Source: Acidobacteria bacterium UBA7540
GTDB taxonomy: Bacteria > Acidobacteriota > Terriglobia > UBA7540
Direction of reading: 5' to 3'
Length of the DNA: 64,000 bases
NCBI GenBank assembly: GCA_002478145.1
Contig: DLMI01000239.1
Location: forward strand, 1 to 64,000
The notes beneath the pieces are model-generated. The model ran no database searches, was not told the DNA's origin, and saw only the letters and a program-made list of their open reading frames with translations. A program made the position numbers and the translations under genes. Numbering within the stretch: the first letter of the stretch is position 1; every line of letters starts with the position of its first letter. Positions 1 through 64,000 of the stretch are shown in pieces.

Positions 1-1067
1 ATCCCTCGAAATGCGCGCACAAAGGTTTGGACGGGGAGGGTGAAAACGCCATCCGGCTGGGGGAAACTCGCCCAAGGATTGCGCAGCGTCACCGTTCGAC
101 CCTTCCCATCGTAGGCCAGCGCCGTGTAACAGTGGGCGTTGACGTACCAGCTTTTCGTGTCGGCAGGCAGGCCTCTTCCCTCCGCCAGCTCCTGGAAGTA
201 TTGGCTTCCCCCCGAGCACGCTACCACCGGATGCCCCGCTTGCAAGGCTCGCTCCAGCGCCCCTCCCACTTGCTCCGCAGACTCATTCTTCACAAAACGC
301 ACACTCCCCGTCATGGCCTGCATCACCCGCTCCGCAATCCCCCCCTGCCCCACCGCCCGGTACGCCCCAAAGATCTCCCCATTTTGCTTGATCACCTCGG
401 CCAGCGAGTCCAGGAACCCTCCCGACGCCAGCAGCTTAATCACCGCCTCCTGCATGGCCTCCGGCACCCTGAGGGGCCTCATCTCCTCCCGCAATTGCCA
501 CTCCAGCTTGCTCCGGTCTATGTTGCCATACTGGTCCACTTGCGACCGGATGGCCCGGTCGTACGCCAACAGCAGCGCGTCATTCGTGGCCACGAAGTCC
601 TTCACGTACGATTTTACCAACGGAAACAGCTCGCTCTTCTCGACCCCTGAAACCAGCGACTGGCGCAATACTCGTTGCGCATAAGCGCGAAACAAAACCG
701 CCACCCACAGACCCTCCGAGAGATCATAACCACTCTCCCGCGTGTATTGAACGTCCTCCGCATAAGCATTCTCCTTCACCCCGTCCGCAAAACGAACCGT
801 GTAACCCCCGTCACTATGGGCTTGAATCATTCTCTCCAGCCCCTCCGCCTGAAACTCTGCCAAGGCCGCAATCACCGCGTGAAAATAACAACTTCCCAGC
901 TTCCCCTGCCGAACCGCTTGGGGCTTCACACCTTGCGGCCCATAAAGATCCGCAGCCACACCCGGAAGGGGCAGCGCCATCGAGCACAGCAGAAGTGCCA
1001 AGCAGCGCCAGCGGAGATTTGCGCCAGGGCAGCGGGTTGAGCCTGTCGGAGGGCGGTAGCCTGCCAT
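1..1067 (-). CDS. Calpain-like cysteine protease, secreted, 3' end cut by window edge
   Basis: Translation from ATG at 1067 stays open to the left edge, so the C-terminus is missing. Residues 19-39 form a hydrophobic signal peptide ending GVAA. The motif QGKLGSCYFHA follows with Cys60, then NAHCYTALAYD with His312 and LRNPW with Asn330. This Cys/His/Asn order and the RNPW tail are those of the calpain (C2) catalytic core. The Cys-His spacing, about 250 residues, is longer than in animal calpains, so it is a divergent member. The fold call rests on motifs only. Secretion suggests a periplasmic or extracellular peptidase. The gene stands alone, and long plus-strand ORFs over it are antisense shadows. 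Confidence 0.68.
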   Translation of the reverse strand, partial: MAGYRPPTGSTRCPGANLRWRCLALLLCSMALPLPGVAADLYGPQGVKPQAVRQGKLGSCYFHAVIAALAEFQAEGLERMIQAHSDGGYTVRFADGVKENAYAEDVQYTRESGYDLSEGLWVAVLFRAYAQRVLRQSLVSGVEKSELFPLVKSYVKDFVATNDALLLAYDRAIRSQVDQYGNIDRSKLEWQLREEMRPLRVPEAMQEAVIKLLASGGFLDSLAEVIKQNGEIFGAYRAVGQGGIAERVMQAMTGSVRFVKNESAEQVGGALERALQAGHPVVACSGGSQYFQELAEGRGLPADTKSWYVNAHCYTALAYDGKGRTVTLRNPWASFPQPDGVFTLPVQTFVRAFRG

Positions 1068-1360
1068 CACCTGGGAAAGATACAGGCAAGACCGTCGAGT
1101 CGTCAAACGGATTGTGAGACCGAAAAGCAGGATTCAGGAATCAGGAGTCAGATGGCAGTGCGCCTAAACTTCCGAATTCGGGGCTAAGGAATCAATCGGA
1201 GGATTTTCTAGCGATGGCTCGCTCCAAACTCACGGGGCATTTCCAGGCAGTGCTCGGCATAACAACTTGGCCCACATATGCCTATGCACGAGATCGCCGA
1301 TATCAAGCTTTTGGTTGGGACTTACGGCTTCATCCTGGGTGGGACAAACGCGAAGACAAG

Positions 1361-1399
1361 AAAGGGCAGAGCTGACCGTGCAGACCAACTCCGCCCTTT
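1361..1399 (-). terminator. Hairpin downstream of the FecR-like gene; the rest of 1068-1427 shows no gene
   Basis: Arms at 1361-1371 and 1389-1399 pair over 11 bp with one mismatch. Read on the minus strand the stem is followed by a T/C-rich run. It lies about 30 bases after the stop of the FecR-like gene, so it probably terminates that transcript. In the rest of the 360-base gap I see no coding pattern. Confidence 0.45.
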
Positions 1400-1427
1400 A
1401 ATGGTTGTGCACTTACGAGCCTAGCAA

Positions 1428-2312
1428 CTATGAGCAGCTCTCTCCCGCAGGCGGCGTGTAAGGGCTCGCTTTGCCCTCTTCTCTCGCAAGTGTGTTCAGC
1501 GCGCACCCAAGAGAGTTGGCTTCGGCGGCCGCAGCCGACGCTGCGGCTTCGGCGGCCGACGCTGCTGCTGCGGCGGCGGCGGCGGCGTTCGAGCCTGCCG
1601 CGGCGGCAGCGGCAGCGGCCGATTCGGCTGCTGCCGAGTTGTTCTCTGCAGTGCCGGCGCGGGACTCTGCCACCGCTGCAAAGATCAGAGCGCCTCCAGC
1701 CACGGCAGTGGCCGCTATGGCCCAGACATTCGACCCACCACAGCAGCGCCCGGCTCCTCCGGGAGCTTTCCCGCCACCCTGAGGAGCGTTCGCCTCTGGC
1801 ATCACCGTGATGGTCTTTCCTTTGGCTACGTTAATCGCTGGGCCGTTGCCCTCGACGCGAAGCATGCCCTCCTTCGCTGTCACCACTATCGCCCCATTCA
1901 GCATAGCCACTTCACCGAGGGTCTTGAAGCCAGAAACTGGAACCACGGATACGTCGCCGATCTTCATGCGAACGGGCATACCATCTACGTCATGAAACAC
2001 GGAAACGTTACCTTGGCCTAGAAGAACTGTTACCTCGTTGGAATCTCGAAGGAAGGAAGCCACGGTATTACGCCCAAATACTATGCGGCTTGCGCTCCCG
2101 AGCGCTACCACGGCCACACCATCCTTAACCTGGAGGCTGTCACCGCTAAAGAGTGTCGTGTTAGGAAGAAGCGTCTGGCCGCCCACGGTTGCGTTCATGC
2201 TGCCCGCCACCGATCCGACAACCGCCGAACCGGCAAATACAGGTACCGCAGCGACCAATCCCAGAAGGACCAGGCACAGGGAAAGACGCACGACGAGATG
2301 CTTGCTCAACAT
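1428..2312 (-). CDS. Exported FecR-like domain protein with alanine-rich tail
   Basis: The 294-residue product has a signal peptide (about residues 1-27, ending VPVFA). Residues about 30-170 follow the FecR-type pattern, with LLPNTTLFSGDSLQVKDG, a central VTVLLGQGNVSVFH strand and KGKTITVMPE. A Gly/Pro linker and a hydrophobic segment (about 195-215, AIAATAVAGGALIFAAVAE) follow. The tail then consists mostly of alanine runs with Ser/Glu/Asn before a Cys-containing end. The FecR fold in this group is usually a periplasmic sensing or scaffold domain; here no sigma factor or TonB receptor is adjacent, so its role is unknown. It is monocistronic, with its own promoter and terminator. Confidence 0.72.
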   Translation of the reverse strand: MLSKHLVVRLSLCLVLLGLVAAVPVFAGSAVVGSVAGSMNATVGGQTLLPNTTLFSGDSLQVKDGVAVVALGSASRIVFGRNTVASFLRDSNEVTVLLGQGNVSVFHDVDGMPVRMKIGDVSVVPVSGFKTLGEVAMLNGAIVVTAKEGMLRVEGNGPAINVAKGKTITVMPEANAPQGGGKAPGGAGRCCGGSNVWAIAATAVAGGALIFAAVAESRAGTAENNSAAAESAAAAAAAAGSNAAAAAAAAASAAEAAASAAAAEANSLGCALNTLAREEGKASPYTPPAGESCS

Positions 2313-2397
2313 TATAGTTCTCCTTTTTGGGCCGGGTAGCTAACCGCCTCCCATAACCCAACGTGGTTTCAAAAGCGCTATCGATTTCGCGAACTAA

Positions 2398-2425
2398 GTT
2401 ACAATGACCTCGCCAACGTTGTCAA
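2398..2425 (-). promoter_or_regulatory. Sigma-70-type promoter of the FecR-like gene
   Basis: On the minus strand TTGACA (2425-2420) is followed after 16 bp by TGTAAC (2403-2398). Two A-tracts lie directly upstream (about 2427-2448) and look like an UP element. The start codon is 86 bases downstream. Confidence 0.5.
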
Positions 2426-2560
2426 GTTTTTTTTTCGTCTTTTTTTTCGCCGTATTTGGCTCGTTGCTCAACCCAAGGGCCCCAAGCATAAGGACTTAAC
2501 TTGTGTAGGACATCACATTCAAGATTAAAGGAAGATAATCCTCATCATGATTTCCGCGTA

Positions 2561-3889
2561 TCATGCAACTATCCAAGGCTTGCGATATTCCTTGGTCAAC
2601 AACTGATTTGCTTCGGCATCGCCGAGAAACTGTTCCTGTTGTGCATCCCAGGCGAGTTTGCGGCGCAGCTTGAAGGCGATGACGCCCAGCAAGCCCGCGC
2701 TCGTCGAGCGGTGCATGGTTTCCACATCCGAATTGGGCTTCTGGCGGGACTTTAGGCAATCCAGGAAATTCAGCACGTGAGGATAGTGCTGGGCCGAGCC
2801 TCCGCCCTTGATGACGTTTCCAGACGTGAATCGTTCCGGACCAACGCGCGAGGCCTCCGGCCATAGTGTGTAGCCGCTCCGGTCAATAAACAGTGTGCCA
2901 TCCGTCCCGTAAAACTGAATGCCGTAGGAGTGGCTGTCAGGGCCGTGTTCGTTGGCGACGCGATTGGAAAACCTGGCGAGGAATTCCTTCCCGCTCACCG
3001 CCGAGGCTGGGTACTCGTACAGGACTTCCAACGTATCCGGTGTCTCGCGATCATCCTCGAGAACGTATTTTCCTCCCGTCGCCACGATGGTCTTCGGAGC
3101 ATCGACTCCCATCGCCCAGTGAACGACGTCCATAAGGTGAGTGCCCCAATCCGTCAGGATTCCGCCCGAGTAATCCCAGAACCAGCGGAAGTTGTAAATC
3201 CCGCGATTACGATTGTAGGGACGCTTGGGCGCCGGGCCCAGCCACCAATCCCAGTCGAACCAGGGTGGAGGATCGCTGTCCGGTGGATTGTCAATTCCCT
3301 CCGGGTACTGGTTGCCGTGAATCCAAGTCTCAGCGAGCGTCACCTTTCCGATGGTGCCGCTGCGCACCAGTTCCACCGCCTTCTGAAAGTGCTCGCCGGA
3401 GCGCTGCTGCGTCCCAACCTGCACAACTCGCTTGTACTTCGCGGCGGCCTCCACCATCTTGCGGCCTTCGAACAACGTGTGCGAGAGGGGCTTTTCCTGG
3501 TACACATCTTTCCCCGCTTCACAGGCGGCGATCATGGGAATGGCGTGCCAATGGTCGGGCGTGGCAATGATGACCGCGTCGATGTCTTTGTGCTCGAGCA
3601 CGCGGCGGAAATCCTTGTAGGTTGTCGCCTTGCCCAGCGTCATCGCAGCCGCGTCGTCGAGGTGGGGTTCATAGGGATCGGCAATCGCCACGCAGTCAAC
3701 TTGGCCCGTGCGCAGGAAATCGCGCAAGTCCGCCTGGCCCATGCCGCCGGCGCCGATCAGGCCAATGCCCACACGGTCGTTGGCTCCCAGAACATTGCGG
3801 ACTGCGGGCCCCGCCGACAGCGCCAGGCTGGCTGCTGCCATCGCCGCGGTCTTATTAAAATCTCTACGTGAAACCTTTCGCCTCTCCAT
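2561..3889 (-). CDS. Tat-exported Gfo/Idh/MocA family oxidoreductase
   Basis: I start at 3889 because AAGGAGGT sits just upstream; an in-frame upstream extension lacks this and would precede the signal. The N-terminus ERRKVSRRDFNKTAA is a twin-arginine signal with a hydrophobic stretch. A Rossmann motif GIGLIGAGGMG follows at about residue 40, then the YQEKPLSHT loop with the conserved Lys of the family and the C-terminal alpha/beta domain with GGILTDWGTHLMDVVHW. Exported Gfo/Idh proteins are common in Acidobacteriota, Planctomycetes and Bacteroidetes and act on sugars or sugar acids with tightly bound NAD(P). The substrate cannot be read from the sequence. The gene is monocistronic. Confidence 0.9.
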   Translation of the reverse strand: MERRKVSRRDFNKTAAMAAASLALSAGPAVRNVLGANDRVGIGLIGAGGMGQADLRDFLRTGQVDCVAIADPYEPHLDDAAAMTLGKATTYKDFRRVLEHKDIDAVIIATPDHWHAIPMIAACEAGKDVYQEKPLSHTLFEGRKMVEAAAKYKRVVQVGTQQRSGEHFQKAVELVRSGTIGKVTLAETWIHGNQYPEGIDNPPDSDPPPWFDWDWWLGPAPKRPYNRNRGIYNFRWFWDYSGGILTDWGTHLMDVVHWAMGVDAPKTIVATGGKYVLEDDRETPDTLEVLYEYPASAVSGKEFLARFSNRVANEHGPDSHSYGIQFYGTDGTLFIDRSGYTLWPEASRVGPERFTSGNVIKGGGSAQHYPHVLNFLDCLKSRQKPNSDVETMHRSTSAGLLGVIAFKLRRKLAWDAQQEQFLGDAEANQLLTKEYRKPWIVA

Positions 3890-4289
3890 AATACCTCCTT
3901 GATAATGACGGCCTTTGTGCTGCCGCTTTCCGCACAGGGTTGCCCCACGAGAGCTTGGACCAATCACTGGCGAAGGCGAGAACACCGAAGCGCATCACAC
4001 AGGGCAGCAATGCCGGCTGCTGCCGCATGCATTCCGGGCCGGAACTATACTACAAGGCGAGAGCGTGAGGGAAGGTGAAAGTCCAATGGGAAAGCAGCGC
4101 CGACTTCGTGCTTTTCGAAGGCTGCGGCTTTTACCGCCGTGAATCTTTGAAAGCCGCAGACCTGCAAAAGACGCAGGTCTGCTACCTGCGACGAATTTGG
4201 CACTTGAGAGAAGGCGTTTCCACGGAGAGCGACCGAGCCGAAGGCAAGCATTTGACTAATGGCTGGCCGGGGCATAGACTGAAAGCGAC
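3890..4289. other. Intergenic region with one palindromic repeat copy
   Basis: Between the oxidoreductase start and the antitoxin start I see no gene. The interval contains the left copy of the 88-bp repeat (4097-4182) and the presumed promoters of both neighbours, though no strong -35/-10 pair stands out. Confidence 0.5.
4097..4182. repeat. REP/MITE-like palindromic element, copy 1
   Basis: About 86 bp closely matching the copy at 4570-4657. It contains three successive hairpins, the last a perfect 10-bp inverted repeat (GCAGACCTGC, 7-base loop, GCAGGTCTGC). Its terminal inverted repeats are degraded compared with copy 2. Confidence 0.75.
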
Positions 4290-4623
4290 ATGGCTACAAC
4301 CGCAAAAAAACGTATCGCCGCTCGTGGTGCCGTCCGCGATTCGGCGCAAGGCGGGTTTTAAGGACGGGGATAAGCTGGAGTTCAAGGCGGCCGGCGGGGT
4401 AATCACGATCTCGCGCAAGCTCCCCGTTGCTGGTGATGAGTACACGCCCGCGCAGAGACGGATCATCGACGCCCGGTTGACGGAAGCCCCCAAAGGCCCT
4501 TATCATGGGCCGTTTGAGACCGCCGAGGAAGTTATCAGGTTTATCCGCAAAGAAATCAGGAACCGGAAGGCGCAGACTTCGTGGTTTTCGAAGTCTGCGG
4601 CTTTTCCCACCGTGAATCTTTGA
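4290..4623 (+). pseudogene. AbrB/SpoVT-type antitoxin, frameshifted in an A7 tract
   Basis: ATG at 4290 opens MATTAKK, but the AbrB-like body (VSPLVVPSAIRRKAGF, GDKLEF, GGVITISRKLP) is in the +1 frame. Removing one A from the A7 run (4304-4310) joins both parts into one protein of about 110 residues. The rest (EYTPAQRRIIDARL, GPYHGPFETAEEVIRF) resembles small antitoxin-like AbrB proteins frequent in Acidobacteriota. The last 18 or so residues (after RNRKA) are encoded by the repeat element that starts at 4570, so the natural C-terminus was replaced. No toxin gene follows. It could be a real mutation, transcriptional slippage or a sequence error. Confidence 0.6.
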
Positions 4624-4657
4624 AAGCCGCAGACCTGCAAAAGACGCAGGTCTGCGC
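4570..4657. repeat. REP/MITE-like palindromic element, copy 2
   Basis: 88 bp bounded by perfect 8-bp terminal inverted repeats (GCGCAGAC / GTCTGCGC). Internally it holds hairpins CAGACTTCG/CGAAGTCTG, GCGGCTTT/AAAGCCGC and GCAGACCTGC/GCAGGTCTGC. It overlaps the 3' end of the antitoxin frame and supplies its stop codon. Confidence 0.78.
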
Positions 4658-4770
4658 TAGGGCGGCCACAAGAGTCGCCCCGACAACGCGATTTCTCACA
4701 CCTTCTGAGCAGCGGCTGGAGGGAACTTTCAGCGCCCCACGCGCGCATTAGGTTGGGAACGGAGCCCAGC

Positions 4771-5643
4771 ATGCAACTTCTGATTGAAAACCTATCCAAG
4801 ACCTACCCGAACGGCGTTAAAGCTCTCGAAAACGTTTCACTGACCATATCCTGCGGCATGTACGGCTTGCTGGGTCCGAACGGGGCCGGCAAGACCACGC
4901 TCATGCGCACCGTGGCGACGCTCCAGGAACCTGACACGGGCAGCGTACGGCTTGGCGATATCGACGGTCTTCGCCAAAAGGACGAAATCCGCCGCCGGCT
5001 CGGCTATCTGCCACAAGAATTCGGTGTCTACCCCAGGATCTCCGCCCAGGACATGCTCAGCCACCTCGCGGTGCTCAAAGGCATTACGCGCTCCGGCGAA
5101 AGGAAACAGGTGGTTGAGGCGATGCTGCGCCGGTGCAATCTCTACGAGGTGCGCAAGAAGGCGCTCAGCGGGTTTTCCGGCGGCATGCGGCAGCGCTTTG
5201 GCATTGCCCAGGCCTTGATCAGCAACCCCCAACTGCTGATTGTGGACGAGCCCACGGCAGGACTCGATCCCGGCGAGCGCAACCGCTTCTACAACCTGCT
5301 GGCAGAGATTGGTGAGCAGGTGATCGTGATTCTCTCCACCCACATCGTGGAGGACGTCATGGACCTGTGCAGCCGCATGGCCATCATTCACCTGGGCCGG
5401 GTGCTCTTCGAAGGCCGACCCGACGATGCCATCGCGACCCTTCAGGGCCGTGTGTGGCAGCGCTCCATTGCAAAATCGGAATTGCCCGACTATCAGCAGC
5501 GCTACCAGGTGATCTCCAGCCGTCTGATGGGCGGGCGGCCACTCCTCCACGTGCTAAGCGCCGAGGCGCCCGACGGCGGTTTCGCCCCGAGCGCCCCTGA
5601 CTTGGAAGACGTCTTCTTCACCAAAATCCGCGGATGGAACTGA
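4771..5643 (+). CDS. ABC transporter ATP-binding protein
   Basis: A start at ATG 4771 (MQLLIENLSKTYPNG) is favoured by GGAG six bases upstream; an in-frame TTG lies 18 bases earlier. The 290-residue product has Walker A (GPNGAGKTTL, about residue 34), the signature FSGGMRQRFGIAQAL and Walker B LLIVDEPTAGLDP, then the H-loop STHIVED. The family matches CcmA/NatA-type exporters. The stop is 9 bases before the next gene, a permease fused to an M1 peptidase, so the two products likely form one export or maintenance complex at the inner membrane. The transported substrate is unknown. Confidence 0.93.
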   Translation: MQLLIENLSKTYPNGVKALENVSLTISCGMYGLLGPNGAGKTTLMRTVATLQEPDTGSVRLGDIDGLRQKDEIRRRLGYLPQEFGVYPRISAQDMLSHLAVLKGITRSGERKQVVEAMLRRCNLYEVRKKALSGFSGGMRQRFGIAQALISNPQLLIVDEPTAGLDPGERNRFYNLLAEIGEQVIVILSTHIVEDVMDLCSRMAIIHLGRVLFEGRPDDAIATLQGRVWQRSIAKSELPDYQQRYQVISSRLMGGRPLLHVLSAEAPDGGFAPSAPDLEDVFFTKIRGWN

Positions 5644-5652
5644 GAAACCCTC

Positions 5653-8600
5653 ATGCTCTGGCGCATCGCTTGGTTCGAGATTCGTTACTGGCTCCGCTCT
5701 TGGATGCTCTGGATCTTCACGCTGGTCATCGCCGCCATGATCTTCGGCGCGGTCAGCACGGACACGGTCCAAGTGGGCGGAGCTCTCTCCAATACTTACC
5801 GGAACGCACCCTTCGTCATCGAGAACTTCTACGCCATCATCGGCGTGCTGAACCTCCTGTTTGCCACCGCCTTCGTCAATTCCGCCGCGACCCGCGATTT
5901 CAGCCACAATACGTACGAGATGGTTTTTACGACACCGCTGCGGCGACGCGATTTCTTGTTCGGCCGCTTTCTCGGCGCCACCTTGGTATCCGTCATTCCG
6001 ATGCTGGGCGTTTCCATCGGTGTCCTGCTGGCCAAGTACATGCCTTGGGTGGACCCCGAACGCTGGGGTCCGGTCTACTGGGGCGCGCACCTCAAAGGCA
6101 TCCTGGTGTTCGCCGTTCCCAACGCTTTCTTCGTAGCCGCTGTCATGTTCACGGTCGCCGTCCTGGCGCGCAATGACATTGTCTCGTTCGTGTCCGCTCT
6201 CGGCTTGTTGACGTTTTACGGTGTGGCGGAGGCGCTGACGCAGAACCTCGAGCGCGAACGCATCGCGGCTTTCCTTGATCCCTTTGCCATCCGCACTTTC
6301 ACGCTGGCCACTAAGTATTGGACGGTGGCCGAGAAAAACACGCTTTCAATGGGCGCGAGCGGCCTGCTGCTTTGGAACCGCCTGCTTTGGGTGGCGGTGG
6401 GCGCGGCGTTCCTCGCCTTTGCCTACTTCCGTTTCAGCTTCACCGAAAAGCGCACCAGGGCTCGACGCGTTCATGACGACGCAGCCGAGGCCGCGGCAGC
6501 GGTCATGCCCTTGCCTGCCGTCTCCTTCGCCGTCCACGAAGCGCCTTGGACCAAGTTCATGGCCTCGGTGAAGATTGATCTCCTCGGCATCCTGAAAAGC
6601 ACGGTTTTCGTAGTCATACTGGTTGCGGCGCTGCTCAACTGCGTCCCCAGCATCGCCCTGAGCGCGCGCGAGGGCTTCGGCAACAGCACGCTGCCCGTCA
6701 CCTACTGGATCCTCGAGATCATCACCAGCACTCTCTATCTATTCATCATCGCGATCATCACCTATTACGCCGGCGTGCTGGTATGGAAGGACCGCGACCA
6801 GCGCATGGATGAGATTGTGGACTCTCTGCCCACACCCGAGTGGGTCGCATACCTTTCGCGGCTCACCGCGCTGGCCGTCACGGTCATGCTGGTGCAGTTG
6901 CTGGCGCTCGTGAGCGGCGTGATCGTCCAGGCCTTTTACGGCTACCATCGCTTCCAACTCAGTCTCTACCTTCATCAGCTCATCCTGCGCGATGGCTCGT
7001 TCTTTCTCTTTTTCGGCGTCCTGGCATTTTTCATCCACGTGCTTTCCCCTAACAAGTACCTGGGCTACTTCCTGTACATTACCATCGTGATTGTCAACAT
7101 TTTCATATGGGGTCCCTTGAATATCGCGACGAGGCTGGTCAGGTTTGGCATGGCGCCCGGGGTTACTTACTCGGACCTGTTCGGCGACGCTCCCTACATC
7201 ACGGCTTGGCGCTGGTTCACGCTCTATTGGGTCCTGTTCTGCGGATTGTTGGCCATCGCCACCATCATGTTCTGGCCGCGCGGCCGCGAGACGGGGTGGC
7301 GCCAGCGCCGGCAGAACTCGCGCCTGCGCTTCCATGGCGTGTGGCCGGCCCTGAGCTTGGTTTGCTTCCTGGCGTTCGCCGCCACGGGAGGATGGATCTA
7401 TTACAACACGGAGGTCTTGAACCGCTTGCTCGGGCCGAAGGACCTCGAGCGCCGGCAGGCGGATTACGAGAAGAACTACAAGCCGTTTGACAAGCTCCCC
7501 CAGCCGCGCGTGCGCAGCCTCAAGTACGCCATCGACATCTTCCCCGAGAGGCGGAACATGACCCTGCGCGGCGAAGAAGTGATCTACAACCCTTATCCGC
7601 AGCCGCTGGGCCAAGTCCACTTCTCGCTGGACCGGAACTACGACACGGCCATCGAAATCCCCGGCGCCTCGCTTGCCAAGGACGATGCGCGCCTATACTA
7701 CCGCATCTACCATTTCACCACGCCGCTTCAGCCGGGCGAGAGCCGCACCCTGACCTTCACCGTGAAAAGCCACAACCGTGGCTTTGAAAACTCGCTGAGC
7801 AACGCTGCCCTGGTGCAGAACGGGACCTTTTTCAACAGCAGCGTCGGCCCGGTGATCGGCTACGACCCCGAGCGCGAGCTGACCGATCCCAACGACCGCC
7901 GCAAGTACGGGCTCGGAGAGCAGCAGTTGATGCCAGCCCTCGAGCGCCGCTGCACTGACGACTGCCGCGACAGCTACTTGTCCGGGCACGCGGACTGGGT
8001 GGACGTGGACACGGTGATCAGCACCTCGCCGGACCAGATCGCCATCGCGCCCGGCTCACTGCTGCGGGAGTGGCAGCAGAACGGCCGGCGCTATTTCGAG
8101 TACAAGGTCGATCACCCCTCCCTTTACTTCTGTTCCTTCATGTCAGCCCGCTACCAGGTTCTACGCGAGGAATGGAAAGGCATCAAGCTGGAGGTCTACT
8201 ACGATCGCGACCATCCCTGGAACGTGCCGCGCATGATGAACTCCCTCAAAAAATCGCTCGAATACTACACGCAAAACTTCGGCCCCTATTACCACAAGGA
8301 AGCGCGCGTCATCGAGTTTCCGCGCGTGGCGAGCTTCGCTCAGGCCTTTGCCGGTACCATGCCTTATTCCGAGTCCATCGGGTTCATCGCCAATCTGAAC
8401 CATCCCGACGACATCGATATGGTCTTCTATGTCGTGGCGCACGAGATGGCTCACCAGTGGTGGGCCCACCAAGTGGTGGGCGCCAATATGCAGGGCGCCA
8501 CCCTGCTCTCGGAATCGCTGGCCCAATATTCGGCGCTGATGGTGATGGAAAAGGAATACGGCCGCGACATCATGCGGAAATTCCTCCGCTACGAGATGGA

Positions 8601-9252
8601 CAGCTACCTCCGCTCGCGCGGCCGTGAGCGGCTGAAGGAGCGTCCGCTGCTCACCGTTGAAGCTCAACAAGGCTACATTCATTATCGCAAAGCCAGCGTA
8701 GTGCTCTATTACCTCAGGGAAATGATCGGCGAGGACAAGGTGAATGCCGCGCTGCGCAAGCTGATCCGGCAATACGCCTACAACGCGCCGCCCTATCCGA
8801 CTTCCTGGGCGTTGGTGGACGCGCTGAGCGAACAAACGCCGCCGCAATACCAGTATCTGATCAAGGATCTGTTCGAGGACATCACCTTGTTCTCCAACCG
8901 CGCCCTCGACGCCACCGCGCGCCGGCGACCGGATGGCCAATACGACGTCACTATCAACATCGAAACCCACAAGTTCAAGGCAGACGCCAAGGGCAATGAA
9001 ACCGAGGTCCCCGTCAACGATTGGATCGACATTGGCGCCTTCGCCAAGCCTGAGAAAGGCCGCAAGTACGGCCGCACACTTTACCGCGACCGGGTTCATA
9101 TCGCGCAAACGCGCTCCACCTACACCTTCACCACGCCCGAGCTGCCGGACCAAGCCGGCGTCGATCCGTTCCTCCTCCTGATCGACCGCATCCCCGAAGA
9201 CAACGTAAAAAAGGTCACGCTCTCGCTATCCAAAACTTCTGCCGCGAAATAG
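5653..9252 (+). CDS. ABC permease fused to M1-family metallopeptidase
   Basis: The 1199-residue protein begins with an ABC-2-type permease half of about 570 residues containing roughly a dozen membrane segments in two sets (starting near residues 15 and 310). After a final membrane segment near 575 the chain becomes a soluble M1 aminopeptidase-like module. The zinc site HEMAHQWW lies at about residue 930 with the third ligand Glu near 953 (LSESLAQ), and IEFPR and PYSESIGF lie upstream. The substrate-binding GAMEN motif of classical aminopeptidases is not obvious. Such fusions are known from Acidobacteriota and Bacteroidetes. With the adjacent ATPase it suggests peptide processing coupled to membrane transport, but the cargo is unproven. 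Confidence 0.9.
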   Translation: MLWRIAWFEIRYWLRSWMLWIFTLVIAAMIFGAVSTDTVQVGGALSNTYRNAPFVIENFYAIIGVLNLLFATAFVNSAATRDFSHNTYEMVFTTPLRRRDFLFGRFLGATLVSVIPMLGVSIGVLLAKYMPWVDPERWGPVYWGAHLKGILVFAVPNAFFVAAVMFTVAVLARNDIVSFVSALGLLTFYGVAEALTQNLERERIAAFLDPFAIRTFTLATKYWTVAEKNTLSMGASGLLLWNRLLWVAVGAAFLAFAYFRFSFTEKRTRARRVHDDAAEAAAAVMPLPAVSFAVHEAPWTKFMASVKIDLLGILKSTVFVVILVAALLNCVPSIALSAREGFGNSTLPVTYWILEIITSTLYLFIIAIITYYAGVLVWKDRDQRMDEIVDSLPTPEWVAYLSRLTALAVTVMLVQLLALVSGVIVQAFYGYHRFQLSLYLHQLILRDGSFFLFFGVLAFFIHVLSPNKYLGYFLYITIVIVNIFIWGPLNIATRLVRFGMAPGVTYSDLFGDAPYITAWRWFTLYWVLFCGLLAIATIMFWPRGRETGWRQRRQNSRLRFHGVWPALSLVCFLAFAATGGWIYYNTEVLNRLLGPKDLERRQADYEKNYKPFDKLPQPRVRSLKYAIDIFPERRNMTLRGEEVIYNPYPQPLGQVHFSLDRNYDTAIEIPGASLAKDDARLYYRIYHFTTPLQPGESRTLTFTVKSHNRGFENSLSNAALVQNGTFFNSSVGPVIGYDPERELTDPNDRRKYGLGEQQLMPALERRCTDDCRDSYLSGHADWVDVDTVISTSPDQIAIAPGSLLREWQQNGRRYFEYKVDHPSLYFCSFMSARYQVLREEWKGIKLEVYYDRDHPWNVPRMMNSLKKSLEYYTQNFGPYYHKEARVIEFPRVASFAQAFAGTMPYSESIGFIANLNHPDDIDMVFYVVAHEMAHQWWAHQVVGANMQGATLLSESLAQYSALMVMEKEYGRDIMRKFLRYEMDSYLRSRGRERLKERPLLTVEAQQGYIHYRKASVVLYYLREMIGEDKVNAALRKLIRQYAYNAPPYPTSWALVDALSEQTPPQYQYLIKDLFEDITLFSNRALDATARRRPDGQYDVTINIETHKFKADAKGNETEVPVNDWIDIGAFAKPEKGRKYGRTLYRDRVHIAQTRSTYTFTTPELPDQAGVDPFLLLIDRIPEDNVKKVTLSLSKTSAAK

Positions 9253-9292
9253 CTGAGGTATGATGGATTACCCAGCACCCCACAAGAATCCG

Positions 9293-9652
9293 CTACGCCC
9301 CATCCAGAGCCTCGAGCAGTTCCTCCACGTTTGTTTCGTCGACCACAAGATTGAAGCTCTCTTCCCGAAGGTTCTCAAGCTCGTCAAAGGCGCGGAAAAG
9401 CCTCATCTTCGCCGCGGCGTATTGCTCGCTGGAGTCGAGTTCCCGGCGGTGGGCAGCGCGCCAGGCAGCGATGGCCCTTTGTGAAACGAAAACGCGCAAG
9501 GCGAAGGGCGGCCCTTGGTCCGCTGTGGTCACAAAGATGTAGTCGCTGCCCGGCCCAAGTCCGGCGGGGCGGACGATGCTTCGTCGCGACTCGAAGAAAT
9601 ACCGGTACGCGATCCCCGTTTCAGCCGCATACGATTTGTAGCGACGAGGCAT
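9293..9652 (-). CDS. Conserved hypothetical protein, about 119 residues
   Basis: Start ATG at 9652 gives MPRRYKSYAAETG; an in-frame TTG at 9676 would run into the neighbouring heptamer repeats and is less likely. The product is soluble and charged, with a basic N-terminus and an acidic end (VVDETNVEELLEALDGA). I do not recognise a domain. The central part (PPFALRVFVSQRAIAAW) alternates hydrophobic and charged residues like a small alpha/beta fold. It is convergent with the permease/peptidase gene. Function unknown. Confidence 0.62.
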   Translation of the reverse strand: MPRRYKSYAAETGIAYRYFFESRRSIVRPAGLGPGSDYIFVTTADQGPPFALRVFVSQRAIAAWRAAHRRELDSSEQYAAAKMRLFRAFDELENLREESFNLVVDETNVEELLEALDGA

Positions 9653-9661
9653 TGTAAACTC

Positions 9662-9691
9662 AGTGACGAGTGACAAGTGACGAGTGACGAG
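9662..9691. repeat. Heptamer array TGACGAG/TGACAAG, left half of an inverted pair
   Basis: Four consecutive 7-bp units (TGACGAG with one TGACAAG). The same array occurs inverted at 9791-9820, so the two halves could pair across about 100 bases. Confidence 0.8.
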
Positions 9692-9790
9692 CGTCGAAAA
9701 AGCATCGGCAAGTCAGCGGAAGGGGGCCAGGAGTCAGTTCTCGTAACCCTCCCGCCGGCGTCCCACTGACACCCAAAAACCTTTCTTCGG

Positions 9791-9820
9791 CTCGTCACTT
9801 GTCACTCGTCACTTGTCACT
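9791..9820. repeat. Heptamer array, inverted right half
   Basis: Four 7-bp units reading CTCGTCA/CTTGTCA, the reverse complement of the array at 9662-9691. It lies directly after the stop codon of the AsmA-like gene. Confidence 0.8.
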
Positions 9821-9828
9821 AGCGGACG

Positions 9829-12423
9829 TCATTCCATGGCCCGTGAGACCTCCGTATGAGAAATCGGCGCCAGCTTGTCCAGCGGCCCAGAAAAATCAAA
9901 TTCGCGAGGCGATGCCTCGGTATCAACCTCATCGACCCGGGTTAGCCATCGGCGTCGAAGACGTCGCAGGTCAGCGGCGACGTGCAAATTCGCCGGCCCC
10001 TCGAAGGCCTGGGCGCCGGACAGGCTTAATCTGGCGCCCGAGAATTCCAATGTGGTTTTCTTCAAGACTACGCGGCGGTCGTGAACCTGAAGATTCAGCG
10101 TTAGCGGACGAAGCCCAACCGGACCTCGAAGCGGCTCCAGAGTCCCCTCGCCGGCAAGGCGTACAAATGCTCCGACAGGGTCAAAACCAACCAAGGAGAG
10201 ATCACTGGCGACGACCGTAACACGTCCCTCCAGGTTCTCGCTCATTTCTTCCTGACTCAACCCTGTCGTCTCGAAGTGCCCGCTTATGGACAGTGACCCA
10301 TGCGCTCCGCGAAGCACGGGAGGCAGATGAGTCACAATGGTCTGAACTCCAACGCCGGACAACAAAAGATCCGCGGCGAGGTGAGCGGGGCTACCCGTTA
10401 GGTCCATGCGCCCGATTAAACGGCCCTGCCCACCCCCAACTCGGAAAACCGCGTTGGGGAGTCGAACCACCCGGCCAACGACCTCCACATTGGTTTGGAG
10501 GTTGTCCAGCGTGATTCCCCGGTAGGTGACCTTAGAAGCCGAGAATCGCCCGCGGGCGTTTAAGGAAGCAAATAATTTGGCGGCTGCCTCACGCTCAGCG
10601 GCAACTGAACCGAGACCGGGTAATCGCTGGAATAGCGGTACGGGTTTGCGGCGTCCAAGCGCCGCAAACCACAAGGCCCCCTGCCCAAGGTCAAGATTGT
10701 CACCATGCAGGTCGAAAGTCCAGGGGCTTTGCCGGTCGCCTTGGTGTTCGAGCCGCCCGGAAAAGACACTGGTCCCAAGGACAGCCTGCAGGCGGTCAAC
10801 CACGATTTCATCGCCATTAACCTGGACGCTCGCCCGAGGGATATTAATGGGCTCAGTGAAACCAGGAATCATCAAGCGGGCAGCTCGCAGCTCGGCTCGG
10901 CCTTTCAGGACGGGCCGATAGGGCATGGGGAGTGAACCCGTTAGACGGAACGAGGCGGTACCTGAACCCTCGGCGTCCCATCCCTGGAGGGCCGGCAGAC
11001 CGAGCGCGCGGCCGAAGTTCAGGACATCGCGGAGCGGCGCCGCTTTGCTGGAAAGGGTCAATTCGTAACGGAGAGGCTCCGTCCCTCGCTCGAGTGAACC
11101 TTCGGCTTCTAGGGCCACACGTGGCGCAAGAGTAATACGTACAGGGGCGAGCCGTGCCCCGCGGTTATCGATTCGCACCGCGACTTCGGAAACCGGGAAA
11201 GTTGCCGAGCGGGTGCTGAGCACGACACCGCGCGCCCCCACAAACCCTCCGTAGCGTCGCTCTGCCCACGGTCCTTGGATGGCCAGCATTCCGTCGACGC
11301 GTCCTCGGATTCCAAAGCCTCCATTGAGTGTCCAAAGCCTCCCGGCCAGAGCCGCCAGGTCCTCCAAGCGGGAACGCTCGAGTGCAAGGACCAAATCCAC
11401 CTCTGGGGAGCTCGAGAGGTGATCGATGGTTCCGGAAATGTGAACATGAGAATCTGCGAACGACGCTTCCGTAGTTTCCAGCAGAAGGCGGCCCCGATCC
11501 CGATCAAGTTGCCCCCGGAAGGTTATTGTCCACGGCATGGGATCAGAAGGTGGAATCTGTTCCCAGCGATGCAGCTCACTGAGCCGGCCACGGCCTTCGA
11601 GATTCAGGGTTCGAATCGACCCTGTGACGCGCAGCTCGGCATCCAGGACGCCGTACAATCCCGCATTACGGCCAGTCACCAGGGGCGCCCAGTCATACAC
11701 CAGTGCGTCCCGCGTGCGGACCACAGCATTCAGTGGTCCGCGCAAATCTCTCTCGGGAGTCCACTCTCCAGTCACTTCCACGGCCCCGGGGGTGGGCAAA
11801 GAGCGGTCAGTGCGGATAGGGGAACCCACCAGCCGGAATCGCAAATGATGATTGGCCGGATCAAAACTCAGTTGCGCGCGCAAATCGGTAATTGCGAAGG
11901 GCTTCTTGTTTTCTCCCAACTTGAAGTTGACGCGACCGTCTTCCACTTCCAAATCCAGTGGACCGGTCGTCACTTGTGGGGAAGATGATACCGCCCCCGG
12001 CGCGCCGGAAGGCGCCGGGCTTAGGAGGAGAAGTCGTTCAACGTTCCAGCCTCCTCCGACCTCTCGGACCAGGTTAATATTCGGATGTTGAAGTCGAAAA
12101 TGAGAGAAATCCAGTCGCGAGCCCAGCAAAGTTTGCCAGCGGATGTCGCACTCGATACGATCAACGCGGGTGAAGGGCTCGGACCCGAAAGCGGGGTCCT
12201 CCTGAATAACGGCGTTTTCAATGACGAAGCCCGGCCGCGGCAGCACACGAACAGACACCTCACCGAAAGTGACCTGCCGGTGCAGGGCACGCTCCAGCCC
12301 CGCCTCCAGACGGCGGCGGTAGCGTTCTGCGCTGAAATAAGAGGGAATGAGCCACACGGCGACCCCGCTCAGGAGAAGGGCCAGCAAGGCGATGCGACCG
12401 CGTCGGTGGACCCGTGGGCTCAT
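9829..12423 (-). CDS. AsmA-like inner-membrane protein
   Basis: The 864-residue product has one N-terminal membrane anchor (about residues 9-27) followed by a long beta-rich periplasmic part. AsmA features include the opening YFSAERYRRRLEAGLERALHRQVTFGEV, split here by its AsmA-typical RxVTxG segment, LLGSRLDFSHFRLQHPNINLVRE near residue 100, and a C-terminal repeat region with the typical GRVTVVASDLSLVGF. AsmA-family proteins belong to the bridge-like lipid-transfer group and affect outer-membrane lipid homeostasis. Its ATG shares a base with the lepB stop (TGATG), indicating translational coupling. Confidence 0.85.
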   Translation of the reverse strand: MSPRVHRRGRIALLALLLSGVAVWLIPSYFSAERYRRRLEAGLERALHRQVTFGEVSVRVLPRPGFVIENAVIQEDPAFGSEPFTRVDRIECDIRWQTLLGSRLDFSHFRLQHPNINLVREVGGGWNVERLLLLSPAPSGAPGAVSSSPQVTTGPLDLEVEDGRVNFKLGENKKPFAITDLRAQLSFDPANHHLRFRLVGSPIRTDRSLPTPGAVEVTGEWTPERDLRGPLNAVVRTRDALVYDWAPLVTGRNAGLYGVLDAELRVTGSIRTLNLEGRGRLSELHRWEQIPPSDPMPWTITFRGQLDRDRGRLLLETTEASFADSHVHISGTIDHLSSSPEVDLVLALERSRLEDLAALAGRLWTLNGGFGIRGRVDGMLAIQGPWAERRYGGFVGARGVVLSTRSATFPVSEVAVRIDNRGARLAPVRITLAPRVALEAEGSLERGTEPLRYELTLSSKAAPLRDVLNFGRALGLPALQGWDAEGSGTASFRLTGSLPMPYRPVLKGRAELRAARLMIPGFTEPINIPRASVQVNGDEIVVDRLQAVLGTSVFSGRLEHQGDRQSPWTFDLHGDNLDLGQGALWFAALGRRKPVPLFQRLPGLGSVAAEREAAAKLFASLNARGRFSASKVTYRGITLDNLQTNVEVVGRVVRLPNAVFRVGGGQGRLIGRMDLTGSPAHLAADLLLSGVGVQTIVTHLPPVLRGAHGSLSISGHFETTGLSQEEMSENLEGRVTVVASDLSLVGFDPVGAFVRLAGEGTLEPLRGPVGLRPLTLNLQVHDRRVVLKKTTLEFSGARLSLSGAQAFEGPANLHVAADLRRLRRRWLTRVDEVDTEASPREFDFSGPLDKLAPISHTEVSRAME

Positions 12424-13187
12424 CAGCGTGCAATCATCAAGGTGCGCCGCCAGCGCGTCTTGGTGGGGAAGTGAATCAGCAAACTAAAGGTCTGAGAGAT
12501 CCTGTCGCTCCATGAAGTGCGCATGTACTCGTCACGAGGAGTCTCGTACGACCAGTAAATCAGCAGGGGGCGGCCTGAGATCAACTCGCGTGGGACGAAC
12601 CCCCAAAACCGGCTGTCCCAACTCTGCTCGCGATTATCTCCCATGACGAAGTACTTCCCCGCAGGAACCACGAGCTCTCCCTCCTTGACATAACTGGCCA
12701 TTTCGGCGCTCCAGAGCGCCGCCGCGCCGTGAAAATACTCCGAGTCAGGAGGTGGGAAATCATCTCCCGACCGCAGCATATCCGGAAAGGCGTGGTAAAC
12801 GAAAGGCTCGGAGAGGGGTTGGCCGTTCACATACACCTGCCGATGGAAGATTCGGACCCGGTCACCTGGCAAACCGATGACACGCTTCACGAAGTGTTCG
12901 CCGGGCTCAGATTGCTCTTCCGCTGGTCCCGGGAACTTAAACACAAGGATGTCGTCGCGGTGAACGTCCCGATAGGGCAGAAAGCGAGCAAGCACACCGG
13001 AATGGTAAGCGAAGGCAAACTTGTTAACCAGCAGGTGGTCGCCGATCAACAGGGTGTTCTCCATCGAGCCGGTGGGGATCTTGAAAGCTTGAATGACGAA
13101 GGTGGTTCCGAAGATGGCCAGGATGACCGTGACCACCAGAGATTCAAAGGTGTCGCGCGTCGAAGATTTCTTATAAGGTTCAGCCAT
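12423..13187 (-). CDS. lepB: Signal peptidase I
   Basis: The 254-residue enzyme removes Sec signal peptides at the outer face of the inner membrane. One membrane anchor (about residues 17-35) precedes the nucleophile Ser41 in PTGSMENTL. The general base is Lys101 in HFVKRVIGLPGDRV, and the late conserved box GDNREQSWDSRFWGFVP is intact. It overlaps rnc by 8 bases upstream and touches the AsmA-like gene downstream, so the three genes form one transcript. The rnc-lepB neighbourhood is common, usually in the opposite order. Confidence 0.95.
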   Translation of the reverse strand: MAEPYKKSSTRDTFESLVVTVILAIFGTTFVIQAFKIPTGSMENTLLIGDHLLVNKFAFAYHSGVLARFLPYRDVHRDDILVFKFPGPAEEQSEPGEHFVKRVIGLPGDRVRIFHRQVYVNGQPLSEPFVYHAFPDMLRSGDDFPPPDSEYFHGAAALWSAEMASYVKEGELVVPAGKYFVMGDNREQSWDSRFWGFVPRELISGRPLLIYWSYETPRDEYMRTSWSDRISQTFSLLIHFPTKTRWRRTLMIAR

Positions 13188-13893
13188 TTCCTACAGACTT
13201 CTCGCGCAGGCGTTCGAGTACGATTCGTGCAGCTTCCTGTTCGGCAGCCTTCTTGCTCGTCCCTCGCCCACGCGCCACCACGTTCTCACTCGCCAGCACT
13301 TCCACGGTGAAGGTCTTTTGGTGCTCGGGCCCCGTCTCCTCCACAACCTGGTACTCTGCCGGCGACTTGCGAAACGCCTGAAGATGTTCCTGAAGCGCAG
13401 ATTTATAATCGACCGAAAACAACTCATCCCCGGACGCGGCCAAATCCGCCGGAAGAATAAAGCGTGCGACGAACCCCTCCACGGCCTCCAGTCCGCCGTC
13501 TCGGAAGAGCGCGGCCACGAGCGCTTCCAAAGCGTTCACAAAGAGCGCAGACTTGTTACGCCCGCCAGTCTTCTCTTCCCCCCGCCCAAGCCGCAGATAG
13601 GTTCCGAGTTCCAGCCGCGCCCCGACCCGACTGAGATGCGCCGCCGCCACCAAGCGCGACCGCGCCCGAGTCAGTTTTCCCTCTTCCCACTCAGGAAAAG
13701 CGTTTACCAATGCAACACTCACCAGGAAATTCAAGACCGCATCGCCCAGGAATTCAAGTTGCTCGTTGTCTCGACAACGCCCGGGAGTTTCTTGCGCGTA
13801 GGAAGAGTGAGTGAGTGCTTCCAAGAGAAGCTGGGGATTCTGGAACCGGTAGCCGATTAGGTCTTGCAAGCGATGAAAAGGATTCTCAGTCAT
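13180..13893 (-). CDS. rnc: Ribonuclease III
   Basis: The 237-residue enzyme cleaves double-stranded RNA. The signature NEQLEFLGDAVL carries catalytic Glu47 and Asp51. The second catalytic segment reads FVNALEALVAAL, where the position that is Asp in E. coli RNase III (Asp114, in ADTVEAL) is Asn here, while the following Glu is kept. The C-terminal dsRNA-binding domain (DYKSALQEHLQ, GTSKKAAEQEAARIVLERL) is complete. It is the first gene of the rnc-lepB-AsmA unit. Confidence 0.94.
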   Translation of the reverse strand: MTENPFHRLQDLIGYRFQNPQLLLEALTHSSYAQETPGRCRDNEQLEFLGDAVLNFLVSVALVNAFPEWEEGKLTRARSRLVAAAHLSRVGARLELGTYLRLGRGEEKTGGRNKSALFVNALEALVAALFRDGGLEAVEGFVARFILPADLAASGDELFSVDYKSALQEHLQAFRKSPAEYQVVEETGPEHQKTFTVEVLASENVVARGRGTSKKAAEQEAARIVLERLREKSVGNG

Positions 13894-14009
13894 GCCTTCA
13901 AGGCGCTACACGATGGTGAGGGCATTGGCGAGTCCGTGATCTCCCGCCGACTCCCCGACCCAGCGAATCCCCCGCGCCATTCAGGGTTCCGGGAGGCTGC
14001 AGCCACATG

Positions 14010-15152
14010 CTAAGGTTTTGGGGCCGCCGAACCCTGGGCCTTCCTCCTTTTCATTTCCTCGATCTGCCGATCGGCGTAAGCCTTAATCATGGTACCCTGG
14101 CCAATTTCGCTGGCTTTCGTGAAAGCTCCAATGGCATCGTCCAACTTGCCCTCCAACTTGTAAACCTCCCCCAAACGGTAGTAATCACCGGGATCGGGAC
14201 GGTCGGTGGTCAGGGCGGTCTTGAATTCCTGCTCAGCCTTCCCCAGCTCATCTTTATCCGGGCCAGCCAGGGCCTCGGACGCCAAGTCAAGGTGGACCAT
14301 GCCGAGAGCTGCGTGAACGGGAGAGGCAATCCGGTCCAAGCCCTTCTGATGATCCGCATCGGCCTCATTGGGTTGCTTCGGAATCTGCGAAATAAGCTGC
14401 AGCGCGCGACTGGCCTCGCTCTCTGCTTCCTGAAGAATCTTGTCTCGGTCGGCCTCGTGGTTGTTGAGGTACTGTGGCTGGGGCAACATCCCAAGGCTCA
14501 GAATCAAGCACATGAGGTTATCAGGTTTCAACTTCAAGCCTTTTTCAGTGTACTCGACGACTTTGTCCGCATCACCCTTTTGTTGATAACCATTTGCGCC
14601 GTAAGAGTAAACATAGCTGAGTAAGATGCTTTCGGGATACTTTCTGACGAAGTCTCCGACAAGCGCAATGGCCTTATCAGGGTCCAACTCGCCCTTGATT
14701 GCTTCGAACGCCTGAACTTGCTCTTTAGGGACATCCAAAGTCCCGGCCTGGCCTGGTCCCATAAACATCTTTGCCATTTGCGCACGGACCTTCGGCCCCG
14801 CACGTCGGACGGCCTCCACCACCTCGTCTGTAGCCGTCGCCTTGCGGAGCTTTTTCTCGATTTCCGGCGTCATGTCAAAATTCACTCCGCGCTCCTTCAC
14901 ATCTTTGATCACTGTTTCCGCAGGAGCACTCTTGATTTCCTTCGTCACTTCCTTCTCGGTCATCCCAGCAGGCCCCTGCGCTTGGCTCTTTCCCTTTTCC
15001 CCGGTCTGGGCCTTGGTCATTTCAGGTGTCTGTGACTGGATCTGGGTCTGGGGTGGTGGCGGCGGGGTCGGCGCCTGCCCCCTCATTTGCGCGTATAGAA
15101 GACTGGCAAAAGCGAATGCTACCCATCCCCAAAGGATTCGTCTGATTCTCAT
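14010..15152 (-). CDS. Secreted TPR-repeat protein
   Basis: The 380-residue product has a signal peptide (about 1-22, ending LLYAQ), a Pro/Gln-rich linker, a helical segment (TEKEVTKEIKSAP, DEVVEAVRRAG) and then TPR-like helix pairs from about residue 165 (DKAIALVGDFVRKYP, DKVVEYTEKGLKLKPDN, DYYRLGEVYKLEGKLDDAIGAF). TPRs mediate protein contacts. The neighbouring secreted TPR protein and sigma/anti-sigma pair suggest a cell-envelope role, but no specific function is visible. Confidence 0.82.
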   Translation of the reverse strand: MRIRRILWGWVAFAFASLLYAQMRGQAPTPPPPPQTQIQSQTPEMTKAQTGEKGKSQAQGPAGMTEKEVTKEIKSAPAETVIKDVKERGVNFDMTPEIEKKLRKATATDEVVEAVRRAGPKVRAQMAKMFMGPGQAGTLDVPKEQVQAFEAIKGELDPDKAIALVGDFVRKYPESILLSYVYSYGANGYQQKGDADKVVEYTEKGLKLKPDNLMCLILSLGMLPQPQYLNNHEADRDKILQEAESEASRALQLISQIPKQPNEADADHQKGLDRIASPVHAALGMVHLDLASEALAGPDKDELGKAEQEFKTALTTDRPDPGDYYRLGEVYKLEGKLDDAIGAFTKASEIGQGTMIKAYADRQIEEMKRRKAQGSAAPKP

Positions 15153-15260
15153 AATGGCTCTCGATTCTCAAAATTCATCTTGTGCGATTCCACATCAGAT
15201 CCGTTGCGCTGAGCGTACAAGAACGACGCCCAGGTGTCAATCAACGTAACACAGCTCTTC

Positions 15261-16862
15261 TCACTTATGAGTTTCTTCCTTGGAGCCGAACTGTTGTGCC
15301 TCGCCGGCCTGTACGGCCCGCAAGGCCATAGGATAGGCGGCGGCAGTTAACGACGCCGCGCGGTATTGGGCCAGCGCGTCATTGCGCTTTCCCCGCAGGT
15401 CGTACAGCCGGCCTAGATAAATGTGCGACCACGTCACGAGACGGAGATCGCGGGCCGTTTCCAGGGTTTTCTGGAAATATTCTTCGGCCAGATCCGGCTT
15501 GCGCATGTTGCTCGCTACGACGGCCAACCCGAAGAGGGCACGCTCGCTCTTGGGATCCGTTTTCTCGAGCACCTCCTGGTAAGCCAACTTCGCGTCGCTG
15601 TATCGACCTCGGTAAAAAAGGTTGTCGCCTTGATCGAGCAAGCGCTCTGCCTCTGTCTTTGCAGCGGGCGCGGCTGCCTGGACTGGAGGAGTGGGCGCGG
15701 GGGCAAACGCAACCTTGGCAAGCCTCCGCTCCTCTTCAACCGGGTTAATCCCATGGATCATTTGTGCGTAAAAGACGGTCATTGAGGCCTCTTGCTTCTC
15801 AAAGACCGCCAGAGACTCGTAGAAGTAACGGACCAGGATCAGACCAGACGCCGTCATCTCCTGCAGACTTTTCTCGGCTTCCGCCTGGCTGCGCTTGTCG
15901 AGGCGCAATTCCGCAGCCCCGATCAGGCATTGTGTGACCAGCAGTGGAAAATCCTCCTTGAAAGAAGAGGCCAGAGCAGGCGCGTGGTAGGCGATTCCGC
16001 GCAGCCGGGCCTTTTCATTGATCTCTGGGGTGTATTTGGCGGCGAGAGGATCCAGGAGAAAGTGCAGGTACTGGTGACGGATTTCGTCTATCTTCGATCG
16101 CCTGGAGGCCGTAACCACCAGATAGTAATCCATTCCGTAAATCCGCGCCTGCACCTGCTCCGGCGCCCCTAACAGGTCGAGGTCGATCCGGAAGGTCCGC
16201 CCCAGATAGCCGCCCACAGGAAGGCGGAAGTACACATCCGTCATGAAAATGGCCTGGCGCGCGGCAGCGGAGTATCGAACCTCCGCTGCCTGGTAGCGCG
16301 CCTGCAATCGAGACCAGAGCTCATGGAGTTTTGCTTGTTGGTAAAAGGTTTTTAAGAGCGGAACGAGTCCGGACACGGCCCTGGCATCCGGGGGAAGGTC
16401 CGTCTGAGGAACCACCAATTTGAAGTCCGGAGGCGGCCCCAGCAGAAGGGCCAAGGAAACGTATTGACCAAGGTCCGCGCCAGGGTCGCCCTCCACGCGG
16501 TGCTGCGCGTAAAAGTTCTCCAGCCTTTTCGCCACCGGTGCCTGGGCTTGCGCCAGATACTCCCTCGCTTCCTCGCGCGTATTGTCCCCCGTCGCATAGC
16601 CAAGACCGGTGTCATATCCGCCGGCGTTGAGCGCCGCCATGACGCAAAAAACTTGCTCGCTCGACTCCAGAATGACGTTGCCCTCCTGTTGCTGAGCAGG
16701 GGCCGAAGGTGCGGCTAGCAGCAGGGCGAGCACACCTATCCCCAGACAGAGACACTGGTGGGGCCTCAGCCTGAGTGAGGCAAAAGAGAACCAATCACAC
16801 CTGACGACGGGATACGGGGAAATTGAAGGGACCGCCTCCAAAATAATCGCCACCAAACACAC
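15261..16862 (-). CDS. Secreted protein with C-terminal TPR repeats
   Basis: I place the start at GTG 16862, which overlaps the stop of the upstream gene (TAGTG) and has GAGG five bases before it; an in-frame upstream start at 16928 would overlap that gene by 67 bases. A hydrophobic export signal (CLGIGVLALLLAAPSAPA) is followed by about 350 residues of mixed fold without a recognised motif. TPR repeats follow near the end (AERLLDQGDNLFYRGRYSDA, ERALFGLAVVASNM, WSHIYLGRLYDLRGKRNDAL). Translational coupling to the anti-sigma gene suggests the three gene products act together at the envelope. Confidence 0.75.
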   Translation of the reverse strand: MCLVAIILEAVPSISPYPVVRCDWFSFASLRLRPHQCLCLGIGVLALLLAAPSAPAQQQEGNVILESSEQVFCVMAALNAGGYDTGLGYATGDNTREEAREYLAQAQAPVAKRLENFYAQHRVEGDPGADLGQYVSLALLLGPPPDFKLVVPQTDLPPDARAVSGLVPLLKTFYQQAKLHELWSRLQARYQAAEVRYSAAARQAIFMTDVYFRLPVGGYLGRTFRIDLDLLGAPEQVQARIYGMDYYLVVTASRRSKIDEIRHQYLHFLLDPLAAKYTPEINEKARLRGIAYHAPALASSFKEDFPLLVTQCLIGAAELRLDKRSQAEAEKSLQEMTASGLILVRYFYESLAVFEKQEASMTVFYAQMIHGINPVEEERRLAKVAFAPAPTPPVQAAAPAAKTEAERLLDQGDNLFYRGRYSDAKLAYQEVLEKTDPKSERALFGLAVVASNMRKPDLAEEYFQKTLETARDLRLVTWSHIYLGRLYDLRGKRNDALAQYRAASLTAAAYPMALRAVQAGEAQQFGSKEETHK

Positions 16863-17524
16863 TAGCCTCGGACTGTGATCCGCCGCAAGGAGAGGACTAC
16901 TTGGCCATCCGTGGGCTTGCCAAACCAAGTCGCGGGCTGGAAATTACTGAAGTAAATAACCCGGTCAAGTTGGTGGATGAGCTCCGGGGAGGTCCCGCCG
17001 GATAATACGCGATACCCCATTGCGCGGCCACCCGCGTCGATGCGGGCGAACACCACCACCGGCGCGTCGCCGGTATTGAAGTCAAAGGGCGCCAACTCGA
17101 GTACGCGGGGCGGGGTCACAAAAGCCAGGGGCACGTCCGGAGTAGTCGTAGCCGGGACCACCACTGAACCCATGATCAGGCAAAAGAAAACGACCGCCGC
17201 CAGTACCCCGCCCGAGGCTGGCAAGAGCATCGGCTGAAGGGCATTATCCATCCACACCCGCAGCCGATCGAGCAAATTCCTGTGCAGGCCCTGGGAGACC
17301 GCAACCCGTAATCGCAAGGCCAGTTCAGGAGGAACTTGACAACGCGGCATCCCGCGCAGCTCCGCCCGCATGCTCTCCCACACTTCCAGCTCACGCCGGC
17401 AGGACCCGCAGTAGTTCAGGTGAAACCGGATAGATTTCAGTACCTGGGGCGCACAGAGACCATCCAGGTAATCCGAATAGTGATTTCGAATTTCAACGCA
17501 TCCTTCAAACATGGGCTTTGCCAA
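16862..17524 (-). CDS. Membrane anti-sigma factor with zinc-finger and TonB-C-like domain
   Basis: The 220-residue protein starts with a zf-HC2-type domain (HLNYCGSC, a His-x3-Cys-x2-Cys core) that typically grips an ECF sigma factor. One membrane segment follows at about 96-121 (GGVLAAVVFFCLIMGSVVV). The periplasmic part (VVFARIDAGGRAMGYRVLSG, DGQVVLSLRRI) resembles a TonB C-terminal-like fold. The start lies 20 bases inside the preceding sigma-factor gene, so both are co-translated. It is the expected cognate regulator of that sigma factor. Confidence 0.85.
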   Translation of the reverse strand: MAKPMFEGCVEIRNHYSDYLDGLCAPQVLKSIRFHLNYCGSCRRELEVWESMRAELRGMPRCQVPPELALRLRVAVSQGLHRNLLDRLRVWMDNALQPMLLPASGGVLAAVVFFCLIMGSVVVPATTTPDVPLAFVTPPRVLELAPFDFNTGDAPVVVFARIDAGGRAMGYRVLSGGTSPELIHQLDRVIYFSNFQPATWFGKPTDGQVVLSLRRITVRG

Positions 17525-18152
17525 AACAACTCACGAGTTTCCTGCGAAGCAATTCCCGGCCCCGCCTCAGACGGGATTTCACCGTTCCCTCCGCCATCCC
17601 CGTCACTTGCGCAATCTCCTCGTAGGCCAACCCCTCAATTTCCCGCAAAACCACTACGGTTCGATAAGGTTGCGCTAGGCTGGCCAGCGCCCGCCTCAAC
17701 AGTTCTTGCCGCTCCGCCTGCTCGAGGAGCCGATAGGGAGTTTCAGAGCTGGCCCGCGCTTCTGCCGCCGACAAAGCAACTTCCGCACCCGTGTCGTCGA
17801 TGGATAGGGGTTCGTGCCAATGACGCCGCATCCAACCGCGCCGGTGGTTTGAAGCCTCATGGACGGCTATCCTGTAAATCCAGGTCTTCAGACTGCTGTC
17901 ACCGTGAAATTGCCGAATTCCTTTGAAGACCTTGATGAACACATCCTGCAAAACGTCCGCCGCCTCAGCTTGGTTGTCGACAATGTGCGAGACGAGGTTG
18001 AAGACCGGGTTCTGGTAAACTGCCAGCAAGTAATTGAAAGCCTCTTCGGAGCCTGCCTGCAACTCCGCGACCAAGGGCGTCTCATCATTGATTGCGGGAA
18101 GCCCCCGCTCAAGCGCCATCACGACGGTTCGCACGGTGTCCATTACGCCCAT
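17505..18152 (-). CDS. ECF RNA polymerase sigma factor
   Basis: I choose ATG 18152 (MGVMDTVRT); a longer in-frame extension to 18260 is low-complexity and unlike the family. Region 2 is clear (EAFNYLLAVYQNPVFNLV, DVLQDVFIKVFKGIRQF, LKTWIYRIAVHEASN) and region 4 has the helix-turn-helix GLAYEEIAQVTGMAEGTVKS, followed by RLRRGRELLRRKL. Length and order fit the RpoE-like ECF group. It overlaps the anti-sigma gene by 20 bases and is presumably held inactive by it. Confidence 0.93.
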   Translation of the reverse strand: MGVMDTVRTVVMALERGLPAINDETPLVAELQAGSEEAFNYLLAVYQNPVFNLVSHIVDNQAEAADVLQDVFIKVFKGIRQFHGDSSLKTWIYRIAVHEASNHRRGWMRRHWHEPLSIDDTGAEVALSAAEARASSETPYRLLEQAERQELLRRALASLAQPYRTVVVLREIEGLAYEEIAQVTGMAEGTVKSRLRRGRELLRRKLVSCFGKAHV

Positions 18153-18461
18153 ACGATACCACTTCCCCGCTCCAACTGCAAGACCGCGCTTGCCTTCCTT
18201 GCCATTCCTATTGACACCAGGGAGCGGAGGTTTGTTCCAGAAATACTCGATGCTTATCAAACAGTTCTCTCCAAGACCGTGTCAAACAATCTGGCCAGCA
18301 TCAAGACGCGAAGTTCCACCACCCTGGATCACACCGCTCTACCCTTCACATTCAGTTCTCGAGTCCTAAGCCCGCACCGAGGATTCCAAAAATGCTTGGC
18401 TGGTTCTTCCCTGCATTGACAGCCGCTCCCCGCCATGATACAAATTGTGTGTCAGACTGAA

Positions 18462-18537
18462 GGGCCTGTGGCGCAGTTGGGAGCGCGCATGACTGGCAGT
18501 CATGAGGTCGGGAGTTCGAACCTCCCCAGGTCCACCA
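18462..18537 (+). tRNA. tRNA-Ala (anticodon GGC)
   Basis: A 76-base cloverleaf. The acceptor stem GGGCCTG pairs with CAGGTCC (one G-T pair), the anticodon stem CATGA/TCATG encloses loop CTGGCAG with anticodon GGC, and the T-arm contains TTCGAAC. Discriminator A and an encoded CCA end the gene. The 3' half is duplicated 117 bases downstream, marking it as an integration target. Confidence 0.95.
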
Positions 18538-18599
18538 TCTATCCCATTGATTCTGAATGGCTTAATTCAGGAAAATCCCCCCCCTACAGGGGAAGCTTT

Positions 18600-18651
18600 G
18601 ACCTCATGAGTGCAAGTCATGAGGTCGGGAGTTCGAACCTCCCCAGGTCCA
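18600..18651 (+). repeat. Attachment-site duplicate of the tRNA-Ala 3' half
   Basis: Bases 18615-18651 repeat tRNA positions 18498-18534 exactly (37 bp). The left side forms a perfect 10-bp inverted repeat around a 7-base spacer (GACCTCATGA, GTGCAAG, TCATGAGGTC). That layout is typical of a tyrosine-recombinase core site and mimics the anticodon arm. The integrase remnant starts 24 bases further on. Confidence 0.82.
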
Positions 18652-18674
18652 GCAAACTTTTCAATAAGTTAGCC

Positions 18675-19854
18675 TCAAGACCTACCGAGCGGTGGGCCAC
18701 ATTGGGCCACATCTGAATTACGAATCTCATTCTCCACTTGCCTTTTGTGCGGCAAGAGAATCAGTTTTTCGATCTTTTGCACCGCCTCCCGCATTGGACC
18801 TGCGAGTTCGTGCATGTATCGGTCGGTGGTACTTAGCCTTGAATGCCCAAGCAGTTGCTTCATGATTAACGTCGGGATACTCCCCTCGTTTCCTCCGAGC
18901 GTCGAGAACGTGTGCCTGAGCGAGTGCCAAGAGATAATGAGGGATGCCCAAGCGCTGGGCAACCGGGTAGACGTGGCGCTGAATCAGGTTGCGGTCGCTT
19001 AGCGGCTTACTGGACTCGCCGGTAAACAGCCAGCCAGTGGTCGGGTGCTGCGCACAATAATCGCGCAACGCCTCGCCTAAGAATGATGGAACCGGAAGCT
19101 CTCGATCCTTTCCGTTCTTGGTCCCTCCCGCCTGTCCCCGGCATCACGAACGACGGACGTGGAGAGTACCGCAATCCAAGTCCTCTACTTGAAGCCCCAG
19201 GATTTCACCGCTCCGCAAGCCGATCATGACGCCAATCATCACGATGACCCGGGCGGGATCCTTGAGGTGTTCGAACAAGAGACTAACTTCTTCCGCCGAC
19301 AAAGCCCGCTGCTGGCGTTTAACCCTTGTCGGAGGTGCTTCGATCTCCCTGGCCGGATTATCGACCAGCCAGCGCCACTTAATAGCTGTTTTGAACATCT
19401 TGCTTAACACGGATCGAAGGTGCAGGACAGTTTGAGATGCGTAACCTTCTTTATACTTGTTGCTGAGAAGCCGGTCGATGTGGAGTCCAGTGATGTCCCG
19501 CATCCTTTCTCGTTCGAAAGTAGGTGCGATATGGTTCTTCCATAAGAGTTGGTACATATCGCGAGTGTTCGGTTTCATCTTTTCGACGAGGTTGGGCTTG
19601 AAGTGCTCCGCCCAAAACTCGCCGAGGGTTATGCTGGTTTGAGGCCTGGGGGCCGCCCGATTGACTTCTTGCATGATCTGATCGGCGGCTTTCCTGGCTT
19701 CGTTCTTTCCACGAAATGCCGAGACGGGTCCGAGGATGACGGTCCTTTGAGGCCGTTCCGCCTTTCCCTTCGGCGTAATGCAATCTTCCCGATAGCGCAA
19801 AACATAGTTGCCGTTCTTCTTCCTTACACTTCCTCTCTGGTAGCGCCGAATCAT
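18675..19854 (-). pseudogene. Tyrosine integrase, inactivated by a stop codon and a frameshift
   Basis: The N-terminal part (ATG 19854, MIRRYQRGSVRKKNG) has an AP2-like arm domain, a core-binding domain and the first catalytic Arg in GLRSGEILGLQVEDLD. An in-frame TGA at 19146-19144, after LHVRRS, interrupts it; the same frame continues with TKNGKDRELPVPSFLGEAL. A second break is a one-base shift near 18930-18940, between GIPHY and SWHSLRH. The last part has catalytic HSLRHTFST, LLGHSRLSTTDRY. The intact enzyme would be about 390 residues and would have inserted an element into the adjacent tRNA-Ala. With two independent lesions it is unlikely to be active. Confidence 0.85.
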
Positions 19855-19893
19855 TTGTTCCTCCGCACTGATTTGCGGCGTTGATTCGGACTC

Positions 19894-20274
19894 TCAGTTG
19901 GCTGCTGGTTCCGCACTATAACGCCTCTGCGAATTCCTTCGCAAGCTTTCAACGTAATTCCAAAGGTCACTTTCCCGGAAACGCAGGTACTTGCCGACCT
20001 TTAGGTACGGTATGCCATCCGGTGGCTTCAATCCGACCCGCCGGTATACCCACTTCCGCGGGACATTTAGCAGCGCGGCCACTTCCTCAACTGTGAGCAG
20101 CCGACTCATCTCGTCATTTCCATTGACCAAGCCCCCGCGAAGCTGTGATCCTTCTGCGTCCAACGAGATCCTCGACTGCAGAGACCCTAAGCTTGGCCTC
20201 CTTCCGCTCGCATTCGCTGGCGCCTGCTTGGCGGCAGTCAACCCTGCCATGACGTCGCGCCTGTCGATATTCAT
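19894..20274 (-). CDS. Excisionase-like helix-turn-helix protein
   Basis: Start ATG 20274 has GGAGAG four bases upstream. Of 126 residues the last 70 form a MerR/AlpA-type DNA-binding domain (MSRLLTVEEVAALLNVPRKWVYRRV, split at its recognition helix, then IPYLKVGKYLRFRESDLWNYV). The preceding part is basic and unstructured. A shorter form from ATG 20109 is possible. It lies just upstream of the integrase remnant in the same orientation, the usual place of a recombination directionality factor. Confidence 0.75.
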   Translation of the reverse strand: MNIDRRDVMAGLTAAKQAPANASGRRPSLGSLQSRISLDAEGSQLRGGLVNGNDEMSRLLTVEEVAALLNVPRKWVYRRVGLKPPDGIPYLKVGKYLRFRESDLWNYVESLRRNSQRRYSAEPAAN

Positions 20275-21050
20275 GTCACTCTCCTTCACGGCTAGCCATG
20301 CGCCTGACACCGGTCGCCAAGCGCAATGCGCGGTCAGCGCACTATTGCGCCCTTTGTGAGCGCCAGAGCCGACTTTCAGGGCGTCCCACACCGCAGCCAA
20401 GAGAGTGCATCGTTCCGATAGTTTCAGGTCTGTGTATCTCGGTGCGGCTCTGATGAGGCGTTTGGCGAGGAATCCCTAGCCCATTCATAGAACAGGATTT
20501 CCTTCGTGTTAAAGGAGCATGACCGCAGAACACCCGGTCCGTGCAACTGGCTCAGTAATGACGACTTGGCGAGTTCAAGGGGGAAGGAAAGGCCTCCCTG
20601 CAAGGTCACGGCTGAAAGGCAAATTGAGGACCCGAACCGCACGCTGAAACCCACTCTTCGGGGCCATTACCTCCCATTCGGCAGATTTGAATGCGGGTAA
20701 TAGAGACGCCGCCTCAGATCAGCCTTATGGCACCATGGCGCCATCATAAGCCAGCTCAATCAGTTACATGACCTTCGCTCCTCCAGCAGGGAGCGCTCAT
20801 CGCAGCGGTGCTGGTCTGGTCCAGACACGGTGTGCGCCTAGCGTGCCCGTAGGCGTGCTCGGTGACCGCTTGCCGAAAGCTGGTGCCACGCCCCGTTTGC
20901 CCTTTGCGTTTACACTTGGTTCTCACAGGCGTCGACCGGTGAAAAAAACTTGGCAAGCAACATGCCCCCTTGGTCACGCACTCGGGCTGCATCAACGGTT
21001 GCTCCGCCCACTGGCGATCTGTGCCGTTAGGATGCACCAACGAACCTGGC
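20275..21050. other. Non-coding stretch of the integrated element, with one palindrome
   Basis: ORFs here have no coding character in any frame. A near-perfect 27-bp palindrome at 20724-20750 (core TGGCACCATGGCGCCA, outer arms CTTAT/ATAAG) could be a regulator binding site. No second attachment-site copy was seen. Confidence 0.4.
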
Positions 21051-21971
21051 TCAGGCCCCTGCGCCGGCCGCTAACGAGACTCCGCCGGCTTCTGAGGTTT
21101 CGGCCCGGTCTGGGTGAAGCAGGGAATCCACATTCGCCTTTAATCGGACCAAGGCCACCGAATGGAGTTGCGAAATGCGCGATTCATCCACGTTCATATG
21201 CTCGGCAATCTGTTTCATCGCCAGCTCGCGCCCATAGTAGAGGGTGACGATTTGCCGCTCACGCTCCCGCAGGATGGAAAGCGCGCGACCCAGAATCTCA
21301 CGCTGCTCGCGACGGTAGCAGAGATCAAAGGGATCGGGATCGTCACCCGCCAGAAACGCTGGCTCAATCCGTCGGCTGACGGACCTGGAGGTCGGCCCCG
21401 CCGAAAGAGTTCGCGTACTGACGTCGAATCCTGCACTCTGTACCTCATTCAGCGCCCTGTGCCACTGTGCCAGATTCATTCCCTGCACCGCGGCCATCTC
21501 GTCGTCCATGACGGAGCGACCGAACTTGACCTCGAGTTCGTTATAGAGCTTTCGGATCCTTTGGTTCTTGCGCCGTAAATCGCGGGAGGCCGGATCGGCA
21601 CCACGGAGGCCGTCCAAAATACTTCCGCGAATCCGGTGCTGCGCGTAGGTCTCCAACCTCACCCGCTTGCTCGCGTCAAACTTGGTGACGCCATCGACCA
21701 GTCCCAGCACGCCGTCTGAGAACAGGTCATCCAGCTCCACATGGGCAGGCAGGCGTTTGCGAATCTTCAGAGCCACGCGCTTTACCAAGGGAAGCATATC
21801 AACCAACAGCGTCTCCCTGTCCTGGAGAACCTTTCCCTCGTGCCTTCTCCTGGGACGCGAAATCGGAGGAGTCAGGGGCTGACGCGATCCCACAGGTGGG
21901 GGACAGCGAAGCGCAGGAACGGCCGCCAAGCGGCCTGGTTGGTGGAAAATGTGAACTGATTGAGTTGCCAT
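21051..21971 (-). CDS. FliA/WhiG-type RNA polymerase sigma factor
   Basis: ATG 21971 (MATQSVHIF) has GAGG upstream; the longer reading frame adds unrelated residues. Region 2 is present (LVKRVALKIRKRLPAHVELDD, DLFSDGVLGLVDGVTKFD, LETYAQHRIRGSILDGLR), with region 3 near DEMAAVQGMNLAQWH and region 4 near LRERERQIVTLYYGREL, then MKQIAEHMNVDESRISQLH. The product has about 306 residues with an Ala/Gly-rich tail. FliA-type sigmas drive flagellar or late regulons, but no flagellar gene is in the window. Its place beside an integration hotspot leaves open whether it came with the element. Confidence 0.88.
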   Translation of the reverse strand: MATQSVHIFHQPGRLAAVPALRCPPPVGSRQPLTPPISRPRRRHEGKVLQDRETLLVDMLPLVKRVALKIRKRLPAHVELDDLFSDGVLGLVDGVTKFDASKRVRLETYAQHRIRGSILDGLRGADPASRDLRRKNQRIRKLYNELEVKFGRSVMDDEMAAVQGMNLAQWHRALNEVQSAGFDVSTRTLSAGPTSRSVSRRIEPAFLAGDDPDPFDLCYRREQREILGRALSILRERERQIVTLYYGRELAMKQIAEHMNVDESRISQLHSVALVRLKANVDSLLHPDRAETSEAGGVSLAAGAGA

Positions 21972-22138
21972 AGGAACCTCGATCAATTTCGAATGCCCCG
22001 ATCGGGGACACCGCCTTCCGAGATTCGGCTTCGTTGCTGGTATCCAGAGGCAACACTTCATCGGCACCGTGGAGCCTGCCGCTCCGAGCTTCGTCCGCTG
22101 CCCTGGCCTCTGGGGCGCTTTTCTTAGGGGGAGCAATT

Positions 22139-22169
22139 ATGACCATGGTATAATGACTATGATAAGGAG
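22139..22169 (+). promoter_or_regulatory. Promoter/operator of the Phd-VapC pair
   Basis: TATAAT at 22149-22154 lies between two direct repeats ATGACYATG (22139-22147 and 22153-22161). The ribosome-binding site AAGGAG (22164-22169) is six bases before the start. No clear -35 box is visible. The repeats around the -10 fit autorepression by the antitoxin. Confidence 0.5.
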
Positions 22170-22175
22170 TCGGGA

Positions 22176-22403
22176 ATGAAGACAATGGCAGCAGGTTCGT
22201 TCAAGGCACAATGCCTTGCGGTCATGGACGAGGTTCAAGCCAAGAGAGAAACCGTTGTGATCACTAAACACGGCAAGCCGGTGGTGAAGCTCGTCCCCGC
22301 CGACAAAGCTACGGACGAGATTTACAATTTCCTCCGTGGCAAGGGTGCGGTTACAGGCAACGTCATTTCACCCGCGATCGAAAACTGGGGCGACCTCAAG
22401 TGA
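22176..22403 (+). CDS. Phd/YefM-family antitoxin
   Basis: The 75-residue protein begins MKTMAAGSFKAQCLAVMDEV, the typical DNA-binding domain start of the Phd/YefM group, followed by RETVVITKHGKPVVKLVP. The C-terminal third (IYNFLRGKGAV onward) would wrap the toxin. It ends four bases into the next gene (GTGA overlap), the standard arrangement of antitoxin then toxin. Confidence 0.92.
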   Translation: MKTMAAGSFKAQCLAVMDEVQAKRETVVITKHGKPVVKLVPADKATDEIYNFLRGKGAVTGNVISPAIENWGDLK

Positions 22404-22792
22404 TTCTCCTCGACACGCACGTGGTCGTCTGGCTGGCGTTCGACCCAAGCCGGCTTTCCTGCAAGGCAACCTCCGCCATCGACAATGCGCGTAAGAACGG
22501 AGACGGCCTAGCAATCTGCGATATCACTCTCCTGGAGTTGACAGCTCTTGTGAGCAAGGGACGTATCCATCTCGACATCAGCCTGGAATCTTTCCTGCGG
22601 GAAGTCGAAGCCCGATTCGTCGTCCTACCGATCACTGGCCGCGCCTGCGTGCTCGCCCTTGGCCTTCCAGCAGCTTATCCCAAGGATCCAGCGGACCGTA
22701 TTATCGGAGCTACTGCGCTGGCCGAAGGGTTACCTCTACTTACGGCTGATCGCGAGATCCATCGGTCAAAAGCGCTTCCCACGATCTGGTGA
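22400..22792 (+). CDS. vapC: PIN-domain toxin VapC
   Basis: Starts at GTG 22400, overlapping the antitoxin stop. The 130-residue PIN ribonuclease has the acidic metal-binding residues Asp5 (LLDTHVVVWL), Glu46 (ITLLELTAL), Asp99 (KDPADRIIGATA) and Asp117 (LTADREI). VapC toxins cleave tRNA or rRNA when freed of antitoxin. All four acidic residues are kept, so it looks active. Confidence 0.92.
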   Translation: MILLDTHVVVWLAFDPSRLSCKATSAIDNARKNGDGLAICDITLLELTALVSKGRIHLDISLESFLREVEARFVVLPITGRACVLALGLPAAYPKDPADRIIGATALAEGLPLLTADREIHRSKALPTIW

Positions 22793-22842
22793 GAGAAGCG
22801 AGTTCTGGCGACTTCTCTTGTCGAAGGGCGCGGGTAACCCCT

Positions 22843-23354
22843 TCATTCAAGGCTGATCCGAATTGTTTCGCCGAAAGGTGCCTTCCTGCGCGAATCGGTT
22901 ACCCAAAGCACCGGATATTCCGGGGCCTCCGGATACAAATCACAGCATAAATCGGTGAGATAGATAAAGCAGACCGGCGCGATATCATTTTTGCCCACCC
23001 ACTCGAAAACGGGGCGGAAATCTGTGCCGCCACCACCTTTGGGTTCGAGTTGCACCGGTTCTGAAGGTCTGAACTCTTGAGCGGACTGAACTGCTGCATC
23101 GCAATACACCACGTGTATGGCTTCTGGCTGCGCCTCCTCGGAAATCGCCGAGATCTCACCTGCAAACTGTTCCAGCTCACGCTTTCCGATCGAGCCTGAG
23201 GTATCAACGGCAATCACGATCTCGCCCATTCCTCGGCGCTCGACCGAGGGCAGGTACAGGCCCGAAGCGATGTGACGGCGGTTGGGTGGGGTCCAGCGAT
23301 AATCAGAGGGCGTAGTAGAGGCCACAAAATCACGCAGGATCGCGCGCCAATCCT
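22843..23354 (-). pseudogene. C-terminal part of a VWA-like (DUF2201-type) protein
   Basis: The frame carries RRGMGEIVIAVDTSGSIGK with the MIDAS-type DxSxS and continues to GGGGTDFRPVFEWV, FIYLTDL. It matches the C-terminal VWA-like domain of the large putative metallopeptidases that sit next to MoxR-type ATPases. Reading upstream, the frame continues for a few residues (QQDWRAILRDFVASTTP) and then breaks off at about 23355 where transposase sequence begins. The N-terminal two thirds are missing and no ATPase gene is nearby, so it is a remnant. Confidence 0.72.
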
Positions 23355-23936
23355 GCTGGGAACGGACTTCTTCACCATCGAGGCTTGGACTCGGAGGGGC
23401 TTGACGAGGTTCCTGGTGCTCTTCCTGATCGACTTGTCGAGCCGACGGGTGGAGATCGCCGGACTGGCGCGGCAGGTGAATGGGCTCTGGATGAGCCGGG
23501 TGTCACGCAACCTCAGTGATGCTGGGGAAGGCTTCCTGGTTGGCAAACGATACTTGATCCACGACCGGGATCCGTTGTTCACCCCAGAGTTTTTGGAAAC
23601 TCTCGGAACCAGTGGGGGCAGTCGGTGAACCTGCCGCCGCGCTCGCCGAATCTGAATGCGCACGCGGAGCGCTTTGTCAGAACCATCAAGGAATCGTGCA
23701 TGGAGCGCAGGATTCTGTTCGGAGAAGGCTCTTTGCGGAAGGCCCTTCACGAATTTGTTGAAGACTACCATCGCGAGCGCAACCAGCAGGGGCTGGGCAA
23801 CTGGCTGATCATAGAGGATGAGTCAGGCGTCGGTAGCACTGGACCGATCCAGTGCCGCCAGCGGCTGGGCGGAATGCTGAACTACTATTATCGCGAGGCA
23901 GCCTGTGGGAGGACCAAGCAAGCTCCGATGGAGTGA
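23355..23936 (+). mobile_element. IS remnant: integrase-core transposase, 5'-truncated and frameshifted
   Basis: The rve-type DDE core is recognisable in DFFTIEAWTRRGLTRFLVLF, VEIAGLARQVNGLW and KRYLIHDRDPLF, then after a frameshift VNLPPRSPNLNAHAERFVRT and GLGNWLIIEDE, ending RLGGMLNYYYREAA. The frame change lies in a G5 run (23614-23618); one additional G restores it. The N-terminal DNA-binding part is missing at the junction with the VWA remnant. Bases 23937-24163 look like the 3' non-coding end of the same element; I see no gene there. Confidence 0.8.
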
Positions 23937-24163
23937 TCATCATCAGGTGCGTCGGCCCTCTTTCCAGTGCCGTGCGTGGACCGTTCCTGGGCTGGTTGCA
24001 GCCGCTCGTACCGAGCCGTGAGGCGTGTGGACCCGGGAGGCCCTACCGAGAAGCGATCCTTGATCCAACCGAAACTTGCGCCACGCGGACATCGTTGGGC
24101 CAAGGGAACTGCCTTTCATTTGAGTTTTTGGACGCTACGGCGTTGGAGGCCATTTTCCAGAAC

Positions 24164-25012
24164 TTAACCCCGCACGAGAGGTAGGCGCGCATCCGGTTGC
24201 TTCCAGGTTGAGCGTACCCAGACACGTTCCGGGTCTTCAACCACCGCCATGGTTCGGGAGGTCCCGGCTAGGAAGTTCAAATAATAGACGTCGTATCCGG
24301 GGCCGGCCACAACGGGATGATACCCGTCTCGGACGAGGACAGCATCTCCGTCCCGAACCTTCAGAGTCAGATCTCGAGCGGTGCGAGGATTATAAAGGTT
24401 TTGAAAGGCGAAGCCTTCAGGATGGTCAATTTTGTAGTAGTAAATCTCGTCGAGGTCAACTTCCTGTGGGGGATTGTGGACATCGTGCTTGTGGGGAGGG
24501 TAGCTCGACCAGTTTCCACCCGGAGTGTAAACCTCCACAGCGATCAAGCGGTCGGCCGGAAACTCTGGCCGGATGATTTCAACGATTTGGCGTGAAGTGT
24601 TCTCGCCTCCCCGCAGACTGCTGACGACATCCCGCGGAGTGATGAGCTTGGGCTCGAGACGGGCGTCGGAGGGAACCCTACACTCGGCCAGCTCGCAAAT
24701 GGTTTGGGCTTTGAGAATGACTTGAGTGCTTGAAGGGAGATAAAGCGCATAGGGAAAGCCATCAAAGACGTTCTTTCGCTGTCCAATGCTTACTTCACCT
24801 TTACCCCAGTTTGCCAGGCATTGCCCCCCCAGAAGGACGAGAATTACTTCTTCGTTCTTGGTTTCAAACTCCCAGACCATCCCGGGCGTCAACCGCCTCA
24901 CAAAGAAGCTCATCCACTGCCAACCCGCTTCCTCTCGCGGGAGCCTGAGCAGTTCACCAGGCTGATCTGAAGTAAGATTTCGTGAGTGGACAAGGCTGTC
25001 ATTTTGGTTCAT
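24164..25012 (-). CDS. iolB: 5-deoxy-glucuronate isomerase
   Basis: ATG 25012 (MNQNDSLVHSRNL) has GGAG upstream; the longer frame is not conserved. The 282-residue protein has a two-cupin architecture, with the second cupin metal site in YPPHKHDVHN and DEIYYYKID and later HPVVAGPGYDVYYLNFLAG, all hallmarks of IolB. It converts 5-deoxyglucuronate to 2-deoxy-5-keto-gluconate in myo-inositol degradation. Its promoter overlaps a LacI-type operator, and the nearest regulator gene lies directly upstream in the same orientation. Confidence 0.93.
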   Translation of the reverse strand: MNQNDSLVHSRNLTSDQPGELLRLPREEAGWQWMSFFVRRLTPGMVWEFETKNEEVILVLLGGQCLANWGKGEVSIGQRKNVFDGFPYALYLPSSTQVILKAQTICELAECRVPSDARLEPKLITPRDVVSSLRGGENTSRQIVEIIRPEFPADRLIAVEVYTPGGNWSSYPPHKHDVHNPPQEVDLDEIYYYKIDHPEGFAFQNLYNPRTARDLTLKVRDGDAVLVRDGYHPVVAGPGYDVYYLNFLAGTSRTMAVVEDPERVWVRSTWKQPDARLPLVRG

Positions 25013-25213
25013 ACAAGCTCCGCGTCGGAAGGTGACTGCCGAAATCCTGGGATTGCGTTGTTGTCTGTCGCTGACGTCGCACAAGCTGTTTCTTCTGGTG
25101 CGAACTGCGATCTCGATGAGGCCTGCGTAGCGCGACCTCAAGCTCGGCAGCCTGTGCGACCAATGGCTCCTGATTCTAACCCGGGCAGCGCCCAAGCTCG
25201 CGCCACGAGTCGT

Positions 25214-25257
25214 CTAACCGATTAGAATTGAATACAGGAAACCTTTTCGCCTGTCAA
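25214..25257 (-). promoter_or_regulatory. iolB promoter with LacI-type operator
   Basis: On the minus strand TTGACA (25257-25252), a 17-bp spacer and TATTCA (25234-25229) form the promoter. Three bases further lies CTAATCGGTTAG (25225-25214), a palindrome of the form CTAANCGNTTAG, over the expected transcription start. The leader to iolB is about 210 bases. The rest of the 25013-25503 gap shows no gene. Confidence 0.7.
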
Positions 25258-25503
25258 CAACTTATCTTTGCTCGCCCAGACATCCGCAGATGCGAACCGC
25301 CTTTAGCCAACGGTGCGGCGTGTTCAAATGAAGGTATTGGAGTCTCAGGTGCGGAATTGCCTGGGGAAATGTTGCGCGCTTTCGGCTCCAACCACCGAAC
25401 GGTCCTTGGCCGTCAAGGCCTGGAAAGACGTCAGGAGGTCCACGGAGGCCCGAGCGTGGGGAATCGCTCATGGGGTGGAAGGCTCGAACAAGGTTCGAAA
25501 TCA

Positions 25504-26589
25504 TTACCCAGGATTCACGGGGGAAACAGAGTCATCGGAGCGCATTTTCGCCATGTGGAGCCGGAAGCCACAGGAGTCGCGAACCCGCAGCTCGGGCATC
25601 AACTTTCTCACCACGCCCTGGCTGCGCTGGGTCGCGATCTTTTCCAGCAGCAATTTCGCCGCTTCGAAGCCTACCTGGTATTTGGGAAGTTCCACGGTGG
25701 TTAGGCGGGGGCGAAACAAGGCAAGCCAGGGGTAATCATCGAAGCTCACGAGTCCAAAATCCTCCGGGCACTGCAATCCCATTTCATCAGCGGCCTTCAG
25801 GAACCCCACCGTCATAAGATAGTTGGCAACGTAAACCCCATCCGGCCGCCGCGAAAGCAACGCATGCCCGCCCCGGTAGCCTGACTCGATACGGTAGTCT
25901 CCTTCCATCACCAGTTCCGGTTCGTACGGGAGCCCCTTCGCCTCCAGTGCATCTCGAAACCCCTGCCAGCGGGCTTTCCCATTGCTCACCTTGAGGGGCC
26001 CCCCCACCAGTCCGATCCGGCGATGACCGGCTCGCGCCAATTGGCAGACCGCCTCATAAGCGCCCCGATAGTCGTCAGTGATCACCGCGTCTTTGGTCAA
26101 CTTGGGGTAGGTGCGCATGAGAAGCACAAACGGCGTGTTCACCTCGGCGATCATTCGGCGCATAGACAGAGTAAAGTCCTGGGCCGTCTTGGTGAGCAAT
26201 ATCCCATCGACTCGCTTCGAAAGCAGCAATTCCAGCGCGCTTTCCTCTTTTTCCAGGGTGTCGTCGCTATTACAAAGCAACAGGTTGTAACCGTGCTTTT
26301 GTGCAGCATCCTCCGCGCCCCGGACGACCGAGGGGAAAAAGGGGTTGGCAATATCGGGGACGACCATGCCGATCGTGTACGTTCGTTGCTTGGCCAAGCT
26401 TCGGGCCAGCAGATTGGGTCGGTAGTGAAGCTCTTGAATGGCCGCTTCGACACGTTCGCGAAGTTTCTTGCCAACATGACTCTTCTTGTTGACGACCGCG
26501 GAAACGGTAAAGACCGAAACCCGAGCCGCTTGGGCTACATCATAAATACTAGCGGCTTTGTTGGGTTTCGGCCTCCTCGAATGTGTCAT
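25504..26589 (-). CDS. LacI-family transcriptional regulator of the iol cluster
   Basis: I choose ATG 26589, which has AGAGGAAG just upstream; ATG 26613 is an alternative. The N-terminal HTH is ASIYDVAQAARVSVFTVSAV with hinge RPNLLARSLAKQRT, and the periplasmic-binding-protein-like domain includes IGMVVPDIANPFFPSVVRGA, GHRRIGLVGG and FGLVSFDDYPWLALFRP. The protein has about 361 residues, a normal length. Matching palindromes at the promoters on both sides of the gene make it the likely repressor of iolB and the transaldolase gene. The inducer is probably an inositol intermediate, which is inference. Confidence 0.93.
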   Translation of the reverse strand: MTHSRRPKPNKAASIYDVAQAARVSVFTVSAVVNKKSHVGKKLRERVEAAIQELHYRPNLLARSLAKQRTYTIGMVVPDIANPFFPSVVRGAEDAAQKHGYNLLLCNSDDTLEKEESALELLLSKRVDGILLTKTAQDFTLSMRRMIAEVNTPFVLLMRTYPKLTKDAVITDDYRGAYEAVCQLARAGHRRIGLVGGPLKVSNGKARWQGFRDALEAKGLPYEPELVMEGDYRIESGYRGGHALLSRRPDGVYVANYLMTVGFLKAADEMGLQCPEDFGLVSFDDYPWLALFRPRLTTVELPKYQVGFEAAKLLLEKIATQRSQGVVRKLMPELRVRDSCGFRLHMAKMRSDDSVSPVNPG

Positions 26590-27364
26590 TCTTCCTCTAC
26601 TCGACCGAGCCATCAGGTTTCACGGAGCTTCGACTGCTTCCACACAGGAACGAATCCTCTTTGAGGAGAGGTAGTATAGCATCCGGGCAGCGCGGGAGAC
26701 CATCCGTGACCACCGCAGAGGTGTTACTGCCCCCGCGGTTTGTGGGTTTGGACGATTCATCCAGCGCAGAGCCGGCGGGGGATTCCAGGAGCATCGAAAG
26801 TTCCCCCGAGCGCTTGGCGGCGGGAAGCAGCGTCCCCAGGCGCCGCCCTTCGCGAGCGCGGTTGCTCCCACTGCCCCCACAGTCTCCCCATCGTACTAAT
26901 CAAGTCCGGGAAGAACTCGTCCTGCGGGCCGCGATTTCTTTGGCGAAACGTGCGAGGGGGGCCTTACGAAGGTTTCCGGGACTGTCGGAGGTGCCCTCTG
27001 GGGGTGCTAACCCCCGGCACAAAATTGCTGATCCTCCCTCACCCTGCGAATCCCTTGACACGATGCAGGAATTGATCATAATGCTCTAAGCGCTTAGCAG
27101 CCCCCAATGAGTGCACCATTGAGGATGGGACCAGACGAGCGGGAGGCTGACGGGCGGGGTGGTTCGGTCCGGCGAAGGACAGGGATGCGTGTTACGACTA
27201 TGCTCTGGAGAATTAATCTGGTTTTGTCGGATCGACAACTATGCTCGATGTATTCATCAGCGCTGTGGTAACTGGAGTGAACGCGCCCCGTTGCCAGACC
27301 ACGAATCAATGAATCCCGCCGCTGCTCCAGACGCTAGAAAGGAAATCACCATTGGAAGAAAGCC
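26590..27364. other. Intergenic region between lacI and the transaldolase gene
   Basis: No credible coding frame. It holds the plus-strand promoter/operator at 27055-27097 and a leader of about 270 bases before the transaldolase start. A lacI promoter should lie in the left part, but I cannot point to one. Confidence 0.5.
27055..27097 (+). promoter_or_regulatory. Transaldolase promoter with LacI-type operator
   Basis: TTGACA (27055-27060), 16 bp, CATAAT (27077-27082), then three bases and the perfect 12-bp palindrome CTAAGCGCTTAG (27086-27097) across the expected start point. The geometry equals that of the iolB promoter. Confidence 0.78.
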
Positions 27365-28456
27365 ATGAGTGACCGAACAGCCTACAAGAGCCCTTTGCAC
27401 GAGATGACCCAGACCACCCCCACCTGCCTATGGAACGACTCGGCATCGGTTCAGGAGTTGACCTACTCCCTCGAACACGGGGCGGTGGGAGCCACCTGCA
27501 ACCCGGTCATTGTGACGGAGGTGCTGAAGAAGGAAATGCACCTCTGGGAGAATCGCATTCGGCAATTGATCCGGCAAATGGCTACGGCTACGGAGGAAGA
27601 GATCGGTTGGAGGGTGGTAGAGGAGATGTCGGCCAGGGGGGCCGCACTTCTGAAGCCGATCTTCGATCAGAGCGGGGGGAAAAACGGCAGGCTTTCAATC
27701 CAAACTGACCCGCACTTCTACCGGAACTCGGAGGCCATCGTTGAGCAGGCAGTTCGCTTCAGCCAGCTCGCGCCGAACATGATTGTGAAAATCCCTGTGA
27801 CCCGGGCGGGCATTCCCGCCATCGAGGAAGCTACCTACAGGGGAGTGAGCATCAATGCCACGGTTTGCTTCAGCCTGCCGCAGTGCATTGCCGTGGCCGA
27901 AGCGCTGGAACGAGGCTTGCGGCGGCGAGAGAGCGAGGGTCTGGACATCGCCAGCATGGGGCCGGTGTGCACGATCATGGTGGGCAGGCTGGATGACTGG
28001 CTTAAGGTGGTAATGGAAAAGGAAAACATCACCACTGATCCCGGGTATCTGGAGTGGGCCGGCGTGGCCGTATTCAAGAAGACCTATCGCCTCTTCCGGG
28101 AGCGCGGCTACCGGGTCCGGCTCCTGTCGGCGGCCTTCCGCAATCACATGCATTGGAGCGAATTCATCGGAGGGGATGTGGTGATCTCCCCACCCTACAA
28201 ATGGCAGCTCCGGTATAACGCCAGCGACGTCGAGGTCGTGCCGCGCATCGACAAGCCGGTCGATCCAAAAATTGTGGAGGAATTGCTGCGGAAGTTTGAT
28301 GACTTCCGGCGGGCCTACGAAGAGGACGGGTTATCGCTCGACGACTTCGACGACTTTCCGCCCACCCGGCGCACCTTGCGCCAGTTCATCGGGGCTTGTC
28401 ACGAGCTGGCTGCCCAGATCCGGGAGTTCATGCTACCCAACCCTGACCAGAAGTAA
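27365..28456 (+). CDS. Transaldolase-family protein
   Basis: The 363-residue protein is a TIM-barrel aldolase of the transaldolase family. Visible motifs are TCLWNDSASVQEL with the first Asp, GAVGATCNPVIV, the Schiff-base Lys (about residue 142) in NMIVKIPVTRAGIPAIEEA and GVSINATVCFSLPQ. Late segments (VRLLSAAFRNHMHWSEFIGG) fit the family's phosphate-binding side. It is divergent from the inositol lacI gene and has the same operator as iolB. Since no iolJ aldolase is in the window, it may handle a sugar-phosphate cleavage step, but this is inference. GGAAGAAAG precedes the ATG. Confidence 0.88.
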   Translation: MSDRTAYKSPLHEMTQTTPTCLWNDSASVQELTYSLEHGAVGATCNPVIVTEVLKKEMHLWENRIRQLIRQMATATEEEIGWRVVEEMSARGAALLKPIFDQSGGKNGRLSIQTDPHFYRNSEAIVEQAVRFSQLAPNMIVKIPVTRAGIPAIEEATYRGVSINATVCFSLPQCIAVAEALERGLRRRESEGLDIASMGPVCTIMVGRLDDWLKVVMEKENITTDPGYLEWAGVAVFKKTYRLFRERGYRVRLLSAAFRNHMHWSEFIGGDVVISPPYKWQLRYNASDVEVVPRIDKPVDPKIVEELLRKFDDFRRAYEEDGLSLDDFDDFPPTRRTLRQFIGACHELAAQIREFMLPNPDQK

Positions 28457-28566
28457 ATATCCCCCAGGCAAAGCCGGGGTATCTCCCCACGGAATAGAAG
28501 GGTCCTGGTAGCCACGTCGCGGTTGCCACTCCCTCCCGGAAATCATCGCCCTTCGTCATGCAACCT

Positions 28567-29853
28567 TCAAGAAAATCGAGTGTATTTCCAAAGGAGCCAG
28601 CCGCATCCGACCAGAAAAGCCAGCATGGCGAGCACGAGCGCCGCAATCCAGGTTGCGGCCATGGCGAGGGGGGGGTGGGTCGCGCAACGGGCCAGCCAAA
28701 CAAAAGCATCAGTAGCCAGAGCAACGATCAAATAGTCCCACCACCGGCGACCGTGCGTAACCATCCCCAGCGGGTCCTTCCCCAACTGGGCTGAGGCCGT
28801 CACTTCCAGATCCAGCCCGTAGCGGTCGCACTCGCGTGCCATCACTTCACGAACTGCCGCCTGCTCGCTTTCCGGCGCCACGGCGCTGCTGATGGCGACA
28901 GCTCCCGCGATTATGATCAGGGAGCCCATGATGATCTGGGCCTGAGCGGGCTTTCCGAAGCTGGAAAGTTCACCAAACACTAGTGCGGCCCACGCCAGGC
29001 CCCAAAGCTGGTTGGTGTTGGAAAGTGGGATGCCCCGGCCAATGCCAATATACTTGGCGGCATATTGTTGAAACAAATCACCCAAGACCCAGCAGAACCC
29101 GCCGAGAAACAGCCAGAAGAGGACGGGACGTGCTGCCGCCACAGTCCCCAAGACCGGCCTGATGCCGCCCAGAAACACCACGGCGAGAGCGCCGGTGGTC
29201 GCGAGTTCGCCCACCGTAAACACGGTGACAAAGGAGAGTGGATTCATTCCGCTCAGATAGGCCTTGCGGTAGGGAATGTACATCGTTCCCCACAGCAGAC
29301 CGGCGCCGAGCGCGGCCAGGATGCCCGGGACCAGCCGGTGCGGCGCCCCGCCGGCTCGGTGCGCGGAAGCCAACCCCAGCAGCGTCGCGCCGAAAACCAC
29401 GGCCCCGGCCCCGCCCAGCACTTTGGCTGTGGTTTTCCAGACGCGGCCACGCAGTTCCCGGAACAGGAACCAGCCCCAAAAAATACCGACCAACGAATTG
29501 GTGTTCCAAAGTGGAAAGGCGACGGACAAACCCACGTCGCGAATCGCAAAAACCGTCAGGGTATTGGCCACGCCCCACAAGGCGCCGGCGAGGATGGCCC
29601 AAACCATCAGGTGCGCTCTCTCCCTGAGGTCGAGGAAGACATAACTAGTGCCTTTCAAGACTACCGGAAGGGTCCAGCGGGCCACGAACACGCCGCTCAC
29701 CATACAAAGCGATATCAGGAACGGCGAGAGCCCCAAGGTCACCAGCTTGGTGGGCGCTTCCGCGCCACCCAGCCACGCGCCCGCCGCCAAGCCGCATACT
29801 ACCCCCAGCATGTGAAGGGAACGCGCTGTGGGCATCGAACGTGTTGTTTCCAA
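28567..29853 (-). CDS. GRP-family sugar transporter (RhaT-like), copy 2
   Basis: The 428-residue protein has about ten membrane segments of the drug/metabolite transporter fold, with EAPTKLVTLGLSPFLISL, LWGVANTLTVFAIRDVGLSV, FPLWNTNSLVGIFWGWFLF and IPLSNTNQLWGLAWAALVFG. These repeated NTN-containing helices typify the glucose/ribose porter and rhamnose symporter group. A cytoplasmic insert near residues 340-375 separates the last two helices. The start is TTG 29853 after GAGGTAAC, or ATG six codons later. It is a paralogue of the gene at 30229-31521 and probably imports inositol or a related polyol. Confidence 0.88.
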   Translation of the reverse strand: METTRSMPTARSLHMLGVVCGLAAGAWLGGAEAPTKLVTLGLSPFLISLCMVSGVFVARWTLPVVLKGTSYVFLDLRERAHLMVWAILAGALWGVANTLTVFAIRDVGLSVAFPLWNTNSLVGIFWGWFLFRELRGRVWKTTAKVLGGAGAVVFGATLLGLASAHRAGGAPHRLVPGILAALGAGLLWGTMYIPYRKAYLSGMNPLSFVTVFTVGELATTGALAVVFLGGIRPVLGTVAAARPVLFWLFLGGFCWVLGDLFQQYAAKYIGIGRGIPLSNTNQLWGLAWAALVFGELSSFGKPAQAQIIMGSLIIIAGAVAISSAVAPESEQAAVREVMARECDRYGLDLEVTASAQLGKDPLGMVTHGRRWWDYLIVALATDAFVWLARCATHPPLAMAATWIAALVLAMLAFLVGCGWLLWKYTRFS

Positions 29854-29866
29854 AGAAGTTACCTCG

Positions 29867-29941
29867 TCAGTGGACGTAGATCAGCAGCAGCACCCCCAGC
29901 ACGAGCACGGATAGAGGGATCCAGAAGTGGCCGTCGGTCAA
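29867..29941 (-). CDS. Possible 24-residue membrane peptide
   Basis: From a TTG at 29941 the frame encodes a short peptide, TDGHFWIPLSVLVLGVLLLIYVH after the start, that is almost one membrane helix and stops 13 bases before the next transporter gene. AAGG lies upstream. The clean single-helix composition and its place inside the transporter operon suggest a small accessory subunit, but the start is weak and no homologue could be tested. Confidence 0.32.
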   Translation of the reverse strand: MTDGHFWIPLSVLVLGVLLLIYVH

Positions 29942-30020
29942 TATCGCCTTGGCGGTTGATCTTCTCAAAGGGAACCTCCAGAAGCCGGATGGTGGCCAGA
30001 CAAGTCGAGCGCTGAACCTG

Positions 30021-30224
30021 CTATGCCTGACGGCGCATAGCGGGAACCAAGTAAGGCTGCTGGTTGCCGTGGTGCCCGCGAATTTCCTCCAGCCGCACGG
30101 CGCGGTGCTCATCGTGCGACTTGCGGGCCGCTGCCGCTTCGCTTTTCGCGCCTCGCCCCGCCGCGGCCGCAAGCTGCGACTGCTGGGAGCCCACGGCCTC
30201 ATCCGAAAACTGTCCGGCGGTCAT
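30021..30224 (-). CDS. Small charged protein between the two transporter genes
   Basis: A 67-residue frame starting five bases after the stop of the first transporter. It is hydrophilic and helical (QLAAAAGRGAKSEAAAARKS, HDEHRAVRLEEIRGHHGN), with no membrane segment. Spacing supports translation within the operon. I do not recognise a family. Confidence 0.4.
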   Translation of the reverse strand: MTAGQFSDEAVGSQQSQLAAAAGRGAKSEAAAARKSHDEHRAVRLEEIRGHHGNQQPYLVPAMRRQA

Positions 30225-30228
30225 GGAC

Positions 30229-31521
30229 CTAGGTGAACCGAGTAACCCTCCAGAGAGTAACTCCCCCCCCCACCAAAACCAGCAGCATAGCTGAGGTGAG
30301 CGCGGCGAGCCAGCCCCAATGGAGCTCCATGGCGGGAACGCTAGCCATCAAAGCAAAGGCAACAAATATTGAGGTGGCCCCTCCGATCAAGAGCCAATCG
30401 ACCAATCCCCGTCCCTGGCTCCGGGCATTCATTTCCTTGCCCTCCATACGCGAGGCTACATATAAAGGCGCGATGCCGTAAAGGTCGCTCTCCCGCTGGG
30501 CTGCCTCTTTCCAGCTCGAGTACTCCCCCTGCGTCGCGGATGAAAATGCAATCGCGACTGCGCCCGCCGCCATAAGCAGCGATCCCCCTATCACCTGCGC
30601 GTACACCCCCCGCCCCAGGCCGTGCAGCTCACCAAAAACCAGGATGGCCCAAAGCAGGCCCCACAACTGGTTGGTGTTGGACAAAGGAATACCGCGACTG
30701 ATTCCTACGTATTTCGCGGCGTAGTTCTGAAACAAATCACCCACCACCCACATGAATCCACCGAGCAGCGGCCAGAAGGCCACATTCCGGCTCCTGACCA
30801 ACTCGTGCCAGAAAGGCTGCAATCCACCCGTGAAAGTGACCGCCAACACTGTCATGGTCACGATCTCCCCAAACGTGAAGATGGTGACAAATGTGAGCGG
30901 GTTCATGCCGGTGATGTAGGCTTTTCGGTAAGGGATGTACATCGACCCGAGGACGGCGCCTGCGCCCAACGCGGCCACCACACCGCGCACAGCATGGTCG
31001 TGATGGGCTTGAGACGTGGAAGCCAGAGATAACAGCACCGCACCTCCGAAGAGCACAAGGGCTCCCCCTAATACTCCAACCCAGCGCACCCAACCTGCGC
31101 GGTGCAATTCCTTGAACAGTAAAATGCCCCATAGAATGCCGATCAGGCTGTTGGAGTTCCACAGGGAGAACGCAATGCTGAGGCCAATGTCTCGTACCGC
31201 CAGGATGGTCAGGGTGTTCCCCACCGCCCAAAGACACCCCGCCAAAAGTCCCCAGACGACTAGGTGGGGAACTTGTCGCAAGTCCGAACCGATGTCGGAA
31301 GTTCCGCGGACCAATGCCGGCACGCTCCAGCGCGAAATGAAAGCTCCAAGAACCATCATGAAGGAAATCACAAAGGGAGAGACGGCTACGGTTACCAGTT
31401 TGGTCGGCGCCTCAGCCGCAGCCAGCCACAGCGCAGCAGAGAAACCGCACATTACGCCGAGTGTCTGGAGCTTGCGCTGGCGCGAACGTTCGGACAAACT
31501 CGCAGTGATGAGCGAACCCAA
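30229..31521 (-). CDS. GRP-family sugar transporter (RhaT-like), copy 1
   Basis: A 430-residue, roughly ten-helix permease that parallels the second copy throughout (EAPTKLVTVAVSPFVISFMM, VGNTLTILAVRDIGLSIAFS, LWNSNSLIGILWGILLFKEL, IPLSNTNQLWGLLWAILVFG). AGGAGG lies nine bases before TTG 31521; an ATG inside the Shine-Dalgarno region is out of frame. Tandem paralogues in an inositol operon suggest two related substrates or a two-subunit transporter. Confidence 0.88.
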   Translation of the reverse strand: MGSLITASLSERSRQRKLQTLGVMCGFSAALWLAAAEAPTKLVTVAVSPFVISFMMVLGAFISRWSVPALVRGTSDIGSDLRQVPHLVVWGLLAGCLWAVGNTLTILAVRDIGLSIAFSLWNSNSLIGILWGILLFKELHRAGWVRWVGVLGGALVLFGGAVLLSLASTSQAHHDHAVRGVVAALGAGAVLGSMYIPYRKAYITGMNPLTFVTIFTFGEIVTMTVLAVTFTGGLQPFWHELVRSRNVAFWPLLGGFMWVVGDLFQNYAAKYVGISRGIPLSNTNQLWGLLWAILVFGELHGLGRGVYAQVIGGSLLMAAGAVAIAFSSATQGEYSSWKEAAQRESDLYGIAPLYVASRMEGKEMNARSQGRGLVDWLLIGGATSIFVAFALMASVPAMELHWGWLAALTSAMLLVLVGGGVTLWRVTRFT

Positions 31522-31894
31522 GCTTTCATACCTCCTTGCAATTCGTTTGGATCAGACGCGACAGAAACATTGCCCCTCAGGGACAGCGCAGAGAGCGGAC
31601 ACGAGGGTCGCGGTTCCCACCTGACGCCCTCGGCAAATATCCCCAGACGCAGACTCGAAATGTCGTTGCCTTGGACGTGGCCCCTTCTTCCGTCGAGAAG
31701 ATACTGTTGTCGATCGGATGTTTCTTAACGACGGAGAAACCCAGAAGGCACACGGAGGTAATATCACAAATGAGGTGATCGCCGACACAACTGTTGTTGG
31801 GCTGGGTTTGTGCAACCCCTCGATTTATTGGTGGTGATGAGAAAGAAGCTCCCGTCCTCCGGCTGCACCCCCGTGGATTCTTCATGCGTGGGCA
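31522..31894. other. Intergenic region upstream of the transporter genes
   Basis: No gene in any frame. The two transporter genes may have their own promoter here. I found neither a clear -35/-10 pair nor a copy of the CTAANCGNTTAG operator. Confidence 0.4.
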
Positions 31895-32908
31895 CTACGC
31901 CATGCTGACTTCGACCGGTCGATTCTCCTTAAGAGATATGGTTGCAGCCAGACTTACCCGCATCGCAGCGACACCGTCCGCACCCGTGACCGAAGGCTGC
32001 CGACCCTGTAATACGTTATCCACAAAATCCTGGATTTGAGCAACGTAGGCCTTTTCAAAGCGTTGCATGAAGTATGGTACGACGTCATGTGTGATTCCTT
32101 CCTTGGTCATGACGAGAATCGGCGTTTCCCGGAAATAACCGATCTGTATGGACCCTTTTGTCCCCCAGATTTCACAGCGAATGTCGTAGCCGAAGACAGC
32201 GTTTCGGCTTAGCTGCACGACACCCAAGGCTCCGCTTCCGAAGACCATATTGATGACTGCATTGTCGATATCGCCAATCGCTTTCATCTCGGGATACGCC
32301 AATGTGCAACCGATGGCATACACGCTCTTGACATCCCCCATAAACATCCGTCCCACATCAAAATCGTGAATCCCCATGTCAGCAATCATCCCGCCGCTGA
32401 CTTTAGGGTCACAGAATTCGAGCGGCGGACGAAAGGGATCCCGCGAAGTCGATTGGAAGAGCACGGGAGTGCCAATTTCCCCCGCCGCAACCTTCTTCTT
32501 CGCCGCAACATATCCCGCGTCAAAACGTCGTTGAAACGCGGCCTGGAAAAACACACCCGTGGCTGCAACTGCCTGGAGCACTTGCTCGGCTTCTTGCAGC
32601 GAAGTGGACATCGGCTTTTCGCAAAAAATAGCCTTCCCACTTCTCGCTGCATCGATGACAATCGCTCCATGCTGGCTTGTGGGAGTCACGACAATCACGG
32701 CAGTTACATCTTTGTCCTTGAGCAAGTCACGGTGATCCTTATACCATTTGGGGACGTCGTATTCTCTCGCAAACGCTTCCGCAACATCTGCTTGGGTATC
32801 TGCCACCGCCACGAGTCGCGCATTCGGTACGCATTGGGCGAGATTGGTTGCATACACGCGGCCCATTCGCCCCAGACCAACGACGCCAACGTTCAGACGA
32901 CTTTTCAT
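31895..32908 (-). CDS. Gfo/Idh/MocA oxidoreductase, inositol 2-dehydrogenase-like
   Basis: A 337-residue cytoplasmic NAD-dependent dehydrogenase. It has a Rossmann motif GVVGLGRMGRVYA, the loop AIFCEKPMSTS with the conserved Lys, FQRRFDAGY and the catalytic-domain segment GGMIADMGIHDFDVGRMF with His and Asp. It is a close paralogue of the next gene upstream. One of the two likely oxidises myo-inositol and the other an isomer or the ketone, as in organisms with paired iolG/iolX-type genes. AAGGAG precedes the start and the gap to its neighbour is 15 bases. Confidence 0.88.
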   Translation of the reverse strand: MKSRLNVGVVGLGRMGRVYATNLAQCVPNARLVAVADTQADVAEAFAREYDVPKWYKDHRDLLKDKDVTAVIVVTPTSQHGAIVIDAARSGKAIFCEKPMSTSLQEAEQVLQAVAATGVFFQAAFQRRFDAGYVAAKKKVAAGEIGTPVLFQSTSRDPFRPPLEFCDPKVSGGMIADMGIHDFDVGRMFMGDVKSVYAIGCTLAYPEMKAIGDIDNAVINMVFGSGALGVVQLSRNAVFGYDIRCEIWGTKGSIQIGYFRETPILVMTKEGITHDVVPYFMQRFEKAYVAQIQDFVDNVLQGRQPSVTGADGVAAMRVSLAATISLKENRPVEVSMA

Positions 32909-32923
32909 CTCGATGCACTCCTT

Positions 32924-33943
32924 TTAATGGATTTCACTTAACTTGACCGACCTGTTTTCTTTTACCGATTTCGCAGCGGCCAACCCGATCGCCACAGCCA
33001 TGAGACAATCATTTCCGGTCACCGGGACTGGCTTGTTCTCCCGAACCGAATCGACGAAGGCTTGCATCTCCCTCAAATACGATTCCGTGTATCGCTCCAT
33101 AAAGAAGTTCAGTGGCAACGACGAGTGGGTACCTGTCCGGTCGAGGCAGATATGACTGTCGGGAGCGTTGTTGGCGACCGTGACCATACCTTCGGAACCA
33201 AACACCTCGACGCGCTGGTCGTAGCCATAGACAGCTTTTCGGCTGTTGTCGATCGTTCCCAGAGCGCCGTTTGCGAACGTCAGCGTCACAACGGCCGTAT
33301 CCCAATCGCCGGCTTTCTCGAATACCGGGTCCACCAGGACAGTCGCCCGGGCGTACACTTCGGTGACGTCGCTTCCCATCAAATAGCGGGCCATATCGAA
33401 ATCGTGGATGGTCATGTCCAGGAAGATCCCACCGGACGCACGTATATAGGCTTCCGGAGGAGGCGATGGGTCGCGGCTGGTGATCTTGAGAACGTGGGGT
33501 TCTCCGATTCCGCCGGATTTGACGATTTCACGTACTTTTAGGAAATTGGGGTCGAACCGCCGGTTGAACCCGATCTGCAACTGGACCCCGAACCTTTTCA
33601 CCGCTGCCAGGGCCCGATCGATCTTTTCCAGGCGATGGTCGATCGGCTTCTCGCAGAAGATGTGTTTGCCCGCGCCTGCCGCCGCCACGATCAGATCTGC
33701 GTGCGTATCGGTCGACGAACAAATCAGCACGGCCTCGATCTCGGGGTCCGCGAGGACCTCCTCAGCGCTCTCGGTTACTCGCGGGATGCCGTAGCGCGTG
33801 GCAACTTCCTCTGCCGCCGGGCGGTTGATGTCCGCGATAATCAGCGCCTTTGCCTCGGGCAATCGGAAGGCAAGGGTCTCAGCGTGCACGGCCCCGATCC
33901 TCCCGGCTCCGATGATACCGATATGAAGTTTAGGTTTGCTCAT
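32924..33943 (-). CDS. iolG: Inositol 2-dehydrogenase
   Basis: A 339-residue Gfo/Idh/MocA protein. Its motifs are GIIGAGRIGAVHAETLA, ICSSTDTHADLI, HIFCEKPIDHRLE, IGFNRRFDPNF and GGIFLDMTIHDFDMARYL, the pattern of IolG enzymes that oxidise myo-inositol to 2-keto-myo-inositol. GGAGG lies upstream of ATG 33943. It lies 22 bases after iolE in the same operon, so the functional name is well supported by context. Confidence 0.9.
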   Translation of the reverse strand: MSKPKLHIGIIGAGRIGAVHAETLAFRLPEAKALIIADINRPAAEEVATRYGIPRVTESAEEVLADPEIEAVLICSSTDTHADLIVAAAGAGKHIFCEKPIDHRLEKIDRALAAVKRFGVQLQIGFNRRFDPNFLKVREIVKSGGIGEPHVLKITSRDPSPPPEAYIRASGGIFLDMTIHDFDMARYLMGSDVTEVYARATVLVDPVFEKAGDWDTAVVTLTFANGALGTIDNSRKAVYGYDQRVEVFGSEGMVTVANNAPDSHICLDRTGTHSSLPLNFFMERYTESYLREMQAFVDSVRENKPVPVTGNDCLMAVAIGLAAAKSVKENRSVKLSEIH

Positions 33944-33965
33944 TGTGGTCCTCCTGGGTCAAAAG

Positions 33966-34892
33966 TCACGCGTAGTTTGGCTCGATCGACCGCAGGTAAT
34001 CCCGGTTGCGCCGCGCGCTCTCCTTCGGCGTGCCCATTCCGGGCAGGACGTCCTGCTCGACTAGCGTGTACCCGTCGTAACGGTTGGCCTTCAGCCAGCG
34101 CAGTACCGCGGGGAAGTCCACCGAGCCCTTACCTAATTCGCAAAAGACGCCGTGTCGCAGCGCCTGGAAGTAGTCCCAATGTTCTGCTCGCGCCCGGCCA
34201 GCCACCTCCGGGTGGCAATCCTTAAAGTGGATGTACCACACCCGCTCCTGGAAGCGTTCCAGCCCCTTGACCACGTCGCTCGCGGCCGCCCCGTAAGCGT
34301 AGTGCCCGCAATCAAACACCAGCCCCACCAATTCCGGGTCGGTCAGTTCCAGAAAGCAAGCGATCTCTTCCGGCGTCTCGACATAGCCAGCGCAGTGATG
34401 GTGAAAGACCGTACGCAGTCCTGTCTCCGCGCGCACCGCGCCGGCCACTTTATTCGCACCCTCGGCAAAGGTTTTCCATTCCGCGGGACTCAAGCCCAGT
34501 TCAGCGGTGATTCGACCGGCGTTGCGGGTGCGTTCGGGGACGGAGCCATTGTTGTCCGCCAGCACCAGGTAGGGTTTCGGGTCCGTGGCCACGGCCGCCA
34601 GCAGCCGCGCGGTCTTGAGCGCGCTCGCCACACCCGCTCCGTGCGCAGCCGGGTCTTTCAAAGTCACAGGCACAAACGCCCCCAGCATCACCAAGCCGCG
34701 TCGACTCAGTTCGGATCTGAGCGCGGCGGGGTCGGTGGGCATATATCCCCAGTCGCCCAGTTCTGTCCCGGTGTAACCTGTTTCGGCCAACTCGTCCAGC
34801 ATGCGGCCGTACGGGATCTGTTCCGCTTGGGCTTCCTCAAACTCCAGCGTGCCCCAGGAACAAGGGGCGTTCCCCACACGCAATGCTGCCAT
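33966..34892 (-). CDS. iolE: Inosose dehydratase-like sugar phosphate isomerase/epimerase
   Basis: ATG 34892 ([14 protein letters not shown]) has GGGAGGAGAG just upstream; the longer frame to 35111 is rejected. The 308-residue TIM-barrel protein of the xylose-isomerase-like group has the IolE opening [27 protein letters not shown] and the metal-site stretches [36 protein letters not shown] and GYTLVEQD. It dehydrates 2-keto-myo-inositol to the trihydroxycyclohexanedione used by IolD. Confidence 0.9.
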
Positions 34893-34939
34893 GATCTCTC
34901 CTCCCGGCTTGCGGGCTGACCCCGCCGTCCCGCCGGCTC

Positions 34940-34966
34940 CACGCGCCGGCAGGATGCCGGCGCGTG
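34940..34966. repeat. Perfect 12-bp hairpin between iolA and iolE
   Basis: CACGCGCCGGCA, a 3-base loop and TGCCGGCGCGTG. It lies in the 118-base gap of the operon. No T-run follows, so it is more likely an mRNA-stabilising or REP-type element than a terminator. Confidence 0.65.
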
Positions 34967-35010
34967 ATATAGTGTCACTCAAGTTCGTTGAGTACCTCGT
35001 CGAGACGACA

Positions 35011-36483
35011 CTAAAACTTCCTGCTCCACTGCTGGGGCCAGCGCTCGACCACCACCTTGGTCTGCGTGTAAAACTCCACACCGTGGCGCGCCTGGGCGTG
35101 GAGGTCACCAAAGAAACTGTCTCCCCAGCCGCTGAAGGGGAAGAACGCTATCGGCGCCGCCACGCCCACGTTAATGCCCACGTTTCCCGCGTTGACCTCG
35201 TAACGGAAATGCCGGGCGCTGGCCCCGTCGCTCGTGAAGATGCAAGCCATGTTGCCGTAGCGGCGGGCATTAACCATCTCGACCGCTTCGTCGATCGAAG
35301 CGGCATGCATCAAGCTCAGCACCGGACCGAAGATCTCCGTGCGGGCGATCTCGCCCTGCGGCGGAACGCCCTCCATGATGGTCGGGAAGACGAAGAAGCC
35401 GTCCCCGTAATTCTTCACTTTCTTGCCCCGCCCATCCACGAGCAAGCGGCCCCCTTCGCGCTCGCCTTGCGCAATCAACGCTTCGATCCGTGCCTGGCTC
35501 TCGGCCGAGATGACCGGCCCCATCTCCACACCCTCATCCAGGCCGTAACCCACCTTGCGATTGCGGGCGGCATGGGCCATCTGTTCCGCCAGCACTTTCT
35601 CGGCGCCGCCTACGGTGATGGCTACCGAGGCCGCCAGGCAGCGCTGGCCGGCGCAACCAAAGGCCGAATCCGCCAGAATCCGCGTGGTCATTTCCATATC
35701 GGCATCCGGCATGACCACTACCGGGTTCTTGGCTCCTCCCTGGCACTGGGCGCGCTTGCCGTTGGCCGCGGCGCGGCTGTAAATGTAACGTGCGGTTGCG
35801 GTGGAGCCCACAAAGCTGATTGCCCGAATCGCGGGATGGTCAAGCAGGCCGTTGACCGTCTCCTTACCGCCGTTTACCAGTTGCACCACGCCCGGCGGGA
35901 ACCCGGCGGCTTCGAGCAGATGGAATGCCTGGTTGGAACTGAGCGGCACCCGCTCGGAAGGTTTCAGAATAAAGCAGTTCCCGGTGGCCAGGGCATTCGG
36001 CATGAACCAGAAAGGGATCATGGCCGGAAAGTTGAAAGGGGTGATGGCAGCAACCACGCCCAGCGGCTGCCGGATCATGTGCTCGTCGATCCCTGCCGCG
36101 ATAACCTCACTATTTGATCCTTGCATCAGGGAAGGGATGCCGCAGGCCACTTCCACGTTCTCGATGGCACGCCGCAATTCCCCGACACTTTCGGCAAAAG
36201 TCTTCCCACACTCCTCGGTAACGGTGCGCGCCAAGTCCTTCAGGTTTTCCTCAAGAAGAGTCTTGAGCCGAAACAAAGGCTGGATCCGCTCGCCGACCGG
36301 CGTGCGCCTCCAATCCTCAAACGCCTTCTGCGCCGCCACCGCCGCTGCACCCACTTCCTCTGCCGGCGAGAGGGGAACCTCCGCCAGGACTTGCGCGGAA
36401 GCCGGGTTGAGAACCTTTAAAGCCTCCACTGAGCGCGAGGCGCGCCAGGTACCATCCACGAAGTTTTCCAGCCTTTTGGACAT
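35011..36483 (-). CDS. iolA: (Methyl)malonate-semialdehyde dehydrogenase
   Basis: A 490-residue aldehyde dehydrogenase of the MmsA/IolA type. It has [58 protein letters not shown] and the catalytic Cys282 in [12 protein letters not shown]. As in other CoA-acylating semialdehyde dehydrogenases, the usual general-base Glu segment is replaced by the GAKN stretch. It turns malonate semialdehyde into acetyl-CoA, the last step of inositol degradation. GAGGAG lies upstream; 30 bases separate it from iolD. Confidence 0.92.
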
Positions 36484-36513
36484 CTCGAATTACTCCTCAC
36501 GAGGCCGCCGTTA

Positions 36514-38379
36514 TCACCAGTGGTAGCGCTGTTTTTTGCGGGCTTCTTCGTAACTGGCTCGCGCCGCGCGCACGCTCGCGTTTTCTGAGACCTCCGCCAC
36601 CGCGACATCCCACCACGCCTCGTAGCCCGGCACTCGCAGCTCGCGCTCGGTCTCTACCACGATCACCGTGGTACGGTCCAGCGTCTTCGCTTTCTGCAAT
36701 GCCTCCTTGAGTTCGGCCAGGCTGTTGGCCTTGAGCGCGTGCGCCCCCAGGCTGCGGGCGTTCGCGACATAATCCACCGGCAGGTCATCGCCATCCAATT
36801 GGCCGGAATCGGCGGAGCGGCGCCGGAAGTGCGTCCCAAATCCCCCGCTGCCCAGTGATTGGCTCAGCCCGCCGATGCTGGCAAAGCCGTGATTGTCAAC
36901 AAGCACGATGATGAGCTTGATGCCTTCCTGCACCGAAGTCAGAATCTCCGTCGGCATCAGCAGGTACGTGCCATCGCCAAGGAACACGTATACCTCTCGG
37001 CTGGGGTCAGCCATCTTGGCCCCCATGGCGCCGGGTATCTCGTAACCCATGCAGGAGTAGCCGTATTCCAAGTGGTAGCCGTTGGGTGTCCGAGTGCGCC
37101 ACAGCTTGTGCAGATCGCCCGGGTGGCTGCCTGCCGCTGAAAGCAGGATATCGCGCGGCCCGGAAGCTTCCCACATGGCGCCGATCACCTCGCTCTGCGC
37201 CGGGCGCGGTTGGTTACCCAAGTGAAACAAACGGTCCACCTCCGCTTCCCATGCCCCTCTCAGGGCGGCCACCTGAGCGGCATAATCGGCGCTGACACGG
37301 AAGCCGTTGAGCGCCACGGCAAGGCCCTTCAGGGCCAAACGCGCATCCGCCACCACGGGGATCGCGGAAACTTTGTAGGCATCAAACTCCGCCACATTGA
37401 TGTTCACAAAGCGCACCTGGGGGTTCTGGAACGCCGTCATCGAGGCTGTGGTGAAGTCGGAATAACGCGTGCCGATCCCGATCACCAAGTCGGCGCCGTG
37501 CGCCAACCGATTGGCGGCCAGCGTGCCCGTCGCTCCCACCGCCCCCACGCATTGCGGATGGTCATAAGCGAGGGAACCCTTCCCGGCTTGCGTCTCGCCC
37601 ACCGGGATGCCTGTCCGGGCCGCGAAATCTGCCAATGCCTGCCAGGCCTCGCTGTACAGCACCCCGCCGCCGGCGATCAGCAGTGGCTTGCGGCTGGCGC
37701 GAATGGCTTCCACCGCCCGCCCGCAGGAAATCGGATCAGGTGGGGGCCGGCGAATGAGCCACACGCGCTTCGCGAAAAGTTCAGCCGGGTAGTCATACGC
37801 CTCGGCCTGCACATCCTGCGGCAGCGCCAGCGTTACCGCGCCGGTATCCGCCGGAGAGGTTAGTACGCGCATCGCCTCCGGCAGGGCGGTGATGATCTGC
37901 TCGGGGCGGTAAATGCGATCCCAATAACGCGAGACGGGTTTGAAACAGTCATTGACTCCCGTATCCTGGGTGGACGGGGATTCCAGTTGCTGCAAAACCG
38001 GCGCCACGTTGCGGCGGGCGAAGATATCCCCGGGCAGCAGCAGCACGGGGAGGCGATTAATCGTTGCCAGCGCCGCCCCGGTGATCATGTTTGTCGCTCC
38101 CGGCCCGATGGAAGAAGTGCAGGCAAAGGTGCGCAGGCGATTGCTGGTTTTGGCGAACCCCGCCGCCATATGCACTGCCGATTGCTCGTTACGCACCAGG
38201 ATGTAAGGGAAGTCGGGGTTTTGCTGCAACGCTTGTCCAATGCCCGCGACGTTCCCATGCCCGAAGATCCCCAGCGCGCCGGCGAAGAAGGGATTCTGCC
38301 TTCCATCGCGCTCCACATGCTGGTTCTTCAGAAAGGTGATGATGGCTTGTGCGGTCGTGAGCCGTCGTGTGTTGCTCAT
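36514..38379 (-). CDS. iolD: 3D-trihydroxycyclohexanedione acylhydrolase
   Basis: ATG 38379 (MSNTRRLTTAQA) follows GGAGGAGG; the longer frame is rejected. The 621-residue protein is a thiamine-diphosphate enzyme with the catalytic Glu in LVRNEQSAVHMAAGFAK and the cofactor-binding motif from FLGDGTYLLMPTEI to VLVDNHGF. FKPVSRYWDRIYRPEQ and the VTLALPQDVQAEAYDYP segment match IolD. It opens the ring to 5-deoxyglucuronate. As first complete gene of the minus-strand operon it is followed by iolA, iolE and the dehydrogenases. Confidence 0.94.
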   Translation of the reverse strand: MSNTRRLTTAQAIITFLKNQHVERDGRQNPFFAGALGIFGHGNVAGIGQALQQNPDFPYILVRNEQSAVHMAAGFAKTSNRLRTFACTSSIGPGATNMITGAALATINRLPVLLLPGDIFARRNVAPVLQQLESPSTQDTGVNDCFKPVSRYWDRIYRPEQIITALPEAMRVLTSPADTGAVTLALPQDVQAEAYDYPAELFAKRVWLIRRPPPDPISCGRAVEAIRASRKPLLIAGGGVLYSEAWQALADFAARTGIPVGETQAGKGSLAYDHPQCVGAVGATGTLAANRLAHGADLVIGIGTRYSDFTTASMTAFQNPQVRFVNINVAEFDAYKVSAIPVVADARLALKGLAVALNGFRVSADYAAQVAALRGAWEAEVDRLFHLGNQPRPAQSEVIGAMWEASGPRDILLSAAGSHPGDLHKLWRTRTPNGYHLEYGYSCMGYEIPGAMGAKMADPSREVYVFLGDGTYLLMPTEILTSVQEGIKLIIVLVDNHGFASIGGLSQSLGSGGFGTHFRRRSADSGQLDGDDLPVDYVANARSLGAHALKANSLAELKEALQKAKTLDRTTVIVVETERELRVPGYEAWWDVAVAEVSENASVRAARASYEEARKKQRYHW

Positions 38380-38429
38380 GTGGGCCTCCTCCTGCAACGG
38401 TGCGAGTTTCGTTCTCACCCACCGCGAGG

Positions 38430-38708
38430 CTACATTTGGTCGATACCGCTCACCACTTCGCCCACAAACGGGTCGGCGATACTCGTGACCACCACTCCAA
38501 CGGTCTTGGTCTTCTGGGTCACCATTCCGCGAGCGACAGCGCTGACCCTGTAGCCAGATTTCTGGGCGATACGTTGAATTCTCTCGATCGTCCGGCAATC
38601 GATCAGCGGGCTGTTACGAAGGGTTCGAGACACGGTCGAGTGGGAGACACGTGCCAAGCGGGCGATGCCTTTGATGGACGGCGGCTTCGCGGCGGCGTTC
38701 TGAGCCAT
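38430..38708 (-). pseudogene. LacI-family regulator stump (DNA-binding domain only)
   Basis: The 92-residue frame holds a complete LacI HTH (SIKGIARLARVSHSTVSRTL) and hinge (YRVSAVARGMVTQKTKTVGV). It then stops after ADPFVGEVVSGIDQM at the beginning of the ligand-binding domain. The other 250 residues of the family are absent; iolD starts 51 bases further. It could be a remnant of a former iol repressor, or a short protein that still binds DNA without an inducer response. Confidence 0.75.
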
Positions 38709-38777
38709 GTTATGCACACACGCGCATTGACCCCACAGCTTACACAGGGGTTGCGGAAATTCTACTTCGCCGCTCGA

Positions 38778-38806
38778 AAAAATGGGGCCACGCCAGGCGT
38801 GGCCCC
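38778..38806 (-). terminator. Rho-independent terminator of the TonB-dependent receptor gene
   Basis: Read on the minus strand a perfect 11-bp stem (GGGGCCACGCC / GGCGTGGCCCC, one-base loop, 38806-38784) is followed by ATTTTTT. It lies 33 bases after the receptor stop. Confidence 0.88.
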
Positions 38807-38838
38807 AGCAGACTGCAGACTTGATCGACCAACCCTGT

Positions 38839-41800
38839 CTAAAATTCTAAACGCATGCCGAGGTTGATCGTTCGCATACCCGGCCCGTCACCGCGCAGGC
38901 CGAAAATCTTGCCGTAGTTCGTCGGGTCATCGACGTTGGTATCTACGTCACCGAGGTCGGCATAGTTGAAGAGGTTCTTTGCCTGCACGAGGAAAGCCAG
39001 AGTAAACCGCTCGTTTAGCTTGAAATTCCGGCGCAGGCCGAGATCCAGGTCATACATACCCGGGCCGACCATGACGCCCACCGGCGAGTTGCCCATGCGC
39101 CCCAGGTAGTTAACATTGCTACCGGTGTGAAACGCGGCGCTGGTGAAGGCCGCCTTGTTTAACCAGTCCGCGTCCGTGTGAGGGCCGTTGTTGATATCCT
39201 GACCCGACACCAAGTCCGGGCGGTTCATTTGCGGCGACTCAACACCCTCGGTGTTCCACTCTGTGTACCCTGACTGGTGGTGTCCGGTGGTAAGGGTGAT
39301 GATCGAGAACAACTGCCAGCCACCCAGCACCGCTTGGCCGGCGGAGGGAACCTTGTTCCCCCACGCTTCGCCCTTGCCGAAGGGCGAGGTCAAGTCGAAG
39401 TCCGTCACCCAGCGTTGGGTGGGGATTTCGGCTTGGTGACCCCAGTCGAGCCAGAGATTGAACCAGCTGGAGGGCCGGTTGCCGGCTTCCGTGGTGAAGT
39501 TCTCATTGCCGCCGGGGCCCTCCATATTGGTCATCGCGTGCGCCAGGATGTAGGTTGAGGACAGCATCATGCCGTGGGTGTTTCTCTTGACCTGGAGGGT
39601 GAAGTCTTGGTATTGGAGCGTTCCCCCGTTGTCGCGTGAACTCAGGTAGTCCCAGCTCTCGTAAGGCCGGCAGGCGCCCGCGGGCATGGGCGAGCCATCC
39701 GGGTTCTTACAGAAATTGGGCCCGGCGAGCCCTCCTGGCGGCCCCAAGGCTCCGTACCCCTCGGTATTGAACGGGATTTGATTCAGGTTGGGATTGTAGA
39801 TCAGCTTCATTGCGTGCTGGCCGGTGTAGGTGGCCCGCAAGCTGGTGGTGTTGGTGAATTGATGCTCGACCGTCAGGCTCCACTGCTCCGTGTAGGGGTC
39901 CTTTAAGTGGGGATCGTTCGCGGTACTGAAACCCTGAAGCGGTATTGGGGCGTAGCTCGGAAGTGAGGTGGTGGTGTTCGGCCACACCGCGGCGGGGACG
40001 TGGGGGGTCACCGACGTATCTATGTCGAGGTTATAGTCGATCTCCGCGGCGGTATGGATACCAGTCAGCGAATTAAGAACGGGTCCGAGTTCTTGCATGC
40101 TGTAAATGCCGTAGCCGCCACGGATGACCGTCCGCGTGGAATTGGCAAAGGGCAGCCAGGCGAAGCCGAAGCGCGGGTTATAGTCCTTATAGTACCCCCA
40201 ACGTAAGGTTTCGGGCCATCCGGCCTGGGAAGCAGTGAGCAGCTTCGCGCCATTCAAGGACAGCAGAAACTGTTGCGCCGCCGGGGACTGACACGTGTCG
40301 GGTGCTCCTGGCGCGTTGGGGCAGATGGCATTTCCCGTGGCGCGGTCGAAGTTCGTCATGTTACCGTACTTCTCGGTGAAAGGCCCGTTGTACTCCCAGC
40401 GCAGCCCGAAATTTATCGTCAAGCGCCGCGAGGCCTTCCAACTGTCCTGTCCAAAAAACCCGTAGTGGTAAGCTTCGCCTTGATAATCCGGACCGGCGCT
40501 GTCGAGCTCGTTATATACGGGGAGACCGAGGTAGAAATTCGCTCCGGCGTATCCGGTTCCGGCATTCACGGACGGGTTCTGCGCACTGGGAATGAAATTG
40601 CTGAAGGTGTACTGTCCGAGATTGTCGGCGCCATTGAAAGTCGACTGTTCGTTGACCCCGAACCGGTGCACGACAGCTCCGAATTTCATGGTGTGCCGGC
40701 CGCGTGTCCAGGTGAGGTTGTCGCCCCACTCCATATTCCGCGACTTCACCGGGTCTTCGCGATTGAAACCGGAAATGTCCTGAGCGACTCCGCCGAAATA
40801 GAAATGGGGGAATCCGCTGCCGGGAGGAAACGACGTGGCGGGAAGGTTCAAACCCAGGTCCGCCCGCGCTGTGGCCTCATCAATGCCGATCTGATTGACG
40901 AGTTGATTGGATTGCATCCAACCGAAGCGGAATTCATTCAGCAGATTCGCCTTGACGGCGAAATTGTAAGAAACCACAAGGTTCTTCGGCCGATTTACAA
41001 CGTTGCCAATGCCCAAACCTGGAAGCATCGTGCTGGTCGTCGGCGTGAAATACTTGTCCGACCAGCGGCCGAACAGCCGCTGCCGCTCCGTTATGTTCTG
41101 GTCAATCCGAATATCGTACTGGTTCGAGTCTGAGGTGATGGGCTGGCTAAAGATGTAGCGATCAACCCCACTGTTCGGGGGTGGAATGAACTTGGTAAAT
41201 AGCGCGTTGGTGACGGAGTTGATGGGCTCTGTAATATGATTGTTAAGGTAAGGCTGCCCGGTGAAGGGGTCCATCAACTGAATCGGGTTGGAACCCTGGA
41301 GCAAGGAGCTGAAGTCACCTGTGCGCCAGGCACTTTGGAACACCTGAGTGCTCACGCCCGCATATTGATGGACCTTCAGACCCTCGAAAGTGCCAAAGAA
41401 GAACGTCTTGTTGCGCCGGATGGGCCCTCCTACGCTCACGCCGTAATCGTTGTTCACACTCCGCGAAGGAAGTTGAACGTTGGTGGAGTTGAAGAACACA
41501 TTGGGATTAGCGTTTAAGGAGTTGCCGTTGTAATTGTAAAAGGCTGCGCCGTGAAGCTGGTTCGTCCCCCCCTTGGTAACGAACAACACGTCGGCGACTC
41601 TGGAATATTCGGCGGCATTCCCCACCGAATCGATCCGTAGTTCCGAAATAGAGTCGGTCGAGGGGAAAGGGTTAAAGTCGACGCCATTCCGCCGGGTGCT
41701 TCCATCCCAGGTTCCGTCGACGGTCACGTCGCTCATGGCCGCGGAGGCGCCCTGGATGTCGAATGGCGTGGCGGCGCGGCCATCGGCCCCCCCTCCCTTC

Positions 41801-42315
41801 ACGGCTTCCGGCATGATATACAACGCCGCCAGTGGCGAGGTATTGATGGTCCGGAAGTTGAAAGGCGCGTTGACCAAATCCAAGTTTCGAGTGGCGTCGC
41901 TGATGGCGGCGTCCTCCGTGTTGATAAGGGGCGCCGCACTCACGACCTGCACCTGCGTGGCCTGCGCCGCCGGAGTGAGCGTGGCGTCGGCGCGCTGCTC
42001 TTGGCGCGCCACCAGTTCAAAGACGGTGGTCTTGAACTCCTGAAAGCCCGTCAGCTTGACAGCTACCACGTAGTGGCCGGGGAGAAGATTCAGGAATTCG
42101 TAGTTGCCCTGGCCGTCCGTGCTCGTGTTCTGCACGATGTTGGTGTTAACCTCGGTCAGGCTCACGTTGGCGTGCGGCACCACGCCTCCCGAGGTGTCCC
42201 GCACCGTCCCTGTCAGGTTGGCAAAGGTTGATTGGGCAGATAGTCGCGTTGCCAGCAGGCTCATGCCTGCCAGCATGGCGAAGAGAATCGTCAGAACTTT
42301 GCTGTAAGGTTTCAT
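38839..42315 (-). CDS. Oar-like TonB-dependent outer-membrane receptor
   Basis: The 1158-residue protein has a signal peptide (to about residue 27, ending LSAQS). A carboxypeptidase-regulatory-like domain follows (LTGTVRDTSGGVVPHANVSL, YEFLNLLPGHYVVAVKLTGF, residues about 30-115), then a plug region with ISELRIDSVGNAAEYSRVAD and GGTNQLHGAAFYNYNG, and a large beta-barrel ending in LGMRLEF with terminal Phe. Such receptors are amplified in Acidobacteriota and are thought to import oligosaccharides. GGAGGAATT precedes the start. It is divergent from a LacI gene and shares a putative operator with it, so its substrate is probably the regulator's ligand. Confidence 0.93.
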   Translation of the reverse strand: MKPYSKVLTILFAMLAGMSLLATRLSAQSTFANLTGTVRDTSGGVVPHANVSLTEVNTNIVQNTSTDGQGNYEFLNLLPGHYVVAVKLTGFQEFKTTVFELVARQEQRADATLTPAAQATQVQVVSAAPLINTEDAAISDATRNLDLVNAPFNFRTINTSPLAALYIMPEAVKGGGADGRAATPFDIQGASAAMSDVTVDGTWDGSTRRNGVDFNPFPSTDSISELRIDSVGNAAEYSRVADVLFVTKGGTNQLHGAAFYNYNGNSLNANPNVFFNSTNVQLPSRSVNNDYGVSVGGPIRRNKTFFFGTFEGLKVHQYAGVSTQVFQSAWRTGDFSSLLQGSNPIQLMDPFTGQPYLNNHITEPINSVTNALFTKFIPPPNSGVDRYIFSQPITSDSNQYDIRIDQNITERQRLFGRWSDKYFTPTTSTMLPGLGIGNVVNRPKNLVVSYNFAVKANLLNEFRFGWMQSNQLVNQIGIDEATARADLGLNLPATSFPPGSGFPHFYFGGVAQDISGFNREDPVKSRNMEWGDNLTWTRGRHTMKFGAVVHRFGVNEQSTFNGADNLGQYTFSNFIPSAQNPSVNAGTGYAGANFYLGLPVYNELDSAGPDYQGEAYHYGFFGQDSWKASRRLTINFGLRWEYNGPFTEKYGNMTNFDRATGNAICPNAPGAPDTCQSPAAQQFLLSLNGAKLLTASQAGWPETLRWGYYKDYNPRFGFAWLPFANSTRTVIRGGYGIYSMQELGPVLNSLTGIHTAAEIDYNLDIDTSVTPHVPAAVWPNTTTSLPSYAPIPLQGFSTANDPHLKDPYTEQWSLTVEHQFTNTTSLRATYTGQHAMKLIYNPNLNQIPFNTEGYGALGPPGGLAGPNFCKNPDGSPMPAGACRPYESWDYLSSRDNGGTLQYQDFTLQVKRNTHGMMLSSTYILAHAMTNMEGPGGNENFTTEAGNRPSSWFNLWLDWGHQAEIPTQRWVTDFDLTSPFGKGEAWGNKVPSAGQAVLGGWQLFSIITLTTGHHQSGYTEWNTEGVESPQMNRPDLVSGQDINNGPHTDADWLNKAAFTSAAFHTGSNVNYLGRMGNSPVGVMVGPGMYDLDLGLRRNFKLNERFTLAFLVQAKNLFNYADLGDVDTNVDDPTNYGKIFGLRGDGPGMRTINLGMRLEF

Positions 42316-42582
42316 AGCTCAATTCCTCCATAACAATTTGGATGTCAATGCATCCCATTGCCCGACGCGCAAAATTCATTCAGTTTTTCTAGCGGCAGCG
42401 TAGAGGGAAAAAAGCCGCGGGAGTCAAGGGCGTCATTGCGCCCAAACCAGTAAGCATCTCCGTGCAACTTGCTCGTGCCGGACTTAAATAAGAAGTTCCT
42501 CGTCAGCAAACCTGGGAGAAGCACGCAGAATTTGTCGAGCAATCTGTGTGGGTCCATAAATGACCCGCCCTCCAAGGATTTT

Positions 42583-42627
42583 CTCACAACGTTACGAGAT
42601 TTAGCCATCAATGCGCCTCAATGTCAA
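42583..42627 (-). promoter_or_regulatory. Receptor promoter with LacI-type operator
   Basis: Minus strand: TTGACA (42627-42622), 17 bp, CTAAAT (42604-42599), directly followed by CTCGTAACGTTGTGAG (42598-42583), an imperfect palindrome with a CG centre. An A-tract lies upstream of the -35. The leader to the receptor is about 280 bases. Confidence 0.65.
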
Positions 42628-42742
42628 GTCTTTTTTTCAAGCCTCGTTCTGCCCGATAAGGCGCTATCTATGGCAATGATAGGCCCCCTCACGCACGTAG
42701 CCAGCCAACTCCCCGGCAAAAGCCCAGGTCGATTAAAAGGAC

Positions 42743-42793
42743 TTGACGGGCAGGTTAAGCGGGTGTTAAATGTTTCTCTCGCAACGATGCGAA
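42743..42793 (+). promoter_or_regulatory. Promoter of the divergent LacI gene with matching operator
   Basis: TTGACG (42743-42748), 17 bp, TTAAAT (42766-42771), then CTCGCAACGATGCGAA (42778-42793). The last sequence matches the receptor operator at 12 of 16 positions (CTCGYAACGWTGYGA), with perfect TCGCA/TGCGA arms. This suggests autoregulation. Confidence 0.62.
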
Positions 42794-42812
42794 GAAAGAA
42801 CATATTCCTCAC

Positions 42813-43844
42813 ATGACTACCATTCGCGAAATCGCCAAGGCGTTGGGTGTTTCCTTTTCGACCGTTTCGGCAGTGGTCAACAAACGCCGATACGTAAGCG
42901 CAGCCATGCGAGCTCGAGTGGAGGAGGCCCTTCAGGATGCCAACTACCAGCCCAACCAGTTCGCGCGCGGCCTGAGACTGCGAGAATCGCGCACCGTTGG
43001 CCTGATTGTTCCAGACCTGGCGAATCCTTTTTACAGTCGCCTGGTGCGGGGCGCGGAGGACTACCTTACCCGCTTTGGGTACCGACTGATTGTGGCTGAT
43101 TCCCGGGAAGACTGGAAACGAGAGCAGGACTACCTCGTGTCGTTCGCAGGCAAGATCACTGACGGGATCATTCTGGCGACCTGCGCTACCACCGACCAGC
43201 AGGTCGCCATGATCCCTGAAATCCTACGGGAGGTGCCGTTGGTCTTCGTGGACCGATGCCCGCTACGGACCAAAGGCATTTGCTTGTTGGTTGACAACGT
43301 GCGGGCAGCTTATGATGCGACCCAGCATCTCATCGACCTCGGCCACCGGCAGATTGCCATCGTCACCGGTCCACTGAACCTGCTGAACGCTGCCGAACGC
43401 TTCAAGGGTTACAAGCGCGCATTGCGTGCGCACGGCATTCCGATGGACCGCAGACTGGTCCGCACGGGGAACAACACGGAGGATTCGGGTTACCGGCGTG
43501 GCTTGGAACTCTTGCACAAACCAGACCGACCGACCGCCATACTGGTGTGCAACAACCTGATGACGATGGGAGTTGTGGCCGCGATCCAGAAGCTGGGAAT
43601 CGCCTGTCCCCGAGACGTATCCTTGGTTGGATTCGACGATTTCAATTGGTGCTCGTTGCTCACCCCTTCACTGACCATGGTCCGACAGCCGGAATCGGAC
43701 CTGGGGACTGCCGCGGCCAAGGCGGTCTTGGACCGACTGCACGCGCCCAACTATGGCCTGTTCGACAAGGTCGTGTTGCCCACACAGTTGATTGTGCGGG
43801 AATCCACCGCCGCGCCAAGCCAAAGGGACCAGACTCATAAATGA
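42813..43844 (+). CDS. LacI-family transcriptional regulator
   Basis: The 343-residue regulator has HTH TTIREIAKALGVSFSTVSAV and hinge NQFARGLRLRESRTVG. The ligand-binding domain contains GLIVPDLANPFYSRLVRGAE, GHRQIAIVTGPLNLL, DSGYRRGLELL and DVSLVGFDDFNWCSLLTPSL, a complete family profile. It is divergent from the TonB-dependent receptor gene, and near-identical palindromes sit at both promoters. It probably represses the receptor until a transported sugar is present. Confidence 0.93.
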   Translation: MTTIREIAKALGVSFSTVSAVVNKRRYVSAAMRARVEEALQDANYQPNQFARGLRLRESRTVGLIVPDLANPFYSRLVRGAEDYLTRFGYRLIVADSREDWKREQDYLVSFAGKITDGIILATCATTDQQVAMIPEILREVPLVFVDRCPLRTKGICLLVDNVRAAYDATQHLIDLGHRQIAIVTGPLNLLNAAERFKGYKRALRAHGIPMDRRLVRTGNNTEDSGYRRGLELLHKPDRPTAILVCNNLMTMGVVAAIQKLGIACPRDVSLVGFDDFNWCSLLTPSLTMVRQPESDLGTAAAKAVLDRLHAPNYGLFDKVVLPTQLIVRESTAAPSQRDQTHK

Positions 43845-44056
43845 GGCTGCGACCACAACGAAGGCTCGAGCGGGTCCTGTGGGTCCGAAAGCGAGGAAAC
43901 GTCACGCCCGGAACCGCGCTCTCCTTGTCCTGAAGACCCGATGGGTTGCCAGGGCAGGCGCCGACCTGGGCTGAGCAATAGCCGCTGCCCCATCCGTCTA
44001 CTAATACATGCGGCCCTTCAATGCGGTGCTGTGAGGGAGTGGCGCTGGTTACGCCA

Positions 44057-45040
44057 TCAATCCCGAGTTTCGGCCCTGCGCAGGTATCTGGCGACTTGGC
44101 AAGCGACACGGCGGCCGTTGAAGTAACACCATTCCGCGCCGTGATAATCACCGAGGATATTCCCGGCCGCAAACCAGCCAGTTTCTGAAAGCTGATAACC
44201 CGAGCCGACTGCAACCCGGCGCGACGCCAGGTCAACCCGCAGATTCCCCATTAGCGCCAACTCGGTGTTGGGAACCAAGTCGCCACAGATCACAAGCAGG
44301 TCGCACCGTACTTGGGCGCCTTTCGCCGGCGTTACAGCCGAGACGGATCGCCCACCCACCACCGTCACCGCATGGACGCCGCCCTGATAATGAGGCTTTG
44401 CCCAGCGCCCAAAATAGAATCTGGCAGGAAGACTGCAATCGGGCCTTGGGGACCGATCCACCATGACTGCGTCAGAAGCTCCCGCGGATTTCAACTTTGC
44501 CGCGGCGGCGTGAGCGATCAGATCCGACCCCAAAATGACCGGCGTGCAGGCCACATGGACTTCGTGTTGATCCACCAAATCCAGCATGTTCTTGGTGAAC
44601 AAAAGGCCGCTCGGACGGGAGCCGTTTATCCAGCCTCGTTCGGCGGGCGTCCTCTCCCGTGCCCCGCATGCCAGCACCACGGCTTCAGCCGCTACCTGGC
44701 ACCTGCCGCGGCTGGGGTTCACCAACGTCGCTTTCTTTTCCCCCGGGAAAACTTCGATCACCTGGGTCTCGAGCCAGACATCCACCTCGCTAGCACGCAG
44801 TTTATCGGCAAGGCGCTCGGCCATTTGCTCGCCAAAGACCAGCCGTCCCTTGGTCCAGAGCACAAAAGTGGGGACTCCGCCTGGTTTCTTTTTGTAAAGC
44901 GACGGCACACCCCCGACCCTCTCGTGCCGGTCAATCAAGATGACGGGCTTGATCCCACGCCGGGCCAAGCCGATCGCGACGCCTGCACCCGCGGGTCCGG
45001 CGCCAATCACCAGAACTTTGACTTTCCCGATCGAGTTCAT
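44057..45040 (-). CDS. NAD(P)/FAD-dependent oxidoreductase, GlpB/HcnB-like subunit
   Basis: A 327-residue flavoprotein with an FAD-binding motif VLVIGAGPAGAGVAIGLARRG at the N-terminus, written here one residue over its core, a second nucleotide-binding region around residue 170 (ACTPVILGSDLIAHAAAAKL) and the closing FAD motif WFAAGNILGDYHGAEW. The segment VLACGARERTPAERG typifies the small subunit partners of opine or glycerol-3-phosphate dehydrogenases. It lies 27 bases after the larger flavoprotein gene. Together they may form a membrane-linked dehydrogenase; the substrate is unknown. Confidence 0.85.
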   Translation of the reverse strand: MNSIGKVKVLVIGAGPAGAGVAIGLARRGIKPVILIDRHERVGGVPSLYKKKPGGVPTFVLWTKGRLVFGEQMAERLADKLRASEVDVWLETQVIEVFPGEKKATLVNPSRGRCQVAAEAVVLACGARERTPAERGWINGSRPSGLLFTKNMLDLVDQHEVHVACTPVILGSDLIAHAAAAKLKSAGASDAVMVDRSPRPDCSLPARFYFGRWAKPHYQGGVHAVTVVGGRSVSAVTPAKGAQVRCDLLVICGDLVPNTELALMGNLRVDLASRRVAVGSGYQLSETGWFAAGNILGDYHGAEWCYFNGRRVACQVARYLRRAETRD

Positions 45041-45067
45041 AGTCGTTGATGCTCCACAAGCCCACAG

Positions 45068-46636
45068 CTAAGTGTTCAACAGTTCGCTCCCGGGACCGTT
45101 CTTCGTAACCCTCTCCAGCGGGATGCGGCAGTGACTCGATATAATCTCGGCTACAGGCACCAGGCATTCAAACGCTTGGCACCTTCCCATCAGCACCCTG
45201 GTCCGTCGCTTGACCGCGTCCAGAGTGCGCGGCTTCAGCGGTGATTCCAGGGCATCGATAACTTCCCCGCGCGACACATTCTCGCAAGTGCAGATGATGC
45301 GACCGTAGTCTTGCTGTCGTTTTAACAGTTCGGTATTCTCAAATGGCCTGCGCCACCACCCAGGCCATGCGCGCTCGGGTCGGCTGTCGGCTGCGTCTGG
45401 TTTTTCTTCCAGCTTCAACTCACAGTTGTCTGCCAAACCCTGAATCAGGTAATCAGCGAGCGCGGGTGAGGATGTGAATCCCGTCGAACGGATGCCAGTG
45501 ACGGTAAGAACTCCCGGATGGTGATCGTGGTATCGGATCAAATAACTCCCTTGCGCGCAATTGCAGCGGGCGCCTGCATAGGTGCCGACGACAGGCTGTC
45601 CTTTCAAACGAGGGAACAGTCGCGCCGCTCCCTCGAACACCGCTTGCAGGCCGTCGCTCGTGGTACAAGTCGCGTCCGGCGAGTCAAGCGGCAGATCTTC
45701 GGCTGTCGGCCCGGCAATCAGGTTGCCGAAAATGGTCGGGATCACCAACACTCCCTTGGTTTGGGGTGTTGGCACTGGCAAAAGAATCCGTCCGATTAAG
45801 GGGCGGCTGAATTTATCGAAGATGAGGAACTGACCACGGCGGGGGTTGATATCGAACGGTTGGCCTGCATAGCAATCAGCGAGGGCACGGCTCCCCAGGC
45901 CCGCTGCGTTTACAAGGATGCGCGTGGTGACCCGCTTCTCCGAGGAGGTCACAAGGGTTTTGACTGTGGCATTGGGGTTCTCGACCGCAACGATTGAAGC
46001 ACCCATGAGAAGATCGACACCGTTGGCCAGCGCGACCTCAGCGAATGCGATGGAGGCGCCAAAGGGGTCTGCGATCGATTCCCTCGGTACCAGGAGGCCG
46101 CCCCGGACATATTCGGGAGCGTTGGGTTCGAGTTCCCTCACTTCGCTCGGTACGAGCAGTCTGACATCGTCGACACCGTTAACCAGAGCCTTCTTGTGGA
46201 TGTTGCGTAGCTGCGCCTCCTGCTCATCGTCAATGGCCAGCAGCACGGCGCCGCACGAGTCATAGGGGATCTTGAGCTTCTCCGCCAGAAACGGCCATTG
46301 CCTGGAAGCCTGGGTAACCAGTTTCGACTCCAGGCTGCCGGGCGTCGCATCAAAACCCGTGTGTACGATGGCGCTGTTGCCCTTGCTGGAGCCTTCGCCC
46401 ACATCAAAGTTCTTGTCGATCAGCAGCACTCGCAATTGGAACTGGGAGAGCCTGTAGGCAAGGGCACAGCCGACAACCCCAGCTCCAACGATCGCAATGT
46501 CGTAAGGCTGGGGTCCCAGTTGCGCGGAATCCAGGAACTTCAGTGAGAATTCACAACCCTCGCCTGGCCAGTCATACAGGATCTTGCCTTGCTGGGATGA
46601 TGTCTGATCCATTTGCGATTCCACTCTGCCATCCAT
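45068..46636 (-). CDS. GlpA-like FAD-dependent dehydrogenase with BFD-type Fe-S domain
   Basis: A 522-residue protein with a DAO-type FAD domain (YDIAIVGAGVVGCALAYRL near residue 37, EGSSKGNSAIVHTGFD, LVNAAGLGSRALADCYAG). A C-terminal BFD-like [2Fe-2S] domain carries Cys residues in IICTCENVSRGEVIDAL and the later MGRCQAFECL. This order is that of GlpA and related L-2-hydroxyglutarate or glycerol-3-phosphate dehydrogenases. A later ATG at 46612 is an alternative start. It is the first gene of a two-gene unit with the GlpB-like protein. Linkage to inositol or glycan use is inference from location only. Confidence 0.87.
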   Translation of the reverse strand: MDGRVESQMDQTSSQQGKILYDWPGEGCEFSLKFLDSAQLGPQPYDIAIVGAGVVGCALAYRLSQFQLRVLLIDKNFDVGEGSSKGNSAIVHTGFDATPGSLESKLVTQASRQWPFLAEKLKIPYDSCGAVLLAIDDEQEAQLRNIHKKALVNGVDDVRLLVPSEVRELEPNAPEYVRGGLLVPRESIADPFGASIAFAEVALANGVDLLMGASIVAVENPNATVKTLVTSSEKRVTTRILVNAAGLGSRALADCYAGQPFDINPRRGQFLIFDKFSRPLIGRILLPVPTPQTKGVLVIPTIFGNLIAGPTAEDLPLDSPDATCTTSDGLQAVFEGAARLFPRLKGQPVVGTYAGARCNCAQGSYLIRYHDHHPGVLTVTGIRSTGFTSSPALADYLIQGLADNCELKLEEKPDAADSRPERAWPGWWRRPFENTELLKRQQDYGRIICTCENVSRGEVIDALESPLKPRTLDAVKRRTRVLMGRCQAFECLVPVAEIISSHCRIPLERVTKNGPGSELLNT

Positions 46637-46952
46637 CTTTCATCGGCCCCCAAGGGGCGCCTATTGCAGTTACGCAGCCATCCTTTGTCACTTTGCATCT
46701 TCACCTCCGCCGTCCGGAATTCCGAACGCGAAGGTGAAGACTTGCCAGCATGGCAGCTCTTCCTCGCCAGCAATCTGCAATTCAGCCTTGGCTCTCCCTT
46801 GCGCCCCCACCCAGGGCGGGGAAATATGCAGGCCAATCGCGTGTCGCAAAGCGATCCAAAGCGAGCGGCCCTGCCATTGTAACATTCGACGCAGTTCACC
46901 GCCCGCACGACCATGCCGCCTCTCTCCTATCTGCAACACTTCCGATAGGCGC
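46637..46952. other. Intergenic region with nested hairpin
   Basis: No gene found. Bases 46699-46739 form a hairpin with outer arms CTTCACCTCCG/CGAAGGTGAAG (one mismatch) and an inner palindrome CGGAATTCCG. It could be a regulatory leader of the flavoprotein genes or a remnant of mobile DNA. Confidence 0.4.
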
Positions 46953-47495
46953 CTACTCTCCCGCTCGAATGGGTGTCACGCGGCCATCCGTGAAGGCATA
47001 CACGGCGATGCCGTTTCCTGTATCACCCGCGAGCTTGCCCTCAGGATCGGTCAAGGAGGCGAAGAAAGCATAGAGCCGCTTGCCGTCACCGCTGAAGGCG
47101 AGCCCTAGGAAAAACGTTTGTCGCGCGTTTACGTGGAGGCGGGAGTCGGGATAGTCGGAAAGTTGGTTAGTCTGCAAGTCCAGGATGGAGATGGATTGTT
47201 TATAGCCCGACTCCTTCGTCCCCCGGCCATTATTGAGCAGCGCAAGATAACGACCATCCGGGCTGAGCGGCATGGCGGTGGGAAAACTGTTGGTTTGCTG
47301 CGGGCGGCCCGGAAGGGGATTGAGAAGGACTTTGCTCGACGGAAGGTGAACGGTCCTGTTCAGCCGTGTTTCCTGCCCGCTGGCAAATTGCACAGCGCTC
47401 GCCACGGCTAGACCAACGAGGGCTGAACGGAGCGCCAAGGAGCGCACCAAGAACGCTCTACCGTGTCGCGTTGACTTGCTGGTGCTTCGTTGCAT
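46953..47495 (-). pseudogene. Truncated secreted beta-propeller protein
   Basis: GGAGGAATT precedes ATG 47495. A signal peptide (to about residue 40) is followed by the start of a YncE-like beta-propeller (PTAMPLSPDGRYLALLNNG, SISILDLQTNQL, FFLGLAFSGDGKRLYAFFAS). The frame stops after 180 residues at GRVTPIRAGE, in the middle of the first propeller blades. In many bacteria this opening belongs to large proteins that end in a phosphoesterase domain; nothing of that follows here. Most likely a truncated remnant. Confidence 0.65.
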
Positions 47496-47723
47496 AATTC
47501 CTCCGCAAGCGAGTTAACGTCGCATTGTGCCTGCCTGAAACTTCGCGCGCATTGATATCATTCTCAATAAGGCTTGAATATCGAGCAGCGATCCGTCCCA
47601 CACTTAGAATAAAGGAATAAGTCAATTCCCTCCTAACCCGGCGTAGCGGGAACCAAACAGGTTCGGGATGCCGGGTGCTATGATCCCTCCGAGGAGGTCA
47701 AATCTCGGATAGGATTACAACTG

Positions 47724-48571
47724 TTGACCGAACGCCGGAGCGACCAGATCACTGGCGTGCTGTCCTGTTACGACCGCATGTTGATTCAAGGCACCTTGCC
47801 CGGCCTGTGTTTCGCCGAAGGGATGACGGGGTATCTCTACGCTCATCACATTCGCGTCTTTGATTACGCCCAGTGGGCGCAAACGCTGCGGGAGAACGCT
47901 GAGCGCCTGGCCGCCGAGAACGGGGGGGAGATGGGCAACCGGCTCAACCTTCGCATCGAAGGGACCCGCATCAAACACACCATGGGACCGGTCTCGATCA
48001 AGATGTATGACAAGTTCGGGCTGATCCTGAGAATTGAGACCACGGTGAACAACGTTTCCTTTTTCCAACACTACCGCAAGGTAGAACAGCGCGACGGGAG
48101 AACCGCCACCCAGTGGGCGCCCATGAAAAAGAGTATCTACAGCCTGCCCGCTCTGCGGGAGGTCTTGCAGGCCGCCAACCGGCGCTACCTAGAATTCCTC
48201 TCCACCCTGGACGACCCCACGGCCGGGATCGACCGCCTGCAAAAGATCACCGAGCCGGTGCGGGAGAACGAACGCTCCTATCCGGGCTTGAACTTCTTCT
48301 CCGCCCAAGATCAAACCCTGATCGAGACCCAGGCGCGGGGAGAGTTCAACCTGCGCGGATTCCAGAACAAGAGGTTGCGCGCTCATCTCAGCGAAAAAAC
48401 CAGCGGGTAGGTGCCGCCTCTCTTGAAGCGGCTGCGCCGCATGGTGTGGTCAAGAAAGTCGGACATACCTGTCCCTGCTACCTTACGCTCTTGGGTAAGA
48501 TCATCGCCAGCGGATTGAAACTGAAAAATATAGTTCTCATTCCTCAACTGGCGCTTGCCCCTGCGCGCTGA
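47724..48571 (+). pseudogene. Internally deleted member of a repeated hypothetical family
   Basis: The start (RSDQITGVLSCYDRMLIQGT, FDYAQWAQTLRENAERLAAENG) and end (GNRLNLRIEGTRIKHTMGPV, SIKMYDKFGLILRIETTVNN, RSYPGLNFFSAQDQ) match, from memory, a family of roughly 500-residue proteins found in multiple copies in Acidobacteriota. The middle of about 200 residues is missing at AAENG/GEMGN. A TAG follows KTSG where the family has Gln, and a one-base loss near 48439 shifts the last part (VVKKVGHTCPCYLTLLGKII), which ends at 48571. It has three lesions and is not functional as read. The family's function is unknown to me. Confidence 0.62.
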
Positions 48572-48662
48572 TTCAAAATCTTCTGCCTGATTTGGTCACA
48601 ATCCGTCATTATAGGTCCTAAGGCAACACAATTCGATGGGCTTCACTCGAAAGGACGGTTTC

Positions 48663-51600
48663 ATGCGCTCCCAAACCCGATGGCTCCCAATCGTCTGCCT
48701 GCTGGCCTGCGGTTTAAACCTCCGCGCGGCTTCCACTACCATCTGGCAGATCGGCAGCTTTGATAAATCGTCAAGAGAGTTTGCCAGGCACGTCAGTCCC
48801 ACGCGTGGTGGCGCGCTGGACTACAGCAACCGGGCAGACGATCCTGTGTATGTCATCGGCAAGAGCCAGCCAGGCAAAAACTGGCTGGCGTTTCAGCCGG
48901 GCACATCCAATGGAAAGGCTGGCCACCGGGCGCACCCGTTCACGATTAAATTTTCCATTTCCAGCCCGCCGCGCGGCGTCTACACTTTCATAGCAGCGCT
49001 CCTTGCCTACACTCCGCGGGTCCCGGCGCTCGACCTTAGCATTTATGGGCGCCATGGCTGGTTCTACCAACATCCCACGCTGAATTACGCTGCAGGGGAT
49101 TCGGGCAGCGTGTTTGCGCCACGTTATTCTGCGGCCACCATCGTGTTCGATCTTCCCGCGAGCTACCTGAAACTCGGTGATAACGAACTGGTGCTCACGG
49201 CCTCGGACCAGCCGGATGCGAGTGACGACTCCGAGGGGGCCGCCATGTGGTTGGCAACTCCGGAATTCACTACGACGCGCTTAAGCTGGAACAGGATCCC
49301 ACAGGCCGAATCCAGCCCGCTCAAATCACCGCGAACGTTACCCCGACCATTTTCTACAAGTCGAAGGATGGCAAGCAGACGGAAGTCATTGAGGTTGACA
49401 TACGCCTCAACGAGTCGCCGAAGCGCGGTCGCGTAACCCTTTTGTTGGGGAATCAGAAGTTCACTGCCCCGCTCGCCCACGACCGCGATTTCGGCGAGCA
49501 GCGCTTCGACTTTGAGGTTCCGGAGTTCACCTCGGAGTTGCCGGCGGAGGTCAAGGTGGAGTGGAACAGGCGCTCCCGTGATTTCCCACAGAAACTGGTT
49601 CCCGGGAAAAAGTGGAACATCTTTGTGATCCCGCACGAGCATCTCGACGTCGGCTACTCGGACTATCAGGGCAAGGTCGCCGAGGTGCAAAGCCGGGCGA
49701 TTGACGAAGCCACGGCGATTGCACACAGGGAGCCGGATTTCCGTTTCAGCCTTGACGGATATTGGAGCGCAGAGGAATTCCTCGCCAACCGCAGCGAGCA
49801 GGCCCGCCCAGAGTTTCTGGAACTCGTCCGCCAGGGGCGAATCATCGTTCCGCCCCAATATGCCAGCCTCCTCACGGGCCTGCCCACCGTGGAAACCCTC
49901 ATCCGCTCGCTTTATGGCGGGTATCGTTTCAACCGTGAACATGGCGGGGCAATTTCTTATATCAATATCTCGGACGTGCCTTCGCACACGGGATCTTACC
50001 CCTCCATTCTTGCAGCGGCAGGATTGAAGTACTTCCTTCATGCGAGCAATGGCTATCGGGGCCCCTTCATCATGCTCGGCCGCTTAAATGAGAAATCACC
50101 CTGGTATTGGGAAGGGGCTGACGGCAAGAGGATTCTTACCTGGTCGGCGCTCAGCTATCACCAATCACGGATCATGTTCGGGCTTCCGCCCAAGCTTCCC
50201 GCTCTTCGTGATTCGCTCCCCATTTTTCTTCAGAGTTATACACGGCCTGATTATAAATCAGATGGGGTTATCGTATTCGGTACACAGTGGGAAAACACCG
50301 ACCTGAACCCCGATCAGATGGGCGACTTTCCGGAATGGAACAAGCTTTATGCCTACCCGAAGATTCACATTTCCGGGGTAGGGGAAGCCATGGACTATGT
50401 GGCCCGGCAGATGGGCGACGCCGTGCCGGTGATGCATGGCGATGGCGGCCCCTATTGGGAGGACGGCGTCGGCACGGATGCGCTGCACACGGCTATGGCA
50501 CGTCAGAATGAGTACCGCGCGCTTTCTGCCGAGAAATTTTCCAGCATCAGCGCGCTCGCGAATCCTCACCTCCAAACCGAGCAGACCGCCCTCAACGCGC
50601 TTTGGCGCAATCTGGTGCTTTCCATTGAGCACACCTGGGAAGCTGACCGGGGGATCACCGACCCGCAGAGCGAGGAAAGCGTCAAGCAGCGGGATGTGAA
50701 GGATGCGCGCGCCACGGATGCCCGGAGGCTCGTGAACCACGTCTTGGAGCGAACCATGTCGGCTTTGGCGGATCTTGTCCCGGATGGTTCAGGGACCCTC
50801 ATCGTTTTCAATTCTCTGAATTGGCGGCGCACGAGCTTGGTGGAGACCGACCTCGACAAAGGGTTGGAGATTGTCGATCTTTCTAATCGCCAGGTGATCC
50901 CATTTGAGGTGCTCAATACGGGCAAATCCCTCCAACACGTCCGCTTCCTGGCGTCGGACGTCCCCGCCGTCGGTTATAGATGCTACCAATTACGCGCGGC
51001 AAAATCTGAACCTCCGGCGCCTGCCGGGAGCGGGGCTTCCATCCTTGAGAACCGCTACTATCGTGTGGAACTGGATGCATCGAGCGGGGCGATTCGCAGC
51101 ATCTTTGATAAGGAATTGAACCGTGAGTTGGTGGACAGCGGCAGTCCGTACCGATTCAACCAATATGTGTACATCACGGGGGCCGACGAGGTGCCGAACC
51201 GCCTCATCGACTACAGTAACGCCACCCCGGTTCCGAAGCTGACCGCCCACAACGCGAGCGGCGGAAAGATCCGGTCCGTGGTGCGTCTGCCGTTCGAGAA
51301 CGTCGCCTGGCTGGAAAGCTCCGGCGTAAACACTCCGCGGATCGAATCTGAGATCATTCTTCCCAAGGACCAGAAGCGAATCGAGATCGTCAACCACGTG
51401 CGAAAGGACAAGGTATACACGAAAGAAGGGATCTACTTCGCTTTTCCTTTCGCTATGGAGCATCCCCAATTCAAATATGCCATCCAGAATGGATATATCG
51501 ACGCCGCAAAGGACATCCTGCCGGGTGGCGGGCGCGAGTGGTTTTCGGTCCAGCAGTGGGTGGCCCTGCAACAAGGTGGCTTTGCCGCGGCGATTGTGCC

Positions 51601-52183
51601 TATAGATGCTCCGCTGGTTGCACTGGGCGACATCGTCCGGGGAACCTGGCCCATAGAGTTCGGCGACCGCAAGGGGACCATCTTCTCTTATGTCATGAAC
51701 AACTACTGGGACACAAACTACGTCGCCGGCCAAGGCGGTGACTTCACCTTCCGCTACGTGCTCACCAGCGCTTCTGCCCTCGACCCCCCTGCCCTCACAC
51801 GGATGGGCTGGGAAGCTCTGACCCCGCTCGAAACCGACGAAATTAAGTATCAAGACAAGTCCGTAAACCGGCCAGGGCCACTCGATCCCGTTCAGGGCGG
51901 ATTCCTGAATGTGGATGACCCAGGTGTAGTGCTACTGACTTGGAAGCAAGCCGAGGATCACAACGGTTATATCCTGCGGTTCCTGGAGATCGCTGGGCGA
52001 CCAACGACGGTTAGCGTAAGTTCACCGGTCCTGGACATTCAATCAGCTTGGCTCTGCAATGCGATGGAGGAGAATCAACAATCCCTCGCGGTCTCGGAGA
52101 AAGGTGCCAGGTTTAGCGTCAAGCCTTATGAAATCGTGACCGTGCGTGTGCAGGGGAGGCCGGCGCTTGCCGCGGTTCACTAA
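48663..52183 (+). CDS. GH38 alpha-mannosidase-like protein with PL4-like N-terminal domain, frameshifted
   Basis: ATG 48663 gives MRSQTRWLPIVCLLACG with a signal peptide. Residues about 25-190 (STTIWQIGSFDKSSREF, GHRAHPFTIKFSI, LDLSIYGRHGW) resemble the carbohydrate-binding domain III of rhamnogalacturonan lyases. After a frameshift at the G5 run 49235-49239 (one more G restores it) the protein continues GNSGIHYDALKLEQDPTGR, a beta-sandwich, then the GH38 domain with NIFVIPHEHLDVGYSDY and later LSIEHTWEADRG, and C-terminal beta domains. The total is about 1170 residues. Exported GH38-type enzymes cleave alpha-mannosides. The break may be a sequence error, since both halves are well preserved. 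Confidence 0.82.
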
Positions 52184-52251
52184 TCGTCCCGGTTTCACCC
52201 GATGCTGAGAGAATACCGCAAGCTAAGTCGAGGGCACGAGTTCCGCGGTAG

Positions 52252-52419
52252 AGCGAAGGCTTCCGGATCAAAGAAGAGAACCTTACTCGGCTATGGTCTT
52301 TGGTGTTTGAGCACATCAACCTGGTGGGCCGTTATAGGTTCTCCATCCCCGACCCGGTTCAGCACGGTGAATTGTGGCCCCTGAGGAACCCAGCGGACCG
52401 CTTGGAGGATATCCTCTGA
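52252..52419 (+). pseudogene. C-terminal tail of a Tn3-family transposase
   Basis: A frame with the tail pattern LTRLWSLVFEHINLVGRYRF, then GELWPLRNPADRLEDIL and a stop, as in Tn3-type transposases. A TAG lies directly upstream, so only about 55 residues remain. No terminal inverted repeat was recognised. The remainder of 52184-52558 shows nothing else. Confidence 0.55.
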
Positions 52420-52558
52420 AGCTCTTAAGCGAGATTTCTGTCCAGTTGCACCCCAACACCGAAGTCCATTAAAGTTACCCCTGCGATTTCCGGTGTCAGG
52501 TATAGGATGACGTGCTTTTGATTATGGGAATTCTTTCAGTTAGCGAGGGGGAGATCGT

Positions 52559-55500
52559 ATGGACCGACGGGCTTTCTTGAAGGACAGCAGTCTGGCGGCG
52601 TTCTCGGTCGCGGCCGGCAACTGCTTCCGGCGTGGTCTCGGCGGATTACGCCTTATGGCGGCGGAGGCACCTACCGGAACTCCAAATCCCAATTGGGTCG
52701 ATCCCGAGTTCAAAGCGAAAGTCAAGGCCTCAAGCTTCTATGGTGACCCGCCCGGCGGCTATGCCGCCGAGAACGTCAGCGGTGACAATCTGTTTACCGG
52801 CTGGGAAGCTGACCAGCAGTCCACCGGCGCCTGGCTGCAGATTGACTTTCCCGAGCCTCGGCAGGTAAGCGAGCTGTCCATTCTTGCGCAGCCGTTGCCG
52901 CGCGACATTATTGGACAAGACGTATATTCGATGACTTACTCACGGCTCGCGCTGCTTGAGCCGCCGCGGAAGCTCACCTGCTCGTTCTCGGACCACACGA
53001 GCATACCCATCGAATTGGGGCAGCACGGATATTTCGAAATCATCACACTGCCTAAGCCCGTCGAGACCGCGTATGTCCGCCTCAACGTGGATGAGGTCTG
53101 GACGAAACCTGGCGGAAAGGAAACAGGGCTGGGCAAGCTGCGGATTTACCCCCATGCCCACCGCTGCACGTTCGAGATCGACGTCTACGAACAGTACGAC
53201 GTGCATGAGGGGATTCCGGTACAATCCGCTGCGCTGCATCTGATCAATCCCGGCAACGAGATTCGCGACGCACAACTTGTCATTTCGCAGACGGGCAAAG
53301 AGGTCATGCGCTTTCCGCTGCAGCCGATCCCGGCGCGCTCGCTTACTCTCCAGGACGTCTGGATTTCCGCGCCGTTCGAGCCGACTACAATGGATTTCGA
53401 GTTGGTTGCAGGAAACACATCGCTGGGCCCGAAGCGCTCCTTGAGAGTCGAGCCTTACCAGTCCTACTTCGATAACGGTGTGTTCGCTCTTCACTGCACG
53501 TGTCATAACGATCTCGGATGGCTCAATACCCAGGCCAAAACGGCGGACTTTCGTTCGTCCGACATCATTTTGCCGGCATTAAAGCTGCTCAAGCAATATC
53601 CCGAGTTCGTCTACACGATGGAATCCACAACTTACCTGATGGAGTTTCTGGAACGCCATCCCGAACTGCGGGATGAAATGGCCGAGCGCATGCGCGAGCG
53701 GCGCTTCCGCTGGGGAGGCAGTTACGTTCAGTGCCAGGAGGTCCACGTCGGTCCCGAGAAGCTGGTTCGCCAGTTCTACCTAGGCCGCCTCTGGCTTAAG
53801 AAGAATTTTCCGGGCGTCGATACACGCTTCTACTTCAAGACTGATCCCCCTTCAATGACCCTGCAGATGCCGCAGATCCTCGCCAAAGCCGGCATTAAGT
53901 TTGTTATTCAGGGCCGGATGCCATTCGGTTACTACAATTGGGAGGCACCCGACGGATCCGAGGTCTTAGTCTACGCACAGCATTACGTTGATCCAATGCG
54001 TCTGCTGGACCCTTTGGATAACAGAGGCTGGTTGCGTTACGCCGATCAGCGCCAGGCCTACTACCAGGCCCATCAACTTCCCCCGCAGTTCATGTGCGAT
54101 TACACAAGCGATTACCTGCCGCCGCAACCCGCACTTCCGCCGTACGCACGCGAGCAGAACCAGGCTATGAAGAGGTTCGCAACTGCCTGGAATGATCACT
54201 TCCAGTCGCGACCGGAACGCCAGATTCACCCACCTGAAATCACCTTTGTCGCGGCGGAAGGCTTTCTGGACAACTTTACCAAGCGCCCGCTCGACATCAC
54301 CACGTTGCGGGGCGACTGGCCCTTTGCCTGGACTTACTATGATGAGCCCGGTAACCGCGAGGCTTTGCTTGCGGGCCGCATCGCCCACAATCAACTGCTC
54401 GCGGCCGAGCGGCTCTACACCGGTCTGGGTCTGGCCGCCGGTCTTGCCAATTACCCCGTTAGTGCTATTGCAGAAGGCTGGCAGGCTAATTGTTGGCCGG
54501 ACCACGGCTGGGGCGGGAACCAAGGACTGCTAACTGATGCGGTCTACACCAAGTCCTATTTCAAATCAAAAGAGCTTTCCCAGAAGCTACTTTCGGATGC
54601 AGGTGCCGCGCTTTCGGCAGGAGTGAAACGAAGCACGCCTTCGCAGATTCCCGTGGTGGTGTTTAATCCCCTTTCCTGGCGGCGCACCGATCTCGTGCAA
54701 TGCGAAGTCAAGTTACCTGCCAGCGGGAGCGGATGGGCGCTGCGCGACGAAGCCGGACACCACATCAACCTTGAAATAATTCCGCCTAAGTTAACGGGAT
54801 CATCTGTAACATTGGTATTCTTGGCGCAAGATGTCCCGTCGACGGGATACCGCACCTACTACCTGGAGCAGGCCGCCGCCGCCCCCTCAACACCGATTGC
54901 CGGCAACACCATCGAGAACAGTTTCTTCCGGGTTGCTCTTGGAAAAGCCGGGCTCAAGAGTGTTTACGACAAGCAACAAAAGTGGGAAGTGCTACGGACT
55001 GACAAGTTCGAGGGCGGTGAAGTGCTGCAGTTCACAGCTCCAGGCGTCGCCTGGGAGGATCCCGAAATCGTCACTATGGCGGATTTCGACCGGACTGGTA
55101 ACCATCCTTTCCCCGTGCGCAGTTTTACCCGCACTGCCGTTCGCAGCACAGCCGTGCGCGAGGCTGCATTTAAGAACTTCAAGTTGCGGGAGAGCTTTCA
55201 TCTATACCACGGTCTCGCCCGGCTGGATATCGAGACCGAGCTTCTGGGCTGGGATGGACAAAAGGATCGCGAGTTGCGCGTGGTTTTCCCTATTAACCTA
55301 GCGGACACCCGTCTCAGCTACGAAGTTCCTTTCGGGACGGTAGAAATCGGCAAGGATGAACTCGATTTCACCCTCCTCCCTCCCGACGTTGACACCCAGT
55401 TCGATCCCAAGATCTACGGCGGGGAAGATCCTCTTCGCTTCCGCGAAGCCGTCAACTGGATCGACGCATCCTCCCGCGGCTATCAAAGAACCGGCTGCCT

Positions 55501-56047
55501 GGCGGCGGCGGACTGCACGGTCCATCTGTTCCGGGACGAAACCCCCGACCCCGTCTCCTATCCCGTTTTGCAGCACGTTCTGCTCTCGACACGGAAGAGT
55601 CTCGCTTGGAACCCTGAATACTGGTTCAGCCAAGCAGGCGACCATCGTTATCGTGCAGCCTTGATGCCGCATCAAGGTGACTGGAGACAACGCTACCGCG
55701 ATGCGATCGCCTTTAATTACCCGCTCGTCGCATTCGTCGGTGAGCAACAGCAAGCGCAGACCGGCGAGGTTATGCCGGTTCAACAGAGCTTCTTACGGCT
55801 CGAACCATCAAACCTGATCCTAACCGCGATGAAGAAGAGCGAAGATGGCAACCAAGTGGTGCTCCGGTTCTACGAAGCGGAGGGGAATCAGACCGACGCG
55901 CGAATTCAGTTGCCGCGCGCCATTCGCAGTGCCTGGAGGACAAGCCTGATCGAGGAGAATCAGGGGTCGCTCACGCCTAACGATGACGGCTCCCTGAGCT
56001 TGAAGATACAGCCTTGGGAGATCGCAATCCTGAAGCTGGCGGTGTGA
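52559..56047 (+). CDS. Exported GH38-like glycosidase with discoidin-like N-terminal domain
   Basis: GGGGAGATC precedes ATG 52559. The 1162-residue protein starts MDRRAFLKDSSLAAFSVAAG, a Tat-like signal. Residues about 60-200 (NLFTGWEADQQSTGAWLQID, FPEPRQVSELSIL) resemble an F5/8 type C (discoidin) domain. The GH38 catalytic part begins near 315 with FALHCTCHNDLGWLNTQAKT, VYTMESTTYLMEFLERHPEL and FRWGGSYVQCQE, and includes FYFKTDPPSMTLQMPQIL with a candidate catalytic Asp. C-terminal beta domains follow. It is in tandem with the other GH38 gene but has a different binding module, so the two probably act on different mannose-containing substrates. Confidence 0.87.
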   Translation: MDRRAFLKDSSLAAFSVAAGNCFRRGLGGLRLMAAEAPTGTPNPNWVDPEFKAKVKASSFYGDPPGGYAAENVSGDNLFTGWEADQQSTGAWLQIDFPEPRQVSELSILAQPLPRDIIGQDVYSMTYSRLALLEPPRKLTCSFSDHTSIPIELGQHGYFEIITLPKPVETAYVRLNVDEVWTKPGGKETGLGKLRIYPHAHRCTFEIDVYEQYDVHEGIPVQSAALHLINPGNEIRDAQLVISQTGKEVMRFPLQPIPARSLTLQDVWISAPFEPTTMDFELVAGNTSLGPKRSLRVEPYQSYFDNGVFALHCTCHNDLGWLNTQAKTADFRSSDIILPALKLLKQYPEFVYTMESTTYLMEFLERHPELRDEMAERMRERRFRWGGSYVQCQEVHVGPEKLVRQFYLGRLWLKKNFPGVDTRFYFKTDPPSMTLQMPQILAKAGIKFVIQGRMPFGYYNWEAPDGSEVLVYAQHYVDPMRLLDPLDNRGWLRYADQRQAYYQAHQLPPQFMCDYTSDYLPPQPALPPYAREQNQAMKRFATAWNDHFQSRPERQIHPPEITFVAAEGFLDNFTKRPLDITTLRGDWPFAWTYYDEPGNREALLAGRIAHNQLLAAERLYTGLGLAAGLANYPVSAIAEGWQANCWPDHGWGGNQGLLTDAVYTKSYFKSKELSQKLLSDAGAALSAGVKRSTPSQIPVVVFNPLSWRRTDLVQCEVKLPASGSGWALRDEAGHHINLEIIPPKLTGSSVTLVFLAQDVPSTGYRTYYLEQAAAAPSTPIAGNTIENSFFRVALGKAGLKSVYDKQQKWEVLRTDKFEGGEVLQFTAPGVAWEDPEIVTMADFDRTGNHPFPVRSFTRTAVRSTAVREAAFKNFKLRESFHLYHGLARLDIETELLGWDGQKDRELRVVFPINLADTRLSYEVPFGTVEIGKDELDFTLLPPDVDTQFDPKIYGGEDPLRFREAVNWIDASSRGYQRTGCLAAADCTVHLFRDETPDPVSYPVLQHVLLSTRKSLAWNPEYWFSQAGDHRYRAALMPHQGDWRQRYRDAIAFNYPLVAFVGEQQQAQTGEVMPVQQSFLRLEPSNLILTAMKKSEDGNQVVLRFYEAEGNQTDARIQLPRAIRSAWRTSLIEENQGSLTPNDDGSLSLKIQPWEIAILKLAV

Positions 56048-56736
56048 GCTTCGAGCCACAGAGCGTGAATGACATCCGCGCAGATCTGAAGCAAAAGCAT
56101 GAGGTTTCTGATAAACCGAAAACTTGTTGTCGCTACGATCCTCCTGATTCTGGTCTGCGCCCGCTCCGCCCCAAGATCCGCCCGCCGCTGAGGCGGTGGG
56201 AAGCTCGCCTCTAAAGATCGCGATGCGACTCACGCTGGAACCCCTGGTGCTCACGGTGATCCCCCAACAGAGTGTTCCGGCGCTGGCCCGTTATCTGGTG
56301 ATCCCGCTGAACTCGCTACCCCATTATCCGCCTTACAACGGCGGGATGGAATGTTCAGAACAAAAAAGTGTTACCCGTTTTCCTCGAACAATTCGCTGAT
56401 GATTCGCTGATGATTAGACTGTCCCCACAACACATAACGTATAATGCCGGCGTATGGTTGTGGCGGAGAAGCCTGGACCCTTGTTTTTTGTCGCCTGTTG
56501 AATAGACACCAGGATATGTCAAGAGAAGCCGAAGTATGTTCAGGTTTCACACGATGCAGGTCACGACTGCCGAGTGGATCTTCCCTCGAGAATATCCACC
56601 TTGTATGGTCTGGGCGAGGCGCACAGAAACCCTGGAAATGCCCTTACGGCAGCCATCTACTGGTCGATTCGGGGGATTGATGGCAAATCAGGTAATGCCA
56701 TTTTCTCAAGCGTAAGAGCATCGGGAGAGAGAAAAC
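56048..56736 (+). other. Intergenic debris: signal-peptide stub and integrase-like remnant
   Basis: At 56099 a frame reads MRFLINRKLVVATILLILVC and stops after 30 residues, a secretion signal without a protein. At about 56223-56396 a frame contains LPHYPPYNGGMECSEQ, which resembles the late part of integrase-core transposases. No intact gene is present. GAGAGAG before 56737 belongs to the next gene. Confidence 0.38.
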
Positions 56737-57978
56737 ATGGATAGACGTCACTTTATAACCAAGGGTGCCAGCGCGGTTATGACCACGTCCCTGGCAAAAA
56801 AGCTCAAGCTGTTTCCGAACGGTGCAACCTCAGCCGAGTCGATTGATGCGGCTCCGAGCCAAGCTAGGAGTGAACGAAATGCAGTGGGCCGTCATCGCAT
56901 CGGCGTCAATTACACCCCTTCGAACAACTGGTGGTTCTGTTGGAACGAGTGGAATGTCAACCCGATCAAGCGGGACCTGGATGCCATCGCGGCTCTTGGA
57001 GCGGACCATCTGCGGATTATGCTGATATGGCCGTATTTTCAGCCCAACCTGACCTGGGTGAGTGTAGCGCACCTGGAGCGATTGAGCGAACTGCTTGCAT
57101 TGATGGGAGAGCGCGGTTTGGATGCCCTGGTAACTGTATTTACCGGCCAGTTGAGCGGCTGGCTCTTTCTGCCGCCCTTCAACAAGCCGGATGCTGCACT
57201 GTACACCGACCCTGGAATCTGGGCGGCACAGGAGCTCTTGATTGAAGAGCTGGCGCGCACGATGAAGGCTCACGACAACATCATCGGTTTCGACTTCGGC
57301 AACGAGATGAACACATGCTGGAGTGCGGACCCAGCGGTAGGCGATGCCTGGATGGTGAAGATGTTCGCGCTGATGAAATCTGCCTATCCGGAGGGCGTCC
57401 ACGTGAACGGGACGGATCACAAGCCTTGGTTTCAGCCGACAACCTTTTCTCCGCGTGCTCTGGCTGCCAACCCCTTTCCGGTCGTGCACGCCTATCCCTA
57501 CTGGACGAATGCGCTGAACTACGGAGGTCCCATGGACCCACCAAGTACACGGTTGCTCGTCGCCTTCGCAGCTCTGGTCCGCTCTTATGCCGGCTATCCT
57601 CAGAAGCCAGTTTGGGCTGGAGAGTTCAACACTTGTATTGAGTCCATGCCTGAAAAGCAACAGGCGGAATGGTTGGAAACGGCCGTCACGGCTGCCATCC
57701 AATCGGGAGTAAGCTGGTTCACCTACTGGGATAGCCACGATGTGAATCGAAAGTTCGCGTTCAACTCACTAGAATACAGTCTTGGGCTCCTTACGAATGA
57801 TGGAAGGGTGAAAGAGCAAGGCAGGGTGTTCAAACAACTCGCTGCTTCCTATCGTGGCAAGCCTGTAGCATTTCCAACTGCGGCTCCTCCCCCTCCACCG
57901 GTGGAGCACAACTTCGATGCAACCTGGAAATGGATGCTGGATTTCCTAGAGTGGAAGCCAAAGTCTACTGGGATTTGA
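56737..57978 (+). CDS. GH5-like glycoside hydrolase, exported
   Basis: The 413-residue protein begins MDRRHFITKGASAVMTTSLA, a Tat-type export signal. The catalytic TIM barrel shows GADHLRIMLIWPYFQPN, the acid/base Glu190 in GFDFGNEMNTCW, NPFPVVHAYPYW and the nucleophile Glu296 in PVWAGEFNTCIE, followed by SGVSWFTYWDSHD. This is the clan GH-A layout and is closest to GH5-like mannanases or cellulases. GGGAGAGAG lies upstream. The nearby GH38 proteins suggest a shared mannan-type or plant glycan substrate. Confidence 0.85.
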   Translation: MDRRHFITKGASAVMTTSLAKKLKLFPNGATSAESIDAAPSQARSERNAVGRHRIGVNYTPSNNWWFCWNEWNVNPIKRDLDAIAALGADHLRIMLIWPYFQPNLTWVSVAHLERLSELLALMGERGLDALVTVFTGQLSGWLFLPPFNKPDAALYTDPGIWAAQELLIEELARTMKAHDNIIGFDFGNEMNTCWSADPAVGDAWMVKMFALMKSAYPEGVHVNGTDHKPWFQPTTFSPRALAANPFPVVHAYPYWTNALNYGGPMDPPSTRLLVAFAALVRSYAGYPQKPVWAGEFNTCIESMPEKQQAEWLETAVTAAIQSGVSWFTYWDSHDVNRKFAFNSLEYSLGLLTNDGRVKEQGRVFKQLAASYRGKPVAFPTAAPPPPPVEHNFDATWKWMLDFLEWKPKSTGI

Positions 57979-58038
57979 AGCGAGTAGAGGAGGCCTCTAA
58001 GATCGACGACCGATTGTGATACCTGAAAGGAAACCTCG

Positions 58039-58350
58039 ATGATGACGCCAAGATACCTGACGCCCCGATTCTTAGCTCACGGGCGGCATGCATCGCGCTT
58101 TTGCCTGTCATAGCAATGGCCGCGAGTGATTCAGGCACAACCATCTACATTGCGCCTCAGGGTGATGATCGGGCTTCGGGAACCGCAAGCCATCCCGTCA
58201 GGACTCTGCAACGGGCACAGAGGGCTGTGCGTGAGAACAACAAGACCTAAGATATAACGGTCATTGTCGAAGATGGCGTCTACGAGCTGAAAGAACCCCT
58301 GAATTTCATCGCCGCTGATGGGGGGCAGGGGAAATATCATGCCCTCTGGC
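58039..58350 (+). pseudogene. 5' remnant of a secreted beta-helix glycosidase
   Basis: ATG ATG at 58039 (MMTPRYLTPRFLA) begins an export signal; a one-base shift near 58075 continues it as CIALLPVIAMAASDSG. The family start TIYIAPQGDDRASGTASHP, LQRAQRAVREN follows, then TAA at 58248-58250 interrupts DITVIVEDGVYELKEPLNFI, AADGGQG. This opening is typical of right-handed beta-helix enzymes such as GH141-type proteins. It ends around 58350 where recombinase sequence starts in the same frame. Confidence 0.65.
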
Positions 58351-58367
58351 AGCAAAGGGGGTGCACC

Positions 58368-59138
58368 TCCTTACCTCTGGCGCTCACCGCCGCACGCCGC
58401 ATCGAGGTACTCAGGAGCTTTGCACGCCATTGTCTGGCGTTCGATCCGAAAGCCGAAATCCCGTCGGTGCGGCTGTTTGGCCCAGGACATCGGCGATTGA
58501 CGCCACACATTTATACCGAGCAGGAGATCGGCACGCTTCTAGCCGCCTCAGCTCACCTGTATCCCGCTAAGGGCTTGTGCCCCAGCACGTGCGCAATGAT
58601 CTTCGGGCTGCTGTCCGCTACGGGACTGCGAATCTCGGAAGCCACCTCACTGCGGCGCCAGGACGTCGATCTCAAGCGCGGCCTACTGCATATCCAGCAG
58701 GCCAAGTTCGGCAAGTCCCGCCTCGTGCCCCTGCACCCCAGCACAAGGCACGCCTTGCAACGCTATGCGCGCCGGCGCGACCAGGATCCTTCGAGCGCTG
58801 CAACGGACGCCTTTTTCGTCTTCGATCAGGGCCAGCCTGCGCTCACCCGCTGGCTGCAGTACGCCTTCCGGCTTGTGTGCCACCAGCTTCGCTGGCGCGC
58901 CCGCGGCGGACATCGCGCCCCGCGTATCCATGACATACGACATTCGTTCGTGTGTCGCCGTCTGCGACGCTGGCACGAAGAGGGTGTAGATATCGATTGC
59001 AACATTCTCGTGCTGTCCACCTACCTCGGGCACGCCAAGGTCACCGACACCTACTGGTACGTCACGGCAACCCCCGAGGCGATGGCCATCGCCGCGCGGC
59101 GCCTTGAGCCGCTTGCGCCGACAGGAGGTGGACTATGA
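58368..59138 (+). pseudogene. 5'-truncated tyrosine recombinase of a recombinase-trio element
   Basis: The frame enters from the beta-helix remnant and shows ARRIEVLRSFARHCLAFDP and PHIYTEQEIGTLLAASAHL. The first catalytic Arg is in SATGLRISEATSLRRQDVD, then IHDIRHSFVCRRL, LSTYLGHAKVTDTYWYVTAT and stop. All core residues are present but the arm-binding start is missing. A following ATG overlapping the stop region (MKLHPSITLA) would be the start of the next recombinase and is cut off by an IS at 59177. Such overlapping recombinase sets are known as recombinase-in-trio elements. Confidence 0.68.
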
Positions 59139-59176
59139 AGCTCCATCCCTCGATCACCCTAGCCCGCATTTCTCAG

Positions 59177-60798
59177 AGGGTTTCACTAAACTGTAAGTGC
59201 TTTCCTTAAAAGCGGTTACAAGCCTCGCCAGCACAAGAATCCTAACCACCCTAAATGATTGATGCGTCAGCACTTAGATCCCTCCTGGCCCACCTCTTGC
59301 CGAATTGGGGGCCATTTGAGACCCTCACAAAATGCTTGGTTAGGAAAGCCGGAGTTTCGTGAATCCCCCGTTCTGATCGTTGCCAACTCCCGCTGCTGTT
59401 TGCTCTTGCTCTTCCTAACCATCCTCAAAATCGGTCATGCTAACCCCGTTCGAAAACGCAGCTTTCACAAAACCCAGAGGCGAGGATGGAACAACCAAGA
59501 CTCTTTCATGCCCAGCATCTGCCCATTCGCTAGCCTATCGACCTTTGTTCGCTCATCTGCCTACCCTCCAACCGCTTTGCCCACCACCTTCGCCGCAAGG
59601 GGGGCGGCCACCCATCGATCGCAATGCCTTGCTCCGTGCTCTGATCTACCGTGCCCTTCGCCGGCTCACCTCTCTGAGTGATCTGGTTCAAGCTCTCCGC
59701 CAAAATCCCGCCTTACTGGAGGCCACAGACCTGGACCCGCTCGGCGCCATTCCCTCGGTGGAGCGCTTCTCGGACTGGCTGCGCTCCACCCCCAACGAGT
59801 CCTTGCAAGATATCCGGATTCGGCTTCTGCATGCTCTCTTCGCAGAGCGTGCCGTCACCGGTCGCATCTTGGCGCTCGATAGTTGCCCCATCCCCTCTCC
59901 GGTCCGGGAGAACAATTTAAAAACCGCAGTGGGCGATCGTTTCAACAAACTGCGCTTGCCCAAAGGCGATCCCTCCGCTCGTCTCGGTGTGCTCACCAGC
60001 TTCGCCCGCGGCGACGGCCGAAAAGTCGTCTACTTTTGGGGCTACCGCAATCATGTGGTCGTCGACACCGAAACCGAACTCCCTCTCTGGGAGCGCACCG
60101 AGCCAGCCGACCGTAAAGAAAGCCCGCTCGCGGTGCCTTTACTTCGCGCCTTGCTGGGCAGTCTCGCCTTGCCGGTCGAGGCTGTTTGTGCCGACTCGGC
60201 TTACGACGCCGACGCCCTGCTCAAGTTCACCGTCGAGCAGCTGCATGCTCAACCGGTGGTCGCACCTCATCCTCGACGCCGCGCCAATCCCGACTTCCGC
60301 GTACAGGGCTCTGCGGTCGTCTGTCCTGCCAACCTTGAAATGTTCCGCCGCGGCAAAATGACACCCCGCCGTACGGGCATCAGCTACATCCAGTTTTCTT
60401 GCCCCCTTCACTACGACCATAGCCTACAGCAACGTTTCTTGGTGTGTCCCGTTGCCCACCCCAAATTCTTCCAGCAGAAGGGTTGCAATTACCTGCTCCG
60501 GATTAGCCCCAATATCCGCTTGCAAATTCCCTACGGCTCAGGAGCGTTCCAACAACTGTACCGGGAGCGTACCGCTGTGGAACGGGCCTTCTCTCGTCTG
60601 CTGACCATCGCCATGCAAGACCTGCCGACGCGCGGACTGGACTCGGCCCGCAACCTCTGCACCATTGAGCACATTACGGTTCTGCTGGTGGCCCTGGCCG
60701 CCCACCGAAGCGGCTGCTCCGACCAATTGGCCTTTGTTCGAAGCTTCGTCCCCCACCTCATAGACACGGTTCCAGAGAAACCGGTTTTGTGAAACCCT
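59177..60798 (+). mobile_element. Complete IS of about 1.6 kb (IS4/IS1182-like)
   Basis: The ends are AGGGTTTCACTAAAC (59177-59191) and its inverted partner GTTTTGTGAAACCCT (60784-60798), 14 of 15 positions matching. One transposase gene lies inside, and its stop codon is within the right inverted repeat. Flanking direct repeats are not clear. It interrupts the recombinase set. Confidence 0.85.
59437..60792 (+). CDS. DDE transposase of the IS4/IS1182 type
   Basis: The 451-residue protein has a DDE_Tnp_1-type core: first Asp in ILALDSCPIPSPVREN, second in VEAVCADSAYDADALL and the Glu in YRERTAVERAFSRLL, close to the Y-x2-R-x3-E signature of the IS4 group. The N-terminal part (GGRPPIDRNALLRALIYRAL, LTSLSDLVQALRQNP) is the usual helical domain. 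The reading frame is intact, so the element may still be mobile. ATG 59437 is a guess; the first 50 residues are unlike the family. Confidence 0.88.
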   Translation: MLTPFENAAFTKPRGEDGTTKTLSCPASAHSLAYRPLFAHLPTLQPLCPPPSPQGGRPPIDRNALLRALIYRALRRLTSLSDLVQALRQNPALLEATDLDPLGAIPSVERFSDWLRSTPNESLQDIRIRLLHALFAERAVTGRILALDSCPIPSPVRENNLKTAVGDRFNKLRLPKGDPSARLGVLTSFARGDGRKVVYFWGYRNHVVVDTETELPLWERTEPADRKESPLAVPLLRALLGSLALPVEAVCADSAYDADALLKFTVEQLHAQPVVAPHPRRRANPDFRVQGSAVVCPANLEMFRRGKMTPRRTGISYIQFSCPLHYDHSLQQRFLVCPVAHPKFFQQKGCNYLLRISPNIRLQIPYGSGAFQQLYRERTAVERAFSRLLTIAMQDLPTRGLDSARNLCTIEHITVLLVALAAHRSGCSDQLAFVRSFVPHLIDTVPEKPVL

Positions 60799-61075
60799 AC
60801 TTAGTTCACTACCCGGTCGGCAACGGCAGGGCGGCGATCCGCCACACCATGCTTCCCAACATCTGCCTTTTGGCATGGCCCGTTGCCAGCAGCGGCCGGA
60901 AATGTTGGGCGTGCTTGATGTGCCTCACGGCGGTCTTCCATCCAGTTGGACACATGGATCCCACATTCACTGGAAACCTTTTGTAAGCGTTTGGTGTCTA
61001 AGTAGCCATAGACCGAGCGTGGTTGGTGTGGCAGCGGGTGCTCCTGTGACGGACGAGCTCTCTGACTTCCGTGCA

Positions 61076-63651
61076 ATGTGTTCGGTCATTGACTTTCGGC
61101 GCCAGCGCGCATGCCGTTTAGCTTGCAGCCGGATTTTTGTCCTGACAACGTTGCTTGCCTGTGCACTCACGCCCGTTGTTGCTGCGCCCGTTTTGCTGCA
61201 AGGAGACAATAATTCCGGCCAGGCCGTGGCCAGCGTCGCCGAGCATACCTTCGCAATCCGATTTAAGGATGGGCAGACCCGATTCCAGCTAGGAGAGACA
61301 GTCACGGTCGAACTGGGCTACGGGGCGGAACCAGGCGCGCCCATCAGCTCGTACCCGGAGCGTCAAGACCGGCCCGGCCTGGCAATTGACGAACTGCGTC
61401 TTGAGCCTCGGATCGGCGTAGTGGATCCGCTCCAGGACTTCCTGGCTTCAGTGGGCGGATGGTCAGGATCGCCTCCACGCTCCGTGCCTTTCATAGAAAC
61501 AGGGAGTTCTTGGAGGGCGGTTGAGATCAACGAATGGTTTCAATTTGGGAAGCCAGGAAAGTATCGCCTCACTGCCCTCGCCCACGCAGTTCCGAGCGGC
61601 TTCGCGGCTTTTGGAAGTCGTCCGTCCGGAGCCCCCCTGGTCACTTCCAATACCGTCGAGTTCTCAATCGTGGCGGCTGATCCGGCCTGGCAAGAGGAGA
61701 CGCTTCAGAAGGCGCTTGGACTTGTCGAAACAAAATTCAGCAACGAGCGCCAGGAGGAAGGCTGCAGGATCTTACGCTTCCTCACCACGCGTGCGGCTGT
61801 AAACGAGATGATCAAGCACTATGCCGACGAGGGCATGTGTTGGGCGGATTTTCGTTATGGCCTCTTCGCCTTTCCGGACCGCGAATTCGTCGTGAGGCAG
61901 ATGGAGAACGGGGTTCTTGAGCCGACCGTGGCCATCTCACCGGACTATCTGCGCACCTTGGCCACCCTTTCTGCCTACTACGAGCATCCGGAATTCTTGC
62001 CCACCCAGGGCGACCGCGACCTGGGCAAGACGGGCTGGGGCTTGGGCGGTCCTCTGGCTGCCCACTGGAGTTTGATCGAAGCGGAGGAAGACCGCTACGT
62101 CCGGGAACTGCTCGGTGCGCTTGGCGACAAGATCGGACTGGCACGCGCCCGATGTCTGAAAGCGATCTTCGATTCGCCTATGCTCGGTCGGCCCACGCTT
62201 CTTCAATCGACTGACAAGGTGCTTCTCGCTGAGTTGCGAAAGCGGATGGCCGGCGAATTCCTGAACCTTCCTGCTTCTGACCAGTTCGAATTGCTTGGAG
62301 ATCGTTGGCCCCACATCGCGAGCCCCGCGATGCTTCCCGTCTTGCGGCAACTTTATAACAACCCTCCGCCCGGGCCGAACGAGCAGTTTGTTGCCCTGGT
62401 GCTCAAGCGTATTGCGGAACTCGCGCCTCCCGAAGGCCGCGCGCTTGTATTGAAGGAAATGCAGCGGCAACACCCCCGGCTCGATCTGCGCTTTGTTCAT
62501 CTGCTGCCGGACAAAGAGATTCCGGAGCTCGATGAGCCGCTGGCTGCTAACCTGGAAGCCTCGAACGGGGAGGACATGACCATCGTCGAGCTGATCGGCC
62601 GTTATGCGACGACGGCTATCTTCCCGCGCGTTCTGGCGATGGAGGAGGATCGCGTGGGGAAGATGCCGTGCGAGGCGCAGGCGGCGTTTCTTGCTTATGC
62701 CTTCAAGGCAGACGCAGTGACCGGCGCGCAGATGCTCGAGAAGGCGCTCGCCGCGCGAAAGGCGACAGGCTGTTACACACTCATGCTCGGTGAGGTATCC
62801 CTACGCCGAAACGCACCCGAGGTAGAGCAATCGGCCATCACAGACCTTGACGATCCGGACCCGGAGGTCGCAGCCAGTGCGGCGGTTGCGCTGGGCCGCT
62901 ACGGTTCGCCCTCGGCCGAGCAGCCACTGTGGGACCGCCTGCGGAAGTGGCACCTGGCCTGGGCCGGTCGCGCCGCCGAGCTTCCAAATGGGACTGGTAG
63001 CGCGTTAACTAACGGCTTGCAGACCGCCCTGGAGACGGCCCTGGTCAACGCTCTGGCCACTGCCCAGTCATGGTATGCGGGGCCGGAGAAGCTCCAAAGG
63101 GTCAGAGCCCTTTGTGTATCGCAGTGGGCTCGGGGCCAGGTTGACAACATGCTCAACACTCTTTCCTCTACACCACTCATTGGCGTTAACGCGTTCGGCG
63201 ATGGAAGGTTCGGGGGCACGGTGTACCAATATCAAATGGATTCCATCAACGCGCTCGAGGAGAAGCTGGCCCAGCTCCCGCGCGGTACAATGTTCTCCGT
63301 GGAACTGAACGGCTCGGACCCTCAAGAATTGAAGAAAATCCTGGTTGAGTTGAAATCCGTCACTGAAGAACATGGTTCGAAGATCGACAAATGTCGCTTC
63401 TGGGCAGGAACACCTCCCGAGGATGAGATCCCTAACTCCAACCCGCAGTCTCCATGCTACCTGTTCCCTTTAGGGAGGCTCGCCAGGCCGTTCTTGCGGA
63501 AGAGTTCGCCGCCGTCGGCTTGGGTGATCTTGTCAGCCCGGATCTCGTAGGCGCGGAGTTCTTCAACGCGGACTTTTATGCTCTGGCCAAGGATACGACC
63601 AAGTTGCGAACGTATCTCGACCAGTACTGGTCGTCACGCTCTCGTCGGTAG
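61076..63651 (+). CDS. Secreted protein with HEAT-like repeats, frameshift near the 3' end
   Basis: ATG 61076 (MCSVIDFRRQRAC) starts an export signal ending at VVAAP. Residues about 45-210 are beta-rich (FQLGETVTVELGYGAE, KYRLTALAHAVPSGF). From there to about 700 helical repeats resembling HEAT/Armadillo units dominate (EEGCRILRFLTTRAAVNEMI, DPDPEVAASAAVALGRYGS). The frame breaks at the CCCTTT run 63466-63471. One added base continues it as REARQAVLAEEFAAVGLGDL to a stop at 63651; without it the frame ends at 63550 with an unlikely tail. No enzyme motif was seen. Confidence 0.68.
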
Positions 63652-63759
63652 GGGGCCATCCTTTCCGTCGGTGGTGGCTGTGTGGTGATGGGCGAACGGG
63701 AAACGGCTATCACTGAACCCCGATCAGTCGCAGACTTATCTAATGCCACTGTTTTCGCC

Positions 63760-64000
63760 TTATCCTACCCGCCGGGTCCTGCGCCAATATCCACTATGCC
63801 GAACGCTTCCACAGGCTTGTCTCCTCGAGTTTTTTCTGATGGCATTCAGAAATCGGGCGGCCAAAGCACCGTCGATGATCCGGTGGTCCGACGACAGCGT
63901 CATCTTCATGATGGAGCGGATCGCGACTTGGTCGTCTTTGACCACAGGCTGTTTCATGACGCTCGACACTGCGAGAATGGCGCTTTCACCGGGATTGATG
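63760..64000 (-). CDS. 2-oxoacid dehydrogenase E2 component, C-terminal end
   Basis: The gene enters from beyond the right edge. INPGESAILAVSSVMKQPVV and MTLSSDHRIIDGALAARFLN include the catalytic His and Asp of the dihydrolipoyl acyltransferase domain (DHRxxDG). Near the end the frame goes through an A6 run (63830-63835). One additional A would give KKLEETSLWKRSA and a stop, which looks more like a family C-terminus than the present basic tail. It forms the core of pyruvate- or branched-chain dehydrogenase complexes; which one cannot be told. Confidence 0.85.
   Translation of the reverse strand, partial: INPGESAILAVSSVMKQPVVKDDQVAIRSIMKMTLSSDHRIIDGALAARFLNAIRKNSRRQACGSVRHSGYWRRTRRVG

Follow-up and report, generated by a model that had tools for sequence, protein, structure and literature searches.

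The 64 kb stretch of DNA analyzed here (64,000 nt; hereafter the window) carries a gene for a LacI-family regulator, the proposed IolR (25504..26613, minus strand), situated between iolB (24164..25012, minus strand) and tal (27365..28456, plus strand). The iolB product, a 5-deoxy-glucuronate isomerase of 282 aa, scored 296.9 bits with TIGR04378 (cut-off 205) and also matched PF04962. The tal product (363 aa) is transaldolase-like, with 129.9 bits for PF00923; its score with the best NCBIfam transaldolase model, 127.6 bits, was under the cut-off of 367. Further to the right, an operon iolD-iolA-iolE-iolG-iolG occupies 31895..38379 on the minus strand, with iolD starting at 38379. Its genes scored above the cut-offs of TIGR04377, TIGR01722 and TIGR04380 (twice), except that iolE reached 187.8 bits with TIGR04379, under the cut-off of 290.

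Several other features of the window were recorded. Two adjacent inositol 2-dehydrogenase genes at 31895-33943 both exceed the IolG cut-off. To the right of tal, two sugar-transporter-like genes (PF06800) stand in tandem at 28567-31521 with 375 bp between them, and a pair of glycoside hydrolase family 38-like genes are neighbours on the plus strand at 49247-56047. A further protein, provisionally labelled 'bigTBDT', is a CarboxypepD_reg and outer-membrane-barrel protein. Right before iolD, a 92-residue ORF (38430-38708, minus strand) encodes a LacI headpiece only (PF00356, 1.2e-10). Its counterpart in the related locus L001, also located before iolD, extends 250 residues past the stop of the window copy; therefore, the window copy looks like a truncated LacI remnant.

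The assignment of the complete regulator to the LacI family follows from a PF00356 headpiece (1.8e-16), a C-terminal periplasmic-binding-like domain PF13377 (9.3e-35) and a hinge leucine, L73, that corresponds to residue AA-54 of the family; in PMC2978694 the leucine at residue 54 is described as inserting into the central CG of the operator. The recognition helix reads VSVFTVSAVVN. Counted from the first ATG (26613) the protein has 369 aa, while the 361 residues given in the earlier note correspond to a start at the second ATG. With its gene and the sites described below standing beside inositol catabolic genes, the protein has the genomic context of a LacI-family IolR.

The palindrome CTAANCGNTTAG had exact matches at only two positions in the 64 kb window, 25214 and 27086, on either side of lacI, just where the earlier note had placed them. 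One is the operator CTAATCGGTTAG (25214..25225, minus strand) over the presumed iolB transcription start and the other is the operator CTAAGCGCTTAG (27086..27097, plus strand) over the presumed tal transcription start. In PMC4052901, LacI-type operators are described as even palindromes with a central CG and motifs of 16-22 nt; CTAANCGNTTAG, assessed over 12 bp, has such a form and stands ahead of the putatively regulated genes.

Both operators are accompanied by a promoter. For tal, the -35 box TTGACA (27055..27060, plus strand) starts 31 nt before the operator, and the -10 box CATAAT (27077..27082, plus strand) follows after a spacer of 16 nt, with the operator 3 nt further on (TTGACA-16-CATAAT-3-CTAAGCGCTTAG). 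For iolB, TTGACA (25252..25257, minus strand) starts 32 nt before the operator, and the arrangement can be written as TTGACA-17-TATTCA-3-CTAATCGGTTAG, where TATTCA agrees with TATAAT at just three of six positions; the -10 box favoured by a scan was TTCAAT, with a spacer of 19 nt and one base from the operator. The description of a -10 box followed by three bases thus held for tal and is less certain for iolB, whose -10 box is weak in either version (TATTCA or TTCAAT). The claim of equal geometry at the two promoters was borne out when distances were taken from TTGACA (32 and 31 nt, the same within one base). Since the operators start 31-32 nt past the TTGACA start, both are expected to cover the presumed transcription start.

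With respect to the numbers of matches, two exact copies of CTAANCGNTTAG in the two spacers (1,242 bp) compare with 0.0002 expected under a first-order Markov model. With up to two mismatches, the window contained 10 matches compared to 13.7 expected, so that only exact CTAANCGNTTAG matches are informative there. We found no CTAANCGNTTAG site with up to two mismatches in the region 38380-38840 ahead of the iolD operon. The 400 nt upstream of the window lacI contained no site either.

Relatives were fetched by the regulator protein alone and the best 80 loci were taken; the 21 closest of these (L001-L021) had titles naming Acidobacteria or taxa within that phylum. The orthologs of the regulator were 52-91% identical to it and were mostly located beside iol genes. 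L001, the closest among the best 80 loci (87%), kept the tal site with one mismatch and had no operator before iolB, which in this locus sits close behind lacI. The gene order of the window, i.e. tal, operator, lacI, operator, iolB, was observed in L115 (genome G171) and L116 (G132), with DNA identities to the window in aligned pieces of 80-87% and 70-78%, respectively. When the tal-lacI spacers of four genomes were compared, the mean column identity was 64%, with TTGACA and AAGCGCTTAG standing out as invariant blocks. Downstream of tal in L116, the genes iolD, iolA, iolE and iolG2 follow on the same strand; a single operator could therefore serve all of them. Among four later F-type loci found by protein search, L140-L143, sites with 0-1 mismatch were present before iol genes in three, the remaining locus being a 7-kb contig.

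To compare loci we defined an ortholog group of 19 of the best 80 loci (311 kb), whose regulators have Phe, or Tyr in one case, at residue 16. In this group, CTAA was the commonest of the 256 half-sites that make exact palindromes of the same shape, with 14 copies in 9 of 19 loci. L018 and L019 (52-53% identity) had been omitted from the group after showing no CTAA site, and their differing recognition helix was noticed only after the omission; with both included, the count was 14 exact copies in 9 of 21 loci. The exact CTAA palindrome was absent from the control group, which comprised 59 loci (1.03 Mb) with other LacI proteins; most of these loci belong to other phyla, and their base composition is different. 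Allowing one mismatch gave 40 sites in 17 of 19 ortholog loci compared to 10 in 8 of 59 control loci; by this measure, CTAA ranked fourth by count, after G+C-rich half-sites, and first by ratio. L004 and L017 had no site with 0-1 mismatch.

The location of the sites relative to genes varied among the relatives. Among the 18 iolB genes (the window counted), 13 had a site with 0-1 mismatch in the 400 nt before the gene, as did 7 of the 16 iolD genes of relatives and just 6 of 23 lacI genes. Sites ahead of iolE and iolG genes were seen in relatives as well, besides those ahead of iolD and lacI.

We also scanned the complete genomes of L001-L021 (21 genomes, 113 Mb). The exact pattern occurred 27 times, compared to 162 times for the reversed pattern, a control with identical letters and different dinucleotides. 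The lacI/iol loci, which make up 0.33 Mb, accounted for 14 of the 27 exact sites, where an even spread predicts 0.08; thus, the motif is rare across the genomes and clusters at inositol genes. The enrichment that the earlier note had named as support for its proposal was, therefore, present in the genomes of the 21 relatives. The other 13 exact sites lay away from the fetched loci; ten of them had no clear link, four of these ten being inside ORFs. One of the off-locus sites, in L102, lies upstream of an iolG-like gene within the end of the preceding ORF. Off-locus exact sites in L086 and L096 were found near outer-membrane-receptor-like genes.

The distance between the -35 box and the operator was examined across the same relatives. 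Of the 41 sites with 0-1 mismatch in L001-L021, 12 were preceded by TTGACA at a distance of 30-32 nt, compared to 0.03 expected; these loci had been chosen without reference to the pattern, and their genomes are related and hence not independent. The L012 and L020 sites are near-identical and not independent of each other; without L020, the count was 11 of 37. Adding the window, L115 and L116 raised the count to 18 of 47, where the sites of L115 and L116 are not independent evidence for the promoter-operator pattern because these two loci had surfaced through it. None of the seven sites in L140-L143 had TTGACA at 30-32 nt. The fixed spacing is, therefore, not universal and is held at certain promoters and in certain clades.

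We searched 299 genomes of the class for the composite pattern TTGACA-N24-26-CWAANCGNTTAG and obtained 10 places in 8 genomes, compared to one for the reversed control. Nine of the ten places were at lacI/iol loci, and the tenth, in genome G192, lay in the vicinity of iolE- and iolG-like matches that were weak and partial. Of the 299 genomes, 12 carried a LacI ortholog at E ≤ 1e-100, and six of the eight genomes with the composite pattern belonged to these 12 (P = 2.6e-8). As for the other two, G009 had a LacI match that did not reach E ≤ 1e-100, the ortholog being in two pieces by tblastn, and G192 had no LacI match at E ≤ 1e-40.

The code relating LacI-family residues to operator bases, as given in PMC2978694, connects residue 20 with operator position 6, where Arg-20 is paired with G, and residues 15 and 16 with positions 5 and 4, respectively. 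The window regulator has V at residue 15, F at residue 16 and A at residue 20. Its residues 17-20 are TVSA, which places it outside the TVSR group from which that code derives; the orthologs compared have TVSA too, except for TASA in L001, TVSG in L116 and TVSV in L016. In perfect palindromes upstream of lacI genes, position 6 was G in 21 of 22 cases for regulators with Arg-20, T in 4 of 5 for Met-20, and C in 7 of 10 for Ala-20, five of those seven coming from the Ala-16 clade. The outer C of the predicted window operator thus fits the Ala at residue 20.

Variation at residue 16 provides a further comparison. Seven genomes, among them G020 and G021, encode orthologs with Ala-16 (A-type), and in five of the seven an exact CGAANCGNTTCG precedes lacI by no more than about 300 nt. 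Of the 25 F-type loci, 13 contained a total of 19 exact CTAA palindromes and none had CGAA, while the A-type loci contained 8 exact CGAA palindromes in 6 of 7 loci and one CTAA. In the A-type loci, which are G+C-richer (67-70% G+C), CGAA was just fourth by count, one of its 8 copies was inside iolD, and some loci had CTAA or mixed sites. L070, with Ala-16 and only 35% identity, had no CGAA palindrome upstream of lacI. For the Ala-16 orthologs L018, L019, L144, L146 and L147, we also noted CGAAGCGCTTCG upstream of lacI, accompanied by a further site of less perfect form at a distance of 66-236 bp. It is suggestive that orthologs with Ala instead of Phe at residue 16 tend to have CGAANCGNTTCG in place of CTAANCGNTTAG. 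Whether this IolR clade, outside the TVSR group, extends the LacI code, pairing Ala-20 with C at position 6, and the replacement of Phe-16 by Ala with G instead of T at position 5 (CGAANCGNTTCG instead of CTAANCGNTTAG), we consider an even call.

The LacI-family protein (25504-26613) is very probably a local repressor of inositol catabolism that would act at CTAANCGNTTAG in the two promoters flanking its gene. What is observed is that the sites exist, have the described geometry, recur in relatives and are tied to the LacI clade; beyond this, we infer the inducer and that the protein binds DNA, forms a dimer and acts as a repressor and not as an activator. The regulator, presumably dimeric, would bind the 12-bp even palindrome CTAANCGNTTAG at the iolB and tal promoters. 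The bound repressor, lying over the presumed transcription start, would block RNA polymerase, and inositol or one of its breakdown products may free the repressor from its operator. In the window, tal is transcribed in the opposite direction to the iolD operon, which lacks a site of its own; the regulator would therefore control tal and iolB only. The small local regulon proposed earlier is thus supported by the sequence, with operators in the window only at tal and iolB.

The two sites could be served by another LacI-family regulator, for instance by a second LacI that left the remnant before iolD, with the adjacent gene being a bystander. LacI paralogs are indeed numerous (G171 by itself has six matches at E ≤ 1e-40), and L001 has a second LacI upstream of iolD. 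However, the motif tracks the clade of the adjacent LacI: 17 of the 19 Phe/Tyr-16 loci have it with 0-1 mismatch, and none of the 59 loci of other LacI proteins has it in exact form. Most genomes showing the promoter-operator pattern also encode an ortholog of the adjacent LacI. The remnant in the window, moreover, has a TVSR helix, which predicts G and not C at position 6. Taken together, these data make assignment of the sites to another regulator improbable.

We consider slightly less probable still that the regulator is an activator, or that a long loop joins the two operators, whose centres are 1,872 bp apart. The presence of operators on both sides of the regulator gene in three genomes (the window, L115 and L116) would suit a loop, yet looping requires tetramers and L001 manages without an iolB operator, while the position of the sites at the expected start of the polymerase suits repression. 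The pattern with up to two mismatches was no commoner in the window than in shuffled sequences, as would be the case for chance palindromes in A+T-rich sequence beside -10 boxes. Such an origin of the two exact sites is, however, contradicted by their conservation in relatives and by the enrichment at ortholog loci, and we regard it as hardly credible. Most likely, the locus encodes a LacI-type inositol repressor with a predicted local regulon of two promoters, a system of an already known kind.

In the literature searched we found no published inositol operator or regulon for Acidobacteria. The predicted operator and regulon would concern inositol use in soil Acidobacteria, a group previously unmapped for such control. 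Besides, the two subclades of orthologs make a natural LacI pair differing at one specificity residue and one operator base, and could therefore make the LacI code testable outside the TVSR group.

In E. coli, LacI controls lactose genes through the O1 operator located over the transcription start, has a TVSR recognition helix and prefers an outer G in the operator. The window system would be alike in the operator position over the transcription start, in the protein domains and in the half-site rules with a central CG. On the other hand, the window regulator differs from E. coli LacI in having TVSA instead of TVSR, an outer C instead of G, and inositol instead of lactose genes as neighbours.

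The closest parallel among inositol regulators is the LacI-family IolR, for which seven inositol groups are listed in PMC4052901. The two systems share local LacI-family control of inositol genes, predicted in the case of the window, and an even palindrome with a central CG; they differ in that the main text of that source makes no mention of Acidobacteria. IpsA of Corynebacterium is also a LacI-type regulator in inositol metabolism with a palindromic motif, and myo-inositol releases it from DNA (PMC3899939). Unlike the regulator proposed here, IpsA serves the synthesis of inositol-derived lipids via ino1, according to the same text, and not inositol catabolism.
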